The notes under the pieces are model-generated. The model was not told where the DNA came from. It searched no databases and was given only the letters and a program-made list of their open reading frames with translations. A stretch of 64,000 bases of DNA. It comes from Cupriavidus necator N-1. Its GTDB lineage: Bacteria; Pseudomonadota; Gammaproteobacteria; Burkholderiales; Burkholderiaceae. Positions 1 through 64,000 of this stretch are shown here, one piece after another. The translations under genes were made by a program, and so were the position numbers. The stretch spans positions 1,240,001 through 1,304,000 of the forward strand of contig NC_015727.1 in NCBI RefSeq assembly GCF_000219215.1, given 5' to 3'. How positions within the stretch are numbered: the stretch's first letter is position 1; every line of letters begins with the position of its first letter.

Positions 1-190
1 TCTGCGGCCACCCGCCAAGCAGTAGCAGCGGCGCCCCCTGGCCGCCGATGACGGCATGCAGGGTAAGGTCGCCAGCCGGGACCAGATAGCTTTCAAAGAC
101 ATCCGTAAATCCTGCCGCCAGTTGGGGAACATCGTGTACTGAGCCGTACCCGGCTGCGCGTTTCATCCTTTGAATCAACGGGATATTCAT
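1..190 (-). CDS. alpha/beta hydrolase, N-terminal part (cut by window edge)
   Basis: The 63 visible codons start at the ATG whose complement is 188-190, preceded on the minus strand by the purine-rich AGAGAGA. After about 45 residues there is a hydrophobic strand followed by Gly-Gly-Trp-Pro-Gln, the oxyanion-hole segment of epoxide-hydrolase/haloalkane-dehalogenase-like hydrolases, where HGWPQ is usual. The nucleophile elbow and the rest of the triad lie outside the window, so the substrate is unknown. The gene is divergent from the LysR gene at 466, its likely regulator. Confidence 0.6.
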   Translation of the reverse strand, partial: MNIPLIQRMKRAAGYGSVHDVPQLAAGFTDVFESYLVPAGDLTLHAVIGGQGAPLLLLGGWPQ

Positions 191-465
191 CAGGTTCTCT
201 CTTTCTGCGGAAGACGCTGTACGTTCGCTCATGACCGGACGACGTCGCTTGGTGCGCCCGCATCATCGGCGCGCGAACGGGTCATCGGGGCCATGACCAG
301 GCGGTTGGGCAGGGAATGGCGACCAATGCGAATGGGGGCAAATAGCTGGTTCATGCTGCGCTGTGCTCCGAAGTGATTGGTTGATGTAAAGCATCATCCG
401 GCAAATCACTCGCGGGATAAATATGGCAAAATTGAATTGATTGATCCACTCATGGAGCAGTCAGA

Positions 466-1344
466 ATGGAACTGCTGAACGACATGGCCCTGTTCGTGGA
501 GGTCGTCAAAGCCAGGAGCTTTCGCCGGGCGGCCGAGGCAATCGGTGTGCCGAACTCGACACTGTCGCGCCGCATCAGCTCCCTGGAGAAGGCGATCGGG
601 CTGCGCCTGCTGCATCGCACCACACGCAAGATCGAGCTGACCGAAGCTGGCCAGGTCTATTTCGAGCGCTGCAAGCGCATCGTCGACGAGGCGCGGCTTG
701 CACACGAGCAACTCGGCGAAATGCTGGCGCAGCCCAGTGGCGTGCTGCATGCCTCGCTGCCGGTGGATTTGGCCAATATCTTGCTGGCGCCGCTGATCGC
801 GGAATTCGCCCACCGCTATCCTGGCATCGGCTTTGAATTCGACCTCACGCCGCGGCGCGTCGATCTGGTGGCCGAGCCATTCGATGTCGCGATCCGCATG
901 GGGGAACCGCCAAGTTCGAACCTGATCGCGCGCCGCCTCGCCCGCCTGCCCCGCTATCTTTACGCTTCGCCGCAGTACATCGAACGCTTCGGCGAGCCAA
1001 GCCAGCCGGCCGATCTTGTACGGCATGAGTGTCTGCGGCTGCGCACAACGGAAGCCAGCGCATGGACACTGAAGGACGCGACGAAAACGGTTGAAGTCGC
1101 AGTCGGCGGCCGGTTCTTGCTCAACAGCGTCGGCATGATCCGGCGCCTCGCGACGCTCGACCTCGGCATCGCCGTATTGGCGGAAGCAATCATTGGTGAC
1201 GACGTGGCCAATGGACTACTGCGTCGAGTGCTGCCACAGTGGCAGGCCACACCCATCCCCGTCTATGCCATGACCGAGACGCGTCTGCTGCCGGCGAAGA
1301 CGCAGCGTTTTATCGAGTTCCTGCGAGAGCGCTTGGAGCAGTGA
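466..1344 (+). CDS. LysR-family transcriptional regulator (CrgA/DmlR-like)
   Basis: A 292-residue protein of full LysR length. The N-terminal winged HTH (about residues 1-60) has the usual pattern of a helix with S-F-R-R-A-A-E-A-I, a recognition helix with S-T-L-S-R-R-I, and the wing H-R-T-T-R. The effector-binding domain covers about 90-290, with the motif P-F-D-V-A-I-R-M-G typical of the CrgA/DmlR branch. The chosen ATG follows GGAGCAG at a good distance. It is divergent from the hydrolase at the left edge, which is the most likely target; the effector is unknown. Confidence 0.85.
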   Translation: MELLNDMALFVEVVKARSFRRAAEAIGVPNSTLSRRISSLEKAIGLRLLHRTTRKIELTEAGQVYFERCKRIVDEARLAHEQLGEMLAQPSGVLHASLPVDLANILLAPLIAEFAHRYPGIGFEFDLTPRRVDLVAEPFDVAIRMGEPPSSNLIARRLARLPRYLYASPQYIERFGEPSQPADLVRHECLRLRTTEASAWTLKDATKTVEVAVGGRFLLNSVGMIRRLATLDLGIAVLAEAIIGDDVANGLLRRVLPQWQATPIPVYAMTETRLLPAKTQRFIEFLRERLEQ

Positions 1345-1437
1345 GACCGCTCTCACCGGGGTCGCAACGTGCCATGACGATCCCGGAGTTGACCGGCGCT
1401 TCCGTGGCTCATTCCCTTCAACTGGCAGCGGCCTACT

Positions 1438-1452
1438 ATTGATACAATCAAT
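1438..1452. promoter_or_regulatory. LysR-type operator candidate (ATTGAT-ACA-ATCAAT)
   Basis: A perfect 6-bp inverted repeat with a 3-bp centre, matching the T-N11-A form of LysR-type operators. It ends 20 bp before the ATG of the LysR gene at 1473, a position suited to autoregulation. Confidence 0.45.
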
Positions 1453-1472
1453 TCGTCCACCCCGACGCAACG

Positions 1473-2390
1473 ATGAACAAGCTCTACTCACTGGACCTGA
1501 ATCTCCTGCTGGTTTTTGATGCGATGCTCCGTGTCGGCAGCGTGTCCAGGACCGCAGAGGAGATGGGGCTGACCCAGCCGTCCACGAGCAACGCGCTCGC
1601 GCGCCTGCGGAATTTCTTCGGCGACCCGCTGTTCGTGCGTTCTGATGGTGCCATGAGGCCAACGCCGCTGGCCTTGCAAATGGCGGAACCGGTCCAGGAG
1701 GCGCTGGGACAACTCCGCCGGGCGATCGAGGACAAGCGGTACTTCGACCCGATGACCTCCTGTCGGCGTTTTTCCATCTGTATGAACGAAATGGGACAAC
1801 GCGTCTTTTTGCCGAAGATCGTCACCCGCTTCGCCGAGATCGCGCCCGGGGTAGATCTCGAGGCTATGGAAATGACATCGCAGCTAGCGCAGGCGGCGAT
1901 GCCAAATGGCGACGTGGACCTTGTGATCGGCTATTTTTCAGATTTCGGGCCGAGCTTTTTCCGCCAGCGCGTGACGACAGGTCATTACGTCGCCGTTGCC
2001 CGCAAGGGGCATCCCCAAATAGACGGTATCCTGACCCTGCCCGCCTACCTGAACGCCTCGCACATCTCCTACGTGCCTGCTCTCGGCAATCACGCCGCGC
2101 TGGAGGCGCTCCTCGCGGAAGAATTCATGAAACACGGCGTGCGCCGCCGTGTCGCATTGCGCGTAGCGAATTCGCTCGGCATCCCGAAGATCATCTCCAG
2201 CACCGACCTGATCATGACCGTACCGTCCGTGCTGGCGCAGGCGTTCTGCGAAACGGCCCCCGTGCAGGTCTTCGACCTGCCGTTCGATATTCCGCATATC
2301 GAGATATTCCAATACTGGCACGCACGCTATCACCACGACCCTGCCAATCAGTGGCTACGCGCCCAGTTCAAAAGCTTGTTTCCGGACTGA
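1473..2390 (+). CDS. LysR-family regulator (NodD/LinR/NahR-like)
   Basis: A 305-residue regulator. It begins with the L-D-L-N-L-L-L-V-F-D signature of the NodD/NahR/LinR branch, followed by the HTH segment T-Q-P-S-T-S-N-A-L-A-R-L-R. The effector domain (about 90-305) contains G-D-V-D-L-V-I-G-Y-F. This branch commonly controls aromatic catabolism. It is followed on the same strand by the reductase-VOC-FAH-GlcG operon, its probable target. No strong Shine-Dalgarno is seen before the ATG; the 1438-1452 repeat lies just upstream. Confidence 0.85.
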   Translation: MNKLYSLDLNLLLVFDAMLRVGSVSRTAEEMGLTQPSTSNALARLRNFFGDPLFVRSDGAMRPTPLALQMAEPVQEALGQLRRAIEDKRYFDPMTSCRRFSICMNEMGQRVFLPKIVTRFAEIAPGVDLEAMEMTSQLAQAAMPNGDVDLVIGYFSDFGPSFFRQRVTTGHYVAVARKGHPQIDGILTLPAYLNASHISYVPALGNHAALEALLAEEFMKHGVRRRVALRVANSLGIPKIISSTDLIMTVPSVLAQAFCETAPVQVFDLPFDIPHIEIFQYWHARYHHDPANQWLRAQFKSLFPD

Positions 2391-2604
2391 CACTCTGAAC
2401 GCCATTGGCAGGATCAATGCTCTGCTGATGCGTGCAGGGCACATTCCATCCGCGAGCTGGCCTGATCCTGGCGATTTCCGCCTCGCACCTCCCGACTCCC
2501 CCCGGTATTCACTGCGTCAATACCTTACATTGACGCCACTGCATGGACGCACTGCGAGTCGCGCCCTAACCTCCCATCGCATTCCCGAAGAAGGAGGAGA
2601 CGCG

Positions 2605-2691
2605 ATGAAGCTATCTCAGCTGTGCCCGTCAGTGCATGTTAAGACAGCGCCCAATTCCCCGATCGCAGCGGCTTGGGGGCTCTTGTCATGA
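2605..2691 (+). CDS. 28-codon open frame with a strong RBS, coupled to the reductase gene
   Basis: An ATG follows AAGGAGGAGA at ideal spacing and opens a 28-codon frame whose TGA overlaps the ATG of the reductase gene (ATGA at 2688-2691). The downstream ATG has only a weak site of its own, so the short frame probably delivers ribosomes to it. The peptide matches no family I know. It could be a leader peptide or the stump of a deleted first gene, for example an oxygenase subunit partnering the orphan reductase. Confidence 0.4.
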   Translation: MKLSQLCPSVHVKTAPNSPIAAAWGLLS

Positions 2692-3731
2692 CCAGGCACA
2701 CGATCACCCTGCTGCCCAGTGGCAACCAGTTCCAGTGCGACGACGGCGAGACGATCCTGACGGCCGGCCTGGCTGCCGGCCTGCTCATGCCTTTCAGCTG
2801 CCGCTCTGGTGTCTGCAACACTTGCCGCGGCACCGTCAGGCAAGGCAAGGTGGATTTCGGCAATGTTCACCCGACCTACCTCAGTGAAGACGACAAGCAT
2901 GCCGGCAAAGCGCTGCTGTGCTCGGCCAAAGCCATCGGCGACTGCAGCATCGAGGTCCGCGAACTGGACCCGGCAGAAGCTTTCCCGGTGCGCCGTTTGC
3001 CGTGCCGCGTACTGCATCTCGAAAGGCTAGCGCCAGACGTCATGCTGATCACCATTGGCCTGCCGCCCAACGAGCCAACCGTCTTCAAAGCCGGCCAGTA
3101 CGTTGACTTCGTGCTCAAGGACGGCACGCGCCGCAGCTACTCGATCGCGACCGCACCTTCCAGCGAAGGTGTAAGGCAAGTCGACCTGCACGTTCGCCTG
3201 GTTCCCGGTGGTCGCTTCACGGAGCACGTGTTCAACACGATGAAGCTGCGCGAAACGATGATGCTGGAGATGCCGCTCGGGTCCTTCTACTGGCGAGCGA
3301 GCAGCGACAAACCAATGATCATGCTCGCTTCAGGCACGGGATTCGCACCGATCAAGTCCATCATCGACTACAGCATCGCGTGCGGAAACACGCGTCCCAT
3401 CACCCTTTACTGGGGCGGCCGCACGCGTGCATGCATCTACATGGCTTCGCTTGTCGAGAAGTGGGTCGCTGAGCACGACCACATCAAGTTTATCCCCGTC
3501 GTGAGTGACGCCACCCCCGAATGCAACTGGACTGGTCGCAGCGGATTCGTGCACAAGGCGGTCATAGAAGACTTCCCCGACATGTCCGCCTATCAGGTAT
3601 ATGCCTGCGGCGCGCCGATCGTCGTCGATTCCGCCCGCCGCGATTTTACGGCGCGGTGCGGCCTTCCAGAAGACGAGTTCTACGCCGATTCCTTTATCAA
3701 CGAAGCAGACCGACAGAAAGCCGCTGCTTGA
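2688..3731 (+). CDS. [2Fe-2S] ferredoxin/FAD/NAD(P) oxygenase reductase
   Basis: A 347-residue electron-transfer protein. Residues 1-95 are a plant-type ferredoxin domain with the cluster motif C-R-S-G-V-C-N-T-C and a later fourth cysteine (A-L-L-C). The FAD domain (about 100-205) carries R-R-S-Y-S-I-A, and the NAD(P) domain (about 210-347) carries G-T-G-F-A-P and a terminal C-G-A-P. This architecture supplies electrons to Rieske or di-iron oxygenases. No oxygenase component is adjacent, so its partner is missing or elsewhere. Translation is probably coupled to the short frame at 2605. Confidence 0.88.
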   Translation: MTRHTITLLPSGNQFQCDDGETILTAGLAAGLLMPFSCRSGVCNTCRGTVRQGKVDFGNVHPTYLSEDDKHAGKALLCSAKAIGDCSIEVRELDPAEAFPVRRLPCRVLHLERLAPDVMLITIGLPPNEPTVFKAGQYVDFVLKDGTRRSYSIATAPSSEGVRQVDLHVRLVPGGRFTEHVFNTMKLRETMMLEMPLGSFYWRASSDKPMIMLASGTGFAPIKSIIDYSIACGNTRPITLYWGGRTRACIYMASLVEKWVAEHDHIKFIPVVSDATPECNWTGRSGFVHKAVIEDFPDMSAYQVYACGAPIVVDSARRDFTARCGLPEDEFYADSFINEADRQKAAA

Positions 3732-3761
3732 GCTCACCGGCAATACTAAGGAGACAACACG

Positions 3762-4313
3762 ATGGAAATCAACATCGAAGATGCCATTCCCACGGACTTC
3801 ACCGCGCCTGTCCCAGAGCGCAATTCGCATGTGAAGCCCTTCTGTCTTGGACATGGCACCCTGGAATGCTTCAGCCTGAAGGAGTCCCGCAAATTCTATG
3901 AGGAGTTCCTCGGCCTGGAGTGCCGCCGCCACGCCAAACCGTCAATGTCGGTTCGCCTGGGTATGCGCTTCCACATTGTGTGCGTGGAAGTCGGTGACGC
4001 AGTCCACCCTTGCAATGTCCTTAACCACTGGGGGCTGGACGTCAAGTCGCGCGAAAGTGTGGACGAAGCCTACCAGGCGGCGCTCAAGTACAAAGACCAA
4101 TACAAGATCCGTCAGGTGCTGGAACCGCACGAGCAGCACAGCGTGTACTCGTTCTACCTGGAAGACCTGGACCACAACTGGTGGGAGATCCAGTACTACC
4201 CGAACGGGTTCCAGCATGACGACTTCTTCGATTTTGGGGACCGATTCTCCGACGACGAAAAAGTCGACCTTAGCGCGCTCCCTGAACTCAATATCTTCGG
4301 AAAGGCAGACTAA
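3762..4313 (+). CDS. VOC-superfamily protein (single-module, extradiol-type)
   Basis: A 183-residue protein with one vicinal-oxygen-chelate module. A His in C-L-G-H-G-T-L-E-C begins the module and a Glu in W-W-E-I-Q-Y ends it, the usual first and last metal ligands. A good RBS (AAGGAGA) precedes the ATG and the stop codon directly abuts the next gene. Members of this superfamily include ring-cleaving dioxygenases. Position between a reductase and an acylpyruvase-type hydrolase suggests a ring-fission or isomerase step, but the reaction cannot be read from the sequence. Confidence 0.7.
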   Translation: MEINIEDAIPTDFTAPVPERNSHVKPFCLGHGTLECFSLKESRKFYEEFLGLECRRHAKPSMSVRLGMRFHIVCVEVGDAVHPCNVLNHWGLDVKSRESVDEAYQAALKYKDQYKIRQVLEPHEQHSVYSFYLEDLDHNWWEIQYYPNGFQHDDFFDFGDRFSDDEKVDLSALPELNIFGKAD

Positions 4314-5207
4314 ATGATCCAGCTCGTTACCTTCAAGGTGCCAGAGGGCGTGCGCACCGGCATGATGACCAACGGCAAGATTTACCAGTCCGGTGCCTAC
4401 AACGACATGCTCGAAGTACTCGCGGACTGGTCCAACGCTTCAGCAAAGCTCGAGACGCTTGGCCCCAAACTGGCCGAGCGAGACGACGTGAAGAATGCCG
4501 AACTGGTTGCGCCGCTTCCGGCGCCGCGGAACATCTATTTCGCAGGGGCGAACTACAAGGACCACGTTGAGGAAATGAGGGAGCGCCTCAAGCTCAACAT
4601 CAACGCTGATCCGAAGGGCAGCGGCGAGAAGCCCTGGCACTCGCTCAAGTCGACCGGCTCGAGCGTGGTGGGTCCCGGCACCAGGGTGGCGCTGCCAGGC
4701 GGGTCGAAGATGCTCGATTGGGAGGTGGAACTGGCAGTCGTCATCGGCAAGCCTGCAAAGGATGTGTCGCGGGACAACGCGCTCGACTGTGTGGCTGGCT
4801 ATACCGTCGCCAACGACCTGTCCGCTCGCGACCACATCTTCCGCCCCGAAGTGGCAGAGACCTCGCCCTTCCGCTATGACTGGATCGGCCAGAAGTCATT
4901 CGACGGTTCTTGCCCGATGGGTCCGGCCATCACCCCTGCGCAATTCATTGGCGACCCGATGAACCTGAGCATGAAACTGTGGGTCAACGACAAGCTTAAG
5001 CAGGATTCCAACACCAACCAGATGCTGTTCGACATCGCCGACCAGATCTCCCATCTGTCCTCGCGCGTGACGCTCCTCCCAGGCGACGTTATCCTGACAG
5101 GCACGCCAGCCGGGGTTGGTATGCCGAACAGCGATTTCTTGAAGCCGGGCGATGTCGTCAAGCAGTGGATCGAAAGCATTGGCGAATTCGAGTTCACGAT
5201 CGCATAA
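4314..5207 (+). CDS. fumarylacetoacetate hydrolase (FAH) family protein
   Basis: A 297-residue protein with the FAH C-terminal fold: A-G-A-N-Y-K-D-H near residue 80, the metal-ligand segment D-W-E-V-E-L-A-V-V-I-G near 140, and the terminal G-T-P-A-G-V-G. Family members cleave or isomerise acylpyruvates and open-ring dienoates in aromatic pathways (fumarylpyruvate hydrolase, HHDD isomerase). It starts immediately after the VOC stop codon, indicating a tight operon. The likely role is processing a ring-cleavage product; the exact substrate is unknown. Confidence 0.82.
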   Translation: MIQLVTFKVPEGVRTGMMTNGKIYQSGAYNDMLEVLADWSNASAKLETLGPKLAERDDVKNAELVAPLPAPRNIYFAGANYKDHVEEMRERLKLNINADPKGSGEKPWHSLKSTGSSVVGPGTRVALPGGSKMLDWEVELAVVIGKPAKDVSRDNALDCVAGYTVANDLSARDHIFRPEVAETSPFRYDWIGQKSFDGSCPMGPAITPAQFIGDPMNLSMKLWVNDKLKQDSNTNQMLFDIADQISHLSSRVTLLPGDVILTGTPAGVGMPNSDFLKPGDVVKQWIESIGEFEFTIA

Positions 5208-5231
5208 GCGGCCTAGCGATTGAGACTAGCA

Positions 5232-5265
5232 GGCAGCGCCGGCGCACGTTGACGCCGGCGCTGCC
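5232..5265. terminator. 13-bp perfect hairpin between the FAH and GlcG genes
   Basis: GGCAGCGCCGGCG (5232-5244) pairs perfectly with 5253-5265 across an 8-nt loop. No T-run follows, so it may act as an mRNA-stabilising or attenuating hairpin that separates the FAH gene from the GlcG gene rather than as a classic terminator. Confidence 0.45.
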
Positions 5266-5286
5266 ATTAATGGAGAGGACATAAGG

Positions 5287-5691
5287 ATGTATCAGAAGAC
5301 CAGTCTCGGCATGGCGGAACTGAAGAAGGTAGCCGATGCTGCCCAGGCCTATGCCAGCGCAAAACAATGGATCGTGACGATTGCCATCGTCGACGATGGC
5401 GGCCATCTGCAATGGCTGCAGCGGGCCGACGGGGCCCCGCCGGCAACCGCCTACATCGCAGCCGCCAAGGCCCGCACGGCGGCGATGGGCCAGCGTGAAA
5501 GCAAGTTCTATGAAGATATGGTCAACGCAGGTCGGCAGGCGTTTTTGACTGCGCCCGGCCTGGATTGCCTTCTGGAAGGCGGCGTGCCAATCACGGTCAA
5601 CGGTAGCTGCGCCGGGGCGATCGGTGTGAGCGGCGTCCGCTCCAACGAAGATGTTGAAATCGCGCGCGCTGGTATCGCTGCGCTGGCCTAG
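5287..5691 (+). CDS. GlcG/HbpS family heme-binding-like protein
   Basis: A 134-residue protein of the GlcG/HbpS (DUF336) family: an N-terminal helix with A-D-A-A-Q-A-Y-A, then A-I-V-D-D-G-G-H-L, and the Gly-rich end G-A-I-G-V-S-G. These small proteins occur in many aromatic and glycolate operons and some bind heme; their biochemical role is usually unclear. No signal peptide is seen, so it is probably cytosolic. An RBS (GGAGAGGA) precedes the ATG. It is the last gene of the plus-strand operon. Confidence 0.75.
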   Translation: MYQKTSLGMAELKKVADAAQAYASAKQWIVTIAIVDDGGHLQWLQRADGAPPATAYIAAAKARTAAMGQRESKFYEDMVNAGRQAFLTAPGLDCLLEGGVPITVNGSCAGAIGVSGVRSNEDVEIARAGIAALA

Positions 5692-5848
5692 CCTGCTTGT
5701 CGCGGGCGGCCAGTTTTCCCCACCCGCCAATCGTCGACGCAGATAACGACGCGACGTGCCGATCCTGCAGACCGACCGCAGGTAAAGAATGACCGCGTAG
5801 CAGTGCCAGGGTGGAAGCGGTTTGCGCATGCGTTTCGACAACGAAATT

Positions 5849-5880
5849 GGCCGGAAATGTTCTCGGCAACATTTCCGGCC
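5849..5880. terminator. bidirectional terminator between convergent genes
   Basis: GGCCGGAAATGTT (5849-5861) pairs perfectly with 5868-5880 over a 6-nt loop and is followed by TTTCCT. It lies between the ends of the convergent GlcG and beta-hydroxyacid dehydrogenase genes. Confidence 0.65.
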
Positions 5881-5911
5881 TTTCCTCGTTCAAGCGAGCC
5901 CCATGCGCATT

Positions 5912-6760
5912 TCAGGAGATCACTTCCACCAAGCTCTCGGTGTCTGAGTCTCCCAACCCTTCGGATACCGCTCTTTCATAGTACTGCTTCGCGCTGCCCA
6001 AGAACGTAAGTTCCATTCCCGACGCCAACGCGTCGTCGTGGATCACGTTGATCACGTCGAGCAGCATCGATACCGTGCCCGCACCCTTACCATAGGCGCC
6101 GCTGGCCATCGTCTTGCCGCGCATGCCGAGTACACCGGACTGCGCGATCGGCGGGATATGGTCGAGCAACGTGCCGATGTCGAGCCCCGATCTCTTCGCG
6201 TAGACAACCGCCTCTGCCGCGGCGACCGTATGTACGGCGAGCAGCATGTTGGACACGTACTTCAGCTTGGAGCCGTCGCCGAACTTTCCCACGTAACGGG
6301 CGGCGGCGAACTTCCGCAGTTCGTCTTCGACAACGCGGCAGGCCTCCTCCTCTCCGCTCATGTATACCACCGCGCGACCCGCTTCGATCAGCGGCGGATT
6401 GCCCATGACGGGAGCGTCAAGGAAGATTGCTGATGCACGCGACAAGCGGTCGCGCACCTCGCGCTTGAGCTCGATCGGCGCTACCCCGAGGTCGACGAAT
6501 GTCTGACCGGCCCTGACGTGCGCGAGCACATTACCTGCGCCGAAAAACAGGGATTCGAGCGCCGCGTCTGGCACGCACAACAGCACGATATCCGACTGGT
6601 CGACCAACTCCGCCGCCGACGCGCAGTGCCGGCCGCCGGCCTCAACAAAGGCGGAGTTGTCAGCACGGCGATAGCCGAAGGGCACTGTACCCGCACCAAT
6701 GAGCTTGCGGGCGATGGCCAGGCCGATGCCACCCGTTCCCAGAATTCCAATAGATGTCAT
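5912..6760 (-). CDS. NAD(P)-dependent beta-hydroxyacid dehydrogenase (HIBADH family)
   Basis: A 282-residue protein with an N-terminal Rossmann motif G-I-L-G-T-G-G-I-G and a central helix with K-x-x-x-N (K-Y-V-S-N), carrying the catalytic Lys and the conserved Asn of the 3-hydroxyisobutyrate dehydrogenase superfamily. Its C-terminal helical domain is of normal length. It begins 6 nt after the YciI-like gene and is the last gene of the long minus-strand unit, ending at the 5849-5880 terminator. It probably oxidises or reduces a small hydroxy- or oxo-acid; the substrate is not evident. Confidence 0.78.
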   Translation of the reverse strand: MTSIGILGTGGIGLAIARKLIGAGTVPFGYRRADNSAFVEAGGRHCASAAELVDQSDIVLLCVPDAALESLFFGAGNVLAHVRAGQTFVDLGVAPIELKREVRDRLSRASAIFLDAPVMGNPPLIEAGRAVVYMSGEEEACRVVEDELRKFAAARYVGKFGDGSKLKYVSNMLLAVHTVAAAEAVVYAKRSGLDIGTLLDHIPPIAQSGVLGMRGKTMASGAYGKGAGTVSMLLDVINVIHDDALASGMELTFLGSAKQYYERAVSEGLGDSDTESLVEVIS

Positions 6761-6766
6761 CTCTTC

Positions 6767-7108
6767 TTAACCAAGTTCGAATTTTCCGGTGGAATAGTTG
6801 AGAGTAAGGCGTAGGCCGCCTTCCATCAGCATCCAGGTGAGCAACTCGTATTCCACGGCGCCAGCAGCCACAAACGGGTCAGTATCGCCGATTGCTATCG
6901 CTTCCTGCTCATCGGTCGCACGCAAGACAGTCATGCCGCCGCCAGCACCACGCGGCCGGCCGCGCACGATGAATGGGCCAGAGGCGAAGATCACTCCCTC
7001 GCGCTCCTGCGCGATCATCCATTTCAAATGAAGCGCGACGAGTTCTTCGTTCAGCAACTCGGCGCGCACGGTCCGGCGCAGCATCACATACAGCTTCTGG
7101 TTGAGCAT
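6767..7108 (-). CDS. YciI-like protein
   Basis: A 113-residue protein starting at an internal ATG; a longer frame with a GTG start would overlap livF by about 40 bp and adds residues unlike the family. It has the YciI/dimeric alpha-beta barrel pattern: a strand with L-Y-V-M-L-R-R, a helix containing H-L-K-W-M, then G-V-I-F-A-S-G-P-F and a D-P-F-V motif near the end. Members are muconolactone-isomerase-like small proteins, sometimes isomerases or dehalogenases. It sits between livF and the dehydrogenase gene. Confidence 0.6.
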   Translation of the reverse strand: MLNQKLYVMLRRTVRAELLNEELVALHLKWMIAQEREGVIFASGPFIVRGRPRGAGGGMTVLRATDEQEAIAIGDTDPFVAAGAVEYELLTWMLMEGGLRLTLNYSTGKFELG

Positions 7109-7139
7109 GCCGGCGGTCAACGAATCTACGAGCGAGCGA

Positions 7140-7832
7140 TCAGACTCCAAGATATCGCTCCCAGATCTCCGGCTGTTCACTTAGCTGTGCGCTGCTTCCT
7201 GTCCATCCGATCCGTCCGTTTTCGATGAAGTAGTGACGATCCGCGAGGCCAATCAGGTTCTGGACATACTTATCGATCACCAGGATGGACTGGCCTTCCC
7301 TCTTCACCTCGTGCAGGCAACGCCAGATCTCCTGGCGAATCAGCGGCGCCAGCCCTTCGGTTGCCTCGTCGATCAGCAACAGCCTGGCGTTGGTCAACAG
7401 CGCCCGCGAAATGGCCAGCATTTGCTGCTCGCCGCCAGATAGCTGGAAGCCCATGTTGTCCTTACGCCTTTCCAGGACCGGAAACAGCTTGTATATCCGT
7501 TGCAAGGTCCACTGGCCCCGGCGCGCGAACGCAACGAGGTTCTCGTATACCGTCAGGTTGGAAAAAATCCGGCGGCCTTCCGGCACCAGGCCGATCCCAT
7601 TTCGACTGATGCGTTCCGGTGCCATCCCGGCCACCTCGCATCCGTTGAAGCGCACACTGCCGCGCATCGGCCTTAGCAGGCCAGAGGTGGCCTTGACGGT
7701 CGTGCTCTTGCCCATGCCGTTGCGGCCGAGCAGCGTCACTACTTCGCCTTCATCGATAAAGAGGTCGACACCGAACAGCACCTGGCTCGCGCCGTAGCCG
7801 GCCTCAACCGACGTCAGTTCCAGCAGGCTCAT
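7140..7832 (-). CDS. livF: branched-chain-type ABC importer ATPase LivF
   Basis: A 230-residue ATP-binding protein with Walker A G-R-N-G-M-G-K-S-T, signature L-S-G-G-E-Q-Q and Walker B L-L-L-I-D-E. The short length and E-A-T-E-G-L-A-P after Walker B are typical of LivF. It pairs with LivG to energise the LivHM permease. The gene starts 1 nt after livG stops, so translation is coupled. In this setting the importer more likely carries an aromatic acid or related ring compound than an amino acid, but this is inferred from context only. Confidence 0.92.
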   Translation of the reverse strand: MSLLELTSVEAGYGASQVLFGVDLFIDEGEVVTLLGRNGMGKSTTVKATSGLLRPMRGSVRFNGCEVAGMAPERISRNGIGLVPEGRRIFSNLTVYENLVAFARRGQWTLQRIYKLFPVLERRKDNMGFQLSGGEQQMLAISRALLTNARLLLIDEATEGLAPLIRQEIWRCLHEVKREGQSILVIDKYVQNLIGLADRHYFIENGRIGWTGSSAQLSEQPEIWERYLGV

Positions 7833-7833
7833 A

Positions 7834-8577
7834 TCACTCTCCCAGATAGGCGCGCTTTACTTCCGCGCTGCTCTTGACTTCGTCGGGTGATCCATTAAAG
7901 ATCCGCTTTCCCGCCACAAACACCGAGATCCGATCGGACAGCCTGAAGACTGCGTCCATGTCGTGCTCGATCAGCAGGATGGACAGGTTCTTTCCCTTGA
8001 GGCTCTTGATGAAGTCGACAAACCAGGGTACCTGGTTCGGGGATAGCCCGGCCATCGGCTCATCAAGCAGCAACAGGCGCGGCCTTAGCGCCAGCGCGAG
8101 CCCGATTTCCAGCTGGCGCTGCTGGCCATATGACAAGTGGGAGGCCTGGGTATGAAGTTCGTCCGCCAACTGGATGCGGTGCGCAACCGAAACCACTTCC
8201 TCGCGCAGTTCTTCGACCAATGCCTTACCAAAGAAGCGGAAGCTAGCCTTCAGCCGCGACTGAACGCTGATGGCGAGATTCTCGAATACCGAGAGATTGC
8301 GGAAAATGCTGGTGATCTGGTAAGAGCGCACCAGGCCCATGTCGGCGCGCTCGGCCATGCTCAGGCGGGTTATGTCGGTTCCGTAGAATGAAATGGATCC
8401 CTTATCCGAAAGCAGCCCGCCGGCGAGCTGCGATATGAACGTGGTCTTGCCGGCTCCGTTTGGCCCGATCAGCGCGTGGATCTGGCTGTCCGTGATGTCG
8501 AAGTCGACATGATCGGTAGCCATCAGTCCGCCAAAGCGCTTGACGAGGCCCCTTACCGCTAACACTTGCTCAGCCAT
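7834..8577 (-). CDS. livG: branched-chain-type ABC importer ATPase LivG
   Basis: A 247-residue ATPase with Walker A G-P-N-G-A-G-K-T-T, signature L-S-Y-G-Q-Q-R, Walker B L-L-L-D-E-P and the LivG-type M-A-G-L-S segment. Its start overlaps the livM end by 8 nt. It is the second ATPase subunit of the LivFGHMK importer. Confidence 0.92.
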   Translation of the reverse strand: MAEQVLAVRGLVKRFGGLMATDHVDFDITDSQIHALIGPNGAGKTTFISQLAGGLLSDKGSISFYGTDITRLSMAERADMGLVRSYQITSIFRNLSVFENLAISVQSRLKASFRFFGKALVEELREEVVSVAHRIQLADELHTQASHLSYGQQRQLEIGLALALRPRLLLLDEPMAGLSPNQVPWFVDFIKSLKGKNLSILLIEHDMDAVFRLSDRISVFVAGKRIFNGSPDEVKSSAEVKRAYLGE

Positions 8578-9577
8578 TACCCACCTCGCTCGACGAACGG
8601 CGCTGCCCCACTTGCGGGACGCGGACGCGCCACCGCAGGCCGGTCAATCCCTCCGGCACACGCATGACGACCAGGATGACAAAGACGCCCATGGCGATCT
8701 GCCAATACCTGGTCAGGTGTGGCAGCACTTCTTCCAGCACACAAAAAACGATGGCACCTACAGCGCCACCCCAGAAGTTCACGCTGCCTCCGAGGATCAC
8801 CATGATGAGCAGGCTGCCGGACTGCAGCCAGCTGAACAGGCTCGGGCTGGCATAGCTGTTCTGATTGGCCAGCAGTGCACCGGACAGTCCGGCAGCGGCG
8901 CCGGCAATCGCGAACACCATCAGCTTGTACCTGTAGGTGCGGTAGCCGAGCGCCTGCATCCGGGTTTCGTTCTCCTTGATGCCTTTCATCACGCGCCCCA
9001 GCGGCGACCGGATCAAGAAGCGAAAGAGCAGGTTCACCAGGACCACGGTGACGAGCACCACGTAATAGAACGTGACGTTGTCACCGGTATCGAGACCGAA
9101 GCCAAGCCTGGAGCGGTGCGCCATATTGATGCCCTCGTCGCCACCGTACATCTTCAGTGATTCGAACAAATAGAACGTCATCTGGGCGAACGCAAGCGTG
9201 ATCATGATGAAGTAAGCACCCTTCGTGCGCAGCGAGATCATGCCGATCACCAGCGCCAGCAACGCTGACACCATGACGGCAATCGGCCAGGCGATCCATG
9301 CGGAATCCGTACCCGGCAGCAAGCCGACTGGCGCTGTCAGTTCCTTAGACAAGATGGCGACCACGAAGGCGCCGGTGCCAAAGAAGGCGGCGTGTCCAAA
9401 AGATACGAGGGCCAGTTCGCCGACCAGCAGTCGCAGGCTGGTTGCGGCCAAGGCCAGGATCAGCACGCGCGTGGCGAAGCCAACGTAGAAGCTGCCGCCG
9501 AACGCCTGTGCCATCGCAGGGAATGCGATCAGAAGGACGGCAAGCAATGCCCAGGCAATGTGGGAATGAGATTTCAT
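8570..9577 (-). CDS. livM: branched-chain-type ABC importer permease LivM
   Basis: A 335-residue inner-membrane protein with about nine hydrophobic segments and the LivM family region L-S-F-G-H-A-A-F-F-G-T-G-A near residue 58. The E-N-E-x-R-x-x-A-L-G segment near 200 is the conserved loop that contacts the ATPases. It forms the transmembrane pore with LivH, encoded just upstream. Confidence 0.9.
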   Translation of the reverse strand: MKSHSHIAWALLAVLLIAFPAMAQAFGGSFYVGFATRVLILALAATSLRLLVGELALVSFGHAAFFGTGAFVVAILSKELTAPVGLLPGTDSAWIAWPIAVMVSALLALVIGMISLRTKGAYFIMITLAFAQMTFYLFESLKMYGGDEGINMAHRSRLGFGLDTGDNVTFYYVVLVTVVLVNLLFRFLIRSPLGRVMKGIKENETRMQALGYRTYRYKLMVFAIAGAAAGLSGALLANQNSYASPSLFSWLQSGSLLIMVILGGSVNFWGGAVGAIVFCVLEEVLPHLTRYWQIAMGVFVILVVMRVPEGLTGLRWRVRVPQVGQRRSSSEVGNG

Positions 9578-9584
9578 GACAGCC

Positions 9585-10496
9585 TCAGCGCGAGAAAAGA
9601 CCTTGCGGCCGCCAGTACAAGACCAGCGCCATCAGTAGATAAATCGAAACGGCTGACAGCGTGGATGCCAGCGAATCAGCCAGCCCTTGGTCCGGCAGGC
9701 TGCGCAGCGCCATCGGAATCAACGCCCGGCCCAGCGCGTCGACAACGCCGACGAGCACAGCGCCGGCAAGCGCACCCTGGACGGAACCGATGCCACCGAT
9801 CACCACCACCACGAAGGCCAGGATCAGAATGCTCTCGCCCATGCCGACGTTGATCGACAGCAAAGGACCGAGCAGGCCTCCGGCGATGGCGCACAGCGCC
9901 GCGCCGAGACCGAACACGAGCGAGAACACAAGGTTGATGTTCGCCCCCATGGCGCGGGCCATCTCACGGTCGGCCGCACCCGCCCGGATCCACATGCCGA
10001 CCCGCGTCTTCGTGATGAGCAGCGCCAGCAGTGCGGCGATCAGCAGGCCGACGACGATAATGAACAGCCGGAAGACCGGATACTCGAAGAGACCGATGAG
10101 CGGCACGGACTCACTCAACGACGGCGGCATGCTGGTCATGATCGGCTGCGCCCCCCAGATCTCCTGCACCGCCTGGTTGGCGATCAGGATGATGCCGAAC
10201 GTGACAAGCACCTGGGTAAGATGGTCCTTGTCATAAAGCCGGCGCAACAGGCTCATTTCGAGCACGACGCCAATCGCCGCGGTCAGTGCCACGCCGCCGA
10301 TCAGCCCGAACAGGAAGCTATCCGTCTTCAGGGTCAGCGTGGCGACCAGATAGGCACCGATCATGTACAGCGACCCGTGCGCCAGATTGATCATGTTCAT
10401 GATGCCGAACACGAGCGTCAGGCCCGCCGCCAGCAGAAACAGCATGAGCCCGAACTGCACGCCGTTGAGGAGCTGCTCGAACAGAAAAACCAGCAT
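9585..10496 (-). CDS. livH: branched-chain-type ABC importer permease LivH
   Basis: A 303-residue inner-membrane protein with the LivH N-terminal pattern L-L-N-G-V-Q-F-G-L and N-L-A-H-G-S-L-Y-M-I-G-A-Y, about eight transmembrane segments, and the A-D-R-E-M-A-R-A-M-G coupling loop. It lies between livK and livM with short gaps, as in other Liv operons. Confidence 0.9.
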   Translation of the reverse strand: MLVFLFEQLLNGVQFGLMLFLLAAGLTLVFGIMNMINLAHGSLYMIGAYLVATLTLKTDSFLFGLIGGVALTAAIGVVLEMSLLRRLYDKDHLTQVLVTFGIILIANQAVQEIWGAQPIMTSMPPSLSESVPLIGLFEYPVFRLFIIVVGLLIAALLALLITKTRVGMWIRAGAADREMARAMGANINLVFSLVFGLGAALCAIAGGLLGPLLSINVGMGESILILAFVVVVIGGIGSVQGALAGAVLVGVVDALGRALIPMALRSLPDQGLADSLASTLSAVSIYLLMALVLYWRPQGLFSR

Positions 10497-10520
10497 GATG
10501 TACTCCTTCCAACGGTTGTC

Positions 10521-11708
10521 CTATTTCGCCGCGAGCTTGCATTCGCCCACGTAGGGATCGCTCTGGTCGGCATACACCGGCGTGCTGCTGACGGTCTTGT
10601 TGGTCAGGTTGCCCTTCTCGTTTTTCACCACCTGGCGCAAGTAGATGTGCTGGGTCGCGTTCTGGTTTGAGGAGAACTTGAAGTAGCCGCGCACCGATTC
10701 GTACTTTGCGGACATGATCGCGTCGTGCAGTACCTTGTCGTCCTTGTACTTGCCCTTGCTTTCGCGAATCGCAGCATCCAGCAATAGCCCGACCTCGTAG
10801 CCCTGCGAGGCGTAGCTCGAGGCAGGACGCTTGAACTCCTTCTCGAAATCCTCGACGAATCTCTTGTTGACCGTGTTGGGAAGGTCCGGGCTCCACTGGC
10901 TGGTGTTATAGATGCCGACGGCTGCATCACCGAGTGCAGGCAGGGTGTCGGCGTCGACGGCGAAGCCGGGCGTGACGAGGTCGATCTTCTTGCTCAGACC
11001 GGCCTGGTTGAACTGCTTGACAAAATTAATCGCCATCGGCCCCCAGAGTGCGAAGAAGACCGCGTCAGGTTGGGCCGCGCGGATCTGGCCGATTTCCACA
11101 GAGAAATCCAACTGGCCGACTTTGTTGCGGGCGCGGCCTGCGATCTCGCCCTTGTATTCTTTCTCGAAACCCTCAGCATGCTCGCGGCCTGCCTGGTAGT
11201 TCGGCGCAATCACGAATATCCGCTTGTACCCTTTCTGGGTAGCGAAACGGCCAGCGGCCTCGGACAGCGCACTGGTATGCCAGGTAGGATTGAAGTAATA
11301 GTAATTGCACGATGCCCCCGCGAGTTCCTTGGGGCCTGCATTGGAATTGACGAAGAAGATCTTGTCCTTGAACGCCGTTGGTGCCACGGCCAGCATTACA
11401 TTGGTGAACGCCATGCCGGTAATGATGTCGACATTCTCGCTCTTGGCCATGCGCTCGTAGACCTGCTTGCCGGCATCCGGGTTGGCTTGATCGTCGCCAT
11501 AGGCCACGACAGTGTCGACACCGCCGAGTTTGCCTCCCTTTTGCTTGAGGGCGAGGTTGAATCCGTCCTTCATGTCAGTCGAAAGGGCCGACAGTGGTCC
11601 GGTAAGGGAGCCGATGAAGCCGATCCTGATTGGGTCAGCGGCCTGTGCACCCGGCGTGCAGGACAGGGCGATGGCAGTGAAGGCAATCCATCTCTTTGCT
11701 CGAAGCAT
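10521..11708 (-). CDS. livK: Liv-type periplasmic substrate-binding protein
   Basis: A 395-residue precursor with a signal peptide (basic M-L-R-A-K-R, hydrophobic core, cleavage near A-Q-A about residue 23). The mature part begins P-I-R-I-G-F-I-G-S-L-T-G-P, typical of type I periplasmic leucine/aromatic-acid binding proteins. It captures the substrate in the periplasm for LivHMGF. Homologues in aromatic gene clusters often bind benzoate- or phenylpropanoid-like acids, so an aromatic substrate is a reasonable inference here. Confidence 0.88.
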   Translation of the reverse strand: MLRAKRWIAFTAIALSCTPGAQAADPIRIGFIGSLTGPLSALSTDMKDGFNLALKQKGGKLGGVDTVVAYGDDQANPDAGKQVYERMAKSENVDIITGMAFTNVMLAVAPTAFKDKIFFVNSNAGPKELAGASCNYYYFNPTWHTSALSEAAGRFATQKGYKRIFVIAPNYQAGREHAEGFEKEYKGEIAGRARNKVGQLDFSVEIGQIRAAQPDAVFFALWGPMAINFVKQFNQAGLSKKIDLVTPGFAVDADTLPALGDAAVGIYNTSQWSPDLPNTVNKRFVEDFEKEFKRPASSYASQGYEVGLLLDAAIRESKGKYKDDKVLHDAIMSAKYESVRGYFKFSSNQNATQHIYLRQVVKNEKGNLTNKTVSSTPVYADQSDPYVGECKLAAK

Positions 11709-11905
11709 GTTCGTCTCCTCTTTGTGTGCTTGTGATGCGGCTAATCCGGGCGGTCATGGCCGCCCCGGCCGCGTCTTTGTGCAAAGCGCATTGCGGCGGC
11801 AATACGGAATGCATGCGGAAAGATTCTGTGGGTGTCAGAGACAACCTGAAGCGGCCTGGATCCTCACGGGGCACCGCTCCCCGGCGTCATGCAAGAATCC
11901 AACGC

Positions 11906-12997
11906 CTAAAATATCTGCTTCATGCCAACCATTGCGCCAAACTGGTTTCCACCTGGCGCCGGATTGGTACCGGCCTGACCACTGTTGACGGACAAGGCGA
12001 GGTTGCCGAGATTGTCGATAAAGCCTGCCGTCGCATACACAGATGTACGTTTCGAGAATGCATAGGTGCCGCGGCCTGCGAACATCCATGCCTTGTTCGG
12101 GCTGTTGTGAAAGCGCAGGTGATAGGCCTCAGCATCGACGCTGATCGTCGGCGTGATCGGGTAGGACGTCCCAAGGTAGTAGAGATCGCTGCGCGGCGTC
12201 GCGCTCGCCCGGTTGTCGCGGCGCAGCCACCCGCCTCCGATCTTCGCCTCTCCCACCATGAAATACCCGTTGAGGGAAAGCCGGTCGTCGGTCAGGGCAC
12301 TACTTGTCAGGCCGGCAAATGCACCAGGCCCGCCTCGCAACGAATCGTAGGCCGCCGCTACGCTCCAGCGCGCCGCATCATATTTCAGGAGCACCGACCA
12401 CTCACGACACGCTCGCTGGTCTGCCGGGTTCTCCCCAGCGCAGTTGGTACCGGCCGGGCTCGGGCCGGCATTGACCGTGTCGCGACCGAAACTGTAGGTA
12501 GCGCCAACCGTTACGCCACCAAAGGTGCCCTTGTAGGACATGGCATTGTCCGCGCGCGTATTGGGTATGTAACTGTCGAGGGAACCGGAACCGAAGAGAT
12601 TGGGGCCGAGCATGTCGGGCTCGGTCATGGCCCAGAACAACATCGTGTACTGGCGCCCGAGCGCCACTTGGCCCCAGCGCCCGGAGAGGCCTACCAGCGC
12701 CTGGCGGCCGAAGAGCCGCCCTCCTTGGCCAGACGCACCGCTGTCTGGCAGAAAGCCGGACTCCAGCCAGAAGATCGCCTTGTTGCCGCCACCGATGTCT
12801 TCGCTCCCGCGCAAGCCCCAGCGGGACGGAACGGTACTGGTCAGGCCAGGCATGAAGGTTTCAGTGTCGCGTGCCTGGCCAACGCCATTGACGAAGGCGA
12901 TGCCGGTGTCGACGACTCCATACAACGTTACGTTCTGCGCGGCGGCCAATCCGGGAGCTACCATCAGCAGTGCAGCGGCCATCTTACAAATCTTCAT
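11906..12997 (-). CDS. Gram-negative trimeric porin (Burkholderiales type)
   Basis: A 363-residue precursor. The chosen ATG has GGAGACG upstream; a start 7 codons earlier is possible but less well placed. A signal peptide of about 20 residues ends at A-A-A, then the mature N-terminus Q-N-V-T-L-Y-G-V-V-D-T-G is the hallmark of Bordetella/Burkholderia porins, as are R-W-G-L-R-G-S-E-D and a C-terminal Phe. It probably admits the acid substrate of this operon across the outer membrane. Confidence 0.9.
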   Translation of the reverse strand: MKICKMAAALLMVAPGLAAAQNVTLYGVVDTGIAFVNGVGQARDTETFMPGLTSTVPSRWGLRGSEDIGGGNKAIFWLESGFLPDSGASGQGGRLFGRQALVGLSGRWGQVALGRQYTMLFWAMTEPDMLGPNLFGSGSLDSYIPNTRADNAMSYKGTFGGVTVGATYSFGRDTVNAGPSPAGTNCAGENPADQRACREWSVLLKYDAARWSVAAAYDSLRGGPGAFAGLTSSALTDDRLSLNGYFMVGEAKIGGGWLRRDNRASATPRSDLYYLGTSYPITPTISVDAEAYHLRFHNSPNKAWMFAGRGTYAFSKRTSVYATAGFIDNLGNLALSVNSGQAGTNPAPGGNQFGAMVGMKQIF

Positions 12998-13124
12998 GTC
13001 GTCTCCGTTTCCTGTCATATAGTTATTAGTTGTTCATGCGAAAGCGCCACCGAGCCTCCGTCAAGGTGGTAAATGCCCCGCCATGTGTGCCTGCAATTTC
13101 TGTCACCGGGCTTGAGAATTCCGA

Positions 13125-13145
13125 GCGCCGCGGCAAGCGCGGCGC
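13125..13145. terminator. GC-rich hairpin between aldolase and porin genes
   Basis: GCGCCGCG (13125-13132) pairs with 13138-13145 over a 5-nt loop in the 272-bp gap between the aldolase and porin genes. No T-run follows on the minus strand, so termination is uncertain. Nothing else is recognisable in this gap. Confidence 0.3.
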
Positions 13146-13269
13146 CTTCTTCTTGCCTCGTGATGCGATTCGAGCCTGGCGCGTTCGGCAGTCGTATCGA
13201 CCTACAGCCGCTGCGTGACCGGGCTCGCCTGAAATTCGCCGCGTCTGCAATCCACGGCGAGGGTTATCG

Positions 13270-14307
13270 CTAAGCCTCAGCAGCTACCTCGCCTCGCTGC
13301 TTAACCAGATCGAGCGCCACATCGACGATCATGTCCTCCTGGCCACCCACCATGCGACGCTTCCCAAGTTCCACCAGGATGTCGACGGTTTTCAGCTTGT
13401 AGCGTGCTGCTGCGGCCTCGGCGTGGCGCAGGAAGCTCGAGTAGACGCCGGCGTAGCCCAGCGCCAGCGTTTCCCGATCCACGCGTACGGGCCTATCTTG
13501 CAACGGGCGTACGATGTCGTCGGCAGCATCCATCAGGGTGTAAAGATCGCAACCATGCTTCCAGCCCAGCCGGCTGGCGGCTGCGATGAACACCTCCAGC
13601 GGCGCGTTCCCTGCGCCCGCCCCCATACCGGCCAGGCTCGCGTCCACACGATCGCAGCCCTCTTCCACCGCGACGATGGAGTTGGCCACGCCCAGGCTCA
13701 GGTTGTGGTGCGCGTGAATGCCCGTCTGGGTCTCGGGCTTGAGCACGTCCTTAAAGGCGCGAAAACGATCGCGCACATCACCCATGTTCAGCGCCCCGCC
13801 GGAATCGACCACGTAGACGCACTGCGCGCCATAGCTTTCCATCAGCTTCGCCTGCTGTGCCAGCGCAGCGGGATCGGTCATATGGCTCATCATCAGAAAG
13901 CCGACGGCATCCATACCGAGTTCGCGCGCGAAAGCAATGTGCTGGCGCGAGACGTCCGCCTCGGTGCAATGCGTGGCTACGCGCACGACCCTCGCGCCCG
14001 CATCGTAGGCAGCGCGTAGGTCATGCACCGTGCCCACTCCGGGCAGCAGCAGAGTCGCCACCTTGGCGCGACGCACGGTATCGGCTACCGCGGCGATCCA
14101 CTCGACATCGGTATGCGCGCCGAAGCCATAGTTGAAGCTCGAGCCAGAGAGGCCGTCACCGTGTGCGACCTCGATCGAGTCCACGCCCGCTGCGTCCAGC
14201 GCGGCGGCAATGCGACGCACGTGGTCCAAGCTGTACTGGTGGCGGATGGCGTGGCTGCCGTCGCGCAGGGTGACATCCGAGATATAAAGCTTCTTGTTCA
14301 GATCCAT
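13270..14307 (-). CDS. dmpG: 4-hydroxy-2-oxovalerate aldolase
   Basis: A 345-residue DRE-TIM-type aldolase: V-T-L-R-D-G-S-H-A near residue 13 carries the catalytic Arg and metal-ligand Asp, and G-I-H-A-H-H-N-L near 200 supplies the metal-binding His pair. It cleaves 4-hydroxy-2-oxovalerate to pyruvate and acetaldehyde, the last step of catechol meta cleavage. It is known to channel acetaldehyde to DmpF, encoded 20 bp upstream. The ATG chosen has GGAGACA upstream; a start 6 codons earlier is possible. Confidence 0.94.
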
Positions 14308-14327
14308 GTCTGTCTCCTTCTGCACAG

Positions 14328-15272
14328 TCAGGCGGCCGCCAGGCTGGTCTCGGCCAGGCGTTCGGCGCAGGCCAGCGCGGCACTGGTCATGATGTCGAGA
14401 TTGCCGGCATAGGCCGGCAGGTAGTGAGCGGCGCCCTCCACTTCCAGGAACACGGTGGTCTTCAATCCGCTGGCGAGGCCGATGCCCGGCACGTTCAGCG
14501 GCGCAGAATCGGGAATGCGCTCGAACTGCACGTGCTGCTTGAGCCGGTAGCCCGGCACATAGGCCTGCACGGACTGCACCATCTCCGCAACGCTCGCCTC
14601 GATCGCCGCCTCGTCGGCAAGATCGGACAGCGTGAACACCGTATCGCGCATGATCAGCGGAGGTTCGGCAGGATTCAGCACAATAATGGCCTTGCCGTGC
14701 GCGGCGCCGCCTACCGTGCAGATCGCCTGGCTCGTAGTCTCGGTGAACTCATCAATATTGGCGCGCGTGCCGGGCCCCGCCGATTTGCTGGAGATCGAAG
14801 CCACGATCTCGGCGTAGTGCACCTTCGCCACGCGCGACACGGCTGCCACCATCGGAATGGTGGCCTGGCCGCCGCAGGTGACCATATTGATATTGCTGGC
14901 CTCCAGGTGCTGCTCCAAGTTGACCACCGGCACCACATAGGGGCCGATCGCCGCCGGCGTCAGGTCGATCACCCGCACGCCGTGCTGCTGCAGCAACTGG
15001 TTATGGTGCGCGTGCGCGCCGGCCGAAGTGGCGTCGAAAGCGATGCGGATATCGCCAAATCCCTCCATTTCCAGCAGGCCTTCGATGCCCTCTGCGGTAG
15101 TTGGCACGCCCAGGCGCGCGGCGCGCGCCAGGCCGTCGGAGGCGGGATCGATGCCGACCATCGCGCCCATCTCAAGATGACGGCCGTGCCGCATCACTTT
15201 GATCATCAGATCGGTACCGATATTGCCCGAGCCGATGATGGCAACCTTGTGCTTGCCTGCTTTCATGTCCAT
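14328..15272 (-). CDS. dmpF: acetaldehyde dehydrogenase (CoA-acylating)
   Basis: A 314-residue protein with the Rossmann motif A-I-I-G-S-G-N-I-G near residue 10 and the active-site Cys in V-T-C-G-G-Q-A near 130. It converts acetaldehyde, NAD+ and CoA to acetyl-CoA and forms a channelling complex with the DmpG aldolase. The ATG chosen follows GGAGAAT; the longer frame upstream runs into the tautomerase gene and is unlikely. Confidence 0.94.
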
Positions 15273-15303
15273 GCTGATTCTCCGTTGCTGCCGCTGCTGT
15301 CCT

Positions 15304-15495
15304 TTAGCGGCCCAATTCCTTGGCTGATTTCCCACCGATGCCGAAATGCGTCTTGGGCATTTCGGTGATCAGCACACGCACGGATTCGCTCGGGACGCCG
15401 ATCGACGCCACCGCCGCGTCAGTGAGCGCGGCGATCAGACCCGCCTTCTGCTCCTCGGTCCTTCCTTCCATCAGGTAAATTTGCATGATGGGCAT
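15304..15495 (-). CDS. dmpI: 4-oxalocrotonate tautomerase
   Basis: A 63-codon gene of exact family length. The ATG is followed by Pro, which becomes the catalytic N-terminal Pro after Met removal; [11 protein letters not shown] gives the classic first strand and Arg-11. It interconverts 2-hydroxymuconate and 2-oxo-3-hexenedioate. A longer frame upstream begins with non-family residues. It lies between the decarboxylase and acetaldehyde dehydrogenase genes. Confidence 0.9.
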
Positions 15496-15558
15496 TGCTT
15501 TACTCCTGTCATTTGTCATTGGGAGCAACCAGTCTTGCTCCTGCGGGCTGCGCTGCTA

Positions 15559-16347
15559 TCAGACGAAGCGCATCGATACCGTCCCCAGGTGCTGGTAGCG
15601 CACAGTGACGTTGTCGCCCGCCTGCACCGCTACCGCCTCGGTCACGCCGCCGGTCATGATGAAGGTGCCGGCCGGCAGTTCGCGTCCCCGCGCACCCAGC
15701 ATGTTGGCCAGCATAGCCACGCTGCTGGCCGGGTGACCGAGCACGGCGGCGCCGGCGGCAGTGGCGACCACTTCGCCGTTCTTTTCCATCACCACGCCGA
15801 GGTTCTTCAGATCGATGCCGTCGGCGCTGCGATGCGTGCCACCCACCACGAAGCGGGCCGAGGAGGTGTTGTCCGCGATCACGCTCTTCAGGTCGAAACG
15901 AAAGTTCTCGTAGCGCGAGTCGATCACCTCAACCGCCGGCAGCACAAAGTCGGTCGCGGCCAGCACGTCGCCGATATGGCAGCCTGGCCCCTTGAGCGGA
16001 CGCTTAAGGACGAAGGCGATCTCCGCCTCCACCTTGGGATGGATCAGCGATGCGGTATCGATGGCGCCGCCATCCATGCAGGCGCCGTAGTCGGTCACGA
16101 AGCCGTACACCGGCTCGGTCACGCCCATCTGGCGCATCTTTGCGAACGAGGTCAGCCCCATCTTAAGGCCGGCAATGCGCGTGCCGCGTGCCTCCTTGCG
16201 TGCCCGGATCGCGTCCTGGATCGCGTAGGCGTCGTCCCAGTCCATCTCGGGATAATCGTCGGTGATCTTGCGCACCGGTTCGCGGTTGAGCTCGGCGTTT
16301 TCCAGGTGCTCGGCGAGCTGCTGGATGATTTCTTGGGTGAGATTCAT
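15559..16347 (-). CDS. dmpH: 4-oxalocrotonate decarboxylase
   Basis: A 262-residue protein of the hydratase/decarboxylase family (FAH-like fold), with K-M-G-L-T-S near residue 65, the metal-ligand strand E-A-E-I-A-F-V-L near 110, and V-E-V-I-D-S-R-Y. It decarboxylates 2-oxo-3-hexenedioate to 2-oxopent-4-enoate and works as a complex with the hydratase encoded next to it. The two adjacent proteins are paralogues; the assignment as decarboxylase follows closer resemblance to DmpH (for example P-L-K-G-P-G and the first-position Met-Asn-Leu start). Confidence 0.88.
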   Translation of the reverse strand: MNLTQEIIQQLAEHLENAELNREPVRKITDDYPEMDWDDAYAIQDAIRARKEARGTRIAGLKMGLTSFAKMRQMGVTEPVYGFVTDYGACMDGGAIDTASLIHPKVEAEIAFVLKRPLKGPGCHIGDVLAATDFVLPAVEVIDSRYENFRFDLKSVIADNTSSARFVVGGTHRSADGIDLKNLGVVMEKNGEVVATAAGAAVLGHPASSVAMLANMLGARGRELPAGTFIMTGGVTEAVAVQAGDNVTVRYQHLGTVSMRFV

Positions 16348-16379
16348 GGCGATGTAGTTGGGGGGCTTTGGGAATCCGT

Positions 16380-17162
16380 TCAGATGAAACGCACACCGGC
16401 CGAGCCGATGCCGCCCAGGCTAATGCGAAGCTGGTCGCCGGCCTTGACCGGCACCATCGCGGCCAGCGAGCCGGACAGGATCACCTCGCCCTTCTTCAGG
16501 CCCATGCCGAGGCGGCCCAGCGTATTAGCCAGCCACGCTACAGCGTTAACCGGATGGCCGAGCGCGGCGGCACCAGCGCCGGTGGCGACGATCTCTCCGT
16601 TCTTCTCCAGTGTCATTCCGACCGTGCTGAGATCGAGCCCACGCGGATCCACGGCGGCGTCGCCAAGCACGAATACCCCGGATGATGCGTTGTCAGCCAC
16701 CGTGTCCTGGATGCGGATTTTCCAGTCGCGGATGCGCGAGTCGACGATCTCGAAGCACGGCAGCACGTAGGCGGTGGCGCGCAGCACATCGGCATTGGTG
16801 ACGCCCGGGCCTTGCAGGTCTTCCTTGAGCACGAAGGCAATCTCGCCCTCCGCCTTCGGCGCGATAAGCGTGTCGGCGGCAATGGCGGCGCCATCGCCGT
16901 AGACCATGCCGGACAGCAGGTGCCCGAAATCCGGCTGGCGCACATTGAGCATGTCCATTACCACGCGGCTGGTCACGCCGATCTTCTTGCCGATGACTCG
17001 CTCGCCGGCGTCCAGCCGATGCTGCACCATGGCGAGCTGGATGCCGTAGGCGTCGTCAATGGACAGATCCGGATAGCTGTCGGTCAGGGGTGCAATGGCC
17101 TCGCGCGCAGACAGCGCGTGGTGAAGGCCAGCAGCGATATCGAGAATTTGTTCTGGTTTCAT
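16380..17162 (-). CDS. dmpE: 2-oxopent-4-enoate hydratase
   Basis: A 260-residue hydratase of the MhpD/DmpE family: K-K-I-G-V-T-S near 58, E-G-E-I-A-F-V-L near 106 with metal-ligand acids, and F-E-I-V-D-S-R-I. It adds water to 2-oxopent-4-enoate to give 4-hydroxy-2-oxovalerate. The ATG chosen (complement 17160-17162) starts M-K-P-E-Q; a much longer open frame continues upstream into the dehydrogenase gene but is not family-like. Confidence 0.9.
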   Translation of the reverse strand: MKPEQILDIAAGLHHALSAREAIAPLTDSYPDLSIDDAYGIQLAMVQHRLDAGERVIGKKIGVTSRVVMDMLNVRQPDFGHLLSGMVYGDGAAIAADTLIAPKAEGEIAFVLKEDLQGPGVTNADVLRATAYVLPCFEIVDSRIRDWKIRIQDTVADNASSGVFVLGDAAVDPRGLDLSTVGMTLEKNGEIVATGAGAAALGHPVNAVAWLANTLGRLGMGLKKGEVILSGSLAAMVPVKAGDQLRISLGGIGSAGVRFI

Positions 17163-17170
17163 GGCCTTGC

Positions 17171-18625
17171 TCACAGTTTCACGCACACATTGCGCAGCTC
17201 GGTATAGAACTCCAGCGAATGCACCCCGCCCTCGCGGCCGATGCCGGATTGCTTGGCGCCGCCGAATGCGGTGCGCAGGTCGCGCAGGAACCACGCGTTG
17301 ATCCAGCAGATGCCCACCTCCAGAGCGCTGCCCATGCGGTGTGCCGTGCCGAGATTGGACGTCCACACCGTTGCGGCGAGGCCGTAGGGCGTGTCGTTGG
17401 CGAGCCGGATGGCTTCTTCCTCGGTATCAAACGGCGCGATATGGCAGCAGGGGCCGAAGATCTCCTCCCGGATCACGGCTGAATCCTCGGGAAGGCCTGT
17501 CCAGATGGTCGGCTGCACCCAAGCGCCGTTGGCTAGCGCATCGGGCATCTCGGGCACCCCACCGCCGGTGACCACGGTGGCGCCCGCGTCAGCCGCCTTC
17601 CTGTAGTACGACAGCACCTTGGCCTGATGCTCCAGCGAAACCAGCGGGCCCATGTTCACGCCGTCGCCGTATGGGGAGCCCAGCCGGAAGCCTTCGGCCT
17701 TTGCCTTGAGCGCCGCAACAAAGCGCTCGAAGATCGGCCGCTGCACGTAGACGCGCTCGGTGCCCAGGCAGACCTGGCCACTGTTCTCGAAAGCCGAGCG
17801 CGCAATGCCAGCGACGGCCTTGTCAAAATCTGCGTCCGCGAACACGATGCCGGCGTTCTTGCCGCCCAGCTCCAGCGACACCGGACGCACGCCATTAGCA
17901 GCGGCCTTCATGATGGCCTCGCCAGTACGGGTTTCGCCGGTGAAGGTGATGCCGCTCACATCCGGGTGCGCGGTCAGGAAGGCACCGGCGGAATCCGGGC
18001 CAAAACCGTGGACCACGTTGTAAACGCCGGGCGGCACGCCAGCCTCGTTCATCACTTCGCCGAGCAAGGTGGCAGTAGCCGGTGTTTCCTCGGACGGCTT
18101 GACCACTACCGTATTGCCGCAGGCCAGCGCCGGGCCAACCTTCCAGGTCATCAGCAGCAGCGGCAGATTCCACGGGCACACCACGCCGATCACGCCGCGC
18201 GGGGAACGCACCGCGTAGTTGATGGCCTCGCCGCCGTCCGGCGTGGCCATGGCGAAACTCTCCGCTGGTACGTTCTTGATCAGGTCGGCGAACACCGTGA
18301 AGTTGGCCGCGCCGCGTGGAATGTCGACATGGCTGGCGAGCGACAGCGGCTTGCCGGTGTCGGCAATCTCCGCTTGCAGGAATTCATCGAAGCGACGGTT
18401 GATACCGTCGGCCACGGCGTGCAGCAGCTCGACGCGCCGGGCCACCGTCATGCGCCCCCACTCGCCCTGCAACGCGCGGCGCGCGGCCGCCACAGCGGCG
18501 TCGACCTCTGACTGGCCGGCCTCGTGGACATGCCCGATCAGGCTGTTGTCGACCGGATTGCGGTTCTCAAACGTCCGTTCGGTGCCGACCCATTCGCCGT
18601 TAATGAAGTTGCGGAATTGTTTCAT
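17171..18625 (-). CDS. dmpC: 2-hydroxymuconic semialdehyde dehydrogenase
   Basis: A 484-residue aldehyde dehydrogenase starting M-K-Q-F-R-N-F-I-N-G-E-W. It carries the catalytic Glu motif L-E-L-G-G-K-N, the catalytic Cys in N-S-G-Q-V-C, and F-T-G-E-T-R-T-G for NAD binding. It oxidises 2-hydroxymuconic semialdehyde to 2-hydroxymuconate, the entry to the oxalocrotonate branch. It follows the MFS carrier and precedes the hydratase. A 15-codon extension upstream lacks family similarity. Confidence 0.93.
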   Translation of the reverse strand: MKQFRNFINGEWVGTERTFENRNPVDNSLIGHVHEAGQSEVDAAVAAARRALQGEWGRMTVARRVELLHAVADGINRRFDEFLQAEIADTGKPLSLASHVDIPRGAANFTVFADLIKNVPAESFAMATPDGGEAINYAVRSPRGVIGVVCPWNLPLLLMTWKVGPALACGNTVVVKPSEETPATATLLGEVMNEAGVPPGVYNVVHGFGPDSAGAFLTAHPDVSGITFTGETRTGEAIMKAAANGVRPVSLELGGKNAGIVFADADFDKAVAGIARSAFENSGQVCLGTERVYVQRPIFERFVAALKAKAEGFRLGSPYGDGVNMGPLVSLEHQAKVLSYYRKAADAGATVVTGGGVPEMPDALANGAWVQPTIWTGLPEDSAVIREEIFGPCCHIAPFDTEEEAIRLANDTPYGLAATVWTSNLGTAHRMGSALEVGICWINAWFLRDLRTAFGGAKQSGIGREGGVHSLEFYTELRNVCVKL

Positions 18626-18673
18626 GCAATTACCTCGGTAACTAATTTTGAAAGGGGATAGGATCCGCACTAT

Positions 18674-20035
18674 CTAGCGCGCATCTGACCCCAGCAGCAC
18701 CGCTGCTGCTGCGGTCTGTCTTCTTTGCGCAGCGGACAAGCAGGCTAGGGCAATCGCCCCAAGCACGGGAGGGAGTGCAATCAGCTGGAACAGCGCTCGG
18801 GAATCTGCGAACAGCGTCATCAGCATGCCGCCACTGATAGCGCCGACGATGGACCCGACACGCCCCATGGCCAGTGCCCAACTGACACCGGTAGCGCGTA
18901 TTTGCGTCGGGTACAACGTTGCGGCCAGCGCGTTCATCCCGGTCTGGCCACCGACCACGCCGAAGCCGGCACCGAACACTGCCAACGCCAACCGGCCTGG
19001 CGAGTCAATGGTCAATCCGATCGCAGCCAGGGCAAGGCTGGAACCCACATACGATGCCGCCAGTACGTAATATGGGTTGAGCCGGTCCATCAGGCGTGCC
19101 AGGACCAGGGCACCAACGGTGCCGCCCAGCGGCGCCATGGCCGCAATCCGCGCCGCGGTGCTAATGGGATGGCCGGCCTCCCGCATGATGGTGGGCAGCC
19201 AGCTGGAAAGTAGATAGAACACGAACAGCGAGCAGAAGTAAGCAACCCAGAGCAAGACCGTACGCCGCAGCACCCCGGCTGCGAGTAACTGGCTGATGGA
19301 CGCTTTCAACACAGCCCCATCATTGGTGGCAACGATGGTGTGATTGCGCCAGCGCGCGTCGCCACAGATTCTTTCCACGAATCGATGCAACTGCCGTTGG
19401 TGCACCGGCCGTGCCGCCAGATAGCGCACCGACTCCGGCAAGGCCAGCGCGAGGATCGGCAGCAACACCAGAGGCATCGCGCCGCCCAGCACCAGTACGC
19501 TGCGCCACCCATAGGCCACGATAAGCTGCGCCGCAAGTTCGCCACCAAGGGCAAAGCCTCCCGTGAAGCCGCAAAAGCTGAGGGTGACAAGGAACATCCG
19601 GTGCCGCTTGGGCGCGTACTCGGATGTCAACGCGATTGACGTCGGCATAGCGCCGCCCAATCCCAGCCCGGTCAGGAAACGGAGAGCAACCAGCATCTCC
19701 AGCGAGGTCGATGCGGCAGACACCACAGTGCCAAGGCCGAAGATCGCCACGGAGAGCAGCATCACCCGCTTGCGGCCGATCCTGTCCGCCAGTGGCCCGA
19801 TCAACAAGGCGCCTACCAGCAAACCGAAGAGGCCAGCACTGAACGCCGGCGCCATGTCCGAAACGGCCAGGCCCCATTCCTGCCGCAAGGCCGGCGCGAT
19901 ATAGCCGATTGCCGCCGTGTCGAATCCATCGAGCGCGACGATCAACCCGCACAAGGCCAGCACCACGATCTGGAATCGAGACAGGCGGCTCTGGTCCACT
20001 ATGTCTTCGATTTCGACTACCTTTTCATCCTTCAT
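18674..20035 (-). CDS. MFS aromatic-acid:H+ symporter (AAHS family, PcaK/MhpT-like)
   Basis: A 453-residue 12-TM carrier. It has the AAHS signature D-G-F-D-T-A-A-I-G in TM1, and G-P-L-A-D-R-I-G-R-K in the loop between TM2 and TM3, and T-G-L-G-L-G-G-A-M-P in TM4, as in PcaK, BenK and MhpT. It probably imports the aromatic acid that feeds this operon. It lies between the decarboxylase-like class II aldolase gene and dmpC. Confidence 0.88.
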   Translation of the reverse strand: MKDEKVVEIEDIVDQSRLSRFQIVVLALCGLIVALDGFDTAAIGYIAPALRQEWGLAVSDMAPAFSAGLFGLLVGALLIGPLADRIGRKRVMLLSVAIFGLGTVVSAASTSLEMLVALRFLTGLGLGGAMPTSIALTSEYAPKRHRMFLVTLSFCGFTGGFALGGELAAQLIVAYGWRSVLVLGGAMPLVLLPILALALPESVRYLAARPVHQRQLHRFVERICGDARWRNHTIVATNDGAVLKASISQLLAAGVLRRTVLLWVAYFCSLFVFYLLSSWLPTIMREAGHPISTAARIAAMAPLGGTVGALVLARLMDRLNPYYVLAASYVGSSLALAAIGLTIDSPGRLALAVFGAGFGVVGGQTGMNALAATLYPTQIRATGVSWALAMGRVGSIVGAISGGMLMTLFADSRALFQLIALPPVLGAIALACLSAAQRRQTAAAAVLLGSDAR

Positions 20036-20094
20036 GTCTCACCCCTCGGGCAGCTCGGGCTGCCTCATCTGTAAATTGGGAGTCTGTTGGCGCC

Positions 20095-20802
20095 CTAGGC
20101 CGATCCGATCGCCGCACCCTCCGAATCGCCGGCTGTCAGGTATTCCCACATCCGTTCGAAGATCCGGCCAACGCGAGTCGCCCGCAACTCGGCGTCCGCC
20201 TGCGGGATGACTGCGGCAAGGTCGCTCAGTCCCGCACCGCGCAGTGCGAGATCCATGCGCGCCGCGTCTTCCAGGTACCACGTCAGTACCACCGCATCCT
20301 CAAGCGAGGCACCGGCGACCACGGCGCCGTTGCCCCGCATCACCACCGCGCTGGCCGTACCCAGGGTTTTGACCACGGCTGCCGCCTGCTCAGGCGTGCG
20401 GACCAGTTGCGGGTCGTCCCACAGCGGCACCCCGGCGGAGAAGTACGTGCCAATGCCGTGCAGGCAGCGCGGTGTCAGGCGCGCTGCCGACAACGCCATC
20501 ACTGCCGGTGGCATGCTGCGAACGACACCGCCAATGTGTGGATGCAGCCGGTAAATCTCCTGGTGAATGCGGACTTCGCCCAGCACGCCCTCAGGAAGCG
20601 CCCCGTTGACGTTCACCACCGTGCCGATGTCGCTTTCACCGATCAGCCCCATCGGTTTGGCTGCACACACCAGAAACTCGCTTGGGCTGAGGCGGACGCT
20701 GCAATGTCCATAGGCGTGCGCGAGATGAGCGCGACCGATCGCGCGTGCTGCTACACGCAGGAGGCGTTGTTGCGCATCCACGAGAGTGGAGGTTGTGCTC
20801 AT
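20095..20802 (-). CDS. class II aldolase/adducin-family decarboxylase
   Basis: A 235-residue class II aldolase-fold protein with metal-ligand His residues in H-A-Y-G-H-C-S-V-R near residue 30 and R-I-H-Q-E-I-Y near 80. Family relatives decarboxylate carboxylated ring-fission products or dihydroxy-aromatic acids (CmtD, DhbB, 3,4-dihydroxyphthalate decarboxylase). The ATG overlaps the TGA of the extradiol dioxygenase gene by ATGA, so the pair are co-translated and probably catalyse successive steps. The proposed role is decarboxylation of 3-carboxy-2-hydroxymuconic semialdehyde to 2-hydroxymuconic semialdehyde. Confidence 0.75.
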   Translation of the reverse strand: MSTTSTLVDAQQRLLRVAARAIGRAHLAHAYGHCSVRLSPSEFLVCAAKPMGLIGESDIGTVVNVNGALPEGVLGEVRIHQEIYRLHPHIGGVVRSMPPAVMALSAARLTPRCLHGIGTYFSAGVPLWDDPQLVRTPEQAAAVVKTLGTASAVVMRGNGAVVAGASLEDAVVLTWYLEDAARMDLALRGAGLSDLAAVIPQADAELRATRVGRIFERMWEYLTAGDSEGAAIGSA

Positions 20803-21665
20803 GAGCGGAACTCGGCAATGTCCGGCTTGGCACCCCACATGCAAAAGGATGACGAAGTACCGTTGGGAAAATGACGGGGGCGGTAGGTCTTCTCGTCCTC
20901 CTCCGTGATGGTCCTGACGCCAGTCGAGTACTCGTAGATCATGTCGTCCGGGCCTTCGAAATAGAGGAATACGGCGCCCGAGGTGGGATGCCGGCCCGGG
21001 CCAAACAGGATGCGGACGCCCCGTTCGCGCAACAGGTAGTAAGACCGCATCAGGTCGTCGACACTCTCCACCTGGTGGTTGATATGCTGGACGCCGGCGT
21101 ATGTGGAAGGGAACAGCGCGATCTTGTGGTGGATCTCGTCGATTCGCAGCAGCGGCGCTTCGCCGATCCAGTCACTGACCTTTGCATTGCAAAGCCCCGT
21201 CCAGAACGTTTCGTCGCGCGCCGGATTGGTCGAACGCAAGCCGATGTGGCTGAAGCCGGTGATGCCGGCATCGCGCGATGGAAAATAACGACGACCACTG
21301 TGGTCGGGCGCGACAACGAGATCGATGCTGTTGCCCGACGGATCATGAAAGTTGATAAAGGCACCGACCCGTCGTAACTCGCACTGCTCTTTCGAGCCGG
21401 TGACGACACGCACGTCGTTGCGATCGAGCAAGTCGGCGGCCGCGGCCAGCTCGGCGTGCGACGCTACCTCAAAGGCGGCAGTGTGGTCTTTGGGATCGCC
21501 CTCGAAATAGCACAGCGTGTGGTCGCGGCTGTCCGAGCGGAAGTAGAGGGTGCCTTTCTCGCGATGCGCGACCTCCAAGCCCAGCATCTGCGTGGCGTAC
21601 CGCTCACAACCCTTCAGGTCGCGCGTCCCAAGACGCACATAACGGATATCGGAAAGGTGAATCAT
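20799..21665 (-). CDS. type I extradiol ring-cleavage dioxygenase
   Basis: A 288-residue two-module VOC dioxygenase (BphC/C23O size). Probable iron ligands in the second module are H140 (F-S-H-I-G-L), H194 (Q-H-I-N-H) and E245 (I-Y-E-Y-S), spaced as in BphC. It opens a catechol ring next to the hydroxyls. It is the first gene of the long operon and is coupled to a decarboxylase, so a carboxy-catechol such as 2,3-dihydroxybenzoate is the best guess. The internal ATG chosen (complement 21663-21665) has GGAGAC upstream; an 18-codon extension is not family-like. Confidence 0.87.
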   Translation of the reverse strand: MIHLSDIRYVRLGTRDLKGCERYATQMLGLEVAHREKGTLYFRSDSRDHTLCYFEGDPKDHTAAFEVASHAELAAAADLLDRNDVRVVTGSKEQCELRRVGAFINFHDPSGNSIDLVVAPDHSGRRYFPSRDAGITGFSHIGLRSTNPARDETFWTGLCNAKVSDWIGEAPLLRIDEIHHKIALFPSTYAGVQHINHQVESVDDLMRSYYLLRERGVRILFGPGRHPTSGAVFLYFEGPDDMIYEYSTGVRTITEEDEKTYRPRHFPNGTSSSFCMWGAKPDIAEFRS

Positions 21666-21844
21666 CGGGTCTCCTGTTGATCGCCGCCGGCAAATCACGG
21701 GACAGGAGGATTCAGGCACGCGCTTCCCCGGTCACAGCGTGAACCGGCTTGGCTACGTTCGTCTCCTGTCCCGCTGGCGTTGATGCTGATGCAACATCCT
21801 GCCGGCTGGTTTTGTGCAAATGTAGCCGCGCCGAACGCATAGAC

Positions 21845-21878
21845 AAAGCAAATTGTTATAATTCAGATTATTTGCTTT
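21845..21878. promoter_or_regulatory. LysR operator/promoter region between divergent units
   Basis: AAAGCAAAT (21845-21853) and ATTTGCTTT (21870-21878) form a perfect 9-bp inverted repeat with a 16-bp spacer. A perfect TATAAT (21857-21862) lies inside it, about 26 bp before the LysR ATG. The AT-rich patch stands out in GC-rich DNA and lies between the LysR gene and the divergent extradiol operon, so it is a good regulator-binding site for both. Confidence 0.55.
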
Positions 21879-21888
21879 TCAAATATTT

Positions 21889-22794
21889 ATGCGACTCGAT
21901 CTGAATTTGCTGCGGGTCTTGCTGGCGATCTACGACACCGGTAGCGTGACGGCAGCGGCCAGGCGCCTGAAGATGAGCCAGCCGGCGACCAGCGCCGCCC
22001 TCGCCCGGTTGCGCGAGTCATTGGGGGATGCCCTGTTTATCCGGCAGGCTGATGGCATGTCGCCTACGCCCCGCGCGCAAAGCCTGGCGGGCAAGGCAAG
22101 GGAAGTTCTGGACGCCATCGATCACGATATGCTGCGGGCGCCGGAATTTGAGCCGGGGGTGTGCAGAGATGAATTTGTCTTTTGCCTGAGCGCGATCGGA
22201 GAGATCGTGTTTTTGCCAAAGCTGGTGCAGCACATCCGTGCTACGGCCCCGTCGGCGCGCATCCGTGGCGTCAGCCTCGCTCCCGCCCAGTTGGAGGACG
22301 CCTTGCGGGCCGGCGAGGTCGATCTGGCGCTGGGCTACTTCCCTGATCTACGCAAGGCCGAATTCTTCCAGCAGCGCCTGTTCTCGCATGACCTTGTCTG
22401 TATGGTACGCACGGGGCACCGAATCAAAGGACCACGCATGACCCTGGCCCAGTTCCAGACTGCAGAGCATGCCTTCGTCAAGGATGGAAGTCGTAGCCAG
22501 GAGATGTTTGAAGAGGTTCTCACCAAGCAGGGCATCCAGCGCAATATCGTGTTGCATACTGCGCACTATATGAGCATCCCCACCATCATCGCCGAATCCG
22601 ACCTGGTGGTGGTGCTCCCGCGTACGGTCGCCAATGTGTTTGCCGACTCCAAGAGGGTGCGTATCGTAACGCCTCCCGTTGAAATTCCGCGTTACGATCT
22701 GAAGGTGTACTGGCATCGGCGCTTTGCCAAGGATCCCAAATCAAAATGGCTGCGCGCCGTCGTCACAGAGGTTTTCGCCACCGACGCCAACTGA
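21889..22794 (+). CDS. LysR-family regulator of the meta-cleavage operon
   Basis: A 301-residue regulator of the same NodD/LinR-like branch as the one at 1473: R-L-D-L-N-L-L-R-V-L start, HTH M-S-Q-P-A-T-S-A-A-L-A-R-L-R, effector domain with G-E-V-D-L-A-L-G-Y-F. It is divergent from the extradiol dioxygenase operon across a 223-bp AT-rich gap, the usual layout for a pathway activator. The inducer is presumably the aromatic acid or its ring-fission product. The first ATG has no obvious RBS. Confidence 0.87.
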   Translation: MRLDLNLLRVLLAIYDTGSVTAAARRLKMSQPATSAALARLRESLGDALFIRQADGMSPTPRAQSLAGKAREVLDAIDHDMLRAPEFEPGVCRDEFVFCLSAIGEIVFLPKLVQHIRATAPSARIRGVSLAPAQLEDALRAGEVDLALGYFPDLRKAEFFQQRLFSHDLVCMVRTGHRIKGPRMTLAQFQTAEHAFVKDGSRSQEMFEEVLTKQGIQRNIVLHTAHYMSIPTIIAESDLVVVLPRTVANVFADSKRVRIVTPPVEIPRYDLKVYWHRRFAKDPKSKWLRAVVTEVFATDAN

Positions 22795-22900
22795 GCAATT
22801 GGGTCATCTCCGTTTCGCCTGCCACTGCATGGGCTCATCGCTCACAAATGCCATTGCTTGCTTAGGAGCAAAGACCCGGTTCCGGGTCTGGATGCTCACA

Positions 22901-23215
22901 TCACCTAATCGGAGAAAATGGAGCAGGCGTTAGAAGTTCATTGTGTTGATCTACAATCATCGGGCTTAACTTCTCCATGATGGCCTTCCATTCAGGAATG
23001 GCCCAAAGTTTTGCACGCTTATTTTGTCGATCTTCGAATGAATCGAACTTCCAGAGATGAATGACACGATTCAAATGCCCGACCTCAGACGAAAAATAGC
23101 CCAGCATCTCGCCTAGCACAGCAACTTGTGTCGGCAGACACTCAGCCTCGTAAGTTCTGAGGAACTCCTGCAGGGTGCCGGGCTTTAGCTGGTAGGTGCG
23201 ATGTTCGATGATCAT
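22901..23215 (-). CDS. NIPSNAP family protein
   Basis: A 104-residue protein starting I-I-E-H-R-T-Y-Q-L-K-P-G and containing N-R-V-I-H-L-W-K-F-D-S-F-E-D-R, the signature of NIPSNAP (dimeric alpha-beta barrel) proteins. Bacterial members are common in aromatic and terpenoid catabolic clusters without a defined reaction. It is the distal gene of the minus-strand group 22901-28211. Confidence 0.8.
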   Translation of the reverse strand: MIIEHRTYQLKPGTLQEFLRTYEAECLPTQVAVLGEMLGYFSSEVGHLNRVIHLWKFDSFEDRQNKRAKLWAIPEWKAIMEKLSPMIVDQHNELLTPAPFSPIR

Positions 23216-23326
23216 TGGATTTCCTTCTTGGGTGTAATCAGGGCGCCCGACCTCGTGAGAATCACTGCGATGGTACGGCCACGACCCCGCTCTCGTTCAC
23301 TGCGTTCTAAGATCAAGCTCAACTAC

Positions 23327-24520
23327 TTACTCGTTAGCAGCGCTAAGCCAAAGGGGAACAATGACAGCGCAAGCAAGCAACGCTGCGGCGGCAGCCAGGA
23401 AGCTTTGACCGATTCCGATTGACTGCACCAGCGGAGCCAGGACTAACGGCGAGATGAACTGGCCAGCAAAGGCCATCATCACAAGCAGGCCCGTGACTCG
23501 CCCACGTTGTGCCTCACCAACGACACTGACGATTCCGGCTGCCGCACACGGGAAGATGGTTCCGGTGCCCATGCCTGCAACAAGCAGGCCGCATACAAAG
23601 ACGCCATAGCTGTCACCAAGTCCGATCAAGCCGAAGCCGAGTGCCATCGTCAGTAATGACAGCGCGTAGACCTGACGTGCACCAAGCCACTGGATCATGC
23701 GGTGAATCTGGGTTGCAACCAACGCCGCGCTGACCAGGTTCAGCGCAATGGCCACACTGATAGCCATCGGCGCCGCCTTCACCGTCGTCGCGAGGTGGAA
23801 TGGCACCTGAGTTGGAATCATGTAGAAGAAGAGCTGGCAGGCGAACGTGGCGAAGACCGGAGCGAGAACTCGCGCATTACGCCAAGGCAGCGACAAGCGG
23901 GCTCGCGGCTGAACTGCGCGTCGCGTAGCCTCTGGAAAGCCGCGCAGTACGCCAGGCAGGATCGCAAACGCAAGCAGGTCAATCAGGAAGACCGCCCGCC
24001 AGCTCAGCGTCGTTAGCGCGCCACCAAGTAGCAGGAACAGGATGCCGCCGAACTTCATCGCCGCGGTCTGCCGTCCAAAGAAGCTCGCCTGTCGAGCTGG
24101 CTCGATGACATCGCCAATTAAGGTCGTTGCGCTCGTAACGACGCACGCAACTCCGAGCCCAAGCAGCGCCCGCGAGACCAGTATCAAGTACAGGGAATCC
24201 AGGGCCGCCCCACTGGTGCCTGCAATGCCGGTAATGAGTGCACCCGCAGCGAGCACAGGCTTGCGCCCAATGCGATCAATCAGCCAGCCGGCGGGCCCCG
24301 CTCCGACGGCGATGAACAATGCCGTAGTTGAAAGCGTCAGTTTGGTCAGCGTTCCCACATTCGGGACATGACTGAAATAAGCTGCCATGGCCGGCAACGC
24401 CGGCGCCACGGCTGCCCCGGCCAGCAGCGAGAACATGCTTGCAAAGAGTAGCACCCAGTCGCGATGGCGCTGAGACCACTGCGGTGCGTCGGTTAGGCTA
24501 GTTTTTTCCAAACTATTCAT
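23327..24520 (-). CDS. MFS transporter
   Basis: A 397-residue carrier with about 12 hydrophobic segments. The loop after TM2 has G-W-L-I-D-R-I-G-R-K-P (motif A) and TM4 contains S-R-A-L-L-G-L-G-V-A. It resembles small-molecule/drug:H+ antiporters rather than aromatic-acid symporters. The start chosen is the ATG preceded by GGGGAACC; a start 8 codons earlier is possible. Its role in this cluster is uptake or export of an unknown compound. Confidence 0.8.
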   Translation of the reverse strand: MNSLEKTSLTDAPQWSQRHRDWVLLFASMFSLLAGAAVAPALPAMAAYFSHVPNVGTLTKLTLSTTALFIAVGAGPAGWLIDRIGRKPVLAAGALITGIAGTSGAALDSLYLILVSRALLGLGVACVVTSATTLIGDVIEPARQASFFGRQTAAMKFGGILFLLLGGALTTLSWRAVFLIDLLAFAILPGVLRGFPEATRRAVQPRARLSLPWRNARVLAPVFATFACQLFFYMIPTQVPFHLATTVKAAPMAISVAIALNLVSAALVATQIHRMIQWLGARQVYALSLLTMALGFGLIGLGDSYGVFVCGLLVAGMGTGTIFPCAAAGIVSVVGEAQRGRVTGLLVMMAFAGQFISPLVLAPLVQSIGIGQSFLAAAAALLACAVIVPLWLSAANE

Positions 24521-24597
24521 GGAGGTTCCCCTGTATTGCCGCACGAATGAGCCGAATTTGCCCGTTATCCAGCCTTTTATGCAGGCTGGCGCGGTGC

Positions 24598-25740
24598 TTA
24601 GAAGATGTGGCGGATGCCAGTGACAACACCCACCATGTTCTTTTGCCCCGTCATTGTCGGATCGTTGACGGTAAAGCCCGTCACGGCGCTGTCGAAAACA
24701 AGACTACCGTTGTGCGCATAGCCGACGGTTACGTAGAGATCCGTACGCTTGCTCAGGCTGTAATCGGCCTGCAACGTGTACTGCTGCATATTGGGCGGGT
24801 TCGTAGAAGGTGCCGTAGCGGTGGCAGCGGCGGACTTCACGTCGGCATAGTAGTAGGCCAGAGATAGTCCCAAGGCAGGCGTTAGCTGGTAGGTGCCCCC
24901 AAGCCACCAGTAGTTGTCGCGAATCAGCGTGTTTCCGTTGCTGAAATTAGCCTCGTTCCAGCGGTAGCCCGCATAAAGCTTATACGGGCCGGTGCCATAG
25001 TTAGCGCCAACCGATACTTTGCGTACCTTGCCGGTCTGTCCGGTCACGACAGCTGGGTTCCACTGGTCGTAGCCGATGCCGATGCCAAATGTGCTGTTTA
25101 GATACATCAGCGAGCCGCCAAACGCAGTGTTGTCGCGCGAAGCACCGGGCGTTTCGCCTGCTCCGCCGTTTGCCAGCAGGTTGCCTGTCGACAGCACCGG
25201 CACCCCCGTGCCAAACGAGTAGTGCGCCACGGCTTGCAGCGGCCCGAACTGCCCGGTGTACTTGACCATATTGCTTTCGCGATAATTCACGCCTAGCCAC
25301 CACGTACCGGGCTCGTAGGTTACGGCAAAGCGCAAGGGCGCGAAATTGACCATACCGTCCAAAAGGCTGGTAGTTTGTCGGCCCACCGTGACTTGTCCGA
25401 GATCGCTTTTAAGTCCCACCAGCGCCATGCGGGTGAAGAGTGCGCCTGGCAATATGGCACCGGTAGAGGGCACGAAGCCGTCCTCCAGTACGAACAGTGC
25501 CTGGTTGCCGCCGCCCAGGTCTTCAGTACCACGCAGGCCCCAGCGCGATGCGGAAAGCCCGCCGACGCCCAGCATGCCAAGCCGGCTGCCACCGACGTTG
25601 GGCGTGGTGGGCGACGCCGCCACGCGGTTGACATATTCAATGCCGGTATCGATGACCCCATACAACGTAAGCGTCGTCGATGCTGCGTTGGCTGCGCCCA
25701 CGACACTCAGTGCCGTCAGAGCAAAAAGCGTCTTCTTCAT
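24598..25740 (-). CDS. Gram-negative trimeric porin
   Basis: A 380-residue precursor. The signal peptide starts M-K-K-T-L-F-A-L and ends near A-N-A; the mature protein begins with strands containing L-T-L-Y-G-V-I-D-T-G, then R-W-G-L-R-G-T-E-D, and ends in Phe, as in Burkholderiales porins. The ATG has AGGAGA just upstream. It is the second porin in the window and differs clearly from that at 11906. Confidence 0.9.
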   Translation of the reverse strand: MKKTLFALTALSVVGAANAASTTLTLYGVIDTGIEYVNRVAASPTTPNVGGSRLGMLGVGGLSASRWGLRGTEDLGGGNQALFVLEDGFVPSTGAILPGALFTRMALVGLKSDLGQVTVGRQTTSLLDGMVNFAPLRFAVTYEPGTWWLGVNYRESNMVKYTGQFGPLQAVAHYSFGTGVPVLSTGNLLANGGAGETPGASRDNTAFGGSLMYLNSTFGIGIGYDQWNPAVVTGQTGKVRKVSVGANYGTGPYKLYAGYRWNEANFSNGNTLIRDNYWWLGGTYQLTPALGLSLAYYYADVKSAAATATAPSTNPPNMQQYTLQADYSLSKRTDLYVTVGYAHNGSLVFDSAVTGFTVNDPTMTGQKNMVGVVTGIRHIF

Positions 25741-26027
25741 GCTTGGCAATCTCCTCTTTATAATAAGTATTCGGGCACGGCCCACTATTACAGTGTTGTG
25801 GTGCCGGCAGCCTCTTGCCACTTTCCTGAACTAGCGCCACACAGACGCCATGCCGCCTTGGCCAATGCATAGCCCGGTATGCACAGAAACGTGGAACGGG
25901 GGCGAACACGTACCTGCCCTGAATTCAGATTGGGCTTTGACTGATTTCAGCTATTTAACTCCCGGAGCGTCGTGGCGGAATTGCGTCTTGGTCTCCTCGA
26001 ATTCCCAAGACGCGAGTGCGCTAGAAC

Positions 26028-26600
26028 TCAGTACGCAGTTGCCTCCACCAACTGCGAGACCATACGGTCAAGCATCTGACGGGGCATGGGAGGGATGATT
26101 TCTCCGTGATCATTGATTGCTTCGTGCGCCATGCCAACCGACACCATGGCCGGCAGTACGCGCGCGCCCAGAGCAAGTTCAAGCATGCTCCGCAATGCCA
26201 TCAGGCCGCGATAGCCTCCGAAGCCGCCAGGCGAGGCACTCCCGAGCGCGTATACCGGCTTGCCAAATGCGGAGTGCAAACCGCCATGCTCCTGAACCCT
26301 TGAGAGCCAAGCAATGACATTGATCAATAGCGGCGAAACGTTGGCGTTGTACTCCGGGCTGGCGATGAATACGCCCTGATGGGTTCGAAACGCTTCATGC
26401 AGGTGATGCGCAGCTTCCGGGATTCCATGCTGCGATTCGAGATCACCGTTATACAACGGCAATTCGTACTCAGCCATATCGAGCATGGTTACCACCATGC
26501 CCTTTTCCCGGAGCTGCGCTGCCACCGCCGCAGCCAGCTTCCGATTCATCGATTCCCGGCGGGTAGAGCCGAATATGACGAGAATTTTCTTACTGGACAT
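26028..26600 (-). CDS. NADPH-dependent FMN reductase
   Basis: A 190-residue flavodoxin-fold protein with the phosphate-binding loop G-S-T-R-R-E-S-M-N-R and the FMN-contact motif S-P-E-Y-N. Such reductases supply reduced FMN to two-component monooxygenases; the LLM-type flavin enzyme encoded at 27156 is a plausible partner. It lies in the TetR-controlled minus-strand group. Confidence 0.85.
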   Translation of the reverse strand: MSSKKILVIFGSTRRESMNRKLAAAVAAQLREKGMVVTMLDMAEYELPLYNGDLESQHGIPEAAHHLHEAFRTHQGVFIASPEYNANVSPLLINVIAWLSRVQEHGGLHSAFGKPVYALGSASPGGFGGYRGLMALRSMLELALGARVLPAMVSVGMAHEAINDHGEIIPPMPRQMLDRMVSQLVEATAY

Positions 26601-26656
26601 AACAAAATAACCTATCCTTTCACCGCTTCCGATATCTTCGTTTCTGGTTGGTCACG

Positions 26657-27139
26657 CTAACCAGCCTTTGGCACGATGCAATCGACTCCGAGTTGCCGTA
26701 CCAACGCCAGCTCATCACCGATAAACCATCCCTCTACCATTCTTCCTTCGACAAATCGAATGAAGCCCGCCTCGTTCATCGAGATAGAACGGTGGGTGGG
26801 AGCTATCCCCATGAATACACCCTGGTGCGTGCAGCTAAGCGTCCATGTTCCGGATACCCAGTCGTCTTTCGCGACTATTTTGTCGACGCGGTGATTCCAA
26901 TCTGGAAACGCAGATCGTAACTGCTGAAGCCCGGCCTTGAACCCAGTGACTCCGCCGCCGCCGGATGTCGGCTTGAAATCGGGGATCAACAATGCCGTGG
27001 TCGATGCGAGTCCGTAGCGACGAATAACCATGTCCGGATGCATGTAGCGCTCACAGAGGTCCGTTTCGCCGTCGTTGATTATCCGTTCAATGATTGCGCG
27101 GAAGGCCTCGATATTACGAATTTCCTCATCAGTTTGCAT
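26657..27139 (-). CDS. SnoaL-like polyketide-cyclase-fold protein
   Basis: A 160-residue protein with the SnoaL pattern: a helical start with I-I-N-D-G-E-T-D, then A-F-P-D-W-N-H-R-V-D-K-I-V-A, T-H-Q-G-V-F-M-G-I-A-P-T, and E-G-W-F-I-G-D. These are NTF2-fold cyclase, isomerase or hydrolase-like proteins. It overlaps nothing and starts 16 nt after the LLM gene ends. Confidence 0.7.
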   Translation of the reverse strand: MQTDEEIRNIEAFRAIIERIINDGETDLCERYMHPDMVIRRYGLASTTALLIPDFKPTSGGGGVTGFKAGLQQLRSAFPDWNHRVDKIVAKDDWVSGTWTLSCTHQGVFMGIAPTHRSISMNEAGFIRFVEGRMVEGWFIGDELALVRQLGVDCIVPKAG

Positions 27140-27155
27140 GGCGGATGTCTCTCGA

Positions 27156-28211
27156 TTATGAAAACTTTGGCATTACCTTATCGATAAATAAGTCTAGCGT
27201 TTGGCGAGTGACTTCCGGACGCATGGCGCCGAAATTCATGTGGAGGGCGACATGCCTAATCCCTGCATCTTCGTATTGCTTGAGCTTGTCGATGAACGTT
27301 GCGGGTGACCCGACAATGGTCGCACCCTCAACAAATGACTTGCGGAATGCCGCGGGATCATCGCCACTCACCCCGGTGACCGCTTTACGTTGCTCATCCC
27401 CGTAGGCGGCAAATGCAGCCTTCGACAGAGCTTGCAGATTGTTCAGCGGCTCGTCGATGAGTTGCTGAGCCGTGTCATCGTCTTCTGCGATCAACACGGT
27501 CTTTTGTATGGTCGTCCATTCTTTGCAGAATTCGACATGTTCCTTGCTCCATCCCGCATCCGCGAGAGCCCCGTCATAGGCCTTCATTGCGCGAACGGCA
27601 CCTTCGAGACCGACCCGGCCGAAGAATAGGGGATGGCCCTTGCGACCTGCATCTGCCCAACCAGGTTCGCTAAGCGCCGCGCGCGCCAACAATGGATGGC
27701 CTTTCCGATAAGGCCCCGGCATGATGCGCCCTCTCATTAGACCGCTCTCATGGCGAGTGCGGTATTCGAGCGGCAGATCTCCCGGTTTGTGCTTCCAGGC
27801 GCGATAGGCAACGTCCATGACTTCGGCAGTAAGCTCTCCTCGGGACGCAGGGTCCCGGCCGAAACCTTCAAATTCGAGCGGCGATCCACCGCTGCCGATG
27901 CCCATGATGAACCGACCACGCCAGAGCTGATCGAGCAGATTGGCATCCTCGACGAGCTTCAGAGGATTGAGGAGCGGCGCCACGGCGACCTGCATCAGCA
28001 GCCACGCCTGCTTGATTTGGCCAGCCAAATAGGCGCCAAACACAAACGAGTTGCCGTAGGTGTTGTAGTTGCTGAAGTGGTGATGCGTCAGGGCGATGCC
28101 CCGAAATCCGGCCTGGTCTGCCAGGATGGCATTCTCGACCGCAGCTTCCATGATCGCCCCATCCATCTCGGGGCCTGGTGTCTGCGGGCTGAGGTAGAGA
28201 GTGAAGTGCAT
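27156..28211 (-). CDS. LLM-class flavin-dependent monooxygenase
   Basis: A 351-residue bacterial-luciferase-like protein: N-terminal strand H-F-T-L-Y-L-S-P, a helix with A-D-Q-A-G-F-R-G, L-T-H-H-H-F, and R-F-I-M-G-I-G-S-G near residue 105. It should use reduced FMN from the neighbouring reductase and oxygen. It is the first gene of the group and is divergent from the TetR gene, with a palindromic operator between. The substrate is unknown. Confidence 0.82.
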   Translation of the reverse strand: MHFTLYLSPQTPGPEMDGAIMEAAVENAILADQAGFRGIALTHHHFSNYNTYGNSFVFGAYLAGQIKQAWLLMQVAVAPLLNPLKLVEDANLLDQLWRGRFIMGIGSGGSPLEFEGFGRDPASRGELTAEVMDVAYRAWKHKPGDLPLEYRTRHESGLMRGRIMPGPYRKGHPLLARAALSEPGWADAGRKGHPLFFGRVGLEGAVRAMKAYDGALADAGWSKEHVEFCKEWTTIQKTVLIAEDDDTAQQLIDEPLNNLQALSKAAFAAYGDEQRKAVTGVSGDDPAAFRKSFVEGATIVGSPATFIDKLKQYEDAGIRHVALHMNFGAMRPEVTRQTLDLFIDKVMPKFS

Positions 28212-28260
28212 AGTGTTACTCCTCGAAAGCGCCCGAGCAGGGCGTGGTACGTTTCAGCTA

Positions 28261-28340
28261 CAATGGTCAAATCGCATCAATAATGGTCACGTCGACCATT
28301 CGATGGACAAAGTGTATATTAAATGTTCTATGTGACCATT
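28261..28340. promoter_or_regulatory. TetR operator region
   Basis: AATGGTC-ACGTC-GACCATT (28282-28300) is a near-perfect palindrome, with further half-sites CAATGGTC at 28261-28268 and GACCATT at 28334-28340. Four half-sites in 80 bp between the LLM operon and the TetR gene make a convincing operator controlling both directions. Confidence 0.65.
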
Positions 28341-28398
28341 GTTTTTCCTAATCATGAACGCGCAGTCCATAGGCAAACTTACGTCAGGAGGACGAATC

Positions 28399-29043
28399 GT
28401 GACTAAAGCGAGCGTACGAGCTCGTCGTGGCGCCGAGCCACATGAGAAGCCGATGTCACTTCGGGAGCAACAAAAGCTGCTAACCCAGGCCCGCTTGCTC
28501 GACGCTGCCGTGCGCGTATTTCTTGAGCATGGCTATGCGGACTCGTCTATTGACGACATCGTTACAGCAGCCGCAGTAGGAAGAGCCACCTTCTACCTGC
28601 ACTTCAAGAGCAAGCTGGAAGTCATGCGAGCCCTGATTCAGGCAATGGAACGGCAAAACGAGGAGCTGGTTCAGGAGCTTTGCTCCTACGAAAACCCAAC
28701 TAGGGAAACCTTGGAGTCGTGGCTACGCCACTTCGTCGAACATTGGTTCAATGACGGCGATCGCTTTCTAGTTGGGTTGCAGGCGCTGGCAAGCGAGCCT
28801 GAATTATCTGGAGAGCTCGATGTCGGAATTCGCTTGGCGACGGACGCCCTAGCCAAGCTTTTGGAGCAGGGCCAATCGTTAGCCGCCGAAGAAGCACAGT
28901 TGCGCGCAAACCTCCTCGTCGGCGCGTTGCAGCAGGCATGCCGCACGTTGGTGAGCGACCGGCAACGTTACAGCGTCGGTCTCGTCGTGGGTGTGATCAC
29001 GGAGATTTGGGCAAACAACCTCGGTCTCCAACGGGGCGCCTAG
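28399..29043 (+). CDS. TetR-family transcriptional regulator
   Basis: A protein of 214 residues from the GTG at 28399, which follows AGGAGG at ideal spacing. An upstream ATG at 28339 would place the start inside the operator half-site and adds non-family residues. The HTH (about residues 35-80) has A-A-V-R-V-F-L-E-H-G-Y and the recognition segment V-G-R-A-T-F-Y-L-H-F. It probably represses the divergent LLM operon and itself through the GACCATT sites. Confidence 0.85.
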   Translation: MTKASVRARRGAEPHEKPMSLREQQKLLTQARLLDAAVRVFLEHGYADSSIDDIVTAAAVGRATFYLHFKSKLEVMRALIQAMERQNEELVQELCSYENPTRETLESWLRHFVEHWFNDGDRFLVGLQALASEPELSGELDVGIRLATDALAKLLEQGQSLAAEEAQLRANLLVGALQQACRTLVSDRQRYSVGLVVGVITEIWANNLGLQRGA

Positions 29044-29071
29044 GGTGTGCGTCAAACGGATTGCCTCTTAT

Positions 29072-29331
29072 TCAGCTTGGCCCCGGCACGCGTGACCGGG
29101 CCAAAATTTCAGAAGCTTTCGCGGTCCAGATGAACGGATTCGGATGACGGTTGTGCTTGTCCACATACTGTTCAATGGCACAGAGCAAATCGCGTACCGA
29201 GCGGAAGGCCGCACGCCGCAACTGGTTCTCTGACAAGTCACGAAAGAAGCGTTCGACCATGTTTCGCCAAGAGGCACTGGTAGGCGTGAAATGCATGTGG
29301 GACCCTGTTGCTTGGCCAGCCACGCTTTCAC
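29072..29331 (-). pseudogene. IS630-family transposase, C-terminal fragment
   Basis: The minus strand encodes K-A-W-L-A-K-Q, then in another frame H-M-H-F-T-P-T-S-A-S-W and M-V-E-R-F-F-R-D-L, the end of an IS630-type DDE transposase including the Glu of the triad. A frameshift near 29290 separates the two parts and the N-terminal half is absent. Confidence 0.7.
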
Positions 29332-29369
29332 ATTCGGGCGGAGCGCTGCACCTCGTCATGAAGGAAGTG

Positions 29370-29656
29370 TTCGGCCTGGCTGCCGAGCGCCTGCGCGCGC
29401 GGCCCCGAGCGGGAGGCCCAGCCCGCAGTCCTGGCCAGCGCCTCGGCCCACTGGCTTGCGGCACACCGCCGGCTCACAGATGAGCGACCGGTAGGTCGAC
29501 CTGCGCTATGTGCGCGACAACTTTGGCCATGCCTCGATCGCCACCACCAGCGCCTATCTGCACAGCGAAGAGGATGCGATGCACCAGGCGACACAGGAGC
29601 GGCCGAATGCGCTGTTCGCCTGGCTGACCGAGGCCGCACCGCCGGCTCGCACATGA
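29370..29656 (+). pseudogene. tyrosine integrase, C-terminal fragment (copy 1)
   Basis: Plus-strand frames give A-E-R-L-R-A-R-G-P-E, then L-R-H-T-A-G-S (HxxR region of a tyrosine recombinase), an in-frame TAG at 29492 where Gln is expected, and N-F-G-H-A-S-I-A-T-T-S-A-Y-L-H with the H and catalytic Tyr. The N-terminal half is missing. Confidence 0.65.
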
Positions 29657-29741
29657 GCGACCAACAGGTCGACCCGCGTTTTATGCGCGACAATTTTGGT
29701 CACGCCTCGATCGCCACTACCAGCGCCTACCTGCACAGTAA
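29637..29741 (+). repeat. tyrosine integrase C-terminal fragment, tandem copy 2
   Basis: A diverged direct repeat (about 105 bp, offset about 174 bp) of the Arg/His-to-Tyr region of copy 1, again reading T-A-G-S-H-M-S-D-Q-Q and G-H-A-S-I-A-T-T-S-A-Y. Here the Gln codon is intact. It loses similarity after Y-L-H-S. Confidence 0.6.
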
Positions 29742-29880
29742 GAGGATGCGCGGAACGAAGCCACGCGGGAGCGGCACCGGATCGGCTGGGGGCAGCGAAA
29801 GATATCGAGCTTCGGGATTATTTCACTATCGTGAAACTTTGGTAGCCCCCATTGATGCAAGCCTCCGAAACAATAGAAAA

Positions 29881-31799
29881 GTGGGTCTTCCGCAATTTGT
29901 GTGACGACGGCGAACTCGCGTGGAGGACCTTGCCGTCGTATCCCCCGGCCCCACTACCACCATTCTTCTGCCGTTGACAAACGTGGGCGAGCCCGCCAGC
30001 TTCGTCCTGGCCGTACGAGCTCACCCGCCTGCGATGGCGACCGGACCAGCGGGTCCATCAGGACAAGGCAGGCCGGTTTAGCTTGGCTTCAATACCCGCA
30101 GCCGCAGAAGCTCGATGTTCGCGCGGCCATACATCTGCCGCTTGAGGAACTTGAGCCGGTTGACGTGACCCTCGGTCTGGCCATTGCTCCATGGCAGCTT
30201 GAAGGCCGCCCGCACAGCCGGTAAGTCGGCGCGCAGGCTTTGCGCGAACCTGCGCATTTCCGCAGCGTCGCAGCGCGACAGACGCTTCAACCATCGATCG
30301 AACTGCCGCGGACTTCGCCGGTGCATGAGCCCGAGAAACTCCCGCGCGAGGCTGCGGACCTCGCCCACCACGGGTTCGATCTTGCACAGCGCCTGCACGA
30401 AGCGCTCGTGGTCCGCGTTCCTGGGCTCCGCGACCGCGAGCTTCCTCCATCCTATAAGCCATCCGAACACGCGCCGGGCCGACGGGCACGGCATCGTGCG
30501 CACGGATGCCTGGAAAAGAGGCTTCTTGCCCTGCGGAAAAAGGAGGCGAATCACGCAATTCCGAACGGCGGCGCGACTGCCCGTGTATCCTCGCTGCTTG
30601 AGTTCCCGCCAGATCAGTTCAGGAAAGCGACAGCCCTGTGCGATTCGTTCCTCGATATCGCTGAGATAAGGATCTAACGGCGTCGGACCCCGCGCCCTGG
30701 GTGCGCGCTCGGGGAATGCCCCCGCAGTGATGAAGTTGCGCACGGTTCGATGGTCGATTGAGAGCTCTTGCCCGATTCCTTTCATCGTGCCGCCCTGGGC
30801 GTGTAGCGCCATCACCCGCTCGTACAGCTCCAGCCGCGAGGCGCGTCGCTGATCGCTCAGACGCTGCCATGACCACAGTGAGTTGCGGCTCAGCTCCCGC
30901 TGCCGGCCCAGGGTCACGCCACGGACCTCGACTTGCTGCGCGGCTTGGCGCAGTTGCGGTCCGAGTCGGCACAGCAGTCTCTCGACGTTGTCGCGCAAGT
31001 TGCACAGTAGATGCCAGCGATCCGAGACCTGCGTGGCTGCCGGCAGCGCAATGTCGACGGCCTCGGAGTAGGCCCCGGCCCGGTCCCTGGCGACGATCTC
31101 GATCGATGGGTGCGCACGCATCCACGCGGCCACCGCAGTTGCTTCCCTGCCGGCGAACACTGCGATCGGCTCACGTCGCTCCAGGTCGACGATGATCGTT
31201 CCGTACTGGTGACCGCGCGCGATCGCCCAGTCATCGATGCCGACGACCCGCGGTCGTGGTCTGCGCTTGCGCTCAGGAGCTCTGCGCAACTCCCGCAGCA
31301 CGGTGTCGGCGCTGGTACGCAAGCCCAGGACGTTAGCTAGCCGGGCAGCCGCCTCACCACCGAGGGCATGGCCCAGCGCGTGCAACGCCCGAGCCTGCGA
31401 TTGCGTACGACGTTGATGCCGACCGGCTAAGGCGTGGATGTTCTCGGCAAACGTACGACGCGGGCAGCCGGCATTTGCACACTTGAAGCGACGCACCTCA
31501 ATGGCGAGAACGACCCGCTGGTCGAGCATCGGACGTTCTTCCAGCCTGCGCACATAGCTGCCGTGGCGTCGGTTACTCCAACGATGGCAGGCAGGACACG
31601 GTGCCGCGCGAACCGTACTGCAGGCTTCGACAGTAACGGTCTCCCCTCGCGCGTCACTGGAGACGACGCGCTTACCTACACGGGCGAGAATACGATCGAT
31701 CCCACCGAGAACTTGGCTCATGGTAACGATCAACGTAGGCCAGATCGGCCCGAAATCAAGCCCCCAACGCGGCCGTCACACAAAGTGCGGGAGACCCGC
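29881..31799 (-). mobile_element. ISL3-family insertion sequence
   Basis: The transposase gene is enclosed by imperfect inverted repeats of about 24 bp: left 29883-29906 (GGGTCTTCCGCAATTTGTG...) and right 31774-31797, differing at two positions. The flanks share AAAAGT with 6 of 8 positions matching, compatible with a decayed 8-bp duplication. The right end abuts the array of GTGCCACC motifs of the Tn7-like element. Confidence 0.75.
30078..31733 (-). CDS. ISL3-family transposase
   Basis: A 551-residue transposase, full family length. A Cys-rich N-terminal zinc-binding region has C-P-A-C-H-R-W and C-A-N-A-G-C; the catalytic core begins V-G-I-D-D-W-A and continues A-R-D-R-A-G-A-Y, carrying the first two Asp of the DDE triad, with the C-terminal N-G-Q-T-E-G-H-V-N motif. 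No disruption is visible, so the element may be active. An ATG 4 codons in is an alternative start. Confidence 0.88.
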   Translation of the reverse strand: MIVTMSQVLGGIDRILARVGKRVVSSDARGETVTVEACSTVRAAPCPACHRWSNRRHGSYVRRLEERPMLDQRVVLAIEVRRFKCANAGCPRRTFAENIHALAGRHQRRTQSQARALHALGHALGGEAAARLANVLGLRTSADTVLRELRRAPERKRRPRPRVVGIDDWAIARGHQYGTIIVDLERREPIAVFAGREATAVAAWMRAHPSIEIVARDRAGAYSEAVDIALPAATQVSDRWHLLCNLRDNVERLLCRLGPQLRQAAQQVEVRGVTLGRQRELSRNSLWSWQRLSDQRRASRLELYERVMALHAQGGTMKGIGQELSIDHRTVRNFITAGAFPERAPRARGPTPLDPYLSDIEERIAQGCRFPELIWRELKQRGYTGSRAAVRNCVIRLLFPQGKKPLFQASVRTMPCPSARRVFGWLIGWRKLAVAEPRNADHERFVQALCKIEPVVGEVRSLAREFLGLMHRRSPRQFDRWLKRLSRCDAAEMRRFAQSLRADLPAVRAAFKLPWSNGQTEGHVNRLKFLKRQMYGRANIELLRLRVLKPS

Positions 31800-31913
31800 A
31801 AAAGTGCCACCGGTTGGCAAGCAAAAGTGCCACCGCTGCCCGCCAAGGGCACGGTGTGGGAAGAATTTCCTTACGGTTCAATAACTTGGATGAAGCGAAG
31901 CGAAAGTGTCACC
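31798..31913. repeat. left-end motif array of the Tn7-like element
   Basis: GCAAAAGTGCCACC occurs at 31798-31811 and 31821-31834, with the variant GCGAAAGTGTCACC at 31900-31913. All have the same orientation, opposite to most copies at the right end, as expected for transposase sites at the two ends. The sequence from 31914 to 32032 holds nothing else recognisable. Confidence 0.5.
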
Positions 31914-32032
31914 AGCTACCATACCCACCGGCCCGATGCGCCAGCTTTCTGCGCCGATGTGAACGCCCGATGGGGCCCCGACCGCGCTCCACCGAGTACG
32001 CGTGAGCGAGCGTCCAAGTCGAAGCTGCACGA

Positions 32033-32650
32033 TCACAACCCCAACGCAATCCCAACATATTTCCGCGCCAGCGCTTTGCGGTACCCTGCTTGCATTGGCC
32101 GAGCCTCGGAGGGCCTCCACCCATACCCACCATAGCTTTCACGGCACTGCGAGCAACGGTATGGTGTTTCGAGAAGTTGCACGTTCACACGATATGGCGC
32201 TTCATACCCACAGCTATGACATGCCGATTCGAGCGCGCAATGATGCGCTGGACACCGATAGATGGTTTCGACCTGATGCACGACACTGTGATAGCCATGC
32301 GCGATACAGCGACGGCAGTGACGAAATGTCGCGCTAAAGCGTCGCCGCTCGGTCGGCGCGAGCAGCGCCTCACGCAACGTTGTTTTCGGCAAGCCAAGTG
32401 CGCCGTGCAATCGATCGATATCGACGACACCGAGCTTCGGTACGATGCCCTCATAGGGGTCGATGTCCGGTCCCATCAAATGCGCAAGCACCCTCCCCGA
32501 CAACGAATTTGCCTTCTCGAATTTCCATAGGATCGAAACGAGCGACTCGTATGGATCGATCCACTTTCGATGGAATAGGTAACCCAGGGCCGGCGTCAGC
32601 TTAGCCTCGTCGAGCGTGAGAATCGGAAACCTCGGCGTGCTGAGCAACAT
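32033..32650 (-). CDS. tniQ: TniQ-family target-selection protein
   Basis: A 205-residue short TniQ. The ATG at 32650 lies 4 nt after the tnsC stop and begins M-L-L-S-T-P-R-F-P; in-frame ATGs at 32701 and 32722 would overlap tnsC. The zinc-ribbon region has C-R-R-C, Y-R-C-P-A-H-H-C, C-H-S-C-G and C-S-Q-C. TniQ proteins bridge target DNA or a targeting factor and the TnsC filament. The small size suggests no extra DNA-binding domain as in TnsD. Confidence 0.72.
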   Translation of the reverse strand: MLLSTPRFPILTLDEAKLTPALGYLFHRKWIDPYESLVSILWKFEKANSLSGRVLAHLMGPDIDPYEGIVPKLGVVDIDRLHGALGLPKTTLREALLAPTERRRFSATFRHCRRCIAHGYHSVVHQVETIYRCPAHHCALESACHSCGYEAPYRVNVQLLETPYRCSQCRESYGGYGWRPSEARPMQAGYRKALARKYVGIALGL

Positions 32651-32654
32651 TTCG

Positions 32655-33214
32655 CTAGTCGGCGACGAGCACGCGACCGGTGGCATGACGTGACTGGACA
32701 TAGCCGGAATGCCGTACCGCATGGGCCCACAAGGCAGGAACAGGACGATAGCCCGGATCGTCCTTCACTTCACTATCCTTGAGCACGATTTCGACCGCCC
32801 GCGCGAAGGATTCCATCGGGAGCGCGAGCTGCCCCGGGAGATTCGCCTTGTGGTGTGCGATCTCGAACGCCTGCCAGAGCGCGCTGGCGTCGCTGACCAG
32901 TCTGTAGCCGGCGTCAAAGGCCTCGGGAACATAGAATCGCGTAAAGCTCCATTGGCTACCTTCGGGATATGCCGTCTGATCGTATCCATTCAAACACGTC
33001 GCTACGTCCTCCGCATTACGGATGCCGTAGAAGGCCAATTCCTCCACCATCAGGCGCGCGACGATCTGGGTCTTTCCCGCTACCTGCAAGGCGGTCTTCT
33101 GCGCGAGCAGTTCCTGCTGACCGACGAGAAAGGTAAACAGCTTGATCTGCTGCCGATCGAGAGAATCGTGGACGTCACGAAGCCACTCGTACTCGTTGTC
33201 GTTGTAGCGCTGTG
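32655..33214 (-). pseudogene. tniB: tnsC/tniB AAA+ ATPase, 3-prime part (separated by insertion)
   Basis: This minus-strand segment resumes the ATPase directly after Walker B: Q-R-Y-N-D-N-E-Y-E-W-L-R-D, then F-L-V-G-Q-Q-E-L (sensor region). It lacks its own N-terminus, and the upstream codons in the same frame belong to the inserted element. Joined to 38639-39056 with a single CACAGC copy it gives a continuous 325-codon gene. Confidence 0.85.
33209..33214 (+). repeat. 6-bp direct repeat GCTGTG, left flank of recombinase element
   Basis: Identical to 38633-38638 and in the same orientation. It lies inside tnsC codons for A-Q, at the boundary between ATPase sequence and the inserted element. 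Confidence 0.75.
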
Positions 33215-33326
33215 TTAGGTGACTGCATCTGTCTGTCTGCTGCGCACTTGGGTTCAGGCTGCTAGTGTCCAACTGGGACGGCGTGTTGGCAGATCTGTCT
33301 TGTCCCGTGGATTAGCGATTGTTTTG

Positions 33327-33381
33327 GCCGGTGGTTCGTCGTCTACGGCGGCTACGCCGCCGTAGACGACGAACCACCGGC
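33327..33381. repeat. 26-bp perfect palindrome with 3-nt loop
   Basis: 33327-33352 is perfectly complementary to 33356-33381, leaving the loop TAC. It lies 85 bp before the first recombinase gene and 112 bp from the element's left end. It could form a very stable hairpin or cruciform. No T-run follows. Confidence 0.85.
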
Positions 33382-33466
33382 GACGCCGAAATGTCGGGGC
33401 GCACGAGTTGATAGCGACGATTGCTTCGCGGAACGCCCAGTTGACGCTCTACTGCCTGGAGAGAAA

Positions 33467-34660
33467 ATGGTACGCAGAACGCTGAAGATCCTGCAGTTCA
33501 GTCCACACCGAGAATTCGGATCACCGGAAGGCGTCGTTATGTTGACGGATGGAGAGTCGACAGATTCCGATCTGATGCACTACTTCAATGTCGGCGCGAT
33601 GGCTGCAATTGTCGACCAAGATGGCGTTCCCCTGCAATGGCCATGTGCCTTCCTTGCTGAAACTGCGTTGAAAAGCCGAAGTGCGACGGGTGATACCGTA
33701 CGCACCTATGCCGAAGCCCTTGTGCCATGGCTAGAATTTCTGCGAGCCCGAAAGATCGAGCCCAGCCATGCAACCGAAGAACATCTGAGTCTCTATAGGA
33801 ATCATCTCGTCAACGATCGACATGGCAAGACGCTATTGCAGTACGCATCGTCAACGGCGAATCATCGCGTCGTTGTGGCTGCCCAGTTTCATCAGTGGGG
33901 ACAACGCCGCAGCGTCATGGAATCACCGCTTGGTAATTTCCTTCATGAACGCTCCGGTGGACGGGTCTCGCAATCCTTAACGCGGCCAGTCGCAGTGAGG
34001 GTCGCGGGTCCGCGTAGTCCTATCGCACCGCGCGTGATCAAGAGACTACCCAAGGTTTTAAGCCTTGAGGAGATTAGTCGGCTGTTCACCATTGTACCGG
34101 GCCGGTATCGGCTTCTCTTCCAGTGGTGTATTACGACGGGGACACGGAGGTTTGAGGCTTGTTCGCTCAGGATTGAGGATCTGCCGACCGCCAGTGGAGT
34201 GGCGGCAATGGACGGTGGGCTGATTCCTATCGATGTGCTTCGAAAGGGATCGAGGGTGTCGACGATACAGGCACCAGCGAAGTTGGTCGAGGCCACGCTC
34301 TGGCATGTTCTGGTGAGCCGCCCGAAGCCCGCTGCGGCGGAATACGACGGTCTCGTCTTTCTCAACCAGCACGGCAGACCTGTAAGTCGTGCTTCGCTCA
34401 CCCGGGCATTTCGTCGCTGCGCCGACGAAATTGGCAGCAGCGCGACATTTCATCACATGCGCCATACCTTTGCGGTCCGGGTGCTTGAAGCGCTGGAAAA
34501 TTACCAGGGCAAGGGAAAGCCGATGAATTCGATCAAGGCCCTGCAGGTAATGATGGGGCATTCGAACATCGCTACGACGGAGCTTTATCTGCGGGCTATG
34601 GAGGCAAGCAGCGATGCTGTATTTAATGCTCTGGACTTCCTGTATGGAGCGTCGCTATGA
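33467..34660 (+). CDS. tyrosine recombinase 1 of the trio (TnpA/RitA-like)
   Basis: A 397-residue integrase. Catalytic residues can be seen: R227/R228 in T-G-T-R-R-F-E-A, H329-x-x-R332 in H-H-M-R-H-T-F, H365 in M-G-H-S-N-I-A-T-T and Tyr374 in E-L-Y-L. An N-terminal SAM-like DNA-binding part spans about 60-170. Its stop overlaps the ATG of the second recombinase (ATGA), implying coordinated synthesis of all three. Confidence 0.88.
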   Translation: MVRRTLKILQFSPHREFGSPEGVVMLTDGESTDSDLMHYFNVGAMAAIVDQDGVPLQWPCAFLAETALKSRSATGDTVRTYAEALVPWLEFLRARKIEPSHATEEHLSLYRNHLVNDRHGKTLLQYASSTANHRVVVAAQFHQWGQRRSVMESPLGNFLHERSGGRVSQSLTRPVAVRVAGPRSPIAPRVIKRLPKVLSLEEISRLFTIVPGRYRLLFQWCITTGTRRFEACSLRIEDLPTASGVAAMDGGLIPIDVLRKGSRVSTIQAPAKLVEATLWHVLVSRPKPAAAEYDGLVFLNQHGRPVSRASLTRAFRRCADEIGSSATFHHMRHTFAVRVLEALENYQGKGKPMNSIKALQVMMGHSNIATTELYLRAMEASSDAVFNALDFLYGASL

Positions 34661-36348
34661 GACCACAACTCGTCCACCGGGTATCAGGCCAGCAGCTACT
34701 CGTATCGGGCCCAGAGGGCCACCGACCGCGCTCGCTGTTCGACTTTGGGTCCCTAGGATTCGAGCCTTCGGTAGCCAAGGCCTTGATTCGAGGCTTCATA
34801 GCATTGCAGGGGCACAACATAATCGAAACCCAGCGACTGGTATGGAGGGACATTCGCTGCTTTGCCGCTGCGCTGGGGCGGAAAGTTTCATTGCGGCCGC
34901 TACCAGCTACCTGTATTAGGGACCTCAAGCGCTGGCTGGAGAAATCCCACTACTGCCCCAAGACCGCGCAAGGTTGCATGAACTCGGTCTGCCGTCTGCT
35001 CAGATGGTGCGCGCGAAACTCCAAAAATATCGTCGATTCGAAGGCTGCCCTCCTACCTTCGCAGTTCCTGCGGACGAACGTAAGACCCAGAGAAACCAAG
35101 GGTGAGGCGGAGATCAAGGCTATTCTGAGGTGCTGTTACACGGACATTGAGCGGGCGGAAGCTCGTTTGGCTCGTACGGATTTGCTGCGCGCCGGAAGCA
35201 CCGACGGCCCAGAAGCTGAGCAGCTTCGACAGGTCATCCAGGAGTTGTTGGATATTGGAAATGGCGAAATCCCTTCTCGCGCAAGAATTTTGAGCGTACC
35301 ACTCGGGTCGAGCGTGCTGGCACGGATTGATGCGCTCGGGGGACTGACGTACTTCAACTGTTGCCTCTATCCCACCGTTGGCGACATATTCCCTTTTTAC
35401 CTAGCGATCCTGATTCAGACGAGCGCTAACCCGCAGGCGCTGCGCTTGCTCAAACGAACGTGCATCGAACCTCATGCGGTACGCGCGGATCTCGAGTGCA
35501 TCGTTTGGGAGAAGCCGCGTGCAGGGAGTGAGCAGCGCGTCGACTTTCCAATGGGCCGTACGTGGAGCGCACCGAATCTGATCAGGCGCGTATGCGCTAT
35601 GAACCAGAGGCTTATTTCAACCGTCAGACCAGGCGAAGAGGTACTGGTATTTCTGGCTCGGGGTAATAAGGGAAAAACAGGTGTGCCGAGTTGGCAGACC
35701 ATCCATCGCTGCCTGGTTGCGTTTCGAGAGAGGCACGGCCTCGCCTACTTCCAGTTGCGTGACTTGCGCCGTGCCGGCGCGCAATTGCACCATGTGGCAG
35801 GTCGTTCCATTCGTGCGGCGAAGATGCGTCTCAATCATGCAAGCGAGATCACCACACAGGGATATACGCCAGCGAGCGATTTACGGGAGGTACACGAGCA
35901 GACGATTCTGAAGTTCCAGGGCGCTCTTGTCCGGGAAAGTCGCCGCAGGGATCGAGCGCATGAGGCTCAGCCTTTTGGGCGCCGAGATTTGGAAAGCGAT
36001 CCGATGGAGACGGTCTTCGGATTCGGATGCAAAGATCCTTTTGCCGGATTGGCGCCGGGAAGTGAGCCTGGCCGGATGTGCCTTCAGTTCTTTCGGTGTG
36101 CAACGTGTCCGGGAGCCTTGATTCCGGTTGACGATATCGGCGTGGTAGCGAGGCTGCTGTCTGCATCAGAAGCATTGATGCAGGCGCGACAACGGTCGCT
36201 TCGGGAGGGCTGGACGATGAGGTTCGAAGTGGTGTATGGCCCCGTGCAAGCGATCATCGACCGGGAAATTCTGCCCATACTGGGTGAGGCGGTAGTTGAA
36301 CGCGCGCGTCAATTGGTCGATACGAACCGTCTGCCGTGGATTGAATAG
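34657..36348 (+). CDS. tyrosine recombinase 2 of the trio (RitB-like)
   Basis: A 563-residue protein. The C-terminal half carries a recombinase core: R-D-L-R-R-A-G-A-Q region, L-N-H-A-S-E-I-T-T-Q-G-Y with the second His and Tyr. The usual HxxR motif is altered here (L-R-D-L-R), so activity is less certain than for the other two. It ends with a Cys pair (F-R-C-A-T-C-P) and a C-terminal helical tail. The start overlaps the upstream stop. Confidence 0.8.
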   Translation: MRPQLVHRVSGQQLLVSGPEGHRPRSLFDFGSLGFEPSVAKALIRGFIALQGHNIIETQRLVWRDIRCFAAALGRKVSLRPLPATCIRDLKRWLEKSHYCPKTAQGCMNSVCRLLRWCARNSKNIVDSKAALLPSQFLRTNVRPRETKGEAEIKAILRCCYTDIERAEARLARTDLLRAGSTDGPEAEQLRQVIQELLDIGNGEIPSRARILSVPLGSSVLARIDALGGLTYFNCCLYPTVGDIFPFYLAILIQTSANPQALRLLKRTCIEPHAVRADLECIVWEKPRAGSEQRVDFPMGRTWSAPNLIRRVCAMNQRLISTVRPGEEVLVFLARGNKGKTGVPSWQTIHRCLVAFRERHGLAYFQLRDLRRAGAQLHHVAGRSIRAAKMRLNHASEITTQGYTPASDLREVHEQTILKFQGALVRESRRRDRAHEAQPFGRRDLESDPMETVFGFGCKDPFAGLAPGSEPGRMCLQFFRCATCPGALIPVDDIGVVARLLSASEALMQARQRSLREGWTMRFEVVYGPVQAIIDREILPILGEAVVERARQLVDTNRLPWIE

Positions 36349-36351
36349 CCC

Positions 36352-38163
36352 ATGACAGCACCGTTGATACATCGGAAAACGCGGTACGAATGGCACTTGC
36401 GCACCTCAGCGTTGTATGAGGAAGAACTCGCGGTTATCGATTGGCGCAAGATGCTGCCGGAAGGTGGCACACCAGGCCAGAGATTGAAGCTACTGAAAAG
36501 TCTGAAGGAACTGCTCGAAGCAATGATCGAGTATCCGGTGACCAAAGGGAGATCCGGTCTGGCCCACTCGACAGTCTTACTATGGTGCAATCAGCTTCGC
36601 TATCTCGTAGCCTGGATGGCATCCGAGGGACTTTGGAGCTTCTCTCAGCTCGGCACGCAACACCTCTTGATGTTTCTGAAAACCAGGCGTCAACGACATG
36701 GTCCCGGCCGCGCCTCAGCAACGACTGTGCACGGCTACGTGCGGCTGTATTTCAGAATGTGGGAGCTTAGGACGGGATACAGTAATTCGCTGCGCGTAAA
36801 CCCAGGATTGATCGAGCCGGATGTTCAGTTGCTGAGATGCGCGGACGACCGTCCATTCAAGGCGATTCCCGAAGAGGTCGCGCTACCGCTAATCAAAGAT
36901 GCAATCGAATGGCTGACCCGTTTCGGCCCACTGCTGACACAAGTGGTGGCGGAACTGTGGCAGGTCCGAATCACCAATGTTACGCTTCCCCAGAAGGCTC
37001 GTCAGCCGAGGATTCAGGCTCTCTACAAAGAGGCGCAATGGGAATCGCTTCTCAGCGATCTCGAAAGTGCGTTGCAAATGAAGACTGCTCGGCCCAACAA
37101 CATCCTGTGTCGAGCCATGACAGTTACCCTCGGAGCAGCCGTGATCGTGCTGCTGTTCATGGTAGGGATGCGCGTGCGAGAGTTGGTCAGACTTGATGTG
37201 GACTGCCTCCAGGTGGAGAGGAAGCAGGCAGGCGTGCCCGTCGCATACCTGAGTGGGATAGCTGCCAAAGCCGGTGGACGGCAGCGACGATGGGTTGCCG
37301 GCGATCCAATTCCCGAAGTGATCGAGTGGCTGCGAGCTACGTTCGCGCCATGCCGCACGGCTAGTGGCAGTCAGGCTCTGTTCTTGGCACGTTCATCAAC
37401 CGCGCTGATACCCCCTCCGGGCACTTCAGCACACCGGATGGGTGTGACAGCTCCTATCAGGCTAATGCAAGCGTTCGCTGATTCGCCATTTCGGGCGGAC
37501 AGGCCCGCCACGTCACGGCTGCACCCCCACGCTGCACGCAAGACATTTGCCAAGTTCGTCGTAAAACGGGACAAGCGAGCGCTGGAGGCCTTGTCCGTCC
37601 ACTATGGTCATGCCTACCGCGAATTCACGGATGGTGTCTACGTCGGGGCAGATTTCCAGCTCAGCCAATTACTGGAGCAGGAAGACCGTGATGATCTCGC
37701 TCGCACGCTGACCAGCCTGATGCAAAGCAGTCGAATGGGTGGCAAGGCTGCAGAGCGCATCAACGAGTTCAGGCGTCAATACCAGAAGGACCCGTCATTT
37801 GCCGGAAAGGCCGTTCCTCAGACGCTGGTGGACAACCTTGTCAGGCGAGGTATCAAGATCGCACCGTGTGACTGGGGTTACTGCGTGTATTCCGAAAGTC
37901 ATTCGGCTTGTCGTGGAGATGCAATCGGACCCAATGAAGTCCTCAGGGCTCCGGATGTCTGCTCAACCTGCGCGAACTTCGTCGTGACGACGGAGCATCA
38001 AGCGTGGTGGAACGATCGGGTCATCCGCGAAGAGATGTTTCTCACGCAACGTGGTCTTCCTGAGCAGACGAAAATCCTCGTTAAGAAGCGTCTGGACCAA
38101 TCGAAGGCGCTCCTTGCAGGCCTCGTCTCGCGCAAGACGGCAAAAGTGGCGCCCCAATCATGA
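36352..38163 (+). CDS. tyrosine recombinase 3 of the trio (TnpB/RitC-like)
   Basis: A 603-residue protein. Core motifs: G-M-R-V-R-E-L-V-R (first Arg), H-P-H-A-A-R-K-T-F (HxxR), H-Y-G-H-A-Y-R and a Tyr in D-G-V-Y-V-G. The C-terminal part has C-D-W-G-Y-C, S-A-C-R-G-D and C-S-T-C-A-N-F, a likely zinc site also found in Tn554 TnpB-type recombinases. It begins 3 nt after recombinase 2 and its stop overlaps the small gene by ATGA. Confidence 0.85.
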   Translation: MTAPLIHRKTRYEWHLRTSALYEEELAVIDWRKMLPEGGTPGQRLKLLKSLKELLEAMIEYPVTKGRSGLAHSTVLLWCNQLRYLVAWMASEGLWSFSQLGTQHLLMFLKTRRQRHGPGRASATTVHGYVRLYFRMWELRTGYSNSLRVNPGLIEPDVQLLRCADDRPFKAIPEEVALPLIKDAIEWLTRFGPLLTQVVAELWQVRITNVTLPQKARQPRIQALYKEAQWESLLSDLESALQMKTARPNNILCRAMTVTLGAAVIVLLFMVGMRVRELVRLDVDCLQVERKQAGVPVAYLSGIAAKAGGRQRRWVAGDPIPEVIEWLRATFAPCRTASGSQALFLARSSTALIPPPGTSAHRMGVTAPIRLMQAFADSPFRADRPATSRLHPHAARKTFAKFVVKRDKRALEALSVHYGHAYREFTDGVYVGADFQLSQLLEQEDRDDLARTLTSLMQSSRMGGKAAERINEFRRQYQKDPSFAGKAVPQTLVDNLVRRGIKIAPCDWGYCVYSESHSACRGDAIGPNEVLRAPDVCSTCANFVVTTEHQAWWNDRVIREEMFLTQRGLPEQTKILVKKRLDQSKALLAGLVSRKTAKVAPQS

Positions 38164-38537
38164 ACAAGAAGATGCATTTGTCGGTTCGGGAGCGTGTCGA
38201 AGCAGCCCTAAAAGTCGCGCGATCTGAAAATCCAAGCTCTCGAATTTCGGTGAGTGAACTGAGCCGGCTCGCTGGAGTGAGCCGCGCGAACCTCTACACA
38301 TCTCATCGGGATATAGTGGCGAGCCTGCAATCTAGCCCAAAGAAGGGGCATCCGCGCCAACCCAGCGCCGACCCGTCACAAAAGCTGAAGCAGCTTCGGA
38401 TAGAACTGCGGGACCAGGTGCGCAAAAATCGAGCGCTGGTCTATCTTGTGATAGAGCTTCGTGCGGAACTGCAGCGCACGCGTAACCAACTTGCCGAAGA
38501 GAAGCAATCAAAGGGCGCGCGCGAGAAACGACGATAA
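38160..38537 (+). CDS. TnpC-like small HTH/coiled-coil protein
   Basis: A 125-residue protein, the same length as Tn554 TnpC. Residues 8-60 hold an HTH with S-R-I-S-V-S-E-L-S-R-L-A-G-V-S-R-A-N-L-Y; residues 75-120 form a charged coiled coil. In Tn554, TnpC is an accessory factor that influences transposition frequency and orientation. ATGA overlap with recombinase 3. Confidence 0.7.
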   Translation: MNKKMHLSVRERVEAALKVARSENPSSRISVSELSRLAGVSRANLYTSHRDIVASLQSSPKKGHPRQPSADPSQKLKQLRIELRDQVRKNRALVYLVIELRAELQRTRNQLAEEKQSKGAREKRR

Positions 38538-38632
38538 GTTCATGAACGCGGCGGGCGATCGTCGACGCGCTCAAAGCGATGTTTGCGGCGACGTAGAATG
38601 GGACCGTACATACAAACAAGATCCGCACCTAA

Positions 38633-38638
38633 GCTGTG
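38633..38638 (+). repeat. 6-bp direct repeat GCTGTG, right flank of recombinase element
   Basis: Matches 33209-33214. Excision between the two copies would leave one copy and rejoin tnsC in frame (D-E-A-Q followed by R-Y-N). Confidence 0.75.
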
Positions 38639-39056
38639 CCTCGTCACAGAAGAGCAGCACCGTGCCGCTTCCCGCTCGAGCCGCCGCCTCGCGAATCCGG
38701 AGGGCCAGACGCATCCGCTTGGCCGGATTGGAACCTGCGTTCGGGTCCGGGTCTCCAACAGCCTCGAGCAAGTTCGCAAAGAACGGGCCTTCGGCATGCC
38801 GCGGCTTGTGTTCGCATTGCGCGTGGTAGCTCGTCATCTTCGGATGATTGCGCGCCAGCAGTAATCGCACGTACTCGATGGCGCGTGTCTTGCCGATGCG
38901 GGACGGGCCATAGGTCAGTGCTCCCATGACCCGGTAGCGTAGACATCGAGCAACCAGTTCATAGAAGGCTTCGATCGCAGGCGTGGCGATACGATAGTTG
39001 CCGGTCACCAGCGGGTGAAGTGACGGATCGATCGGACGCAGCATCTGAGGTGTCAT
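38633..39056 (-). pseudogene. tniB: tnsC/tniB AAA+ ATPase, 5-prime part (split by insertion)
   Basis: The frame begins at the ATG at 39056, 28 nt after tnsB. It contains Walker A Y-G-P-S-R-I-G-K-T-R and Walker B V-L-L-F-C-D-E-A-Q; after this the reading frame enters the inserted element and stops. The ATPase would normally activate the TnsB transposase and mark targets. The 3-prime part lies at 32655-33214. Confidence 0.88.
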
Positions 39057-39084
39057 GGCATACCTCGCAATGTGAACGACGGTG

Positions 39085-40168
39085 TTAGAAGACTTGGCCA
39101 GTCCCGATCGTGAGTTTGCGCGGCTGCGCCGGCGTGTGAGGCGCGATCGGGACACCGTCCGCCGCTACCGCGGCCGGTGCAGACACCACAGAGGAGGCGG
39201 CGCTCCGCGTGGACATGGCCTCGGCTGGCGTACGCGTTATCGGTGCACTGGCAAGCAGCCGCACGGTCCGCGCGTATTCCGTCGCGGCTTTCCGACTGGT
39301 CTTTGCCTGCGCGAGCTTGGCCTGCACATAAGCCTCGATCGGGTTCGAGTCGCCCGGTTGGCTTCGACGCCGATCCCGCAGCTTTCTCACCTCCTGGCGC
39401 AGCTTCAGGTTGTGCGGCACCACACCCCAGGCGCCTTGTGCATCCAGGACGCCAAGTTCCGTGCCATCCGTGAGAAAGGCTCGCACGCATCGCAGATCGT
39501 CAGCATTCAGGTAGACGAGTAGCTGCTTGCCGACCAGCCGCGCGCTTCTTGCCAGCACACCGCTCGTGTAGCGCACGCCATACAGGTTAATGTGCGGACG
39601 TACGCCTTGCTCAAGATAGGCACGCACACGACAACGGCGGGCCGACTGCATCAAGCACAGGGTGCGACGATGATGCTCAGCAAGCCGCGTCAGCACCGTC
39701 TGTTGAGTATTGAGCAAGTATTCCATTGCTTCGAGCGGGGTCACGCTGTTCAAGCCGGTATGCGGTGTACCGTTGTACGTCGTGATCGCATACTCAACCA
39801 GCTCCTCCAGTTCGTCGAGCGACACATAGAGCCGAAGATTGCCCTTCGGATCGGCGAGCGCGCGGCGCAAATCGCGTGGGTGCGAACCCGTGTAGCCGGG
39901 TAGGCGCGAAGACAGTCGCTGCGCCAGCGTGCCGAAGAAGCGTTCGATGTACGGGCGCTCATCCGGACAGTACCTGGGACCGGCATCGACTAGACAACCG
40001 ATGAATTCACACAGTGCCCTCAGCGTTTCGTTAGCCAGGTTCGCCTTGGCGTTGTCGAGCTTCATCCATTCCCACGTGACATACGAGAGCTCTGGCGAGC
40101 TCTGTATAGGCGACCTCCGGCCATGACCCCAGGTCGAGAGCTTGCAACTCCGGTTTGCGGCGGTTCAT
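39085..40168 (-). pseudogene. tniA: tnsB/tniA DDE transposase with internal deletion
   Basis: The gene starts at the ATG at 40168, overlapping the tnsA stop by ATGA, and reads about 25 codons (M-N-R-R-K-P-E-L-Q...). The frame is then lost, and from about 40083 another frame continues as the C-terminal half of a Mu/TnsB-type transposase: P-D-E-R-P-Y-I-E-R-F-F-G-T with the catalytic Glu, to a Lys/Arg-rich tail. Both catalytic Asp residues and roughly half of a normal length are missing. The junction lies near a repeated AGAGCTC. Confidence 0.75.
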
Positions 40169-40800
40169 GAGTTCGTGTCGACTACAGCGAACGACGTGTG
40201 CAAGGACAGTGGCTGAGTACGCAGGTCGGGCGCCGCGACGCGACCGCCATGCACCAGGCCAAACAGTGCAGCCCTGAACAACACCGGATCCACGTTCGAA
40301 CATTTGCGCTCGAGGGTCTCTAGCTGCTGTGGATTTTCCAGGAGGCGCTCGACTGATCGGGACAGTGACCATGGGATGAGACCTCGATTGGCCACGATGC
40401 ATGGCAGCATGCGCTGCCAGTTGCCAATCCAAACGCGCGCGGCCGCGAGGTCGCCCGACGACATGCTGCGGATTGAGAATGCTGCCTCGTCCAGTTCCTG
40501 CTTACCCGGCGCTGCCCTCTCGTCCATACCGGCGTCTGCGAGAAGAACCAGTTCTTGTCGGTCGACGTATTGAACCCAGAAATCGGCAAGCCGAGCGTTT
40601 TCACCAAGGTGTACGTAGCCAGGGCGCTCACAAAAGGCGATCACGCTGGCGTCCGCCTCGAACAGCAACCACAGGTCAAGCAAGGCGCGCCGATAGAACG
40701 TCAACCGTCGTCCCAGCTTCGGGCTGAAGGCTTCTAACCGGTGTGCGCCAGGCGGTCGGGCAAGCGCGACCGGCTCCGTGAACTGCGGAGAATTTTCCAT
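40165..40800 (-). CDS. tnsA: TnsA-like transposon endonuclease
   Basis: A 211-residue protein with the TnsA nuclease-like core: F-E-A-D near residue 48, F-C-E-R-P-G-Y near 58 and L-A-D-F-W-V-Q-Y with D73, followed by the strand E-L-V-L-L-A-D. TnsA cuts the 5-prime ends of the transposon so that excision is cut-and-paste. It separates this element from Tn5053/Tn402 types, which lack it. The gene is intact and lies just inside the right end. Confidence 0.7.
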   Translation of the reverse strand: MENSPQFTEPVALARPPGAHRLEAFSPKLGRRLTFYRRALLDLWLLFEADASVIAFCERPGYVHLGENARLADFWVQYVDRQELVLLADAGMDERAAPGKQELDEAAFSIRSMSSGDLAAARVWIGNWQRMLPCIVANRGLIPWSLSRSVERLLENPQQLETLERKCSNVDPVLFRAALFGLVHGGRVAAPDLRTQPLSLHTSFAVVDTNS

Positions 40801-40843
40801 CAGATCAAGACCTTAGGGACAGGTCTCGAAGTCTAGGATTTGA

Positions 40844-40969
40844 GGTGGCAAATTTCAGGCGTACTGTGTGCGAAATGGCACTTTTGCATTCGATCCAAGT
40901 GAAAGCAAAAGTGCCACCGCAATTGCCTACAGGCCGCAGCTATCAAAGGCGAGCCGGTGGCACAATTGC
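40844..40969. repeat. right-end motif array of the Tn7-like element
   Basis: GGTGGCAAATTTC (40844), AATGGCACTTTTGC (40874), GCAAAAGTGCCACC in opposite orientation (40905) and GGTGGCACAATTGC (40956). The mixed orientation suggests the remains of more than one end at this border. Beyond it, to 41055, nothing else is recognised. Confidence 0.45.
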
Positions 40970-41055
40970 TTCGCTCTACGTCCGTCGCCACAATCTGCGT
41001 GGCGTGCAGTCGTTAATGCGCACCGTCCGGCATGACTTTGGGTGGAGGGCTGGTC

Positions 41056-41418
41056 ATGGCGTTGCCGCTGCTGTTCGCGCTGTTCACCAAGCATCTCATC
41101 TGCGACTACCTGTGGCAGCCGGGCTGGATGCTGGCCGGCAAGGGCGATTTCCGGAGCCCAGGTGGTTATGCCCACGCGGGCTTGCATGGCCTGTGTACCG
41201 CGGTGCTGCTCGTCGGCTTCGGTATGGCCTACTGGCTCTGGCTGGGGATCTTCGACGCTGTCGTTCACTACCTGATCGATCGCTGGAAGGTGCGCCTCGG
41301 CCGACGCGCGAAGTTGTCACCGAATCAGCCGCAGTTCTGGTGGGCATTTGGCCTGGACCAGTACGCGCACGGGCTGACCTACCTTGCCATCGTCTGGCTG
41401 GTTGGGAGGCTGGACTGA
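41056..41418 (+). CDS. DUF3307-family membrane protein
   Basis: A 120-residue protein; the ATG follows GGAGGG. It has three or four hydrophobic segments with the family features F-T-K-H-L-I-C-D-Y and H-Y-L-I-D-R-W-K, and D-Q-Y-A-H-G-L-T-Y. DUF3307 proteins are common in phages and integrative elements; function unknown. It lies just outside the Tn7-like right end, in sequence that also holds integrase debris. Confidence 0.7.
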   Translation: MALPLLFALFTKHLICDYLWQPGWMLAGKGDFRSPGGYAHAGLHGLCTAVLLVGFGMAYWLWLGIFDAVVHYLIDRWKVRLGRRAKLSPNQPQFWWAFGLDQYAHGLTYLAIVWLVGRLD

Positions 41419-41449
41419 AAGCGCTGAGATCCACGGCCAGCGACGCGCA

Positions 41450-41600
41450 GGGGACCCAGTGCTGGTGGCTGGAAATCGTCGGTCGCAGGCGACAAGCCCC
41501 GGCCCCTGGTGCCCGTGACCGACGCGCTGATTGCCGAGCTCGCCCGCTACTGACGCGCGCATAGGATGCCGCCGACGCCCGGCCAGCGAAGATGACCACG
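41450..41600 (+). pseudogene. tyrosine integrase, middle fragment
   Basis: Shifting plus-strand frames give W-W-L-E-I-V-G and then V-T-D-A-L-I-A-E-L-A-R-Y, the segment before the catalytic His-Arg region in the same integrase type as the fragments at 29370-29741. Stops and frameshifts show it is dead. The rest of the 41419-41749 gap holds nothing recognisable. Confidence 0.5.
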
Positions 41601-41749
41601 CGGCTCACTGTCGACGAGCACGTCGATCACCAACATTCTGTACTAGATTTGGATTGGCGCTGCCGGGGAGCGCCAGTGGGACTGACACCGTTCCTGTAGC
41701 GGTGGGTTTCTGATCAGTGTTCGCTTTTCGGACAATGGGAGGTGAGAAC

Positions 41750-42208
41750 ATGGTAGCCCCAGTCGCCGTAACAAAATTTGAAGTGAAATCCCATGCGTCG
41801 CCAGATGAGGTCCGCACCCCTGCGAAAACCCGGGTCGAGGTCGTTCAACTTGAAGGCTTCACGATCGGTCGATTCAACTTCGAACCCGGATGGCGGTGGT
41901 CGGAGTGCATCAAACCGGTGGTCAAGACCGACCATTGTCAGGCCTCCCATGTGGGCTATGCCGTATCCGGACGGCTCACTGTTCGCATGAAGGACGGCAC
42001 TGAAAAGACTACAAGGGCTTCCCCGTTGGCGCAAGCGCGCTCGGCTTGCACCTATCGCGCGGGCCGCCCACATCGAGTCGAACTGACCCTTCGGGGCGGC
42101 GTTGACCGTGCTGTCATTCCTTTGCTTCCTGTCCTGAAAACTGGTACGCAGAAAAATGGCCCTACCAATGCAGGGCCAAACGGTCAGATGTCGCAGAGCG
42201 GGACTTGA
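41750..42208 (+). pseudogene. cupin-domain protein, 3-prime end frameshifted
   Basis: From the ATG at 41750 the frame reads a small cupin of the type with F-N-F-E-P-G-W-R-W-S, K-T-D-H-C-Q-A-S-H-V-G-Y-A-V-S-G and V-R-M-K-D-G-T-E. After about residue 85 the expected second cupin half is replaced by Arg/Ala-rich sequence, indicating a frameshift or rearrangement. Relatives are small stand-alone cupins of unknown role. Confidence 0.55.
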
Positions 42209-42219
42209 ACAGGGGCCAA

Positions 42220-42601
42220 TCAAGACGGGGCAAAGCAGTAAGCACAGATCTTGTTACCGTCCGGATCCCGTACATATGCAGCGTAAGACGTGGGGGTAAA
42301 CTGGCGCGGGCCGGGCTGTCCCTCGTCCCTGGCACCGTGCTTTGATTGCTGCCTCATGGAAGGCGTGCACAGCAGCGCGGTTGGGGGCCGCAAAGCCGAT
42401 AGTGCCGCCGTTGGCGTAGGTGGACGGCAGTCCATTGCCTGGCCTCGTAACCATGAATTCCGGGCTCTCCGTGCCCCAAAGTGACGCGGTTTCCAGGTTC
42501 ACGACCCGCTTGACTCCCAGCGTCTTCAAAACCGCGTCATAGAATACGCGGGCGCGCTCCAGGTCGTTGGTGCCAACAACCACATGGGAAATGATCGACA
42601 T
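42220..42601 (-). pseudogene. VOC/glyoxalase-family protein with frameshift
   Basis: The first frame from 42601 starts M-S-I-I-S-H-V-V-V-G-T-N-D-L-E-R-A and continues to H-E-A-A-I-K-A; the expected end, G-A-R-D-E-G-Q-P-G-P-R and A-Y-V-R-D-P-D-G-N-K-I-C-A-Y, is in another frame. A single extra C near 42340 explains both. It is either a recent pseudogene or a sequencing error. It follows frmB at the end of the catabolic block. Confidence 0.7.
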
Positions 42602-42635
42602 GCTACGGTCTCCTGTCAAAATGTCAGTGAACTGC

Positions 42636-43586
42636 TTAGTGCCTTGGCGGATGAACCGGCCTTGGGGTGTCGTGCCGCACCTGGAGCCCGCCCGTCAGTA
42701 ACGGGCGCATCGCCCCAGCTAGAATGCTTGCGTGAAAGTGGATGTGGTCCTCAATAAACGTCGTGATAAAGAAGTAGCCGTGGTCATAGCCTTCGTGGCG
42801 GCGCAGAATCAATGGCTGCAAGACGCTCTCGCACGCCTGCTGAAAAATCTCGGGCTTGAGCTGCTCCTGCAGAAACTTGTCAGCTAGCCCCTGATCCACG
42901 AGGATGCCCTCCGGATACGGCGGGCGCGATTGGCGCCGCATGAGCGCGGAAGCATCGTAGGCGCCCCATGTGTTCCGTTCCGGGCCAAGATAGCCAGTGA
43001 ACGCCTTTTCCCCCCACGGCGACTGAACCGGTGCACAAATCGGTGCGAAGGCTGACACTGACCGGAAGCGCCGGGGATGCCGCTGCGCCAGCACCAGCGC
43101 GCCATGGCCGCCCATCGAGTGACCAAAGATGCCGACTCGATTCGCATCCGCTGGTAAGACTGTGGTCAGGATGCCGAACAACTCCCTGACGACATACGAC
43201 TCCATGCGCCAATGAACGGACCATGGATCTTCCGTTGCATCGACATAGAAACCGGCACCCACGCCAAAATCCCACGACGTAGATTCGGCCTGGATGCCGG
43301 CGTCACGCGGGCTAGTATCTGGCGCTACCAGGATCAGCCCCCGGGCGGCGGCAAGCCGTTGGGCGCCGGCCTTCGTCATGAATGTGTCCTCATTGCATGT
43401 CAGCCCTGCGAGATAGATCAGCGCCGGGAAACGGCGGATTGGTTCACCCTCACCAGCCCACTGACGCAGCACCTGCGCCGGCAGGAAGACCGAGAACCGC
43501 ATGGGCAGTCCGATGGTCTCCGACTGATGCCGGTAGACCCGCTGGCTGCCACCATGGCAGCAATGTTCCGAAATCAGCTCAAGCAT
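42636..43586 (-). CDS. frmB: S-formylglutathione hydrolase
   Basis: A 316-residue esterase of the FrmB/FghA type with nucleophile elbow G-H-S-M-G-G, the Asp in V-D-Q-G-L-A-D and the His in Y-D-H-G-Y. It hydrolyses S-formylglutathione to formate and glutathione. It is slightly longer than the usual 280 residues because of a C-terminal tail. It begins 8 nt after frmA, so the two form a formaldehyde-detoxification pair. Confidence 0.92.
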   Translation of the reverse strand: MLELISEHCCHGGSQRVYRHQSETIGLPMRFSVFLPAQVLRQWAGEGEPIRRFPALIYLAGLTCNEDTFMTKAGAQRLAAARGLILVAPDTSPRDAGIQAESTSWDFGVGAGFYVDATEDPWSVHWRMESYVVRELFGILTTVLPADANRVGIFGHSMGGHGALVLAQRHPRRFRSVSAFAPICAPVQSPWGEKAFTGYLGPERNTWGAYDASALMRRQSRPPYPEGILVDQGLADKFLQEQLKPEIFQQACESVLQPLILRRHEGYDHGYFFITTFIEDHIHFHASILAGAMRPLLTGGLQVRHDTPRPVHPPRH

Positions 43587-43593
43587 GATCACC

Positions 43594-44700
43594 TCAGAAC
43601 ATGACGACGGAGCGGATGGACTCGCCGCTCTTCATCAGATCGAAGCCCTCGTTGATTCTTTCTAGGGGCAGCGTGTGCGTAATCAGGTCGTCGATATTGA
43701 TCTTGCCTTCCATGTACCAGTCGACGATTTTTGGCACATCGGTACGGCCCCGCGCGCCGCCAAACGCCGAGCCCTTCCACTCCCGGCCTGTCACCAGCTG
43801 GAACGGCCGCGTGCTGATCTCCTGCCCCGCAGATGCGACACCGATGACAAACGACTGGCCCCAGCCCTTGTGCGTGCACTCTAGCGCCTGGCGCATCGTC
43901 GTCACGTTGCCAATGCATTCGAACGAATAGTCGGCGCCGCCGTCCGTAATCTGTACGATGTGGTCGACAACGTTTTCTACTTCCTTGGGGTTGATGAAAT
44001 GAGTCATCCCGAACTTATTGGCGAGTTCGACGCGCGCAGGGTTGATGTCGATGCCGATGATCTTGTCCGCACCGACCATTTTGGCGCCCTGGATGACGTT
44101 TAGCCCGATCCCGCCGAGCCCGAACACGACGACATTCGCGCCCGCCACCACCTTCGCCGAGTAGACCACTGCGCCGACGCCCGTCGTCACACCGCAGCCG
44201 ATATAGCAAACCTTATCGAACGGCGCGTCCTCGCGGATCTTAGCGACCGCAATCTCTGGCACAACGATGTAGTTTGAGAATGTGGACGTCCCCATGTAGT
44301 GAAAGATCGGCTGGCCGTCGAGAGAAAAGCGCGATGTCGAATCCGGCATTAGGCCCTTGCCTTGCGTCGCACGGATCTTCTGGCACAGGTTTGTCTTGCG
44401 CGACAGGCAAAACTTGCACTCTCGGCATTCTGGCGTGTAGAGCGGAATCACGTGATCGCCCTTCTTCACCGTGCCGACGCCTCGACCGACATCGATCACC
44501 ACGCCTGCACCCTCGTGCCCCAGGATCGAGGGAAATATCCCCTCGGGATCCGAGCCCGACAGCGTGTAATAGTCGGTATGGCAAATGCCCGTTGCTTTCA
44601 GCTCGATCAACACTTCACCAACGCTCGGACCCTCGAGTTCGACTTCCTCGATTGTCAACGGAGCGCCGGCCCTCCATGCAACTGCAGCTTTGGTTTTCAT
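43594..44700 (-). CDS. frmA: S-(hydroxymethyl)glutathione dehydrogenase (class III ADH)
   Basis: A 368-residue zinc alcohol dehydrogenase: catalytic-zinc Cys in G-I-C-H-T-D, structural-zinc cysteines in C-R-E-C-K-F-C, and NAD motif G-L-G-G-I-G. It oxidises the adduct of formaldehyde and glutathione to S-formylglutathione. It lies just downstream of the Rieske oxygenase gene, whose predicted demethylation would release formaldehyde. A short diverged copy of its codons is found at 60465-60531. Confidence 0.94.
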
Positions 44701-44736
44701 ATTGACTGTCCCTGTTGGTGTCCAGCGGTTGCCCTC

Positions 44737-45792
44737 TTACTCCTCCAGCTTTCTCTGGCGTTCAGCGCTGATAAGCATCTCGAGCTTGCGGCGCACCTTG
44801 ACAGCTGCGACGTCGTTAGACATTAGAACCGGATTAAGATCGAAGAAGTTTGCGTCCCCCATTTCTCGCTGTACCGCGGAAATGATGGGTCCGTCCTCGT
44901 TCTCGAACGCCCCGTGCATGGCCTGAATCTTCATCTTGTTGTAGTCGCCGTCCTCCACGATATGATTACGCCGAGTCGCGAAGAAGTAATGCGTGCTGCC
45001 TTGAGTCTCGGGCGTCGTGGTGTGCAAATCGTACTGGCCGATGTAATCGTCAAACGACATTTCGCCCTGAACGGCTCCGACCGAAAGCTGAATGTTGGCG
45101 GGCGGTGCCCACGTAATGTCGAAATAGTGGCGCGCTTCCTCTTCTGGCTGAGGCAAGAAGTTTGCAAAGATCATCATCGCAGGACTCTGCGTCCATTCCC
45201 ACCGGGCGTTCACGGTGCGCTGAACATCTGCCACTTTCGGAATGACCGGGGACAGCTTGCCACGAGTTGTGATGATTTCGCCGTGGACGTGGTCGATGTG
45301 GCTGAGGTCCATCACGTTATCGATGATCAGTTCATAGTTGACCGGCATGTGCATGTACGTGTAGCCGACAGCGTTCGCGTGACCAATGTCGAGTTCGCTG
45401 TAATCCGGGAGCAGCTTGAGATCGGGCGCCTCATCTCCCATCCAGATCCAGACGAAGCCGTACTTTTCGGCGAGCGGAAATGTTTTCACACTTGCCGCTT
45501 TAGGAATATGGCCGGTCCCGTGTGGATTGTGTGTGCACGTCCCCAAGCAATCGAAGCGAAGCGCGTGGTACGGGCATGAAACCTCGTCACCGTGCCGCTT
45601 GCCGAGATGCAGCGGCGCGAATCGATGGGGGCACCGGTCATGCATCGCGACAGGAGTGCCGTCGTCCTGTTTTCGATAAATCATCACGGACACGTCGAGG
45701 ATCTTTCGATGAAAGAGCTCCTCAGGTCCCACTTCCGTCGAGAGCGCCGCGACGTACCAGGCATTCATCAGATAAGGCGATTGGGTTTTCAT
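44737..45792 (-). CDS. Rieske non-heme iron oxygenase (VanA-like O-demethylase)
   Basis: A 351-residue single-component oxygenase subunit. The Rieske motif C-P-H-R ... C-P-Y-H is near residues 52-72, and the mononuclear iron motif D-N-V-M-D-L-S-H-I-D-H-V-H near 160. Length and order match vanillate O-demethylase VanA and related type IC oxygenases. Together with the VanB-like reductase and frmAB, O- or N-demethylation with formaldehyde release is the best inference; ring hydroxylation is the alternative. The upstream 23-codon extension is unlikely. Confidence 0.82.
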   Translation of the reverse strand: MKTQSPYLMNAWYVAALSTEVGPEELFHRKILDVSVMIYRKQDDGTPVAMHDRCPHRFAPLHLGKRHGDEVSCPYHALRFDCLGTCTHNPHGTGHIPKAASVKTFPLAEKYGFVWIWMGDEAPDLKLLPDYSELDIGHANAVGYTYMHMPVNYELIIDNVMDLSHIDHVHGEIITTRGKLSPVIPKVADVQRTVNARWEWTQSPAMMIFANFLPQPEEEARHYFDITWAPPANIQLSVGAVQGEMSFDDYIGQYDLHTTTPETQGSTHYFFATRRNHIVEDGDYNKMKIQAMHGAFENEDGPIISAVQREMGDANFFDLNPVLMSNDVAAVKVRRKLEMLISAERQRKLEE

Positions 45793-45869
45793 CTCGCTCA
45801 CTCCATAGCTCAAGTTATAACGATTCGTTCCGGGGTTGACTGAGCACAGCTTTCCCGGCAATGAAACAA

Positions 45870-46850
45870 TCAGAAATCGATCACTAGACGGGCTGTCTTC
45901 GACCGGGAACAGCAGGGGGTAAAGCGATCATTGGCGGCGTGTTCCTGAGTGGTCAGAAAGGTGTCGCGATGGTCTGGCTCGCCTTCGAGCACGCGCATCA
46001 TGCAGGTGCCGCAGATCCCCTGTTCGCACGAGACTGGGATGTCGATGCCGTGCGCTGCAAGGGCCTGCGCTACGCTCTGGGAAGGTGGCACGACGACGGC
46101 TTGCCCGGTCCGAGCGAACTCGACCGTAAACGGACGATCGCCCGATGTATCTGCCGAAGGTGCGACGAAATACTCGCGGTGCACGTTTGCCGTCTGCCAT
46201 CCGGCAGCGAGTGCGACGCCGATGACGTGATCCATGAATCCGGTCGGTCCACATACGTAGATGTGCGTATCGTCAGTTGGACTGGCGAGCGTGTTTCTTG
46301 CTGAGAACCGTTCCTGCTGAGTGTAGTCGTCGTGGTAGATCGTGACGCTATCCGCGAATTCGGACGAAGTGATCCGCTCGAGAAACGCGGTGCGAGCCAC
46401 CGATCGCGTGCAATAGTGCAATTCGAAGGATCGGCCGCCGCAGGCCAGATGATGCGCCATGCTGAGAATTGGCGTGATACCGATTCCGCCTGCGATGAGG
46501 ATCGAGTGCCCGGCGTCCGACAGTGGAAAGAGATTGCGCGGCGGGCTGATTTGTAGGACCGAGCCTCGATGCAGGTCGACGTGGGCGCTACGTGAGCCGC
46601 CTCGGCCTAGCGGTTCGAGCAGTACCGCAATTTCGTAGCGGCCGTTGTCGTCCGGCGCATTGCAGAGCGAATACTGCCGCACCGCGCCGTTGGGTAGGGT
46701 GACGTCGATATGCGACCCTGCGGTGAATGAGGGCAGCAGTTCCCCCGAGGTCGGGCGGAGTTCGAAACGTACTATTCCGTCGGCGACCGTCTCCTTCTCC
46801 CTGACCAACACTTTTAGCGTGGTTGCTACGTGAATGTCTTGCGTGTTCAT
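45870..46850 (-). CDS. VanB-like oxygenase reductase (FMN/NAD/[2Fe-2S])
   Basis: A 326-residue phthalate-dioxygenase-reductase-type protein: flavin motif R-Q-Y-S-L-C-N, NAD motif A-G-G-I-G-I-T-P, C-terminal ferredoxin domain with C-E-Q-G-I-C-G-T-C. The C-terminal cluster distinguishes it from the TmoF and 2688 reductases, whose cluster is N-terminal. It should pass electrons to the adjacent VanA-like oxygenase. Confidence 0.88.
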   Translation of the reverse strand: MNTQDIHVATTLKVLVREKETVADGIVRFELRPTSGELLPSFTAGSHIDVTLPNGAVRQYSLCNAPDDNGRYEIAVLLEPLGRGGSRSAHVDLHRGSVLQISPPRNLFPLSDAGHSILIAGGIGITPILSMAHHLACGGRSFELHYCTRSVARTAFLERITSSEFADSVTIYHDDYTQQERFSARNTLASPTDDTHIYVCGPTGFMDHVIGVALAAGWQTANVHREYFVAPSADTSGDRPFTVEFARTGQAVVVPPSQSVAQALAAHGIDIPVSCEQGICGTCMMRVLEGEPDHRDTFLTTQEHAANDRFTPCCSRSKTARLVIDF

Positions 46851-47042
46851 GCGATGTCTCCCGTCTTACTACCTGTCCTGGCTACTTCCACATTCGCGTG
46901 ACGTTGGCACCGAATCGGCGTTGCCGCGCCCTGAATCCCAGCTATACACGACGACATGACGTCAGCTCGCGAAAGCCGATTTTCCGATCGCCTTGAGACA
47001 AGCGCTAACCAAATCCGCACAGGTCATGCACATCTCCTACCA

Positions 47043-48422
47043 CTAGAAGCGCTTTCGATAAGCAATAACCGCGTTGAGTTGGGAATGCTCCGTCCTGATC
47101 GGAACGGAGCTATTCGTTCCGCCTGGGTTCGTGAGTGTCTTCTGCAAGGCAAGCGACAGCGCGAAATCGAGAATGTCATCCTTGCCGATTGCATATGAGG
47201 CGCCTGTGCTCAAATGGGTTGTTGGCGTCGCCGGAATGACCGCAAGAAGACTGTCGCCAGGTATTGCTTCCTGGGCGTAACGCACCCCGCCTCTGAACGT
47301 CCATTTCGAATTGATACGATAGCTGGCTCCGACACCAAAAACATTGGTGTCTCTATAATTTTGAGGTAGAGAGATGTTCAAATTGGCGCCATTTCCGGAG
47401 CTTGTGAATCCAATATTGATATTTTTCATCGTGCTTGCCCAAAAAATTCGCTGATAATCGGCGGCGACCGTTAGGTTGTCCGTGATGTCGTGGCTAATGC
47501 CGAGAGAGAATTGCGCTGGCATTTGAAAATTTCGGACCACGATGGTTCCGCTCACCGGGATGTTGCCGGCCGTTGCGCTCACCGCATTCAGAGTAGCATT
47601 ACCTCTGAGATCACCAACGGCCGTTTTGGAGCTATATGCCACTCCAATTCTCGTGCTTGGCGCAAGCTGATAAGTCATCCCCAATTTTCCGGCTACGCCC
47701 CAGGCATCAGCTCCGCCACCAACTAGGCCGTCACGTGAAAACCTGATGTGGCCGCCCGAAAGCCCCGGAATTCCAAGCAGCGCGGGCACCAGGGTGCCAG
47801 AAACACGATTTGCCGCAGCCAATCCGCCGATCTGCGATGCGTCCAACAGCATTCCGACGTTCAACGCGGTCCACACCACGTCGAGCGATCCGCCCACTGT
47901 CAGTTTATCCGTCACGTTGTACGCGGCAGAGAACGGGATCCTCAACACGAGCAGCCGGGAAAAGTTGTCCAGCCCTGTATCCACACTGTTCGTGGTTGTC
48001 CGGGAGAGGAAGCTGCTCGATCCGTATTGTGTTCCCACCCCACCTTCCGCAAATACCCCGACGCCAAAAGCATAGGGATTGCGGCGATAGACGAAAGCCA
48101 GCTCCGGTGCAAAGTATGGACCATTGTTGCTTCCATGCTTCCCGGAATGCACAGATTCCCCGGTCGCGGTGTTCGTAACCTTGATGTCGGTGTTCACCAC
48201 GTCGAGTCCAATAGAGATATGCTTTCCTTCTGGCATCAATCCAAGCGTCGCGGGATTCAACATCATCGCAGCAGAGCCGATGTCATAGGCTACGCCGATG
48301 CCTCCCATGCCGCGGGAGATCGGCCCATAACCTTCCATGTTGAATACCTCCGTTGCATTGGCATGGGGGCACAGCACGGCCGCACAGATAGCGGACGCCA
48401 CACGAGCGTAACGACACTTCAC
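47043..48422 (-). CDS. tmoX: FadL/TodX-family outer-membrane hydrocarbon channel
   Basis: A 459-residue precursor with a signal peptide ending near A-N-A (residue 23). The mature N-terminus F-N-M-E-G-Y-G-P-I-S-R-G-M-G-G is the hatch signature of TodX/TbuX/XylN channels, and A-M-M-L-N-P-A-T follows. It ends in Arg-Phe. These proteins admit toluene-like hydrocarbons through the outer membrane by lateral diffusion. It follows tmoF, as tbuX follows the tbu genes in Ralstonia pickettii, rather than preceding tmoA as in Pseudomonas mendocina. Confidence 0.88.
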   Translation of the reverse strand: MKCRYARVASAICAAVLCPHANATEVFNMEGYGPISRGMGGIGVAYDIGSAAMMLNPATLGLMPEGKHISIGLDVVNTDIKVTNTATGESVHSGKHGSNNGPYFAPELAFVYRRNPYAFGVGVFAEGGVGTQYGSSSFLSRTTTNSVDTGLDNFSRLLVLRIPFSAAYNVTDKLTVGGSLDVVWTALNVGMLLDASQIGGLAAANRVSGTLVPALLGIPGLSGGHIRFSRDGLVGGGADAWGVAGKLGMTYQLAPSTRIGVAYSSKTAVGDLRGNATLNAVSATAGNIPVSGTIVVRNFQMPAQFSLGISHDITDNLTVAADYQRIFWASTMKNINIGFTSSGNGANLNISLPQNYRDTNVFGVGASYRINSKWTFRGGVRYAQEAIPGDSLLAVIPATPTTHLSTGASYAIGKDDILDFALSLALQKTLTNPGGTNSSVPIRTEHSQLNAVIAYRKRF

Positions 48423-48490
48423 AACTTGTCTCCTGATCTATTTCTTATCTGCCCTCTTCCCATCAATGAGAGCGCTCGGAAGTTATTCCT

Positions 48491-48502
48491 CGAGCATGCT
48501 CG
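48491..48502. repeat. 12-bp palindrome between tmoF and tmoX
   Basis: CGAGCATGCTCG is a perfect palindrome in the 139-bp gap between tmoF and tmoX. It may be part of a regulatory site or a small stem; nothing else is evident in the gap. Confidence 0.3.
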
Positions 48503-48561
48503 TTAATACATTGGCGGGGCTCGGAGGGAGATATCGATACTTGATGCCGATGATGAGGTCG

Positions 48562-49560
48562 TCATAAGAATCGATCAAAATGGACCTGCGCGAATGGAAC
48601 CTGATGCTTTTGCATGAGCAAGGTCTGGATGGCATCTACCATGGGCGCCGGCCCTGCGAAATAGAATTCATAACGGTTCAACGGCCTCGCAATCGCACGC
48701 TCGACCTCTTCGTGCACGAAGCCGGTCGCACCCCTCCAAGGAGACGATACCTGAGGGGTCGAAAGCACAATAGTTGTATCGAGCCGTTCGTGCGCGATTT
48801 CGTCGAGTTCTGCCGAGGCGCCAAGATCGGCCTGTGTGCGGGCTCCATAAAAGAAGCTGACTCGCCTTGAACCTGGCTGCGCGAGGGCTCCACGTGCGAC
48901 AGAAAGCATCGGTGCGAAGCCGGATCCGCCGGCGATACAGATGATGTCGCGCTCATTTTCATCACGCAGAAAGGCGTGGCCGTACGGGCCATCGAGCGTT
49001 ATCCTCTCGCCGACGCGGATGTCGAACAACGCGTTGCTGCTCGCTCCCCCGGGGACTCGGCGAATAATGAACTGCCAGAGGCCATCGCCATTGGAAAGAT
49101 TCGACATCGAATAGGCGCGCGCGCCTTGCGCCATAGGCGGGTACAACAACGCATACTGGCCCGGCCGGAATTGCGCCGCGTCCGGGACGTGGAGCGTAAA
49201 TTCGCTCATGTCCGGTGTCAGCGCGCGCCTATTTAGCAGTACTGCGGACCATCGGTTGGGATCTACGATCGGCCGGTAAGAGTCGGCACAGCGCACGCGA
49301 ATAGTGCAGTTGCTGGTTGGTCGCGACTGGCAGGCGAGCCGCTTGCCACGTCGGCGGTCGCGCTCGGCCAGCCCGGGTGCTTCCAGCCATAGCGTCTCCA
49401 TAGTGCCGGAGACGAGCTCGAAGCGGCACGCTCCGCAGCCGCCAACGCTACATTCGTGCGGGAATCCGACGCCGGCACGCAACGCGCCCCGCAGTAAGGT
49501 GTCCTCATTGGCGGCGACGCTGAATGCCTCGCCGCCTTCAATCGTTACTTGGTGTTCCAT
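48562..49560 (-). CDS. tmoF: toluene monooxygenase NADH reductase TmoF
   Basis: A 332-residue reductase. The N-terminal ferredoxin domain has C-S-V-G-G-C-G-A-C and a later Cys (L-A-C-Q-S-R); then FAD motif R-A-Y-S-M-S-N and NAD motif G-G-S-G-F-A-P. It transfers electrons from NADH to the Rieske protein TmoC. The ATG chosen starts M-E-H-Q-V-T-I and overlaps nothing; a longer frame reaches into tmoE. Confidence 0.92.
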   Translation of the reverse strand: MEHQVTIEGGEAFSVAANEDTLLRGALRAGVGFPHECSVGGCGACRFELVSGTMETLWLEAPGLAERDRRRGKRLACQSRPTSNCTIRVRCADSYRPIVDPNRWSAVLLNRRALTPDMSEFTLHVPDAAQFRPGQYALLYPPMAQGARAYSMSNLSNGDGLWQFIIRRVPGGASSNALFDIRVGERITLDGPYGHAFLRDENERDIICIAGGSGFAPMLSVARGALAQPGSRRVSFFYGARTQADLGASAELDEIAHERLDTTIVLSTPQVSSPWRGATGFVHEEVERAIARPLNRYEFYFAGPAPMVDAIQTLLMQKHQVPFAQVHFDRFL

Positions 49561-49603
49561 CGCCGTTTCCCGTGGGCACGGCCGAGTCGCCTCGGCCCCT
49601 TCA

Positions 49604-50590
49604 TTACAATCCGATCGTGAGCCTGAAGTCTCGTGTAGCGGCAATCGCGCTTGCCTGGGCTTCAGGTGCGTCAGGCAGCGCGGCGCAATACGCCGCCACA
49701 GCCTCGTCGGCTAATGGTTCCCACTTGTTTAACCACGTCGCGAAGGCGGAGCCGTTCGACTCTTGCTGCAGCGCCATTCCGACCAACTTGGCGGCCCATC
49801 GTCGGTGCCGCTGAGCGTCGGCAAGTTGTGAGTCGGTCAATAGCCCCAACAGCATGTCGCCGTTATGCCGGGCGGCTTGTCCGAGACCGCGCAGCACGGT
49901 CTCCTCCATGGCCGGTCGAACAACAAGGTTGAGCGCGAAAAAACTTTCGGCCCAGTCCCACGCGACCAGCGCCTGTTCGACAACTCTGCGCCAACCCTGC
50001 CACGCAGGATCCTGCTCCCAATAGTGACGTTCGTCGCGACCGAACCCGAGGTCGGTGAACGTGCGCGAGAGCTCACGCGTTCTATAGGCGGTATGCGTTA
50101 GCCAGCGCAGTGAATCGGCAGTCTGATAAGCGGCGCAGTTGGAAATGGTCGAAGCTGGGGCCATCTGCGCCAAATATGCCGACCCCATTTGCAGTGCGTG
50201 AAACAGGAAGCGTGCCGGCGTATAAAGGCGCACCAAGGTACCGGCCCACGTGCGCTCGAGCATCGCATCGTGGCCGCGCGCCGAGAACTGGTCCAACAAC
50301 CCAGAAACGTAGGTTTCCTGACCGTCCTGGAGCAGATTGTAGGTACGGTAAACCATTTCGTCTGGATCGCGGAACGCATTCCAGTCGGGATGGCTTAGCG
50401 CTGACGAATTTCGATAGCGCTTGAACCATTGCGCCATCCCAAAGTTCGGATCTAGCTCGAATGGTGCTTCGGGGTTGTTAGTGGTGTAGTGAAGATTTGT
50501 CGTAACGATTTCATACTCGCTGGGCTTGCGCCGCCGAGCGGCCAAGTGGCTCCAGGTCTTCAGGGGTTTCAGAAACTCGGGTTGGGACAT
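49604..50590 (-). CDS. tmoE: toluene monooxygenase hydroxylase beta subunit TmoE
   Basis: A 328-residue all-helical subunit without metal ligands, starting M-S-Q-P-E-F-L-K-P-L-K-T-W-S-H-L, with E-L-S-R-T and D-E-R-H-Y-W segments typical of TmoE/TouE. It packs against TmoA and TmoB in the (alpha-beta-gamma)2 hydroxylase. Order A-B-C-D-E-F is that of the tmo/tbu/tou clusters. Confidence 0.92.
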   Translation of the reverse strand: MSQPEFLKPLKTWSHLAARRRKPSEYEIVTTNLHYTTNNPEAPFELDPNFGMAQWFKRYRNSSALSHPDWNAFRDPDEMVYRTYNLLQDGQETYVSGLLDQFSARGHDAMLERTWAGTLVRLYTPARFLFHALQMGSAYLAQMAPASTISNCAAYQTADSLRWLTHTAYRTRELSRTFTDLGFGRDERHYWEQDPAWQGWRRVVEQALVAWDWAESFFALNLVVRPAMEETVLRGLGQAARHNGDMLLGLLTDSQLADAQRHRRWAAKLVGMALQQESNGSAFATWLNKWEPLADEAVAAYCAALPDAPEAQASAIAATRDFRLTIGL

Positions 50591-50602
50591 CTTCGCCTCC
50601 GT

Positions 50603-50917
50603 TTAAAGCGTCTTCTCGTAATAGAATCGAACCTGGTCGTCCGAGATTTCGATCCGGCCCGCAAACGAACTGAGGTTGACTTCCAGCTCAGACATCTTGA
50701 ATGGGCGACCGAGCGCTTCCTCCAAGGTGGAGCGGCGCAGGATCAATTCGCCGTCGGTATCGATGCGGACATACGCTACTTTGTCGTCAATGCGAATATC
50801 CTTGCCTGGGTTGTCCTCCCGCGCGGCCTCGATCACGCCGGCTGTAATATCGCTTCCGCGCAGCACAGGGCCGACCCGGTTGTTGCGGTAGGCGTCTGCC
50901 GTCTTGTTGATGCTCAT
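50603..50917 (-). CDS. tmoD: toluene monooxygenase effector protein TmoD
   Basis: A 104-residue regulatory protein of the MmoB/TmoD family: [10 protein letters not shown] near residue 12, then I-E-A-A-R-E-D-N-P and R-I-D-T-D-G-E-L. It binds the hydroxylase and gates the active-site channel and oxygen activation. Confidence 0.9.
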
Positions 50918-50934
50918 GGTGTAGTTCTATCCAA

Positions 50935-51270
50935 TTAGGAATGGGCAAAAAGCGGTTGGACGCCATCGACGGCAACCAGAACGTCGTCTCCGTCCAGCTT
51001 CACCGCATACTCGGCGAGACGGCAGTCTCCTGGGTTGATTCCTCGCCCGGTGCGCGCGTCGAACGTCCACTGATGAGCGCGACACATCAGTACACGACCG
51101 TCGAACTTTCCTTCCACGAGTGGGATGTCCTGGTGCGGGCAGATGCCCTGGAATGCGCGCGGTTCCTCGCCCTCTGGCCAGACCAAGACGATCACGTGAT
51201 TGTCGATCTCCACCTCGATCATCTCGCCCTCCCAGAACTCATCGAGGGTGCAAACTTTCTGGAAATTCAT
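50935..51270 (-). CDS. tmoC: toluene monooxygenase Rieske ferredoxin TmoC
   Basis: A 111-residue Rieske protein with C-P-H-Q-D and C-R-A-H-Q-W cluster-ligand pairs. It shuttles electrons from TmoF to the di-iron hydroxylase. The ATG giving M-N-F-Q-K-V fits the family; 4 extra codons upstream would overlap tmoB. Confidence 0.92.
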   Translation of the reverse strand: MNFQKVCTLDEFWEGEMIEVEIDNHVIVLVWPEGEEPRAFQGICPHQDIPLVEGKFDGRVLMCRAHQWTFDARTGRGINPGDCRLAEYAVKLDGDDVLVAVDGVQPLFAHS

Positions 51271-51278
51271 AGCCGAGC

Positions 51279-51539
51279 TCAATTTTCGCTGAAGATGAAT
51301 TCGAGCGCTTCCATCGGTTTGATGTCCGTCTCGCTCAGTTTCACGTCGCGCGGATAGAACTGGTCGCTGCCCTGGCGCCGTACCCTGACCACCTTGCCCG
51401 GCCGAGGTGCAACGCGCCGGCCGACCGAATGATGAGCGGCTGCAGCGGCCACCTCATCCATGGTGTTTTCGGTATCGACAGCGACCAGCTGAAGTAGGAA
51501 ATCGTATTGAAAATTGGAAATTACTGGAAAGACTGCCAT
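51279..51539 (-). CDS. tmoB: toluene monooxygenase hydroxylase gamma subunit TmoB
   Basis: An 86-residue ubiquitin-fold subunit typical of TmoB/TouB: F-P-V-I-S-N-F-Q-Y-D-F-L-L-Q-L-V-A-V-D start and C-terminal M-E-A-L-E-F-I. It is part of the hydroxylase complex and encoded directly after tmoA. Confidence 0.92.
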   Translation of the reverse strand: MAVFPVISNFQYDFLLQLVAVDTENTMDEVAAAAAHHSVGRRVAPRPGKVVRVRRQGSDQFYPRDVKLSETDIKPMEALEFIFSEN

Positions 51540-51563
51540 GTCATCCTCCGTTCGATTGCGGCC

Positions 51564-53069
51564 TTAGGCGGCCTTCTTCTGATATCGCATGTCGCGGTAG
51601 GTTTCGACCCACGCGTACTTGTGCGCATCGTCACCCATTTCACCCGGCCCGAGATTCATATACTTGAGTGCACCCGACAGATCAGGCGGCTGAATATGGC
51701 CGGCGAGGAACCGGTCCACCAAGGAAAGGTGGCCACGGTAGCGAACTGGGTCTTGCTGGAACACCCAACGGTCGATCTCAGAGTTGAAGTGGTACGTGCG
51801 GCCGTTGTAGTCGAGCGGATAATCCTTGACGTTCCATCCGCTTCCTGGGACCGCGCAGATTGGCAGCTGGCTCATGTTGCAGATAATGGGCAGCGTCTCC
51901 GGAACGGTCAGTTCTGGCTTGCCTGCCAGCAGGTTTTCGATGATGACGTCCCAGGCCGCACCGAACGTGTCGTTCCAGCCGGGATATTTTTCCTCTAGCC
52001 AGTCGCGGCATTCATGTGTCATACCAGCGGCTGGGTTCCACCAGACCGTCGGGCGCCAGAACCAGACGCCGAGGTGGTATGCGTGATGCTGGTAGTCAAG
52101 CTCGTTGATCATCTGATCCCAGTACCACGGGATGTCGAGACCCAGATCAATCAGCATGCGTTCAAACTGGCCGACGATCCATTCCTGCATGAACTCCTTG
52201 AACGACTGCTTCCGGTGCTCCAGCGGGGTGTAATAGTCCATCGCAGTACCGGTGAGCAGGCTAAATAGCCTCCAGGCTCGCGCAATCGCGACGTCAATGA
52301 GCCTCTGGGCCTCTTCTTTTCTGCCATTCGCAATGAGCACCTGTAGCGCGGGTCCGCCGATCTGTGCATGACGCGACTCATCAGTCTGGATACTGGAGAT
52401 CAAGCTCGAGAATGTGAAATCGCCCGCTTCGGCTGCATCCGCTGCGAGTCCGAGGAACTGCATGTTGGTGAAACCCGTCTCGAATGCGAACGTCAGCATC
52501 ACTGAGATCTCGATCGCGCTGCGCGACATCATCAGGTCGTCGAAGGCGCTGCGTGCAGCGATCGCGCCCCATTCGTTCGTGTGATAGGCTTTGTGGGCCC
52601 AATCGAACTGGCGATCCTTGGAGCAGTAATCGTGAGGAAAATGCAGTTGCAGCTGTCCGTGCCGGTTCTCATCGAGCATGCCGAACGTAGCCATGTTTCG
52701 CATGCCAGGTGCTCGGCCGAATCGGACCATGCGAGCCTCTGCACTCATCCCCGCGTACTCTGCAAGCGCAATGGCGCCGTAATGTGCTTTCAGGATCGAC
52801 AACCAGCCCGGGTCCGCGTCCTCAAACATGCGGCTGCGCTCCAGGGCAGCCTTGACAGAGTAGGCTCCTGCATCCTTCTCCCGCTGGATCCGCACATACT
52901 CGGGATAGGAGGTCTTGTATGGCTCGTCGTAGGACTCCCAGCTCGTCATTGGGATGCCTTGGGCACCAGTCATAATTTCGGGAAACAATTCGGACTCCGC
53001 AACGTAGCTTGGAGTCCAGTTCGTGGCGCGTGCAATGTCGTACCAGTCCGCGCGTTCCAATAACGCCAT
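51564..53069 (-). CDS. tmoA: toluene monooxygenase hydroxylase alpha subunit TmoA
   Basis: A 501-residue di-iron oxygenase subunit with the same numbering as toluene 4-monooxygenase. All six ligands are present: E104, E134, H137 (D-E-N-R-H), E197, E231 and H234 (D-E-S-R-H). T201 is also conserved. In the substrate pocket I100 is kept, but positions 103 and 107 are Ala and Gly instead of the Gly and Ala of T4MO, so ring-position preference may differ. A further 34 codons upstream are promoter sequence (repeat copy A) and not part of the protein. Confidence 0.95.
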   Translation of the reverse strand: MALLERADWYDIARATNWTPSYVAESELFPEIMTGAQGIPMTSWESYDEPYKTSYPEYVRIQREKDAGAYSVKAALERSRMFEDADPGWLSILKAHYGAIALAEYAGMSAEARMVRFGRAPGMRNMATFGMLDENRHGQLQLHFPHDYCSKDRQFDWAHKAYHTNEWGAIAARSAFDDLMMSRSAIEISVMLTFAFETGFTNMQFLGLAADAAEAGDFTFSSLISSIQTDESRHAQIGGPALQVLIANGRKEEAQRLIDVAIARAWRLFSLLTGTAMDYYTPLEHRKQSFKEFMQEWIVGQFERMLIDLGLDIPWYWDQMINELDYQHHAYHLGVWFWRPTVWWNPAAGMTHECRDWLEEKYPGWNDTFGAAWDVIIENLLAGKPELTVPETLPIICNMSQLPICAVPGSGWNVKDYPLDYNGRTYHFNSEIDRWVFQQDPVRYRGHLSLVDRFLAGHIQPPDLSGALKYMNLGPGEMGDDAHKYAWVETYRDMRYQKKAA

Positions 53070-53078
53070 GGTGATGTC

Positions 53079-53208
53079 TCCTATTTGGTATCGGCTAGTT
53101 GTCTGTCCGCTCAGGTGGACCAGACAGTGTCCGTAGATTAGTGGGCAGCGTGCAGACGGGCTATTACACATTGGTTTAGACGGCGGCCGACGAAGTCGCG
53201 CCGAATGG
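53079..53208 (-). promoter_or_regulatory. tmoA promoter region (repeat copy A)
   Basis: About 130 bp directly upstream of tmoA, repeated at 54296 and 60114. On the minus strand it holds CTAAACCAAT (complement 53170-53179), close to half of the TodT box ATAAACCATC described for the todX promoter, about 100 bp before the tmoA ATG. It is the likely TmoT-activated promoter. Confidence 0.6.
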
Positions 53209-53222
53209 TTGACTATTTCCTG

Positions 53223-53540
53223 TCAGGCAGGCTGCAGCGATATCAAGCAGAGCTCCGCCGTAGCCGGCCTTACCGCGGACGTCCGCCGGCTAGACCATGA
53301 GGCACAGTCGAACTTTGCAAGCGGCTTTGAGGTGAGGATTGAAACCTTGACAGGCCTCGTCGCTGAGCGCCGACAGCGACAGTGACGATGCGCGCCACGA
53401 GACAATCGCGTTTACAGCGAGATGGTAGGCGCGCTCATCGTGTCCAGGGCGGTAGCCGGTGCCAATCCCCTGCTCGGCGAGGAGATACTCAGCGCGAGTC
53501 GTCAGATGCGAATCAGAAATTTCACGCAGAATTCGGGACA
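53223..53540 (+). pseudogene. TetR-family regulator, C-terminal remnant
   Basis: One plus-strand frame, broken by a TGA, reads Q-S-S-A-V-A-G-L, F-A-S-G-F-E-V-R-I-E-T-L and then M-V-G-A-L-I-V-S-R-A-V-A-G-A-N-P-L-L-G-E-E-I-L, which resembles the dimerisation end of TetR regulators. The N-terminal HTH is absent. Confidence 0.4.
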
Positions 53541-53963
53541 GAGCAAGCGTTGAATCGTTTCATTCATGTACTGACCGGAGTACGGCCCCCAAAAGGCGAC
53601 ATCCCTACGCCCAGGTAAAGGATCTCTTCCCCAAGGCTGCTATAGCCCTGCATCTTGAAAGCCTTTCCAGCCACCCCTGGCCGGCCATGACGGAGCGCGC
53701 ATCCGGCTTTTCATTCGCCTGATTGCAGAACTGGTCCGCACCATTCATCCACTTAAGGGGGCGTCCATCCCATTAACACCCCATGTGTCGGACTTTTCGG
53801 ACTTGAGCAATGCGGTGATGGCGGTCGCGGTGGCCGGCGCAAACTGGGACACGCATGCGCGCGTCAAAGCAAGCGTGTACGAGAACGTCATAGCGCGGTT
53901 CTCGAAGGTGCGGTTAAGCATGAAATGCGCCGCAGGCAACTGGGCCGGTCTGTGCAAAGCGCT
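53541..53963. other. intergenic debris, no supportable gene
   Basis: About 420 bp between the TetR remnant and the IS630 fragment. A 69-codon open frame starts at 53785, but it has no recognisable RBS or family and runs out of frame with the transposase fragment. I see no promoter, hairpin or gene that can be supported. Confidence 0.5.
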
Positions 53964-54265
53964 CGCCGACACGGGCTTTTCTGATTCTCGATAACCTGAG
54001 GGCGCATCACAGCAAGCCGGTCAAAGCTTGGCTGGCCCATCACAACGAGCAGATCGAAATGTTTTACCTGCCCAGTTACAGTCCCGAACTCAATCCCGAC
54101 GAAATGGCCAACGCCGCGATCAAGCAGGCGGGCACCTCACGGGCATCGGCTCGTAAAAAACTGCAACTCGTCAAGGCCGCGTCCAGCCACCTGCGCAGTG
54201 TCAAGAAACAGCCCGAACGCATTCGACGTTATTCTCAGCATCATTCGGTCGAGTACGGGGCGTGA
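53964..54265 (+). pseudogene. IS630-family transposase, C-terminal fragment
   Basis: The frame reads A-F-L-I-L-D-N-L-R-A-H-H-S-K-P-V (second Asp of DDE) and F-Y-L-P-S-Y-S-P-E-L-N-P-D-E (catalytic Glu), ending H-S-V-E-Y-G-A. The N-terminal half is missing. It lies between repeat copies A and B, so it arrived with the DNA that separated tmoA from tmoS. Confidence 0.75.
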
Positions 54266-54295
54266 TTCAAGTTCATGAATGCCGGATCAATAGTA

Positions 54296-54416
54296 TCGGC
54301 TATTTGACTGGCGGCTCAGATGCACCAAACAGTGTCCGTAGATTAGTGCGCGGGGCGTCGGTGGGCTATTACACATTGGTTTAGAAGGAACCCTTCGGCG
54401 AAGTCAAGCCGAATGC
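54296..54416. repeat. tmo promoter repeat copy B, upstream of tmoS
   Basis: Second copy of the tmoA promoter sequence, more diverged at its edges but keeping CAGTGTCCGTAGATTAGTG and CTATTACACATTGGTTTAGA (complement CTAAACCAAT at 54377-54386). Towards tmoS it continues into a leader that is also duplicated at 60.2-60.46 kb. Confidence 0.7.
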
Positions 54417-54531
54417 GGCCCAGCCTGAAGATGGCGCGCTTATCCGGAAGCATCGATCGTGAGATGCAACGCACTAAGAGCTTCACGAGGACGGGATTAG
54501 GTAGGACTCCGAATTCACCAGAAGGAATAGA

Positions 54532-57500
54532 ATGGTGTACAACACTTCCGAAATCTCCGGGAACCTGCAAAGACTTCAGCGATCGGTGAACGCTGGCCGT
54601 TTCCTACGCATGATCCCGCAACGACACCGGAACAGAACCATGCAAACCATCAATCCCCAACTGTTCTCGCACGGGCAGACGCTTCGCGTGGGCGGCGTCA
54701 CATTGCGCGCGACCGATGGTTTGCGGACGCACCGTGAAAAGCTTGCACGCATCGTACTTGACCAGATGTACCAATTCGTCGGGCTCTTGGACGCTGACGG
54801 CTTGACTTTGGAGATCAACGAGGCTGCGCTTGCGGGTGCCGGTATCCGGCTGGACGATATCCAAGGCAAGCCGTTCTGGGAGGCACGGTGGTGGTGTGTC
54901 TCAAAGCAGACTCAGGAATGTGCACAGGACGCTATCGAACGCGCCTGTCGGGGCGAGTTCGTGCGCTTTGACGTGGAAGTCTATGGGCGGACAGGTGGCG
55001 AGGAGACAATCATCGTTGACTTCTCGCTGCTCCCCGTTAAGGACCGGCGTAACGAGGTCATGTTTCTGCTTGCCGAAGCCCGCAACATCACCGAGAAAAA
55101 GCGGTCCGAGGCGGAAATCGTGCGCAAGAATGAGGAGTTACAGCAGCTACTCGACAAGATCCGGCAGATCGACGCGCTGAAGAGCGACTTTTTCGCCAAA
55201 GTCAGCCATGAACTTCGCACACCGCTAGCGCTCATCCTTGGGCCGGCGGAATCCTTGATTGCGGGCAGCGACAATCTGAACGAGCAGCAGAGGCGCGACT
55301 TGACTGTGATTCGTCGCAACGCCACCACGCTGCTCAAGCACGTCAACGACCTGCTCGACCTCGCCAAACTCGACGCCGGCAAGATATCGCTCGATTATGC
55401 GCGTATCGACGTGGCGCACACCGTCCGTGCCGTCGCTGCACACTTCGACACGCTGGCGCCGCAGCGGTCGTATTCCTACGTGGTTGCGTTACCAGAGGCC
55501 TGCGAAGCAGAAGTCGATCCGCAGAAATTTGAGCGTATTGTGCTGAATCTGCTCTCCAACGCTTTCAAATTCACGCCGCCGGGTGGCCGTATCAGATGCG
55601 GGCTCGAGCCGAGCGGGAACAGTCGTTTTCTTGTCACCGTGCAGGATAGCGGGCCAGGGGTCGCGCCAGAGATGCGAACTGTCCTCTTCGAACCATTCTG
55701 CCAGGGGCGCGCGGGCATGGCCGGTGAGTTTGGGGGCACTGGACTGGGCTTGGCCATCGTCAAGGAGTTTGTCGACCTGCACGGCGGCACGGTGTCCATG
55801 TCTGAAGCCCCGGGGGGCGGCGCACTCTTCCAAGTTGAATTGCCATTGTTAGCACCGAAGGGGACTTACGTTAGGCAGGACGTTGCCCTGCCACAGCGTG
55901 TTGTGCCCGCCGTAAATGTTGATGTGAATGAGGCCCTGCTGGCCACTGAACTGCCCTACGCAGACAGCCGACAAGCGCTCGACCGACCGCGCGTGCTCGT
56001 GGTCGAAGACAATGTCGAAATGGGGCGCTTCCTTTCCCAGATACTTGCCGACGAATATCGCGTCGAGCACGCGATGGACGGCTCGAAAGCATTGGCAGCC
56101 GCCATTGCGGAGCCGCCTGATCTCGTCGTCACTGATCTCATGATGCCCGAGCTCTCCGGCGACGAACTCGTTGCGGAGATGCGTAAGCAAGCATCGCTCG
56201 CACAAGTGCCCGTGCTAGTGCTTTCGGCCAGGGCCGACGACGCACTTCGACTGGAACTTCTAGCAAGTTCGGTGCAAGACTATGTCATCAAGCCGTTTTC
56301 GGTTCACGAGCTACGAGTGAGGGTCCGCAATCTCATCCGGATGAAATCTGCGCGCGACGTACTGCAGAAAGAACTCGCGAGCCAGAACGATGACCTTGGG
56401 CAATTAGCCCGGCAGCTCATTGCGAGCCGTCAAGAATTGCAGCGGAGCCTTGCCGCAGAGCGGGCGTCGGAGCAACGCTGGCGGGTGGTCTTCGAGAATT
56501 CGGCCGTGGGCATAGCATTGACCGATACCGATGGACAGTTCATGGCGGCCAATCCGGCGTTTCGCCGGATGCTCGGATACACCGAAAAGGAACTTACGCG
56601 GCTGTCGATCGAGTCGATCACGCCGGCAGAGGATCGAGCCATAGCTCGATTGCACATTGCCAACCTCGTGGGAGGCAAGCGGCGCGAGTATCGACTGGAG
56701 AAGCGATATTCACGCAAGGATGGCAGTGCTGTCTGGGTGGACACTAGCGTGTCGTTGATTCCTGGAGACGGAAGTAGGCAATCTATGCTGGTCGGCATTG
56801 TCGAAGATATTACCGAACGCAAACGGGCGGAGCATGCGCTTGCGCAGACCGAAGCGGAACTAGCCCGCGTCAGCCGCGTGACCACGATGGGTGAACTAGC
56901 GGCGTCCATCGCGCATGAAGTAAACCAGCCCTTGGCTGGAGTGGTGGCAAACGGCCACGCCTGCCTCCGCTGGCTAGCCGCTTCACCGCCGAACGAGCAA
57001 GAAGCGCATGAGGCGGTGCAGCGCATCATCCGCGACGCAAACCGGGCCGGAAACGTGATCGCCAGGATCCGGCAGTTCCTAAAACGGGAAGAACCACAAC
57101 GAACGGCAATTCGCCCAAACGAGGTCGTTTCCGAAGTGATTAGCATGGTACAGGATTCGCTGCGCAGTAACCGCATCTCTCTGTGTGAAGCATTAGCCCC
57201 CAACCTCCCACCTGTAGCGGCTGATCGAGTTCAATTGCAACAGGTCATTCTGAACCTGGTCATGAACGCGATCGAGGCAATGAGTTTGGTCGAGGGGCGA
57301 GCCCGAGTTTTAATGGTGACCACTCAAAGGAATGACCAGAGCGCCGTGCATGTCGCGATACGTGACACAGGAGTGGGCCTCGATACTCGTCAACTTGAGC
57401 GGGTCTTTGACGCCTTCTACACGACTAAGCCGCAGGGCATGGGAATGGGGCTCGCGATCTGCCGCTCGATCGTCGAGACCCATGGCGGACAGCTTTGGGC

Positions 57501-57570
57501 GATGCCGAACGACGGTTTCGGCGCGAGCTTCCATTTCACTTTCCCCATTGCAGCATCGGATGGATCATGA
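54532..57570 (+). CDS. tmoS: TmoS/TodS-type hydrocarbon sensor double histidine kinase
   Basis: A 1012-residue soluble kinase in the TodS order: PAS-1 (about 75-190), kinase 1 with H226 in V-S-H-E-L-R-T-P, receiver (486-600) with D535, PAS-2 (about 645-765), kinase 2 with H795 in A-H-E-V-N-Q-P. PAS-1 keeps the residues that line the toluene pocket in TodS (Y-Q-F-V-G-L-L-D, K-P-F-W-E-A-R-W-W). It should phosphorylate TmoT when aromatic hydrocarbons bind. The start follows AGAAGGAA and is supported by a conserved ATG in the duplicated leader at 60361; an ATG at 54640 is an alternative. Confidence 0.93.
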   Translation: MVYNTSEISGNLQRLQRSVNAGRFLRMIPQRHRNRTMQTINPQLFSHGQTLRVGGVTLRATDGLRTHREKLARIVLDQMYQFVGLLDADGLTLEINEAALAGAGIRLDDIQGKPFWEARWWCVSKQTQECAQDAIERACRGEFVRFDVEVYGRTGGEETIIVDFSLLPVKDRRNEVMFLLAEARNITEKKRSEAEIVRKNEELQQLLDKIRQIDALKSDFFAKVSHELRTPLALILGPAESLIAGSDNLNEQQRRDLTVIRRNATTLLKHVNDLLDLAKLDAGKISLDYARIDVAHTVRAVAAHFDTLAPQRSYSYVVALPEACEAEVDPQKFERIVLNLLSNAFKFTPPGGRIRCGLEPSGNSRFLVTVQDSGPGVAPEMRTVLFEPFCQGRAGMAGEFGGTGLGLAIVKEFVDLHGGTVSMSEAPGGGALFQVELPLLAPKGTYVRQDVALPQRVVPAVNVDVNEALLATELPYADSRQALDRPRVLVVEDNVEMGRFLSQILADEYRVEHAMDGSKALAAAIAEPPDLVVTDLMMPELSGDELVAEMRKQASLAQVPVLVLSARADDALRLELLASSVQDYVIKPFSVHELRVRVRNLIRMKSARDVLQKELASQNDDLGQLARQLIASRQELQRSLAAERASEQRWRVVFENSAVGIALTDTDGQFMAANPAFRRMLGYTEKELTRLSIESITPAEDRAIARLHIANLVGGKRREYRLEKRYSRKDGSAVWVDTSVSLIPGDGSRQSMLVGIVEDITERKRAEHALAQTEAELARVSRVTTMGELAASIAHEVNQPLAGVVANGHACLRWLAASPPNEQEAHEAVQRIIRDANRAGNVIARIRQFLKREEPQRTAIRPNEVVSEVISMVQDSLRSNRISLCEALAPNLPPVAADRVQLQQVILNLVMNAIEAMSLVEGRARVLMVTTQRNDQSAVHVAIRDTGVGLDTRQLERVFDAFYTTKPQGMGMGLAICRSIVETHGGQLWAMPNDGFGASFHFTFPIAASDGS

Positions 57571-58211
57571 ACCCGATCGAGCCCCTCGTCTTTCTGGTCG
57601 ATGACGACTTTTCTGTGCGGGAAGGACTGACCAGCCTCGTTCGTTCAGTCGGGCTGCGCGTCGAAGCCTTCGCATCGGCTCAGGAATTCCTGGATTTTGC
57701 ACGCCCAGATGCCCCCACGTGCTTGGTGCTGGACGTCCGTATGCCCGGGCTGAGCGGGCTAGACTTACAGCGTATGCTGCTCGACGCGAAGGACAGGATT
57801 CCGGTGATATTTATTACCGGTCATGGGGATATCCCGATGACGGTGCGCGCTATGAAAGCCGGAGCGCTGGAATTTCTGCCGAAGCCATTTCGTGAAGAAG
57901 ACCTGCTGAGCGCCATTCGTGAGGCGCTCGCGCACAACTTCATTACCCGGCAGCAACAGGCCGAGCGAGGTGAGCTTGAGCACAGATATGCGACGCTTAC
58001 CGCGCGCGAGCGGGAAGTGATGCCGTTGATTGTTCGGGGGATGCTGAATAAGCAGGTAGCCGCCGATTTTGGCATCGCAGAGGTAACCATAAAGGTACAC
58101 CGGCACAACATCATGCAGAAAATGAAGGCGCGATCGCTACCGGAACTGGTGCGGATGGTTGAAAAGCTTCAATCCGGCGTTTCCAGCGAAGGGAAAGACT
58201 CTGCGATCTGA
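57567..58211 (+). CDS. tmoT: TmoT/TodT-type response regulator
   Basis: A 214-residue FixJ/NarL-type regulator. The receiver (1-120) has F-L-V-D-D-D and the phospho-acceptor in L-V-L-D-V-R-M-P-G, then K-P-F. The C-terminal LuxR-type HTH (about 145-205) has L-T-A-R-E-R-E-V-M and E-V-T-I-K-V-H-R-H-N-I-M-Q-K-M. Its ATG overlaps the tmoS stop (ATGA). It probably activates the tmo promoter and its copies. Confidence 0.92.
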   Translation: MNPIEPLVFLVDDDFSVREGLTSLVRSVGLRVEAFASAQEFLDFARPDAPTCLVLDVRMPGLSGLDLQRMLLDAKDRIPVIFITGHGDIPMTVRAMKAGALEFLPKPFREEDLLSAIREALAHNFITRQQQAERGELEHRYATLTAREREVMPLIVRGMLNKQVAADFGIAEVTIKVHRHNIMQKMKARSLPELVRMVEKLQSGVSSEGKDSAI

Positions 58212-58632
58212 TCGCAGCATGTGGATGTCCCGGCGCGTGGTGAGGTCTCGGCCATGACGTGATGCGTTTCGATCCATGCCTCACAAAGGCGCATGGATCG
58301 ACAGGGGATCACCGCTGCTCGTGGTCGTGGGCCAAATGTTGGATGTCCCACAGCGCGCAATTCGATGTCCATGTGTAGGGACATCGGAAACTGTCTTAGC
58401 AGCCCGGTGCAACTGCGTGGGCCCTCGTCGTCGAGGATGCTGACATTCGCATAGCGCCCGAGCGATGGGCGATAAATGCCGCAAGGGGCTATCGCGCTGC
58501 ATCGTTGGCTACTGCCTTCTGTTGCCTTCAGGGTGCTGCACTTGACGGGAGCCATTTCGGGGCAGGCCGATATTCGTTTCCACCTGAAATAGCATGCCTT
58601 GCCTCTCAGATTTCTCCCGCCGCCTTTTCGAA
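58212..58632. other. gap between tmoT and catA with an 11-bp hairpin
   Basis: No gene can be supported in this stretch. TCGATCCATGC (58269-58279) pairs perfectly with 58291-58301 over an 11-nt loop and lies between the convergent tmoT and catA genes; it may stop transcripts from either side, though there is no T-run. Confidence 0.45.
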
Positions 58633-59535
58633 TCAGGATTTTACGCGCAAGCGCTCGACTTCGGCCGCCGGGACATTTTCCCGCTCCTTGAGCAGCGTAT
58701 AGTCGAACTCGATCAGTGCGAACTGGCCGTCGATGCCGTACGGCTTCCCTTCAGCGCCTCCGGCCTGCTTGATCTTCGGGATAAGACCTTCGCGGGTCGC
58801 AAATGCGAAGTCGTCCCAGATGTGCGGATCGCCTTCGATATTGATCTGCGTCGTCAGCTTGCGATATCCAGCCGCGGAAACGAAGAAGTGGATATGGGCG
58901 GGACGATGACCGTGCCGGCCAAGCTGATCTAGCAACTGCTCAGTCTTGCTGCCCGGCGGCACGCTGTAGCCAACCGGCAGCACGCTGCGAAAACTGTAAC
59001 GGCCTTCGGCATCGGTCCGGATCGAGCGGCGCAGGTTGAACGGCGGCTGCGACGGGTCGAAGTATGAGTAGTTGCCAAGATGGTTCGCATGCCAGACCTC
59101 GACGAGTGCGTTTGCGAGCGGCACACCGTTCTCGTCGAGAACCTGCCCGCGCATCACCAGCGTCTGACCTGGATCTGTGCCGTCGTCAAGTCGCGCATAA
59201 CCGACCGACTCCGGTGCGCCCGCGACGTAGAGCGGCCCTTCGATGGTACGCGGTGTGCCGCCGTGGATTCCGGCCTTCGCTTCAGCTTCGTCCATTCGGA
59301 TGTCAAGGAAGCGCTCGAAGCCAAGCCCGGCGGCAATTAGGCCAAACTCCCTCCCGGCTTCATTGAGGTAGTTTAGCGCCGTCCAAAATTCGCTCGGCTG
59401 AACATCGAAGTCCTCGATCGTGTAGAAAAGGTCCTTTACGATCCGGTTTACAATCGATCGCACGCGCGGGTTGCCCGGCTTTGTCGCGGAATCGTCGAAC
59501 GTCTTCAGCAGGGCGTCGATGGCTTGCTTGTCCAT
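58633..59535 (-). CDS. catA: catechol 1,2-dioxygenase
   Basis: A 300-residue intradiol dioxygenase. The helical N-terminal domain is followed by E-G-P-L-Y-V and the four Fe(III) ligands: Tyr in G-N-Y-S-Y-F, Tyr in G-R-Y-S-F-R and the two His in R-P-A-H-I-H-F. It opens catechol between the hydroxyls to cis,cis-muconate. It follows a truncated catB on the same strand. An RBS (AGGAGA) precedes the ATG. Confidence 0.95.
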   Translation of the reverse strand: MDKQAIDALLKTFDDSATKPGNPRVRSIVNRIVKDLFYTIEDFDVQPSEFWTALNYLNEAGREFGLIAAGLGFERFLDIRMDEAEAKAGIHGGTPRTIEGPLYVAGAPESVGYARLDDGTDPGQTLVMRGQVLDENGVPLANALVEVWHANHLGNYSYFDPSQPPFNLRRSIRTDAEGRYSFRSVLPVGYSVPPGSKTEQLLDQLGRHGHRPAHIHFFVSAAGYRKLTTQINIEGDPHIWDDFAFATREGLIPKIKQAGGAEGKPYGIDGQFALIEFDYTLLKERENVPAAEVERLRVKS

Positions 59536-59584
59536 TAGTGTCTCCTATGTGGCTGTTGTGTGAGGGTTTAATGAGGCCGGGGCT

Positions 59585-59995
59585 TCATCCTGTCGATGCG
59601 AGCCCAGTCGAATGCGATGCCAAGGCCAGTAGCCTAGGGCAAATGTAACTTGAAATCTTCGTAACAAGCGCGCACTTCGCAAAACGGTTGTCCTGGAAAA
59701 GCTTGCGCACATGCGCCATCGCGGCGCCATTGCGGGTCGCGTCCATCCCCAGCGGCAGCGCCGCGAAATAGGTGTCTATGCTGACTTGGATGCTCTCCGG
59801 GCTTTCCTCGCCGTACGCCAGGCCGCCGATCGTCGTGCCTACGCCTACGCCCTCAATACCGTGCCGGCATCGAACTCGGACAAATACTGGGGTCTGGCAA
59901 TTCATCGTGGCGACCGACAGTTTGTGATGCCTGATCGTTGGGATGTCGCCTAATAGTGTCTCAACGCGCTCGATGGCCGGGGCTGCTGCTATCAT
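59585..59995 (-). pseudogene. catB: muconate cycloisomerase catB, 5-prime fragment
   Basis: The first about 105 codons match the N-terminal domain of muconate cycloisomerase (A-I-E-R-V-E-T-L-L, T-T-I-G-G-L-A-Y-G-E-E-S-P-E-S-I, L-F-Q-D-N-R-F-A-K-C-A). The similarity then stops and the frame ends after about 30 unrelated residues. The catalytic Lys and metal-ligand domain are gone, so no active enzyme can be made. The following catA is intact. Confidence 0.88.
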
Positions 59996-60086
59996 CCGGT
60001 TCGCTCCTGTTGATGCAGATGGTATGAATATCCTCTACCCTGCGTCCAACACCGATTCGTACTATTTCCATACTTTCGAGGTATGC

Positions 60087-60113
60087 ATGGAACTGCGACA
60101 GCTTCGCTACTTT
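60087..60113 (+). pseudogene. catR: catR, first nine codons
   Basis: An ATG followed by E-L-R-Q-L-R-Y-F, the classic start of CatR/BenM LysR regulators, divergent from catB as expected for catR. The sequence breaks exactly after codon 9, where the tmo promoter copy begins (60114). Confidence 0.75.
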
Positions 60114-60464
60114 CCTATTTGGTATCGGCTATCTGTCTGGCCGCTCGCGTGTACCAGACAGTGTCCGTAGATTAGTGGGCAGCCCGCAGGCGGGCTATTA
60201 CACATTGGTTTAGACGGCGCGCGAAGAAGTCGCGCCGAATGGAGCCCACTCAGAAGTCGAATCCGCTTATCCGGATGCGCCGATGGAGAGATGCAGCGCA
60301 CCAATAGCCTCAGGGGGCCACGATTAGGTAAGAATCCGAATTCACCTGGAGGAATGGATGGTGTACAACGCTTCCAGAATCTCAGGGAATGTGAACGCTG
60401 CCGTTTCCTACGCATGCGCGCAACGGGACAGGAACCGAACCATGGAAACCATCAATCCCCATGG
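60114..60464. repeat. copy C of the tmo promoter plus tmoS leader
   Basis: The first 130 bp match tmoA promoter copy A closely; the following 220 bp match the tmoS leader and the first codons of tmoS (ATG at 60361 after GGAGG, then M-V-Y-N, and M-E-T-I-N-P at 60442). The element therefore holds an undivided tmoA/tmoS divergent region. The CTAAACCAAT half-site is at complement 60204-60213, facing catB-catA. Confidence 0.85.
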
Positions 60465-60531
60465 AGCAGGCGTGGAGATCGATGTCGGTCCGGGCGTCGG
60501 CACGGTCAAGAAGGGGGATCACGAGCTGCCA
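60465..60531 (+). pseudogene. frmA: frmA fragment fused to the tmoS leader
   Basis: Reads [20 protein letters not shown], matching the segment of the frmA product at about residues 67-86 with few changes at DNA level. It continues the M-E-T-I-N-P frame and ends at the junction with the regulator fragment. Confidence 0.8.
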
Positions 60532-60735
60532 GCTCCGCCTCGAGGCGAGGCAGTGCTACCAGGCGCCTCGCCTGCGCATAAAACATCCGTCCGGCGTCAG
60601 TCAGCTTGAGCGGTCTGGCGCCACGCTCGAACAGCGGCAAGCCAACCTCATCCTCGATAGCCTGGAGCTGCCGGCTCAACGGCGGCTGCGTCATGTGCAG
60701 GCGCTCGGCTGCGCGCGTGATGTTCATCTCCTCGT
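60529..60735 (-). pseudogene. LysR (CatR-like) HTH-domain fragment
   Basis: Minus strand: E-E-M-N-I-T-R-A-A-E-R-L-H-M-T-Q-P-P-L-S-R-type HTH, then L-F-E-R-G-A-R-P-L-K-L-T-D-A-G and A-R-R-L-V. It lacks the first about 13 residues and has no effector domain following it. It could be the missing continuation of the nine catR codons at 60087, now inverted. Confidence 0.7.
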
Positions 60736-60789
60736 ATGGCACGCGCTCGCCCAGGCGGAACTACGGCTGGAAGTAGTCCCGCCGATCGG

Positions 60790-61440
60790 ACAGAAGGCCG
60801 CCGTAACAGTACTATCGTCGCGCAGCCGGCGGCTCATGATGATTGGCGACGTAGCGACTGGCTCGGGCAGTCGACGATAGATGATGCCCCGCACCCGCAC
60901 ACCTTCAACGCTTTCCGGCGCGAGTGATACGCGCAACTTGCGCGGCAACAAGACCGAGCGCCGTCTGCAGCTCTCGAACCTCGTAAATGGCCGCAGGTTG
61001 GAGCCCGCCGTCACGCAGAGCAGACAGTTGCTGATCCGCGAAACTAGGCCGCGGCGTGCTCGGATAGACAATCAACGTCTCCCGCGCTATGTCGGCGAGC
61101 GTTACTGGCCGCTTGGGTTCGGCAAGCGCATGCCCGGCCGCCAGTACTGCGCTTCTCCTCCACAAGCGCCTCGCGCACGAGCTGGTCGTCGTAAAACCGC
61201 AGCCGACCGAAACCGACGTCAATGCGGCCGCCCTTCAGCGCGCCGAGTTGCTCGAGTGTGAACATTTCGATTACTGTAACGACAGTTCGACGTCTTGCTG
61301 TGTCTCGCGGAACGTACGAATCACATCCGGCAGTGAGCCGTAGAGCGTAGACGGCACGAATCCGATCACGATTCGCTTCGACTTTTGTGCAAGCCGCCGG
61401 GTCAGTGGGCCAATATCGTCGGCCTGATTTATGCGAGCGC
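60790..61440 (-). pseudogene. LysR (CatR-like) effector domain, frameshifted
   Basis: Across three frames the minus strand reads I-V-I-G-F-V-P-S-T-L-Y-G-S-L-P, then R-I-D-V-G-F-G-R-L-R-F, then P-R-P-S-F-A-D-Q-Q-L and R-G-I-I-Y-R-R-L-P. This is a full CatR/BenM-type effector domain with several frameshifts. No HTH precedes it on this strand. Confidence 0.7.
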
Positions 61441-61603
61441 CTAAAAAGTAATCGGCGGGCATAGTCGAAACTTTCGACCGAGCAGGTCGGCCTGCCTGCC
61501 GGCCGGCGGGCAGACCCAATGGACCTTGGCGCCGACTTTCCTGGATCAGATAGCCAAAACTTGATACAAAGGACAAGTACTGTTGGCTCGGGCAAGGACG
61601 CGA

Positions 61604-61667
61604 ACAGTCAACAGGCGTTAGCTCGGTACCTTTGCTGGAAACCCGTTAACAGGGCTACAGTCAACAG
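61604..61667. promoter_or_regulatory. two 11-bp direct repeats upstream of the PAS-cyclase gene
   Basis: ACAGTCAACAG at 61604-61614 and 61657-61667, 53 bp apart (about five helical turns), the second ending 19 bp before the ATG. They may be regulator-binding sites or leftovers of a rearrangement. Confidence 0.35.
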
Positions 61668-61686
61668 CAAGCGCAGGAAGTGATGG

Positions 61687-62925
61687 ATGGATATCATCGG
61701 CCATCAACTATTCTCCGTTTCCCGGCAGCTCGATGTGTGCGATGTTACGCTCTGTGCGGACGACGATCTCGAGACACAGCGGGATAAGCTCGCGCGCATC
61801 ATGCTGGCCTCGATGTACCAGTTCGTCGGCCTATTGGATGCAGACGGAATAATGCTAGAGATCAACCGGGCAGCGCTCGACGCAGTTGGGATACGAATCG
61901 ATGAAGTCCGGGGAAAGCCGTTCTGGGAAGCCCGTTGGTGGGTCATCTCGTCGGAGACACAGGCATTGCTGCGGGGGCTGATCCGGCGCGCAAGCCACGG
62001 CGAATTTGTCCGCTGCGACTTTGAAGTCTACGGTCAAACAGCGGGCGAGGATACTATCATCGTTGATTTCTCCCTCTTACCAATCAGAGATAAGAATGGC
62101 AAGGTCATATTTCTGCTGCCTGAAGGCCGCAATATCACTGAGAAGAAGCTTGCCGAGGCCGAGATCGCAAGGAAGAACGAAGAGTTGCAGGCGAGCCGAG
62201 AATTGATTCGACGCCAGCGTGACGAGCTCCAGAGTCTCTACAATAAGATCGTAGCAGAGCAGAAAGTGTCGGAGCGGTTGCTTCTAAATTTGCTTCCCTA
62301 CCCGATTGCGGAGCGATTGAAGGCTCGTCCTGAGCTGATTGCCGACTGCATCCCGGAAATCATCGCCGACAGCTTCCCGGATGTGACAGTCTTATTTGCC
62401 GACATCGTGGAATTTACTAGGTTTTCGGCGGGGATGAAACCCGAGCGGCTCGTAGGCCTTCTCAACGAGATCTTCTCCGAATTCGACACCATTGCTGACC
62501 ATCGAGGTCTTGAAAAGATTAAGACCATTGGCGATGCTTACATGGCGGCTGCGGGGCTTCCGGAACCGGCAGCAGATCACGCGACACGCGCTGCGCATAT
62601 GGCGTTGGACATGATCGACGCATTAGGGCGCTTCAATCAGCACTGCGGCTATAAGCTGCAGATGCGCATCGGCATCAATAGCGGTGCGGTGGTAGCCGGC
62701 GTCATCGGAAAACGAAAATTCATTTATGACTTGTGGGGCGATGCGGTAAATACCGCCAGCCGGATGGAATCCCACGGCGTGGCGGGACGGGTGCAGGTAA
62801 CGGATGCAACGCGGCACCGGCTTGGTGAGCAATTCTTGTTTGAAGAGCGTGGGACCATCGTTGCTAAGGGGATCGGCTTGGTACATACCTGGTTCCTTTC
62901 TGGCCGAACCGTTGCACCGTCCTGA
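61687..62925 (+). CDS. TodS-type PAS domain fused to class III adenylate cyclase
   Basis: A 412-residue soluble protein. Residues 30-155 are highly similar to TmoS PAS-1 and keep F46, F79 and W85 at TodS numbering, residues that line the toluene pocket in TodS. A coiled-coil linker (155-198) leads to L-L-L-N-L-L-P-Y-P-I-A-E-R-L and the cyclase domain (230-405). All key residues are present: metal-binding D239 and D283, adenine-selecting K279 and D348, transition-state N355 and R359. Aromatic-hydrocarbon control of cAMP synthesis is inferred. AGGAAG precedes the ATG. I know of no described protein of this design. Confidence 0.9.
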   Translation: MDIIGHQLFSVSRQLDVCDVTLCADDDLETQRDKLARIMLASMYQFVGLLDADGIMLEINRAALDAVGIRIDEVRGKPFWEARWWVISSETQALLRGLIRRASHGEFVRCDFEVYGQTAGEDTIIVDFSLLPIRDKNGKVIFLLPEGRNITEKKLAEAEIARKNEELQASRELIRRQRDELQSLYNKIVAEQKVSERLLLNLLPYPIAERLKARPELIADCIPEIIADSFPDVTVLFADIVEFTRFSAGMKPERLVGLLNEIFSEFDTIADHRGLEKIKTIGDAYMAAAGLPEPAADHATRAAHMALDMIDALGRFNQHCGYKLQMRIGINSGAVVAGVIGKRKFIYDLWGDAVNTASRMESHGVAGRVQVTDATRHRLGEQFLFEERGTIVAKGIGLVHTWFLSGRTVAPS

Positions 62926-63084
62926 TGACGTCTCATGCCGCTGACTGCAATTCGGCCTGCGTTCGAAAGAGCAGCGCTGGACGGCAGATGGAGCATGGCT
63001 GTTGTTGGCGGAAGCCGTTAAAAACCCTGGGATACCGCCCGCCATCGGCGTATCGTTTCGGTATCAAAGAGACGGAGAGCCGAC

Positions 63085-63249
63085 ATGCGATGCACGATCG
63101 TTCTCGAGTTCGATGGCAATGCCACTGCGGTCAGACGGGTTGAGTTGATGCGGTTTCACCGCGCCGACTGCGCGCCTTCCGGCGACGTCGGCTTATCCCT
63201 AAGCAACTATGCAGAAATCCGGGCGACATTTGCGGCCGGACGCCTCTAG
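63085..63249 (+). pseudogene. ISKra4-like transposase, N-terminal fragment
   Basis: A 54-codon frame starting M-R-C-T-I-V-L-E-F-D-G and containing G-D-V-G-L-S-L resembles the N-terminus of ISKra4 transposases, after which the sequence diverges and stops. An inverted repeat GATACCG/CGGTATC lies about 20-55 bp upstream, possibly part of the IS end. Confidence 0.4.
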
Positions 63250-63455
63250 GCGAGCATCCAAGTATGTTCCGGAGAAGGGGCCAGGCGATGTCCCGCCGCT
63301 GACCTCGGCTTCGAGCCCACCCCTTTCGCACCCCGGAATGTGTTTTGCCTTTTCGATCTTGAATGCCTTCCGGCAAGATGGCCATCGAGTCCGATTTCAG
63401 TGCGCCGAGCATGGCTTTGCGGCGGCCACGCGATGAATGCTATCAGGGCGGTACC

Positions 63456-63575
63456 ATACTGCTGTCTCGCGTCGACCAGCCCGACCGCCATCCCATGCTG
63501 TTCCAGCACCTCGTACACCGGGATCCAGTAGACCCCGGTGTACTCCAGCGCAACCGTATCGCCCCCAATGCCAGG
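63456..63575 (-). pseudogene. IS110-family transposase fragment
   Basis: Minus strand reads E-Y-T-G-V-Y-W-I-P-V-Y-E-V-L-E-Q and L-V-D-A-R-Q, the conserved segment after the first acidic motif of IS110 transposases. Both ends are missing. Confidence 0.65.
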
Positions 63576-63663
63576 TATCAGTCGGCTAGCGCGTACGGAT
63601 CACCGATCACCGCGCTGCCCAATCTTAGCGCGTCGATTTCTCAACCCATACATTACGTGACAA

Positions 63664-64000
63664 TCAATACAAGATATCCACATCAACGTCAGTTGAGCGC
63701 AATACCCCTTTGTCATCAAAGTAGAAGTAAAAATGCCCAGGTTGCCCTCCATTTAAAAATACACGATAAGACCACACCTCGATTTTCTCTATCGAGTAGT
63801 TCTTTACCGCCTCGCGTGGCCTACCAAAACTTCGCTCAACATCGGTCTTCGTCCAAACTCCAATTTTTGCCTTATACAATTCCTTTTCTACTAACGTCTG
63901 GCGAAAACTTGACAGCTTACCATTGGAGTCGAAATCTGCTGCGTATGATTGGTACCCTGCCGGTTGCGTCGAATAGAACCAACGCGTTGTCCCATCGGAA
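63664..64000 (-). CDS. BamE/SmpA-like lipoprotein, C-terminal part (cut by window edge)
   Basis: The open frame enters from the right edge and ends at 63664. The visible 111 residues include Y-S-T-Q-P-A-G-Y-Q, F-D-S-N-G-K-L, then a BamE-type segment with G-V-W-T-K-T-D-V-E-R-S-F-G-R-P, a W-S-Y core and F-D-D-K-G-V-L-R-S-T. This resembles duplicated SmpA/OmlA-domain lipoproteins. It is distinctly AT-richer than its surroundings. The N-terminus and lipobox are outside the window. Confidence 0.6.
   Translation of the reverse strand, partial: SDGTTRWFYSTQPAGYQSYAADFDSNGKLSSFRQTLVEKELYKAKIGVWTKTDVERSFGRPREAVKNYSIEKIEVWSYRVFLNGGQPGHFYFYFDDKGVLRSTDVDVDILY

Follow-up and report, generated by a model that had tools for sequence, protein, structure and literature searches.

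The sensors closest to the one described here are the kinases TodS, TmoS and StyS, in which a first PAS domain (PAS1) is accompanied by two histidine kinase modules, a receiver and a second PAS domain. On the output side, the closest relatives are class III cyclases, where a Lys/Asp pair marks adenylate specificity and Glu/Cys is the alternative pair. Bacterial cAMP is mainly a signal of carbon status, and the cyclases that produce it do not bind the growth substrate. In TodS, the toluene pocket of PAS1 consists of 12 listed residues, and the E146/R148 pair and region 150-163 have been tied to signal transfer (PMC4861429). The accessible part of that study reports that the mutant I114V retains its affinity for toluene (Kd 8.4 vs 8.5 uM) and binds m-xylene more tightly (6.1 vs 9.5 uM), and that toluene signalling is lost in the remaining pocket mutants made, A145V and V59A included, with the exception of V126A, which responds at 100 uM (PMC4861429).

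The locus analysed here lies in a window (the whole stretch of DNA under analysis) of 64,000 nucleotides from Cupriavidus necator N-1 (contig NC_015727.1, positions 1,240,001 to 1,304,000), and its gene encodes a protein of 412 residues, hereafter the PAS-cyclase (Table 1). The reading frame and its limits are those given in the initial annotation, and the fusion of a sensor to an output other than a kinase, which that annotation had proposed, is borne out by Pfam: PAS_4 matches residues 43-154 (45.3 bits, cut-off 23.1) and Guanylate_cyc (PF00211) residues 228-405 (209 bits). Pfam detected neither a kinase nor a receiver nor a further PAS domain, so that PAS and cyclase are the only domains found, a layout that departs from that of the TodS, TmoS and StyS kinases. 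A sequence search of the PDB divides the protein in the same way, with the TodS PAS1 structures (5hwt, 5hwv, 5hww) matching residues 42-168 (E 6e-46) and class III cyclases matching residues ~171-410. All 50 matches listed by the fold search were adenylate or guanylate cyclases (best 5o5k, 5o5l, 4p2f and 7yz9), and this search is therefore uninformative on the PAS domain.

Table 1. Features of the PAS-cyclase gene and its surroundings, in window coordinates.
Feature	Position	Strand	Evidence
PAS-cyclase gene, 412 aa	61687..62925	+	ORF, Pfam, PDB sequence search, full-length relatives
AGGAAG, likely ribosome-binding site, 6 bases 5' of ATG	61675..61680	+	sequence; function inferred
TodS-type PAS1 core, residues 43-149	61813..62133	+	Pfam, PDB sequence search, residue table
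Single long helix, residues 151-201, predicted coiled-coil linker	62137..62289	+	AlphaFold2 model, linker lengths
LLLNLLPYPIAERLK, residues 198-212, conserved helix/cyclase junction	62278..62322	+	alignment; aligned with PDB cyclase junctions
Class III cyclase domain, residues 228-405	62368..62901	+	Pfam, PDB sequence search, fold search, residue table
Toluene 4-monooxygenase-like (tmo-like) operon	47043..53069	-	ORFs; Phenol_Hydrox, Toluene_X by Pfam
TmoS/TodS-like hybrid histidine kinase	54640..57570	+	start inferred; longest ORF from 54532
TmoT/TodT-like response regulator, REC + LuxR-type HTH	57567..58211	+	Pfam; start codon inferred
Catechol 1,2-dioxygenase (catA-like)	58633..59535	-	

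Judged by its sequence, the input domain belongs to the TodS-type PAS1 class. It aligns to TodS PAS1 without gaps over residues 42-168 (127 residues, E 4.5e-47), and its core is identical at 72 of 127 positions to TodS and at 85 of 125 (68%) to the TmoS of the window. To describe it as almost a copy of TmoS is too strong, the two proteins sharing 59% identity over 201 residues. The pocket positions read F46, G48, I59, A63, F79, W84, W85, V114, V126, F128, P145 and G147, so that nine of the 12 TodS residues are identical and three are changed (V59I, I114V, A145P). The switch residues E146 and R148 are both kept, as is the region corresponding to the signal-transmission region 150-163 of TodS. 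Across 74 family proteins scored, the window protein included, E146, G147 and R148 are invariant (74/74); position 145 is P in 71 and position 114 is N in 17, while position 46 is Y in eight. P145 also occurs in many TodS-type kinases. Given A145P in the PAS-cyclase and the loss of signalling in the A145V mutant of TodS, a toluene response is not to be assumed.

The pocket residues of TodS recur in kinases from many unrelated bacteria; those with names include Archangium, Longimicrobiaceae and Acidoferrum, none of which is known to us as a hydrocarbon degrader. Against TodS PAS1, the Archangium kinase scores 153.6 bits, the TmoS of the window 154 and the cyclase of the window 162.9. Since this control scores like the window TmoS, the conserved pocket does not prove the ligand, and we rejected it as such a proof; with the same pocket present in unrelated kinases, the claim for a particular ligand rests mainly on the gene neighbourhood.

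In the output domain, all six catalytic residues that had been claimed are present: D239 and D283, which we take to bind metal, K279 and D348, presumably in contact with adenine, and N355 and R359, presumably acting on the transition state. These residues, like F46, F79 and W85 in the pocket, stand exactly where the initial annotation had placed them. The PF00211 match, the two metal Asp and the Asn/Arg pair identify the window protein as a class III cyclase, and K279/D348 support, at the level of residues, an adenylate rather than a guanylate signature. D239, K279, D283, D348 and R359 are conserved in all 74 family proteins scored, the window protein included; position 355 is N in 68 of them, I in five and T in one.

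The AlphaFold2 model (mean pLDDT 76, pTM 0.48) consists of the PAS domain, one helix spanning residues 151-201 and the cyclase. The first part of the helix corresponds to the TodS signal-transmission region. The helix is confident up to about residue 190, the means of 10-residue blocks being 83-95 for 151-190 and 54 for 191-200. It ends in the LLLNLLPYPIAERLK junction, which we take to be the transducer between helix and cyclase. Among the 77 proteins with both PAS and LLP motifs (from the 120 matches listed of 7996), the linker from R148 to P204 has 56 residues in 74 and 42 in three, the Marinobacterium group. The difference of 14 residues amounts to two heptads, which is what a coiled coil that has to keep its phase would require. 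Cyclases with a receiver domain (REC-cyclases) seem to follow a similar heptad spacing: from receiver start to cyclase start, those of the L016 type are 28 residues (four heptads) longer than those of the L028 type.

The family counts rest on the 120 protein matches listed of 7996. Seventy-eight of these carry the PAS motif, and 72 of the 78 have at least 380 residues. Among the matches listed, full-length PAS-cyclases are 66-85% identical to the window protein, with names given mostly as Cupriavidus and then as Burkholderia, Paraburkholderia, Undibacterium and Marinobacterium; below them stand REC-cyclases with very similar cyclase domains. The genus Cupriavidus has 17 PAS-cyclase copies in 14 of 60 genomes. 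A search of the same 60 genomes with TmoS PAS1 (E up to 1e-30) found a TodS-type PAS domain in 18 places, 17 on cyclases and one on a kinase, the TmoS of the window, which is thus the only TodS-type PAS kinase in this set. The genome studied has three such domains: TmoS and two cyclases, the window copy and a second one (L119). Beyond the genus, 19 pass among 398 genomes drawn from the family, 18 being PAS-cyclases and one (G280) covering residues 161-409 only, and the search at class level (369 genomes) gave a single match, in the window's own genome.

The view that TodS-family PAS domains occur only with kinase output is not supported: 17 of the 18 genus domains sit on cyclases, and in a further protein (P0159) the domain is accompanied by AAA domains of the sigma54-activator type, which represent a third form of output. 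Four further proteins (P0180, P0195, P0214, P0231) combine a TodS-type PAS domain with kinase, receiver, GGDEF and EAL domains, and it is possible that the same sensor is linked there to c-di-GMP. The initial annotation had proposed to look for the same domain pair and took many described homologues as an argument against its reading. Homologues are indeed many, but in the open-licence PubMed Central literature we found neither a TodS-type PAS-cyclase nor an iif cluster with a cyclase described; subscription papers on indole strains of Cupriavidus may do so. Each domain is familiar by itself, and what appears to be new is their combination, together with its distribution in Cupriavidus and its association with aromatic clusters.

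We searched for 22 marker proteins in the flanks of 24 PAS-cyclase loci and 19 control cyclase loci (16 REC-cyclases by Pfam and three truncated frames with cyclase only). With tmoS and tmoT left aside, catabolic markers lay near 20 of the 24 PAS-cyclase loci vs one of the 19 controls (L021, tod-like), numbers to be read with the facts that several loci of both kinds are shorter than 20 kb and that many are close relatives and hence not independent. One of the 20 (L014) has an AraC-type regulator as its sole marker, and four of the 24 have none. Without the five loci that supplied the markers (the window, L121, L132, L010 and L009), markers were found at 15 of 19. The tod dioxygenase genes are beside the PAS-cyclase at L010, on a plasmid of Cupriavidus campinensis MJ1, and at L133; a catechol 2,3-dioxygenase is beside it at L132, and cat genes at L009 (pHG1), L131, L011 and L012. 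The window copy has tmo, tmoST and catA.

We think it somewhat more probable than the reverse that these proteins form a family of aromatic-gated adenylate cyclases with a TodS-type PAS domain. We infer an aromatic ligand of the PAS domain whose binding raises activity, cAMP as the product, and a CRP-type regulator as its reader. As predicted, the protein would be a cytoplasmic homodimeric adenylate cyclase. On entry of a small aromatic compound into the PAS pocket, the beginning of the helix would become ordered through the F46-E146-R148 switch, and a continuous coiled coil would align the two cyclase domains for the conversion of ATP to cAMP. The presence of an aromatic growth substrate would thus raise cAMP, to be read by the CRP-type regulator. 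The sign of the response could be reversed, the aromatic lowering activity; some aromatics are described as antagonists in part of the TodS literature (PMC4321377). The direct switch from aromatic to cAMP that the initial annotation had envisaged is plausible from domains, signature residues and neighbours. Its choice of toluene as the particular ligand is not upheld, in view of the iif-like neighbours of relatives, the same pocket in kinases of unrelated bacteria and A145P. Where tmo or tod genes are adjacent, one would first think of toluene or benzene; in the family's main branch, indole or a styrene-like compound has as good a claim as toluene to be the ligand.

No class I adenylate cyclase was found in the genome. 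It contains one REC-cyclase (L003) and ten weaker cyclase-domain matches, so that cAMP would have other sources. There are 14 matches to cNMP-binding domains, and two of the 12 looked at (L142, L143) carry a stretch resembling a phosphate cassette (GE...PRTHDA).

A narrower form of the aromatic-gated reading, which overlaps with it, takes indole, or a product of indole or styrene oxidation, as the ligand, the window copy having moved beside tmo; we regard it as a tentative possibility. The commonest arrangement around relatives consists of an AraC regulator, an SDR, a StyA-type oxygenase, a flavin reductase, a CrtO-like oxidoreductase, a PF04199 protein and a MetA-pathway porin, followed by the PAS-cyclase. 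This set of seven genes is complete in six loci (L119, the second copy of the genome studied; L121, L122, L123, L128 and L129), where the porin precedes the PAS-cyclase by 133-278 bp; L124-L126 have the StyA-type set without the PF04199 protein and the porin. The arrangement looks iif-like by its gene content, with indole as a candidate substrate. According to available parts of the literature, the iif clusters for indole include the majority of these gene types, and Cupriavidus sp. IDO has more than one copy (PMC6221969, PMC12538310). Near-identical StyA genes (at least 91% identity to that of L121) occur in 11 genus genomes, L121's included, and in nine of them the PAS-cyclase lies 2.4-4.4 kb away. 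Fragments of the porin before the cyclase of pHG1 (L009), and of the porin and the PF04199 gene in L120, fit movement out of an iif-like cluster.

Other observations speak against indole as the ligand. The StyA-type oxygenase scores 208.6 bits where the StyA cut-off is 550, the cluster has the extra CrtO-like gene, and a second StyA type (58-61% identical), which is more widespread in the genus and was not found beside a PAS-cyclase, may be the true indole one. The DNA upstream of the window copy has no resemblance to the iif-like spacer, for which reason we rejected a shared promoter.

A position after a StyA/B-type cluster is seen at L119 and in eight other genus genomes; the window copy does not have it. 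The genome studied has two StyA-type genes (G000:C3:3566557-3567780 and that of L119), and only the rarer one, of the L121-like type, has a PAS-cyclase nearby. The cluster of L129 (G014:C68) contains a decaying copy, with P at R359 and a broken N-terminus, and thus not every family copy is intact; its genome carries two further PAS-cyclase copies.

That the PAS domain answers instead to non-aromatics such as quinones, or to the redox state, so that the cyclase reports on metabolic state, seems to us unlikely. Menadione inactivates TodS, as stated in part of the published work (PMC4321377). TodS-type PAS domains also have a wide distribution among the kinases of bacteria unrelated to this one, and the PAS-cyclase has lost A145. 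The strong co-location with genes of aromatic catabolism points the other way, and so does TodS itself, which is reported, in the accessible part of its description, to bind no FAD, FMN, heme or NAD(P) (PMC4861429).

Within the window, the matching two-component system that had been claimed beside the PAS-cyclase is present as a TmoST-type pair (54640..58211, +). The tmo-like operon presumably comprises, by length and similarity, the hydroxylase subunits, ferredoxin, effector protein, reductase and a FadL/TodX channel. A 16-base near-palindrome, CTAAACCAATGTGTAA, has three exact copies (53164-53179, 54369-54384 and 60198-60213 (-)) which precede tmoA, tmoS and the catA block; its expectation is 0.16 for up to 3 mismatches, and the copies lie inside a repeated segment of 130-370 bp. 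We take it to resemble the TodT box, and the copies may be the set of TmoT operators. Palindromes of the TodT-type consensus number eight in the window (6.2 expected), and CTAAACCAATGTGTAA alone stands out. The TmoT-box-like palindrome nearest to the PAS-cyclase, at 60198, is ~1.5 kb away and probably serves catA. No sigma70-type promoter was found upstream of the PAS-cyclase, and an enrichment of CRP-like sites in the window was rejected, since 12 were found vs 20.8 expected by chance.

The region also shows signs of rearrangement. Between the catA block and the PAS-cyclase, a fragment of a LysR substrate-binding domain (60905-61222, -) looks like the remnant of a regulator, and at 59585-59995 (-) there is a truncated muconate cycloisomerase of 136 aa with the N-terminal domain only. 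Genes of meta-cleavage type occupy 2673-21719 (e.g., a DmpG-like aldolase at 13270 and glyoxalase-fold proteins at 3762 and 20799). Between these and the tmo genes, a mobile mosaic at 30078-40065 contains an ISL3-type transposase, a phage-integrase-type recombinase and a weak match to an rve-type integrase. The local copy might accordingly be a passenger of mobile catabolic genes with no regulatory role, as the transposase and recombinase genes, the truncated cycloisomerase and LysR remnant, the lack of a recognisable promoter and the decay of the relative L129 would suggest. We hold this to be improbable: the frame is intact and all catalytic and switch residues are kept, whereas decay of the kind seen in the neighbouring genes is what one would expect of a passenger.

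The origin of the fusion was approached with trees. The PAS tree (80 rows; eight rows, including seven long branches, left out) places the window protein in an all-cyclase set of 37 rows (support 100/93) and the window TmoS with kinases (98/87), an argument against a recent local fusion. For the Undibacterium pair, the neighbours are kinases in the PAS tree and REC-cyclases in the cyclase tree, and the pair lies outside the main clade in both; the Marinobacterium group is outside it in the cyclase trees only. The position of the Undibacterium pair hints at a second fusion, although in the AU test a single PAS-cyclase clade was not rejected (p 0.49 for PAS, p 0.25 for cyclases). A recent origin by recombination between a cyclase gene and the tmoS of the window, the shuffling proposed in the initial annotation, could be argued from the 68% identity of the PAS core and from the end of tmoS lying ~4.1 kb upstream of the PAS-cyclase, but is so improbable as to be ruled out by trees in which the PAS domain of the window protein groups with other cyclases and not with TmoS, and by full-length relatives at 66-85% among the matches listed.

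It is quite possible, if short of probable, that portable aromatic-gated cyclases took over the TodS sensor from a phosphorelay, with cAMP becoming a second messenger in the catabolism of aromatics and indole. Their genes would move together with clusters of the StyA/B, tod, tmo and cat types, and the genome studied would sense toluene in parallel through a kinase, turning the pathway on, and a cyclase, resetting global metabolism. If a cyclase that binds the substrate is real, catabolism and global control are linked in one protein, and a soluble module of 412 residues converting a chemical into cAMP would be available for biosensors. Thanks to the available structure of PAS1 with bound toluene, the identity of the ligand can be put to a direct test, and the linkers of 56 and 42 residues are a natural experiment on how a PAS domain drives a cyclase through a coiled coil.

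Compared with known systems, the cluster of the relatives shares with the iif/ind indole clusters the AraC regulator, SDR, StyA-type oxygenase, flavin reductase, PF04199 protein and MetA-pathway porin, and differs in its extra CrtO-like oxidoreductase and in the adenylate cyclase, which goes unmentioned in the accessible parts of the published iif descriptions; the PAS-cyclase of the window stands outside any such cluster. Class III cyclases of the Rv1625c and mammalian type have in common with the PAS-cyclase the PF00211 domain, the six catalytic residues on one chain and the LL..LLP junction; in place of a membrane domain, the 412 residues of the latter include a PAS sensor. The REC-cyclases of Burkholderiales (L003 of the same genome; L016-L021, L023-L027) have a cyclase domain ~66-84% identical, whereas their input is a receiver domain and the control loci show catabolic markers in one case of 19. 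With the TodS/TmoS kinases, finally, the PAS-cyclase shares PAS1, the pocket aromatics F46, F79, W84, W85 and F128, the E146/R148 pair and region 150-163, while its output is a cyclase and its pocket differs by V59I, I114V and A145P.
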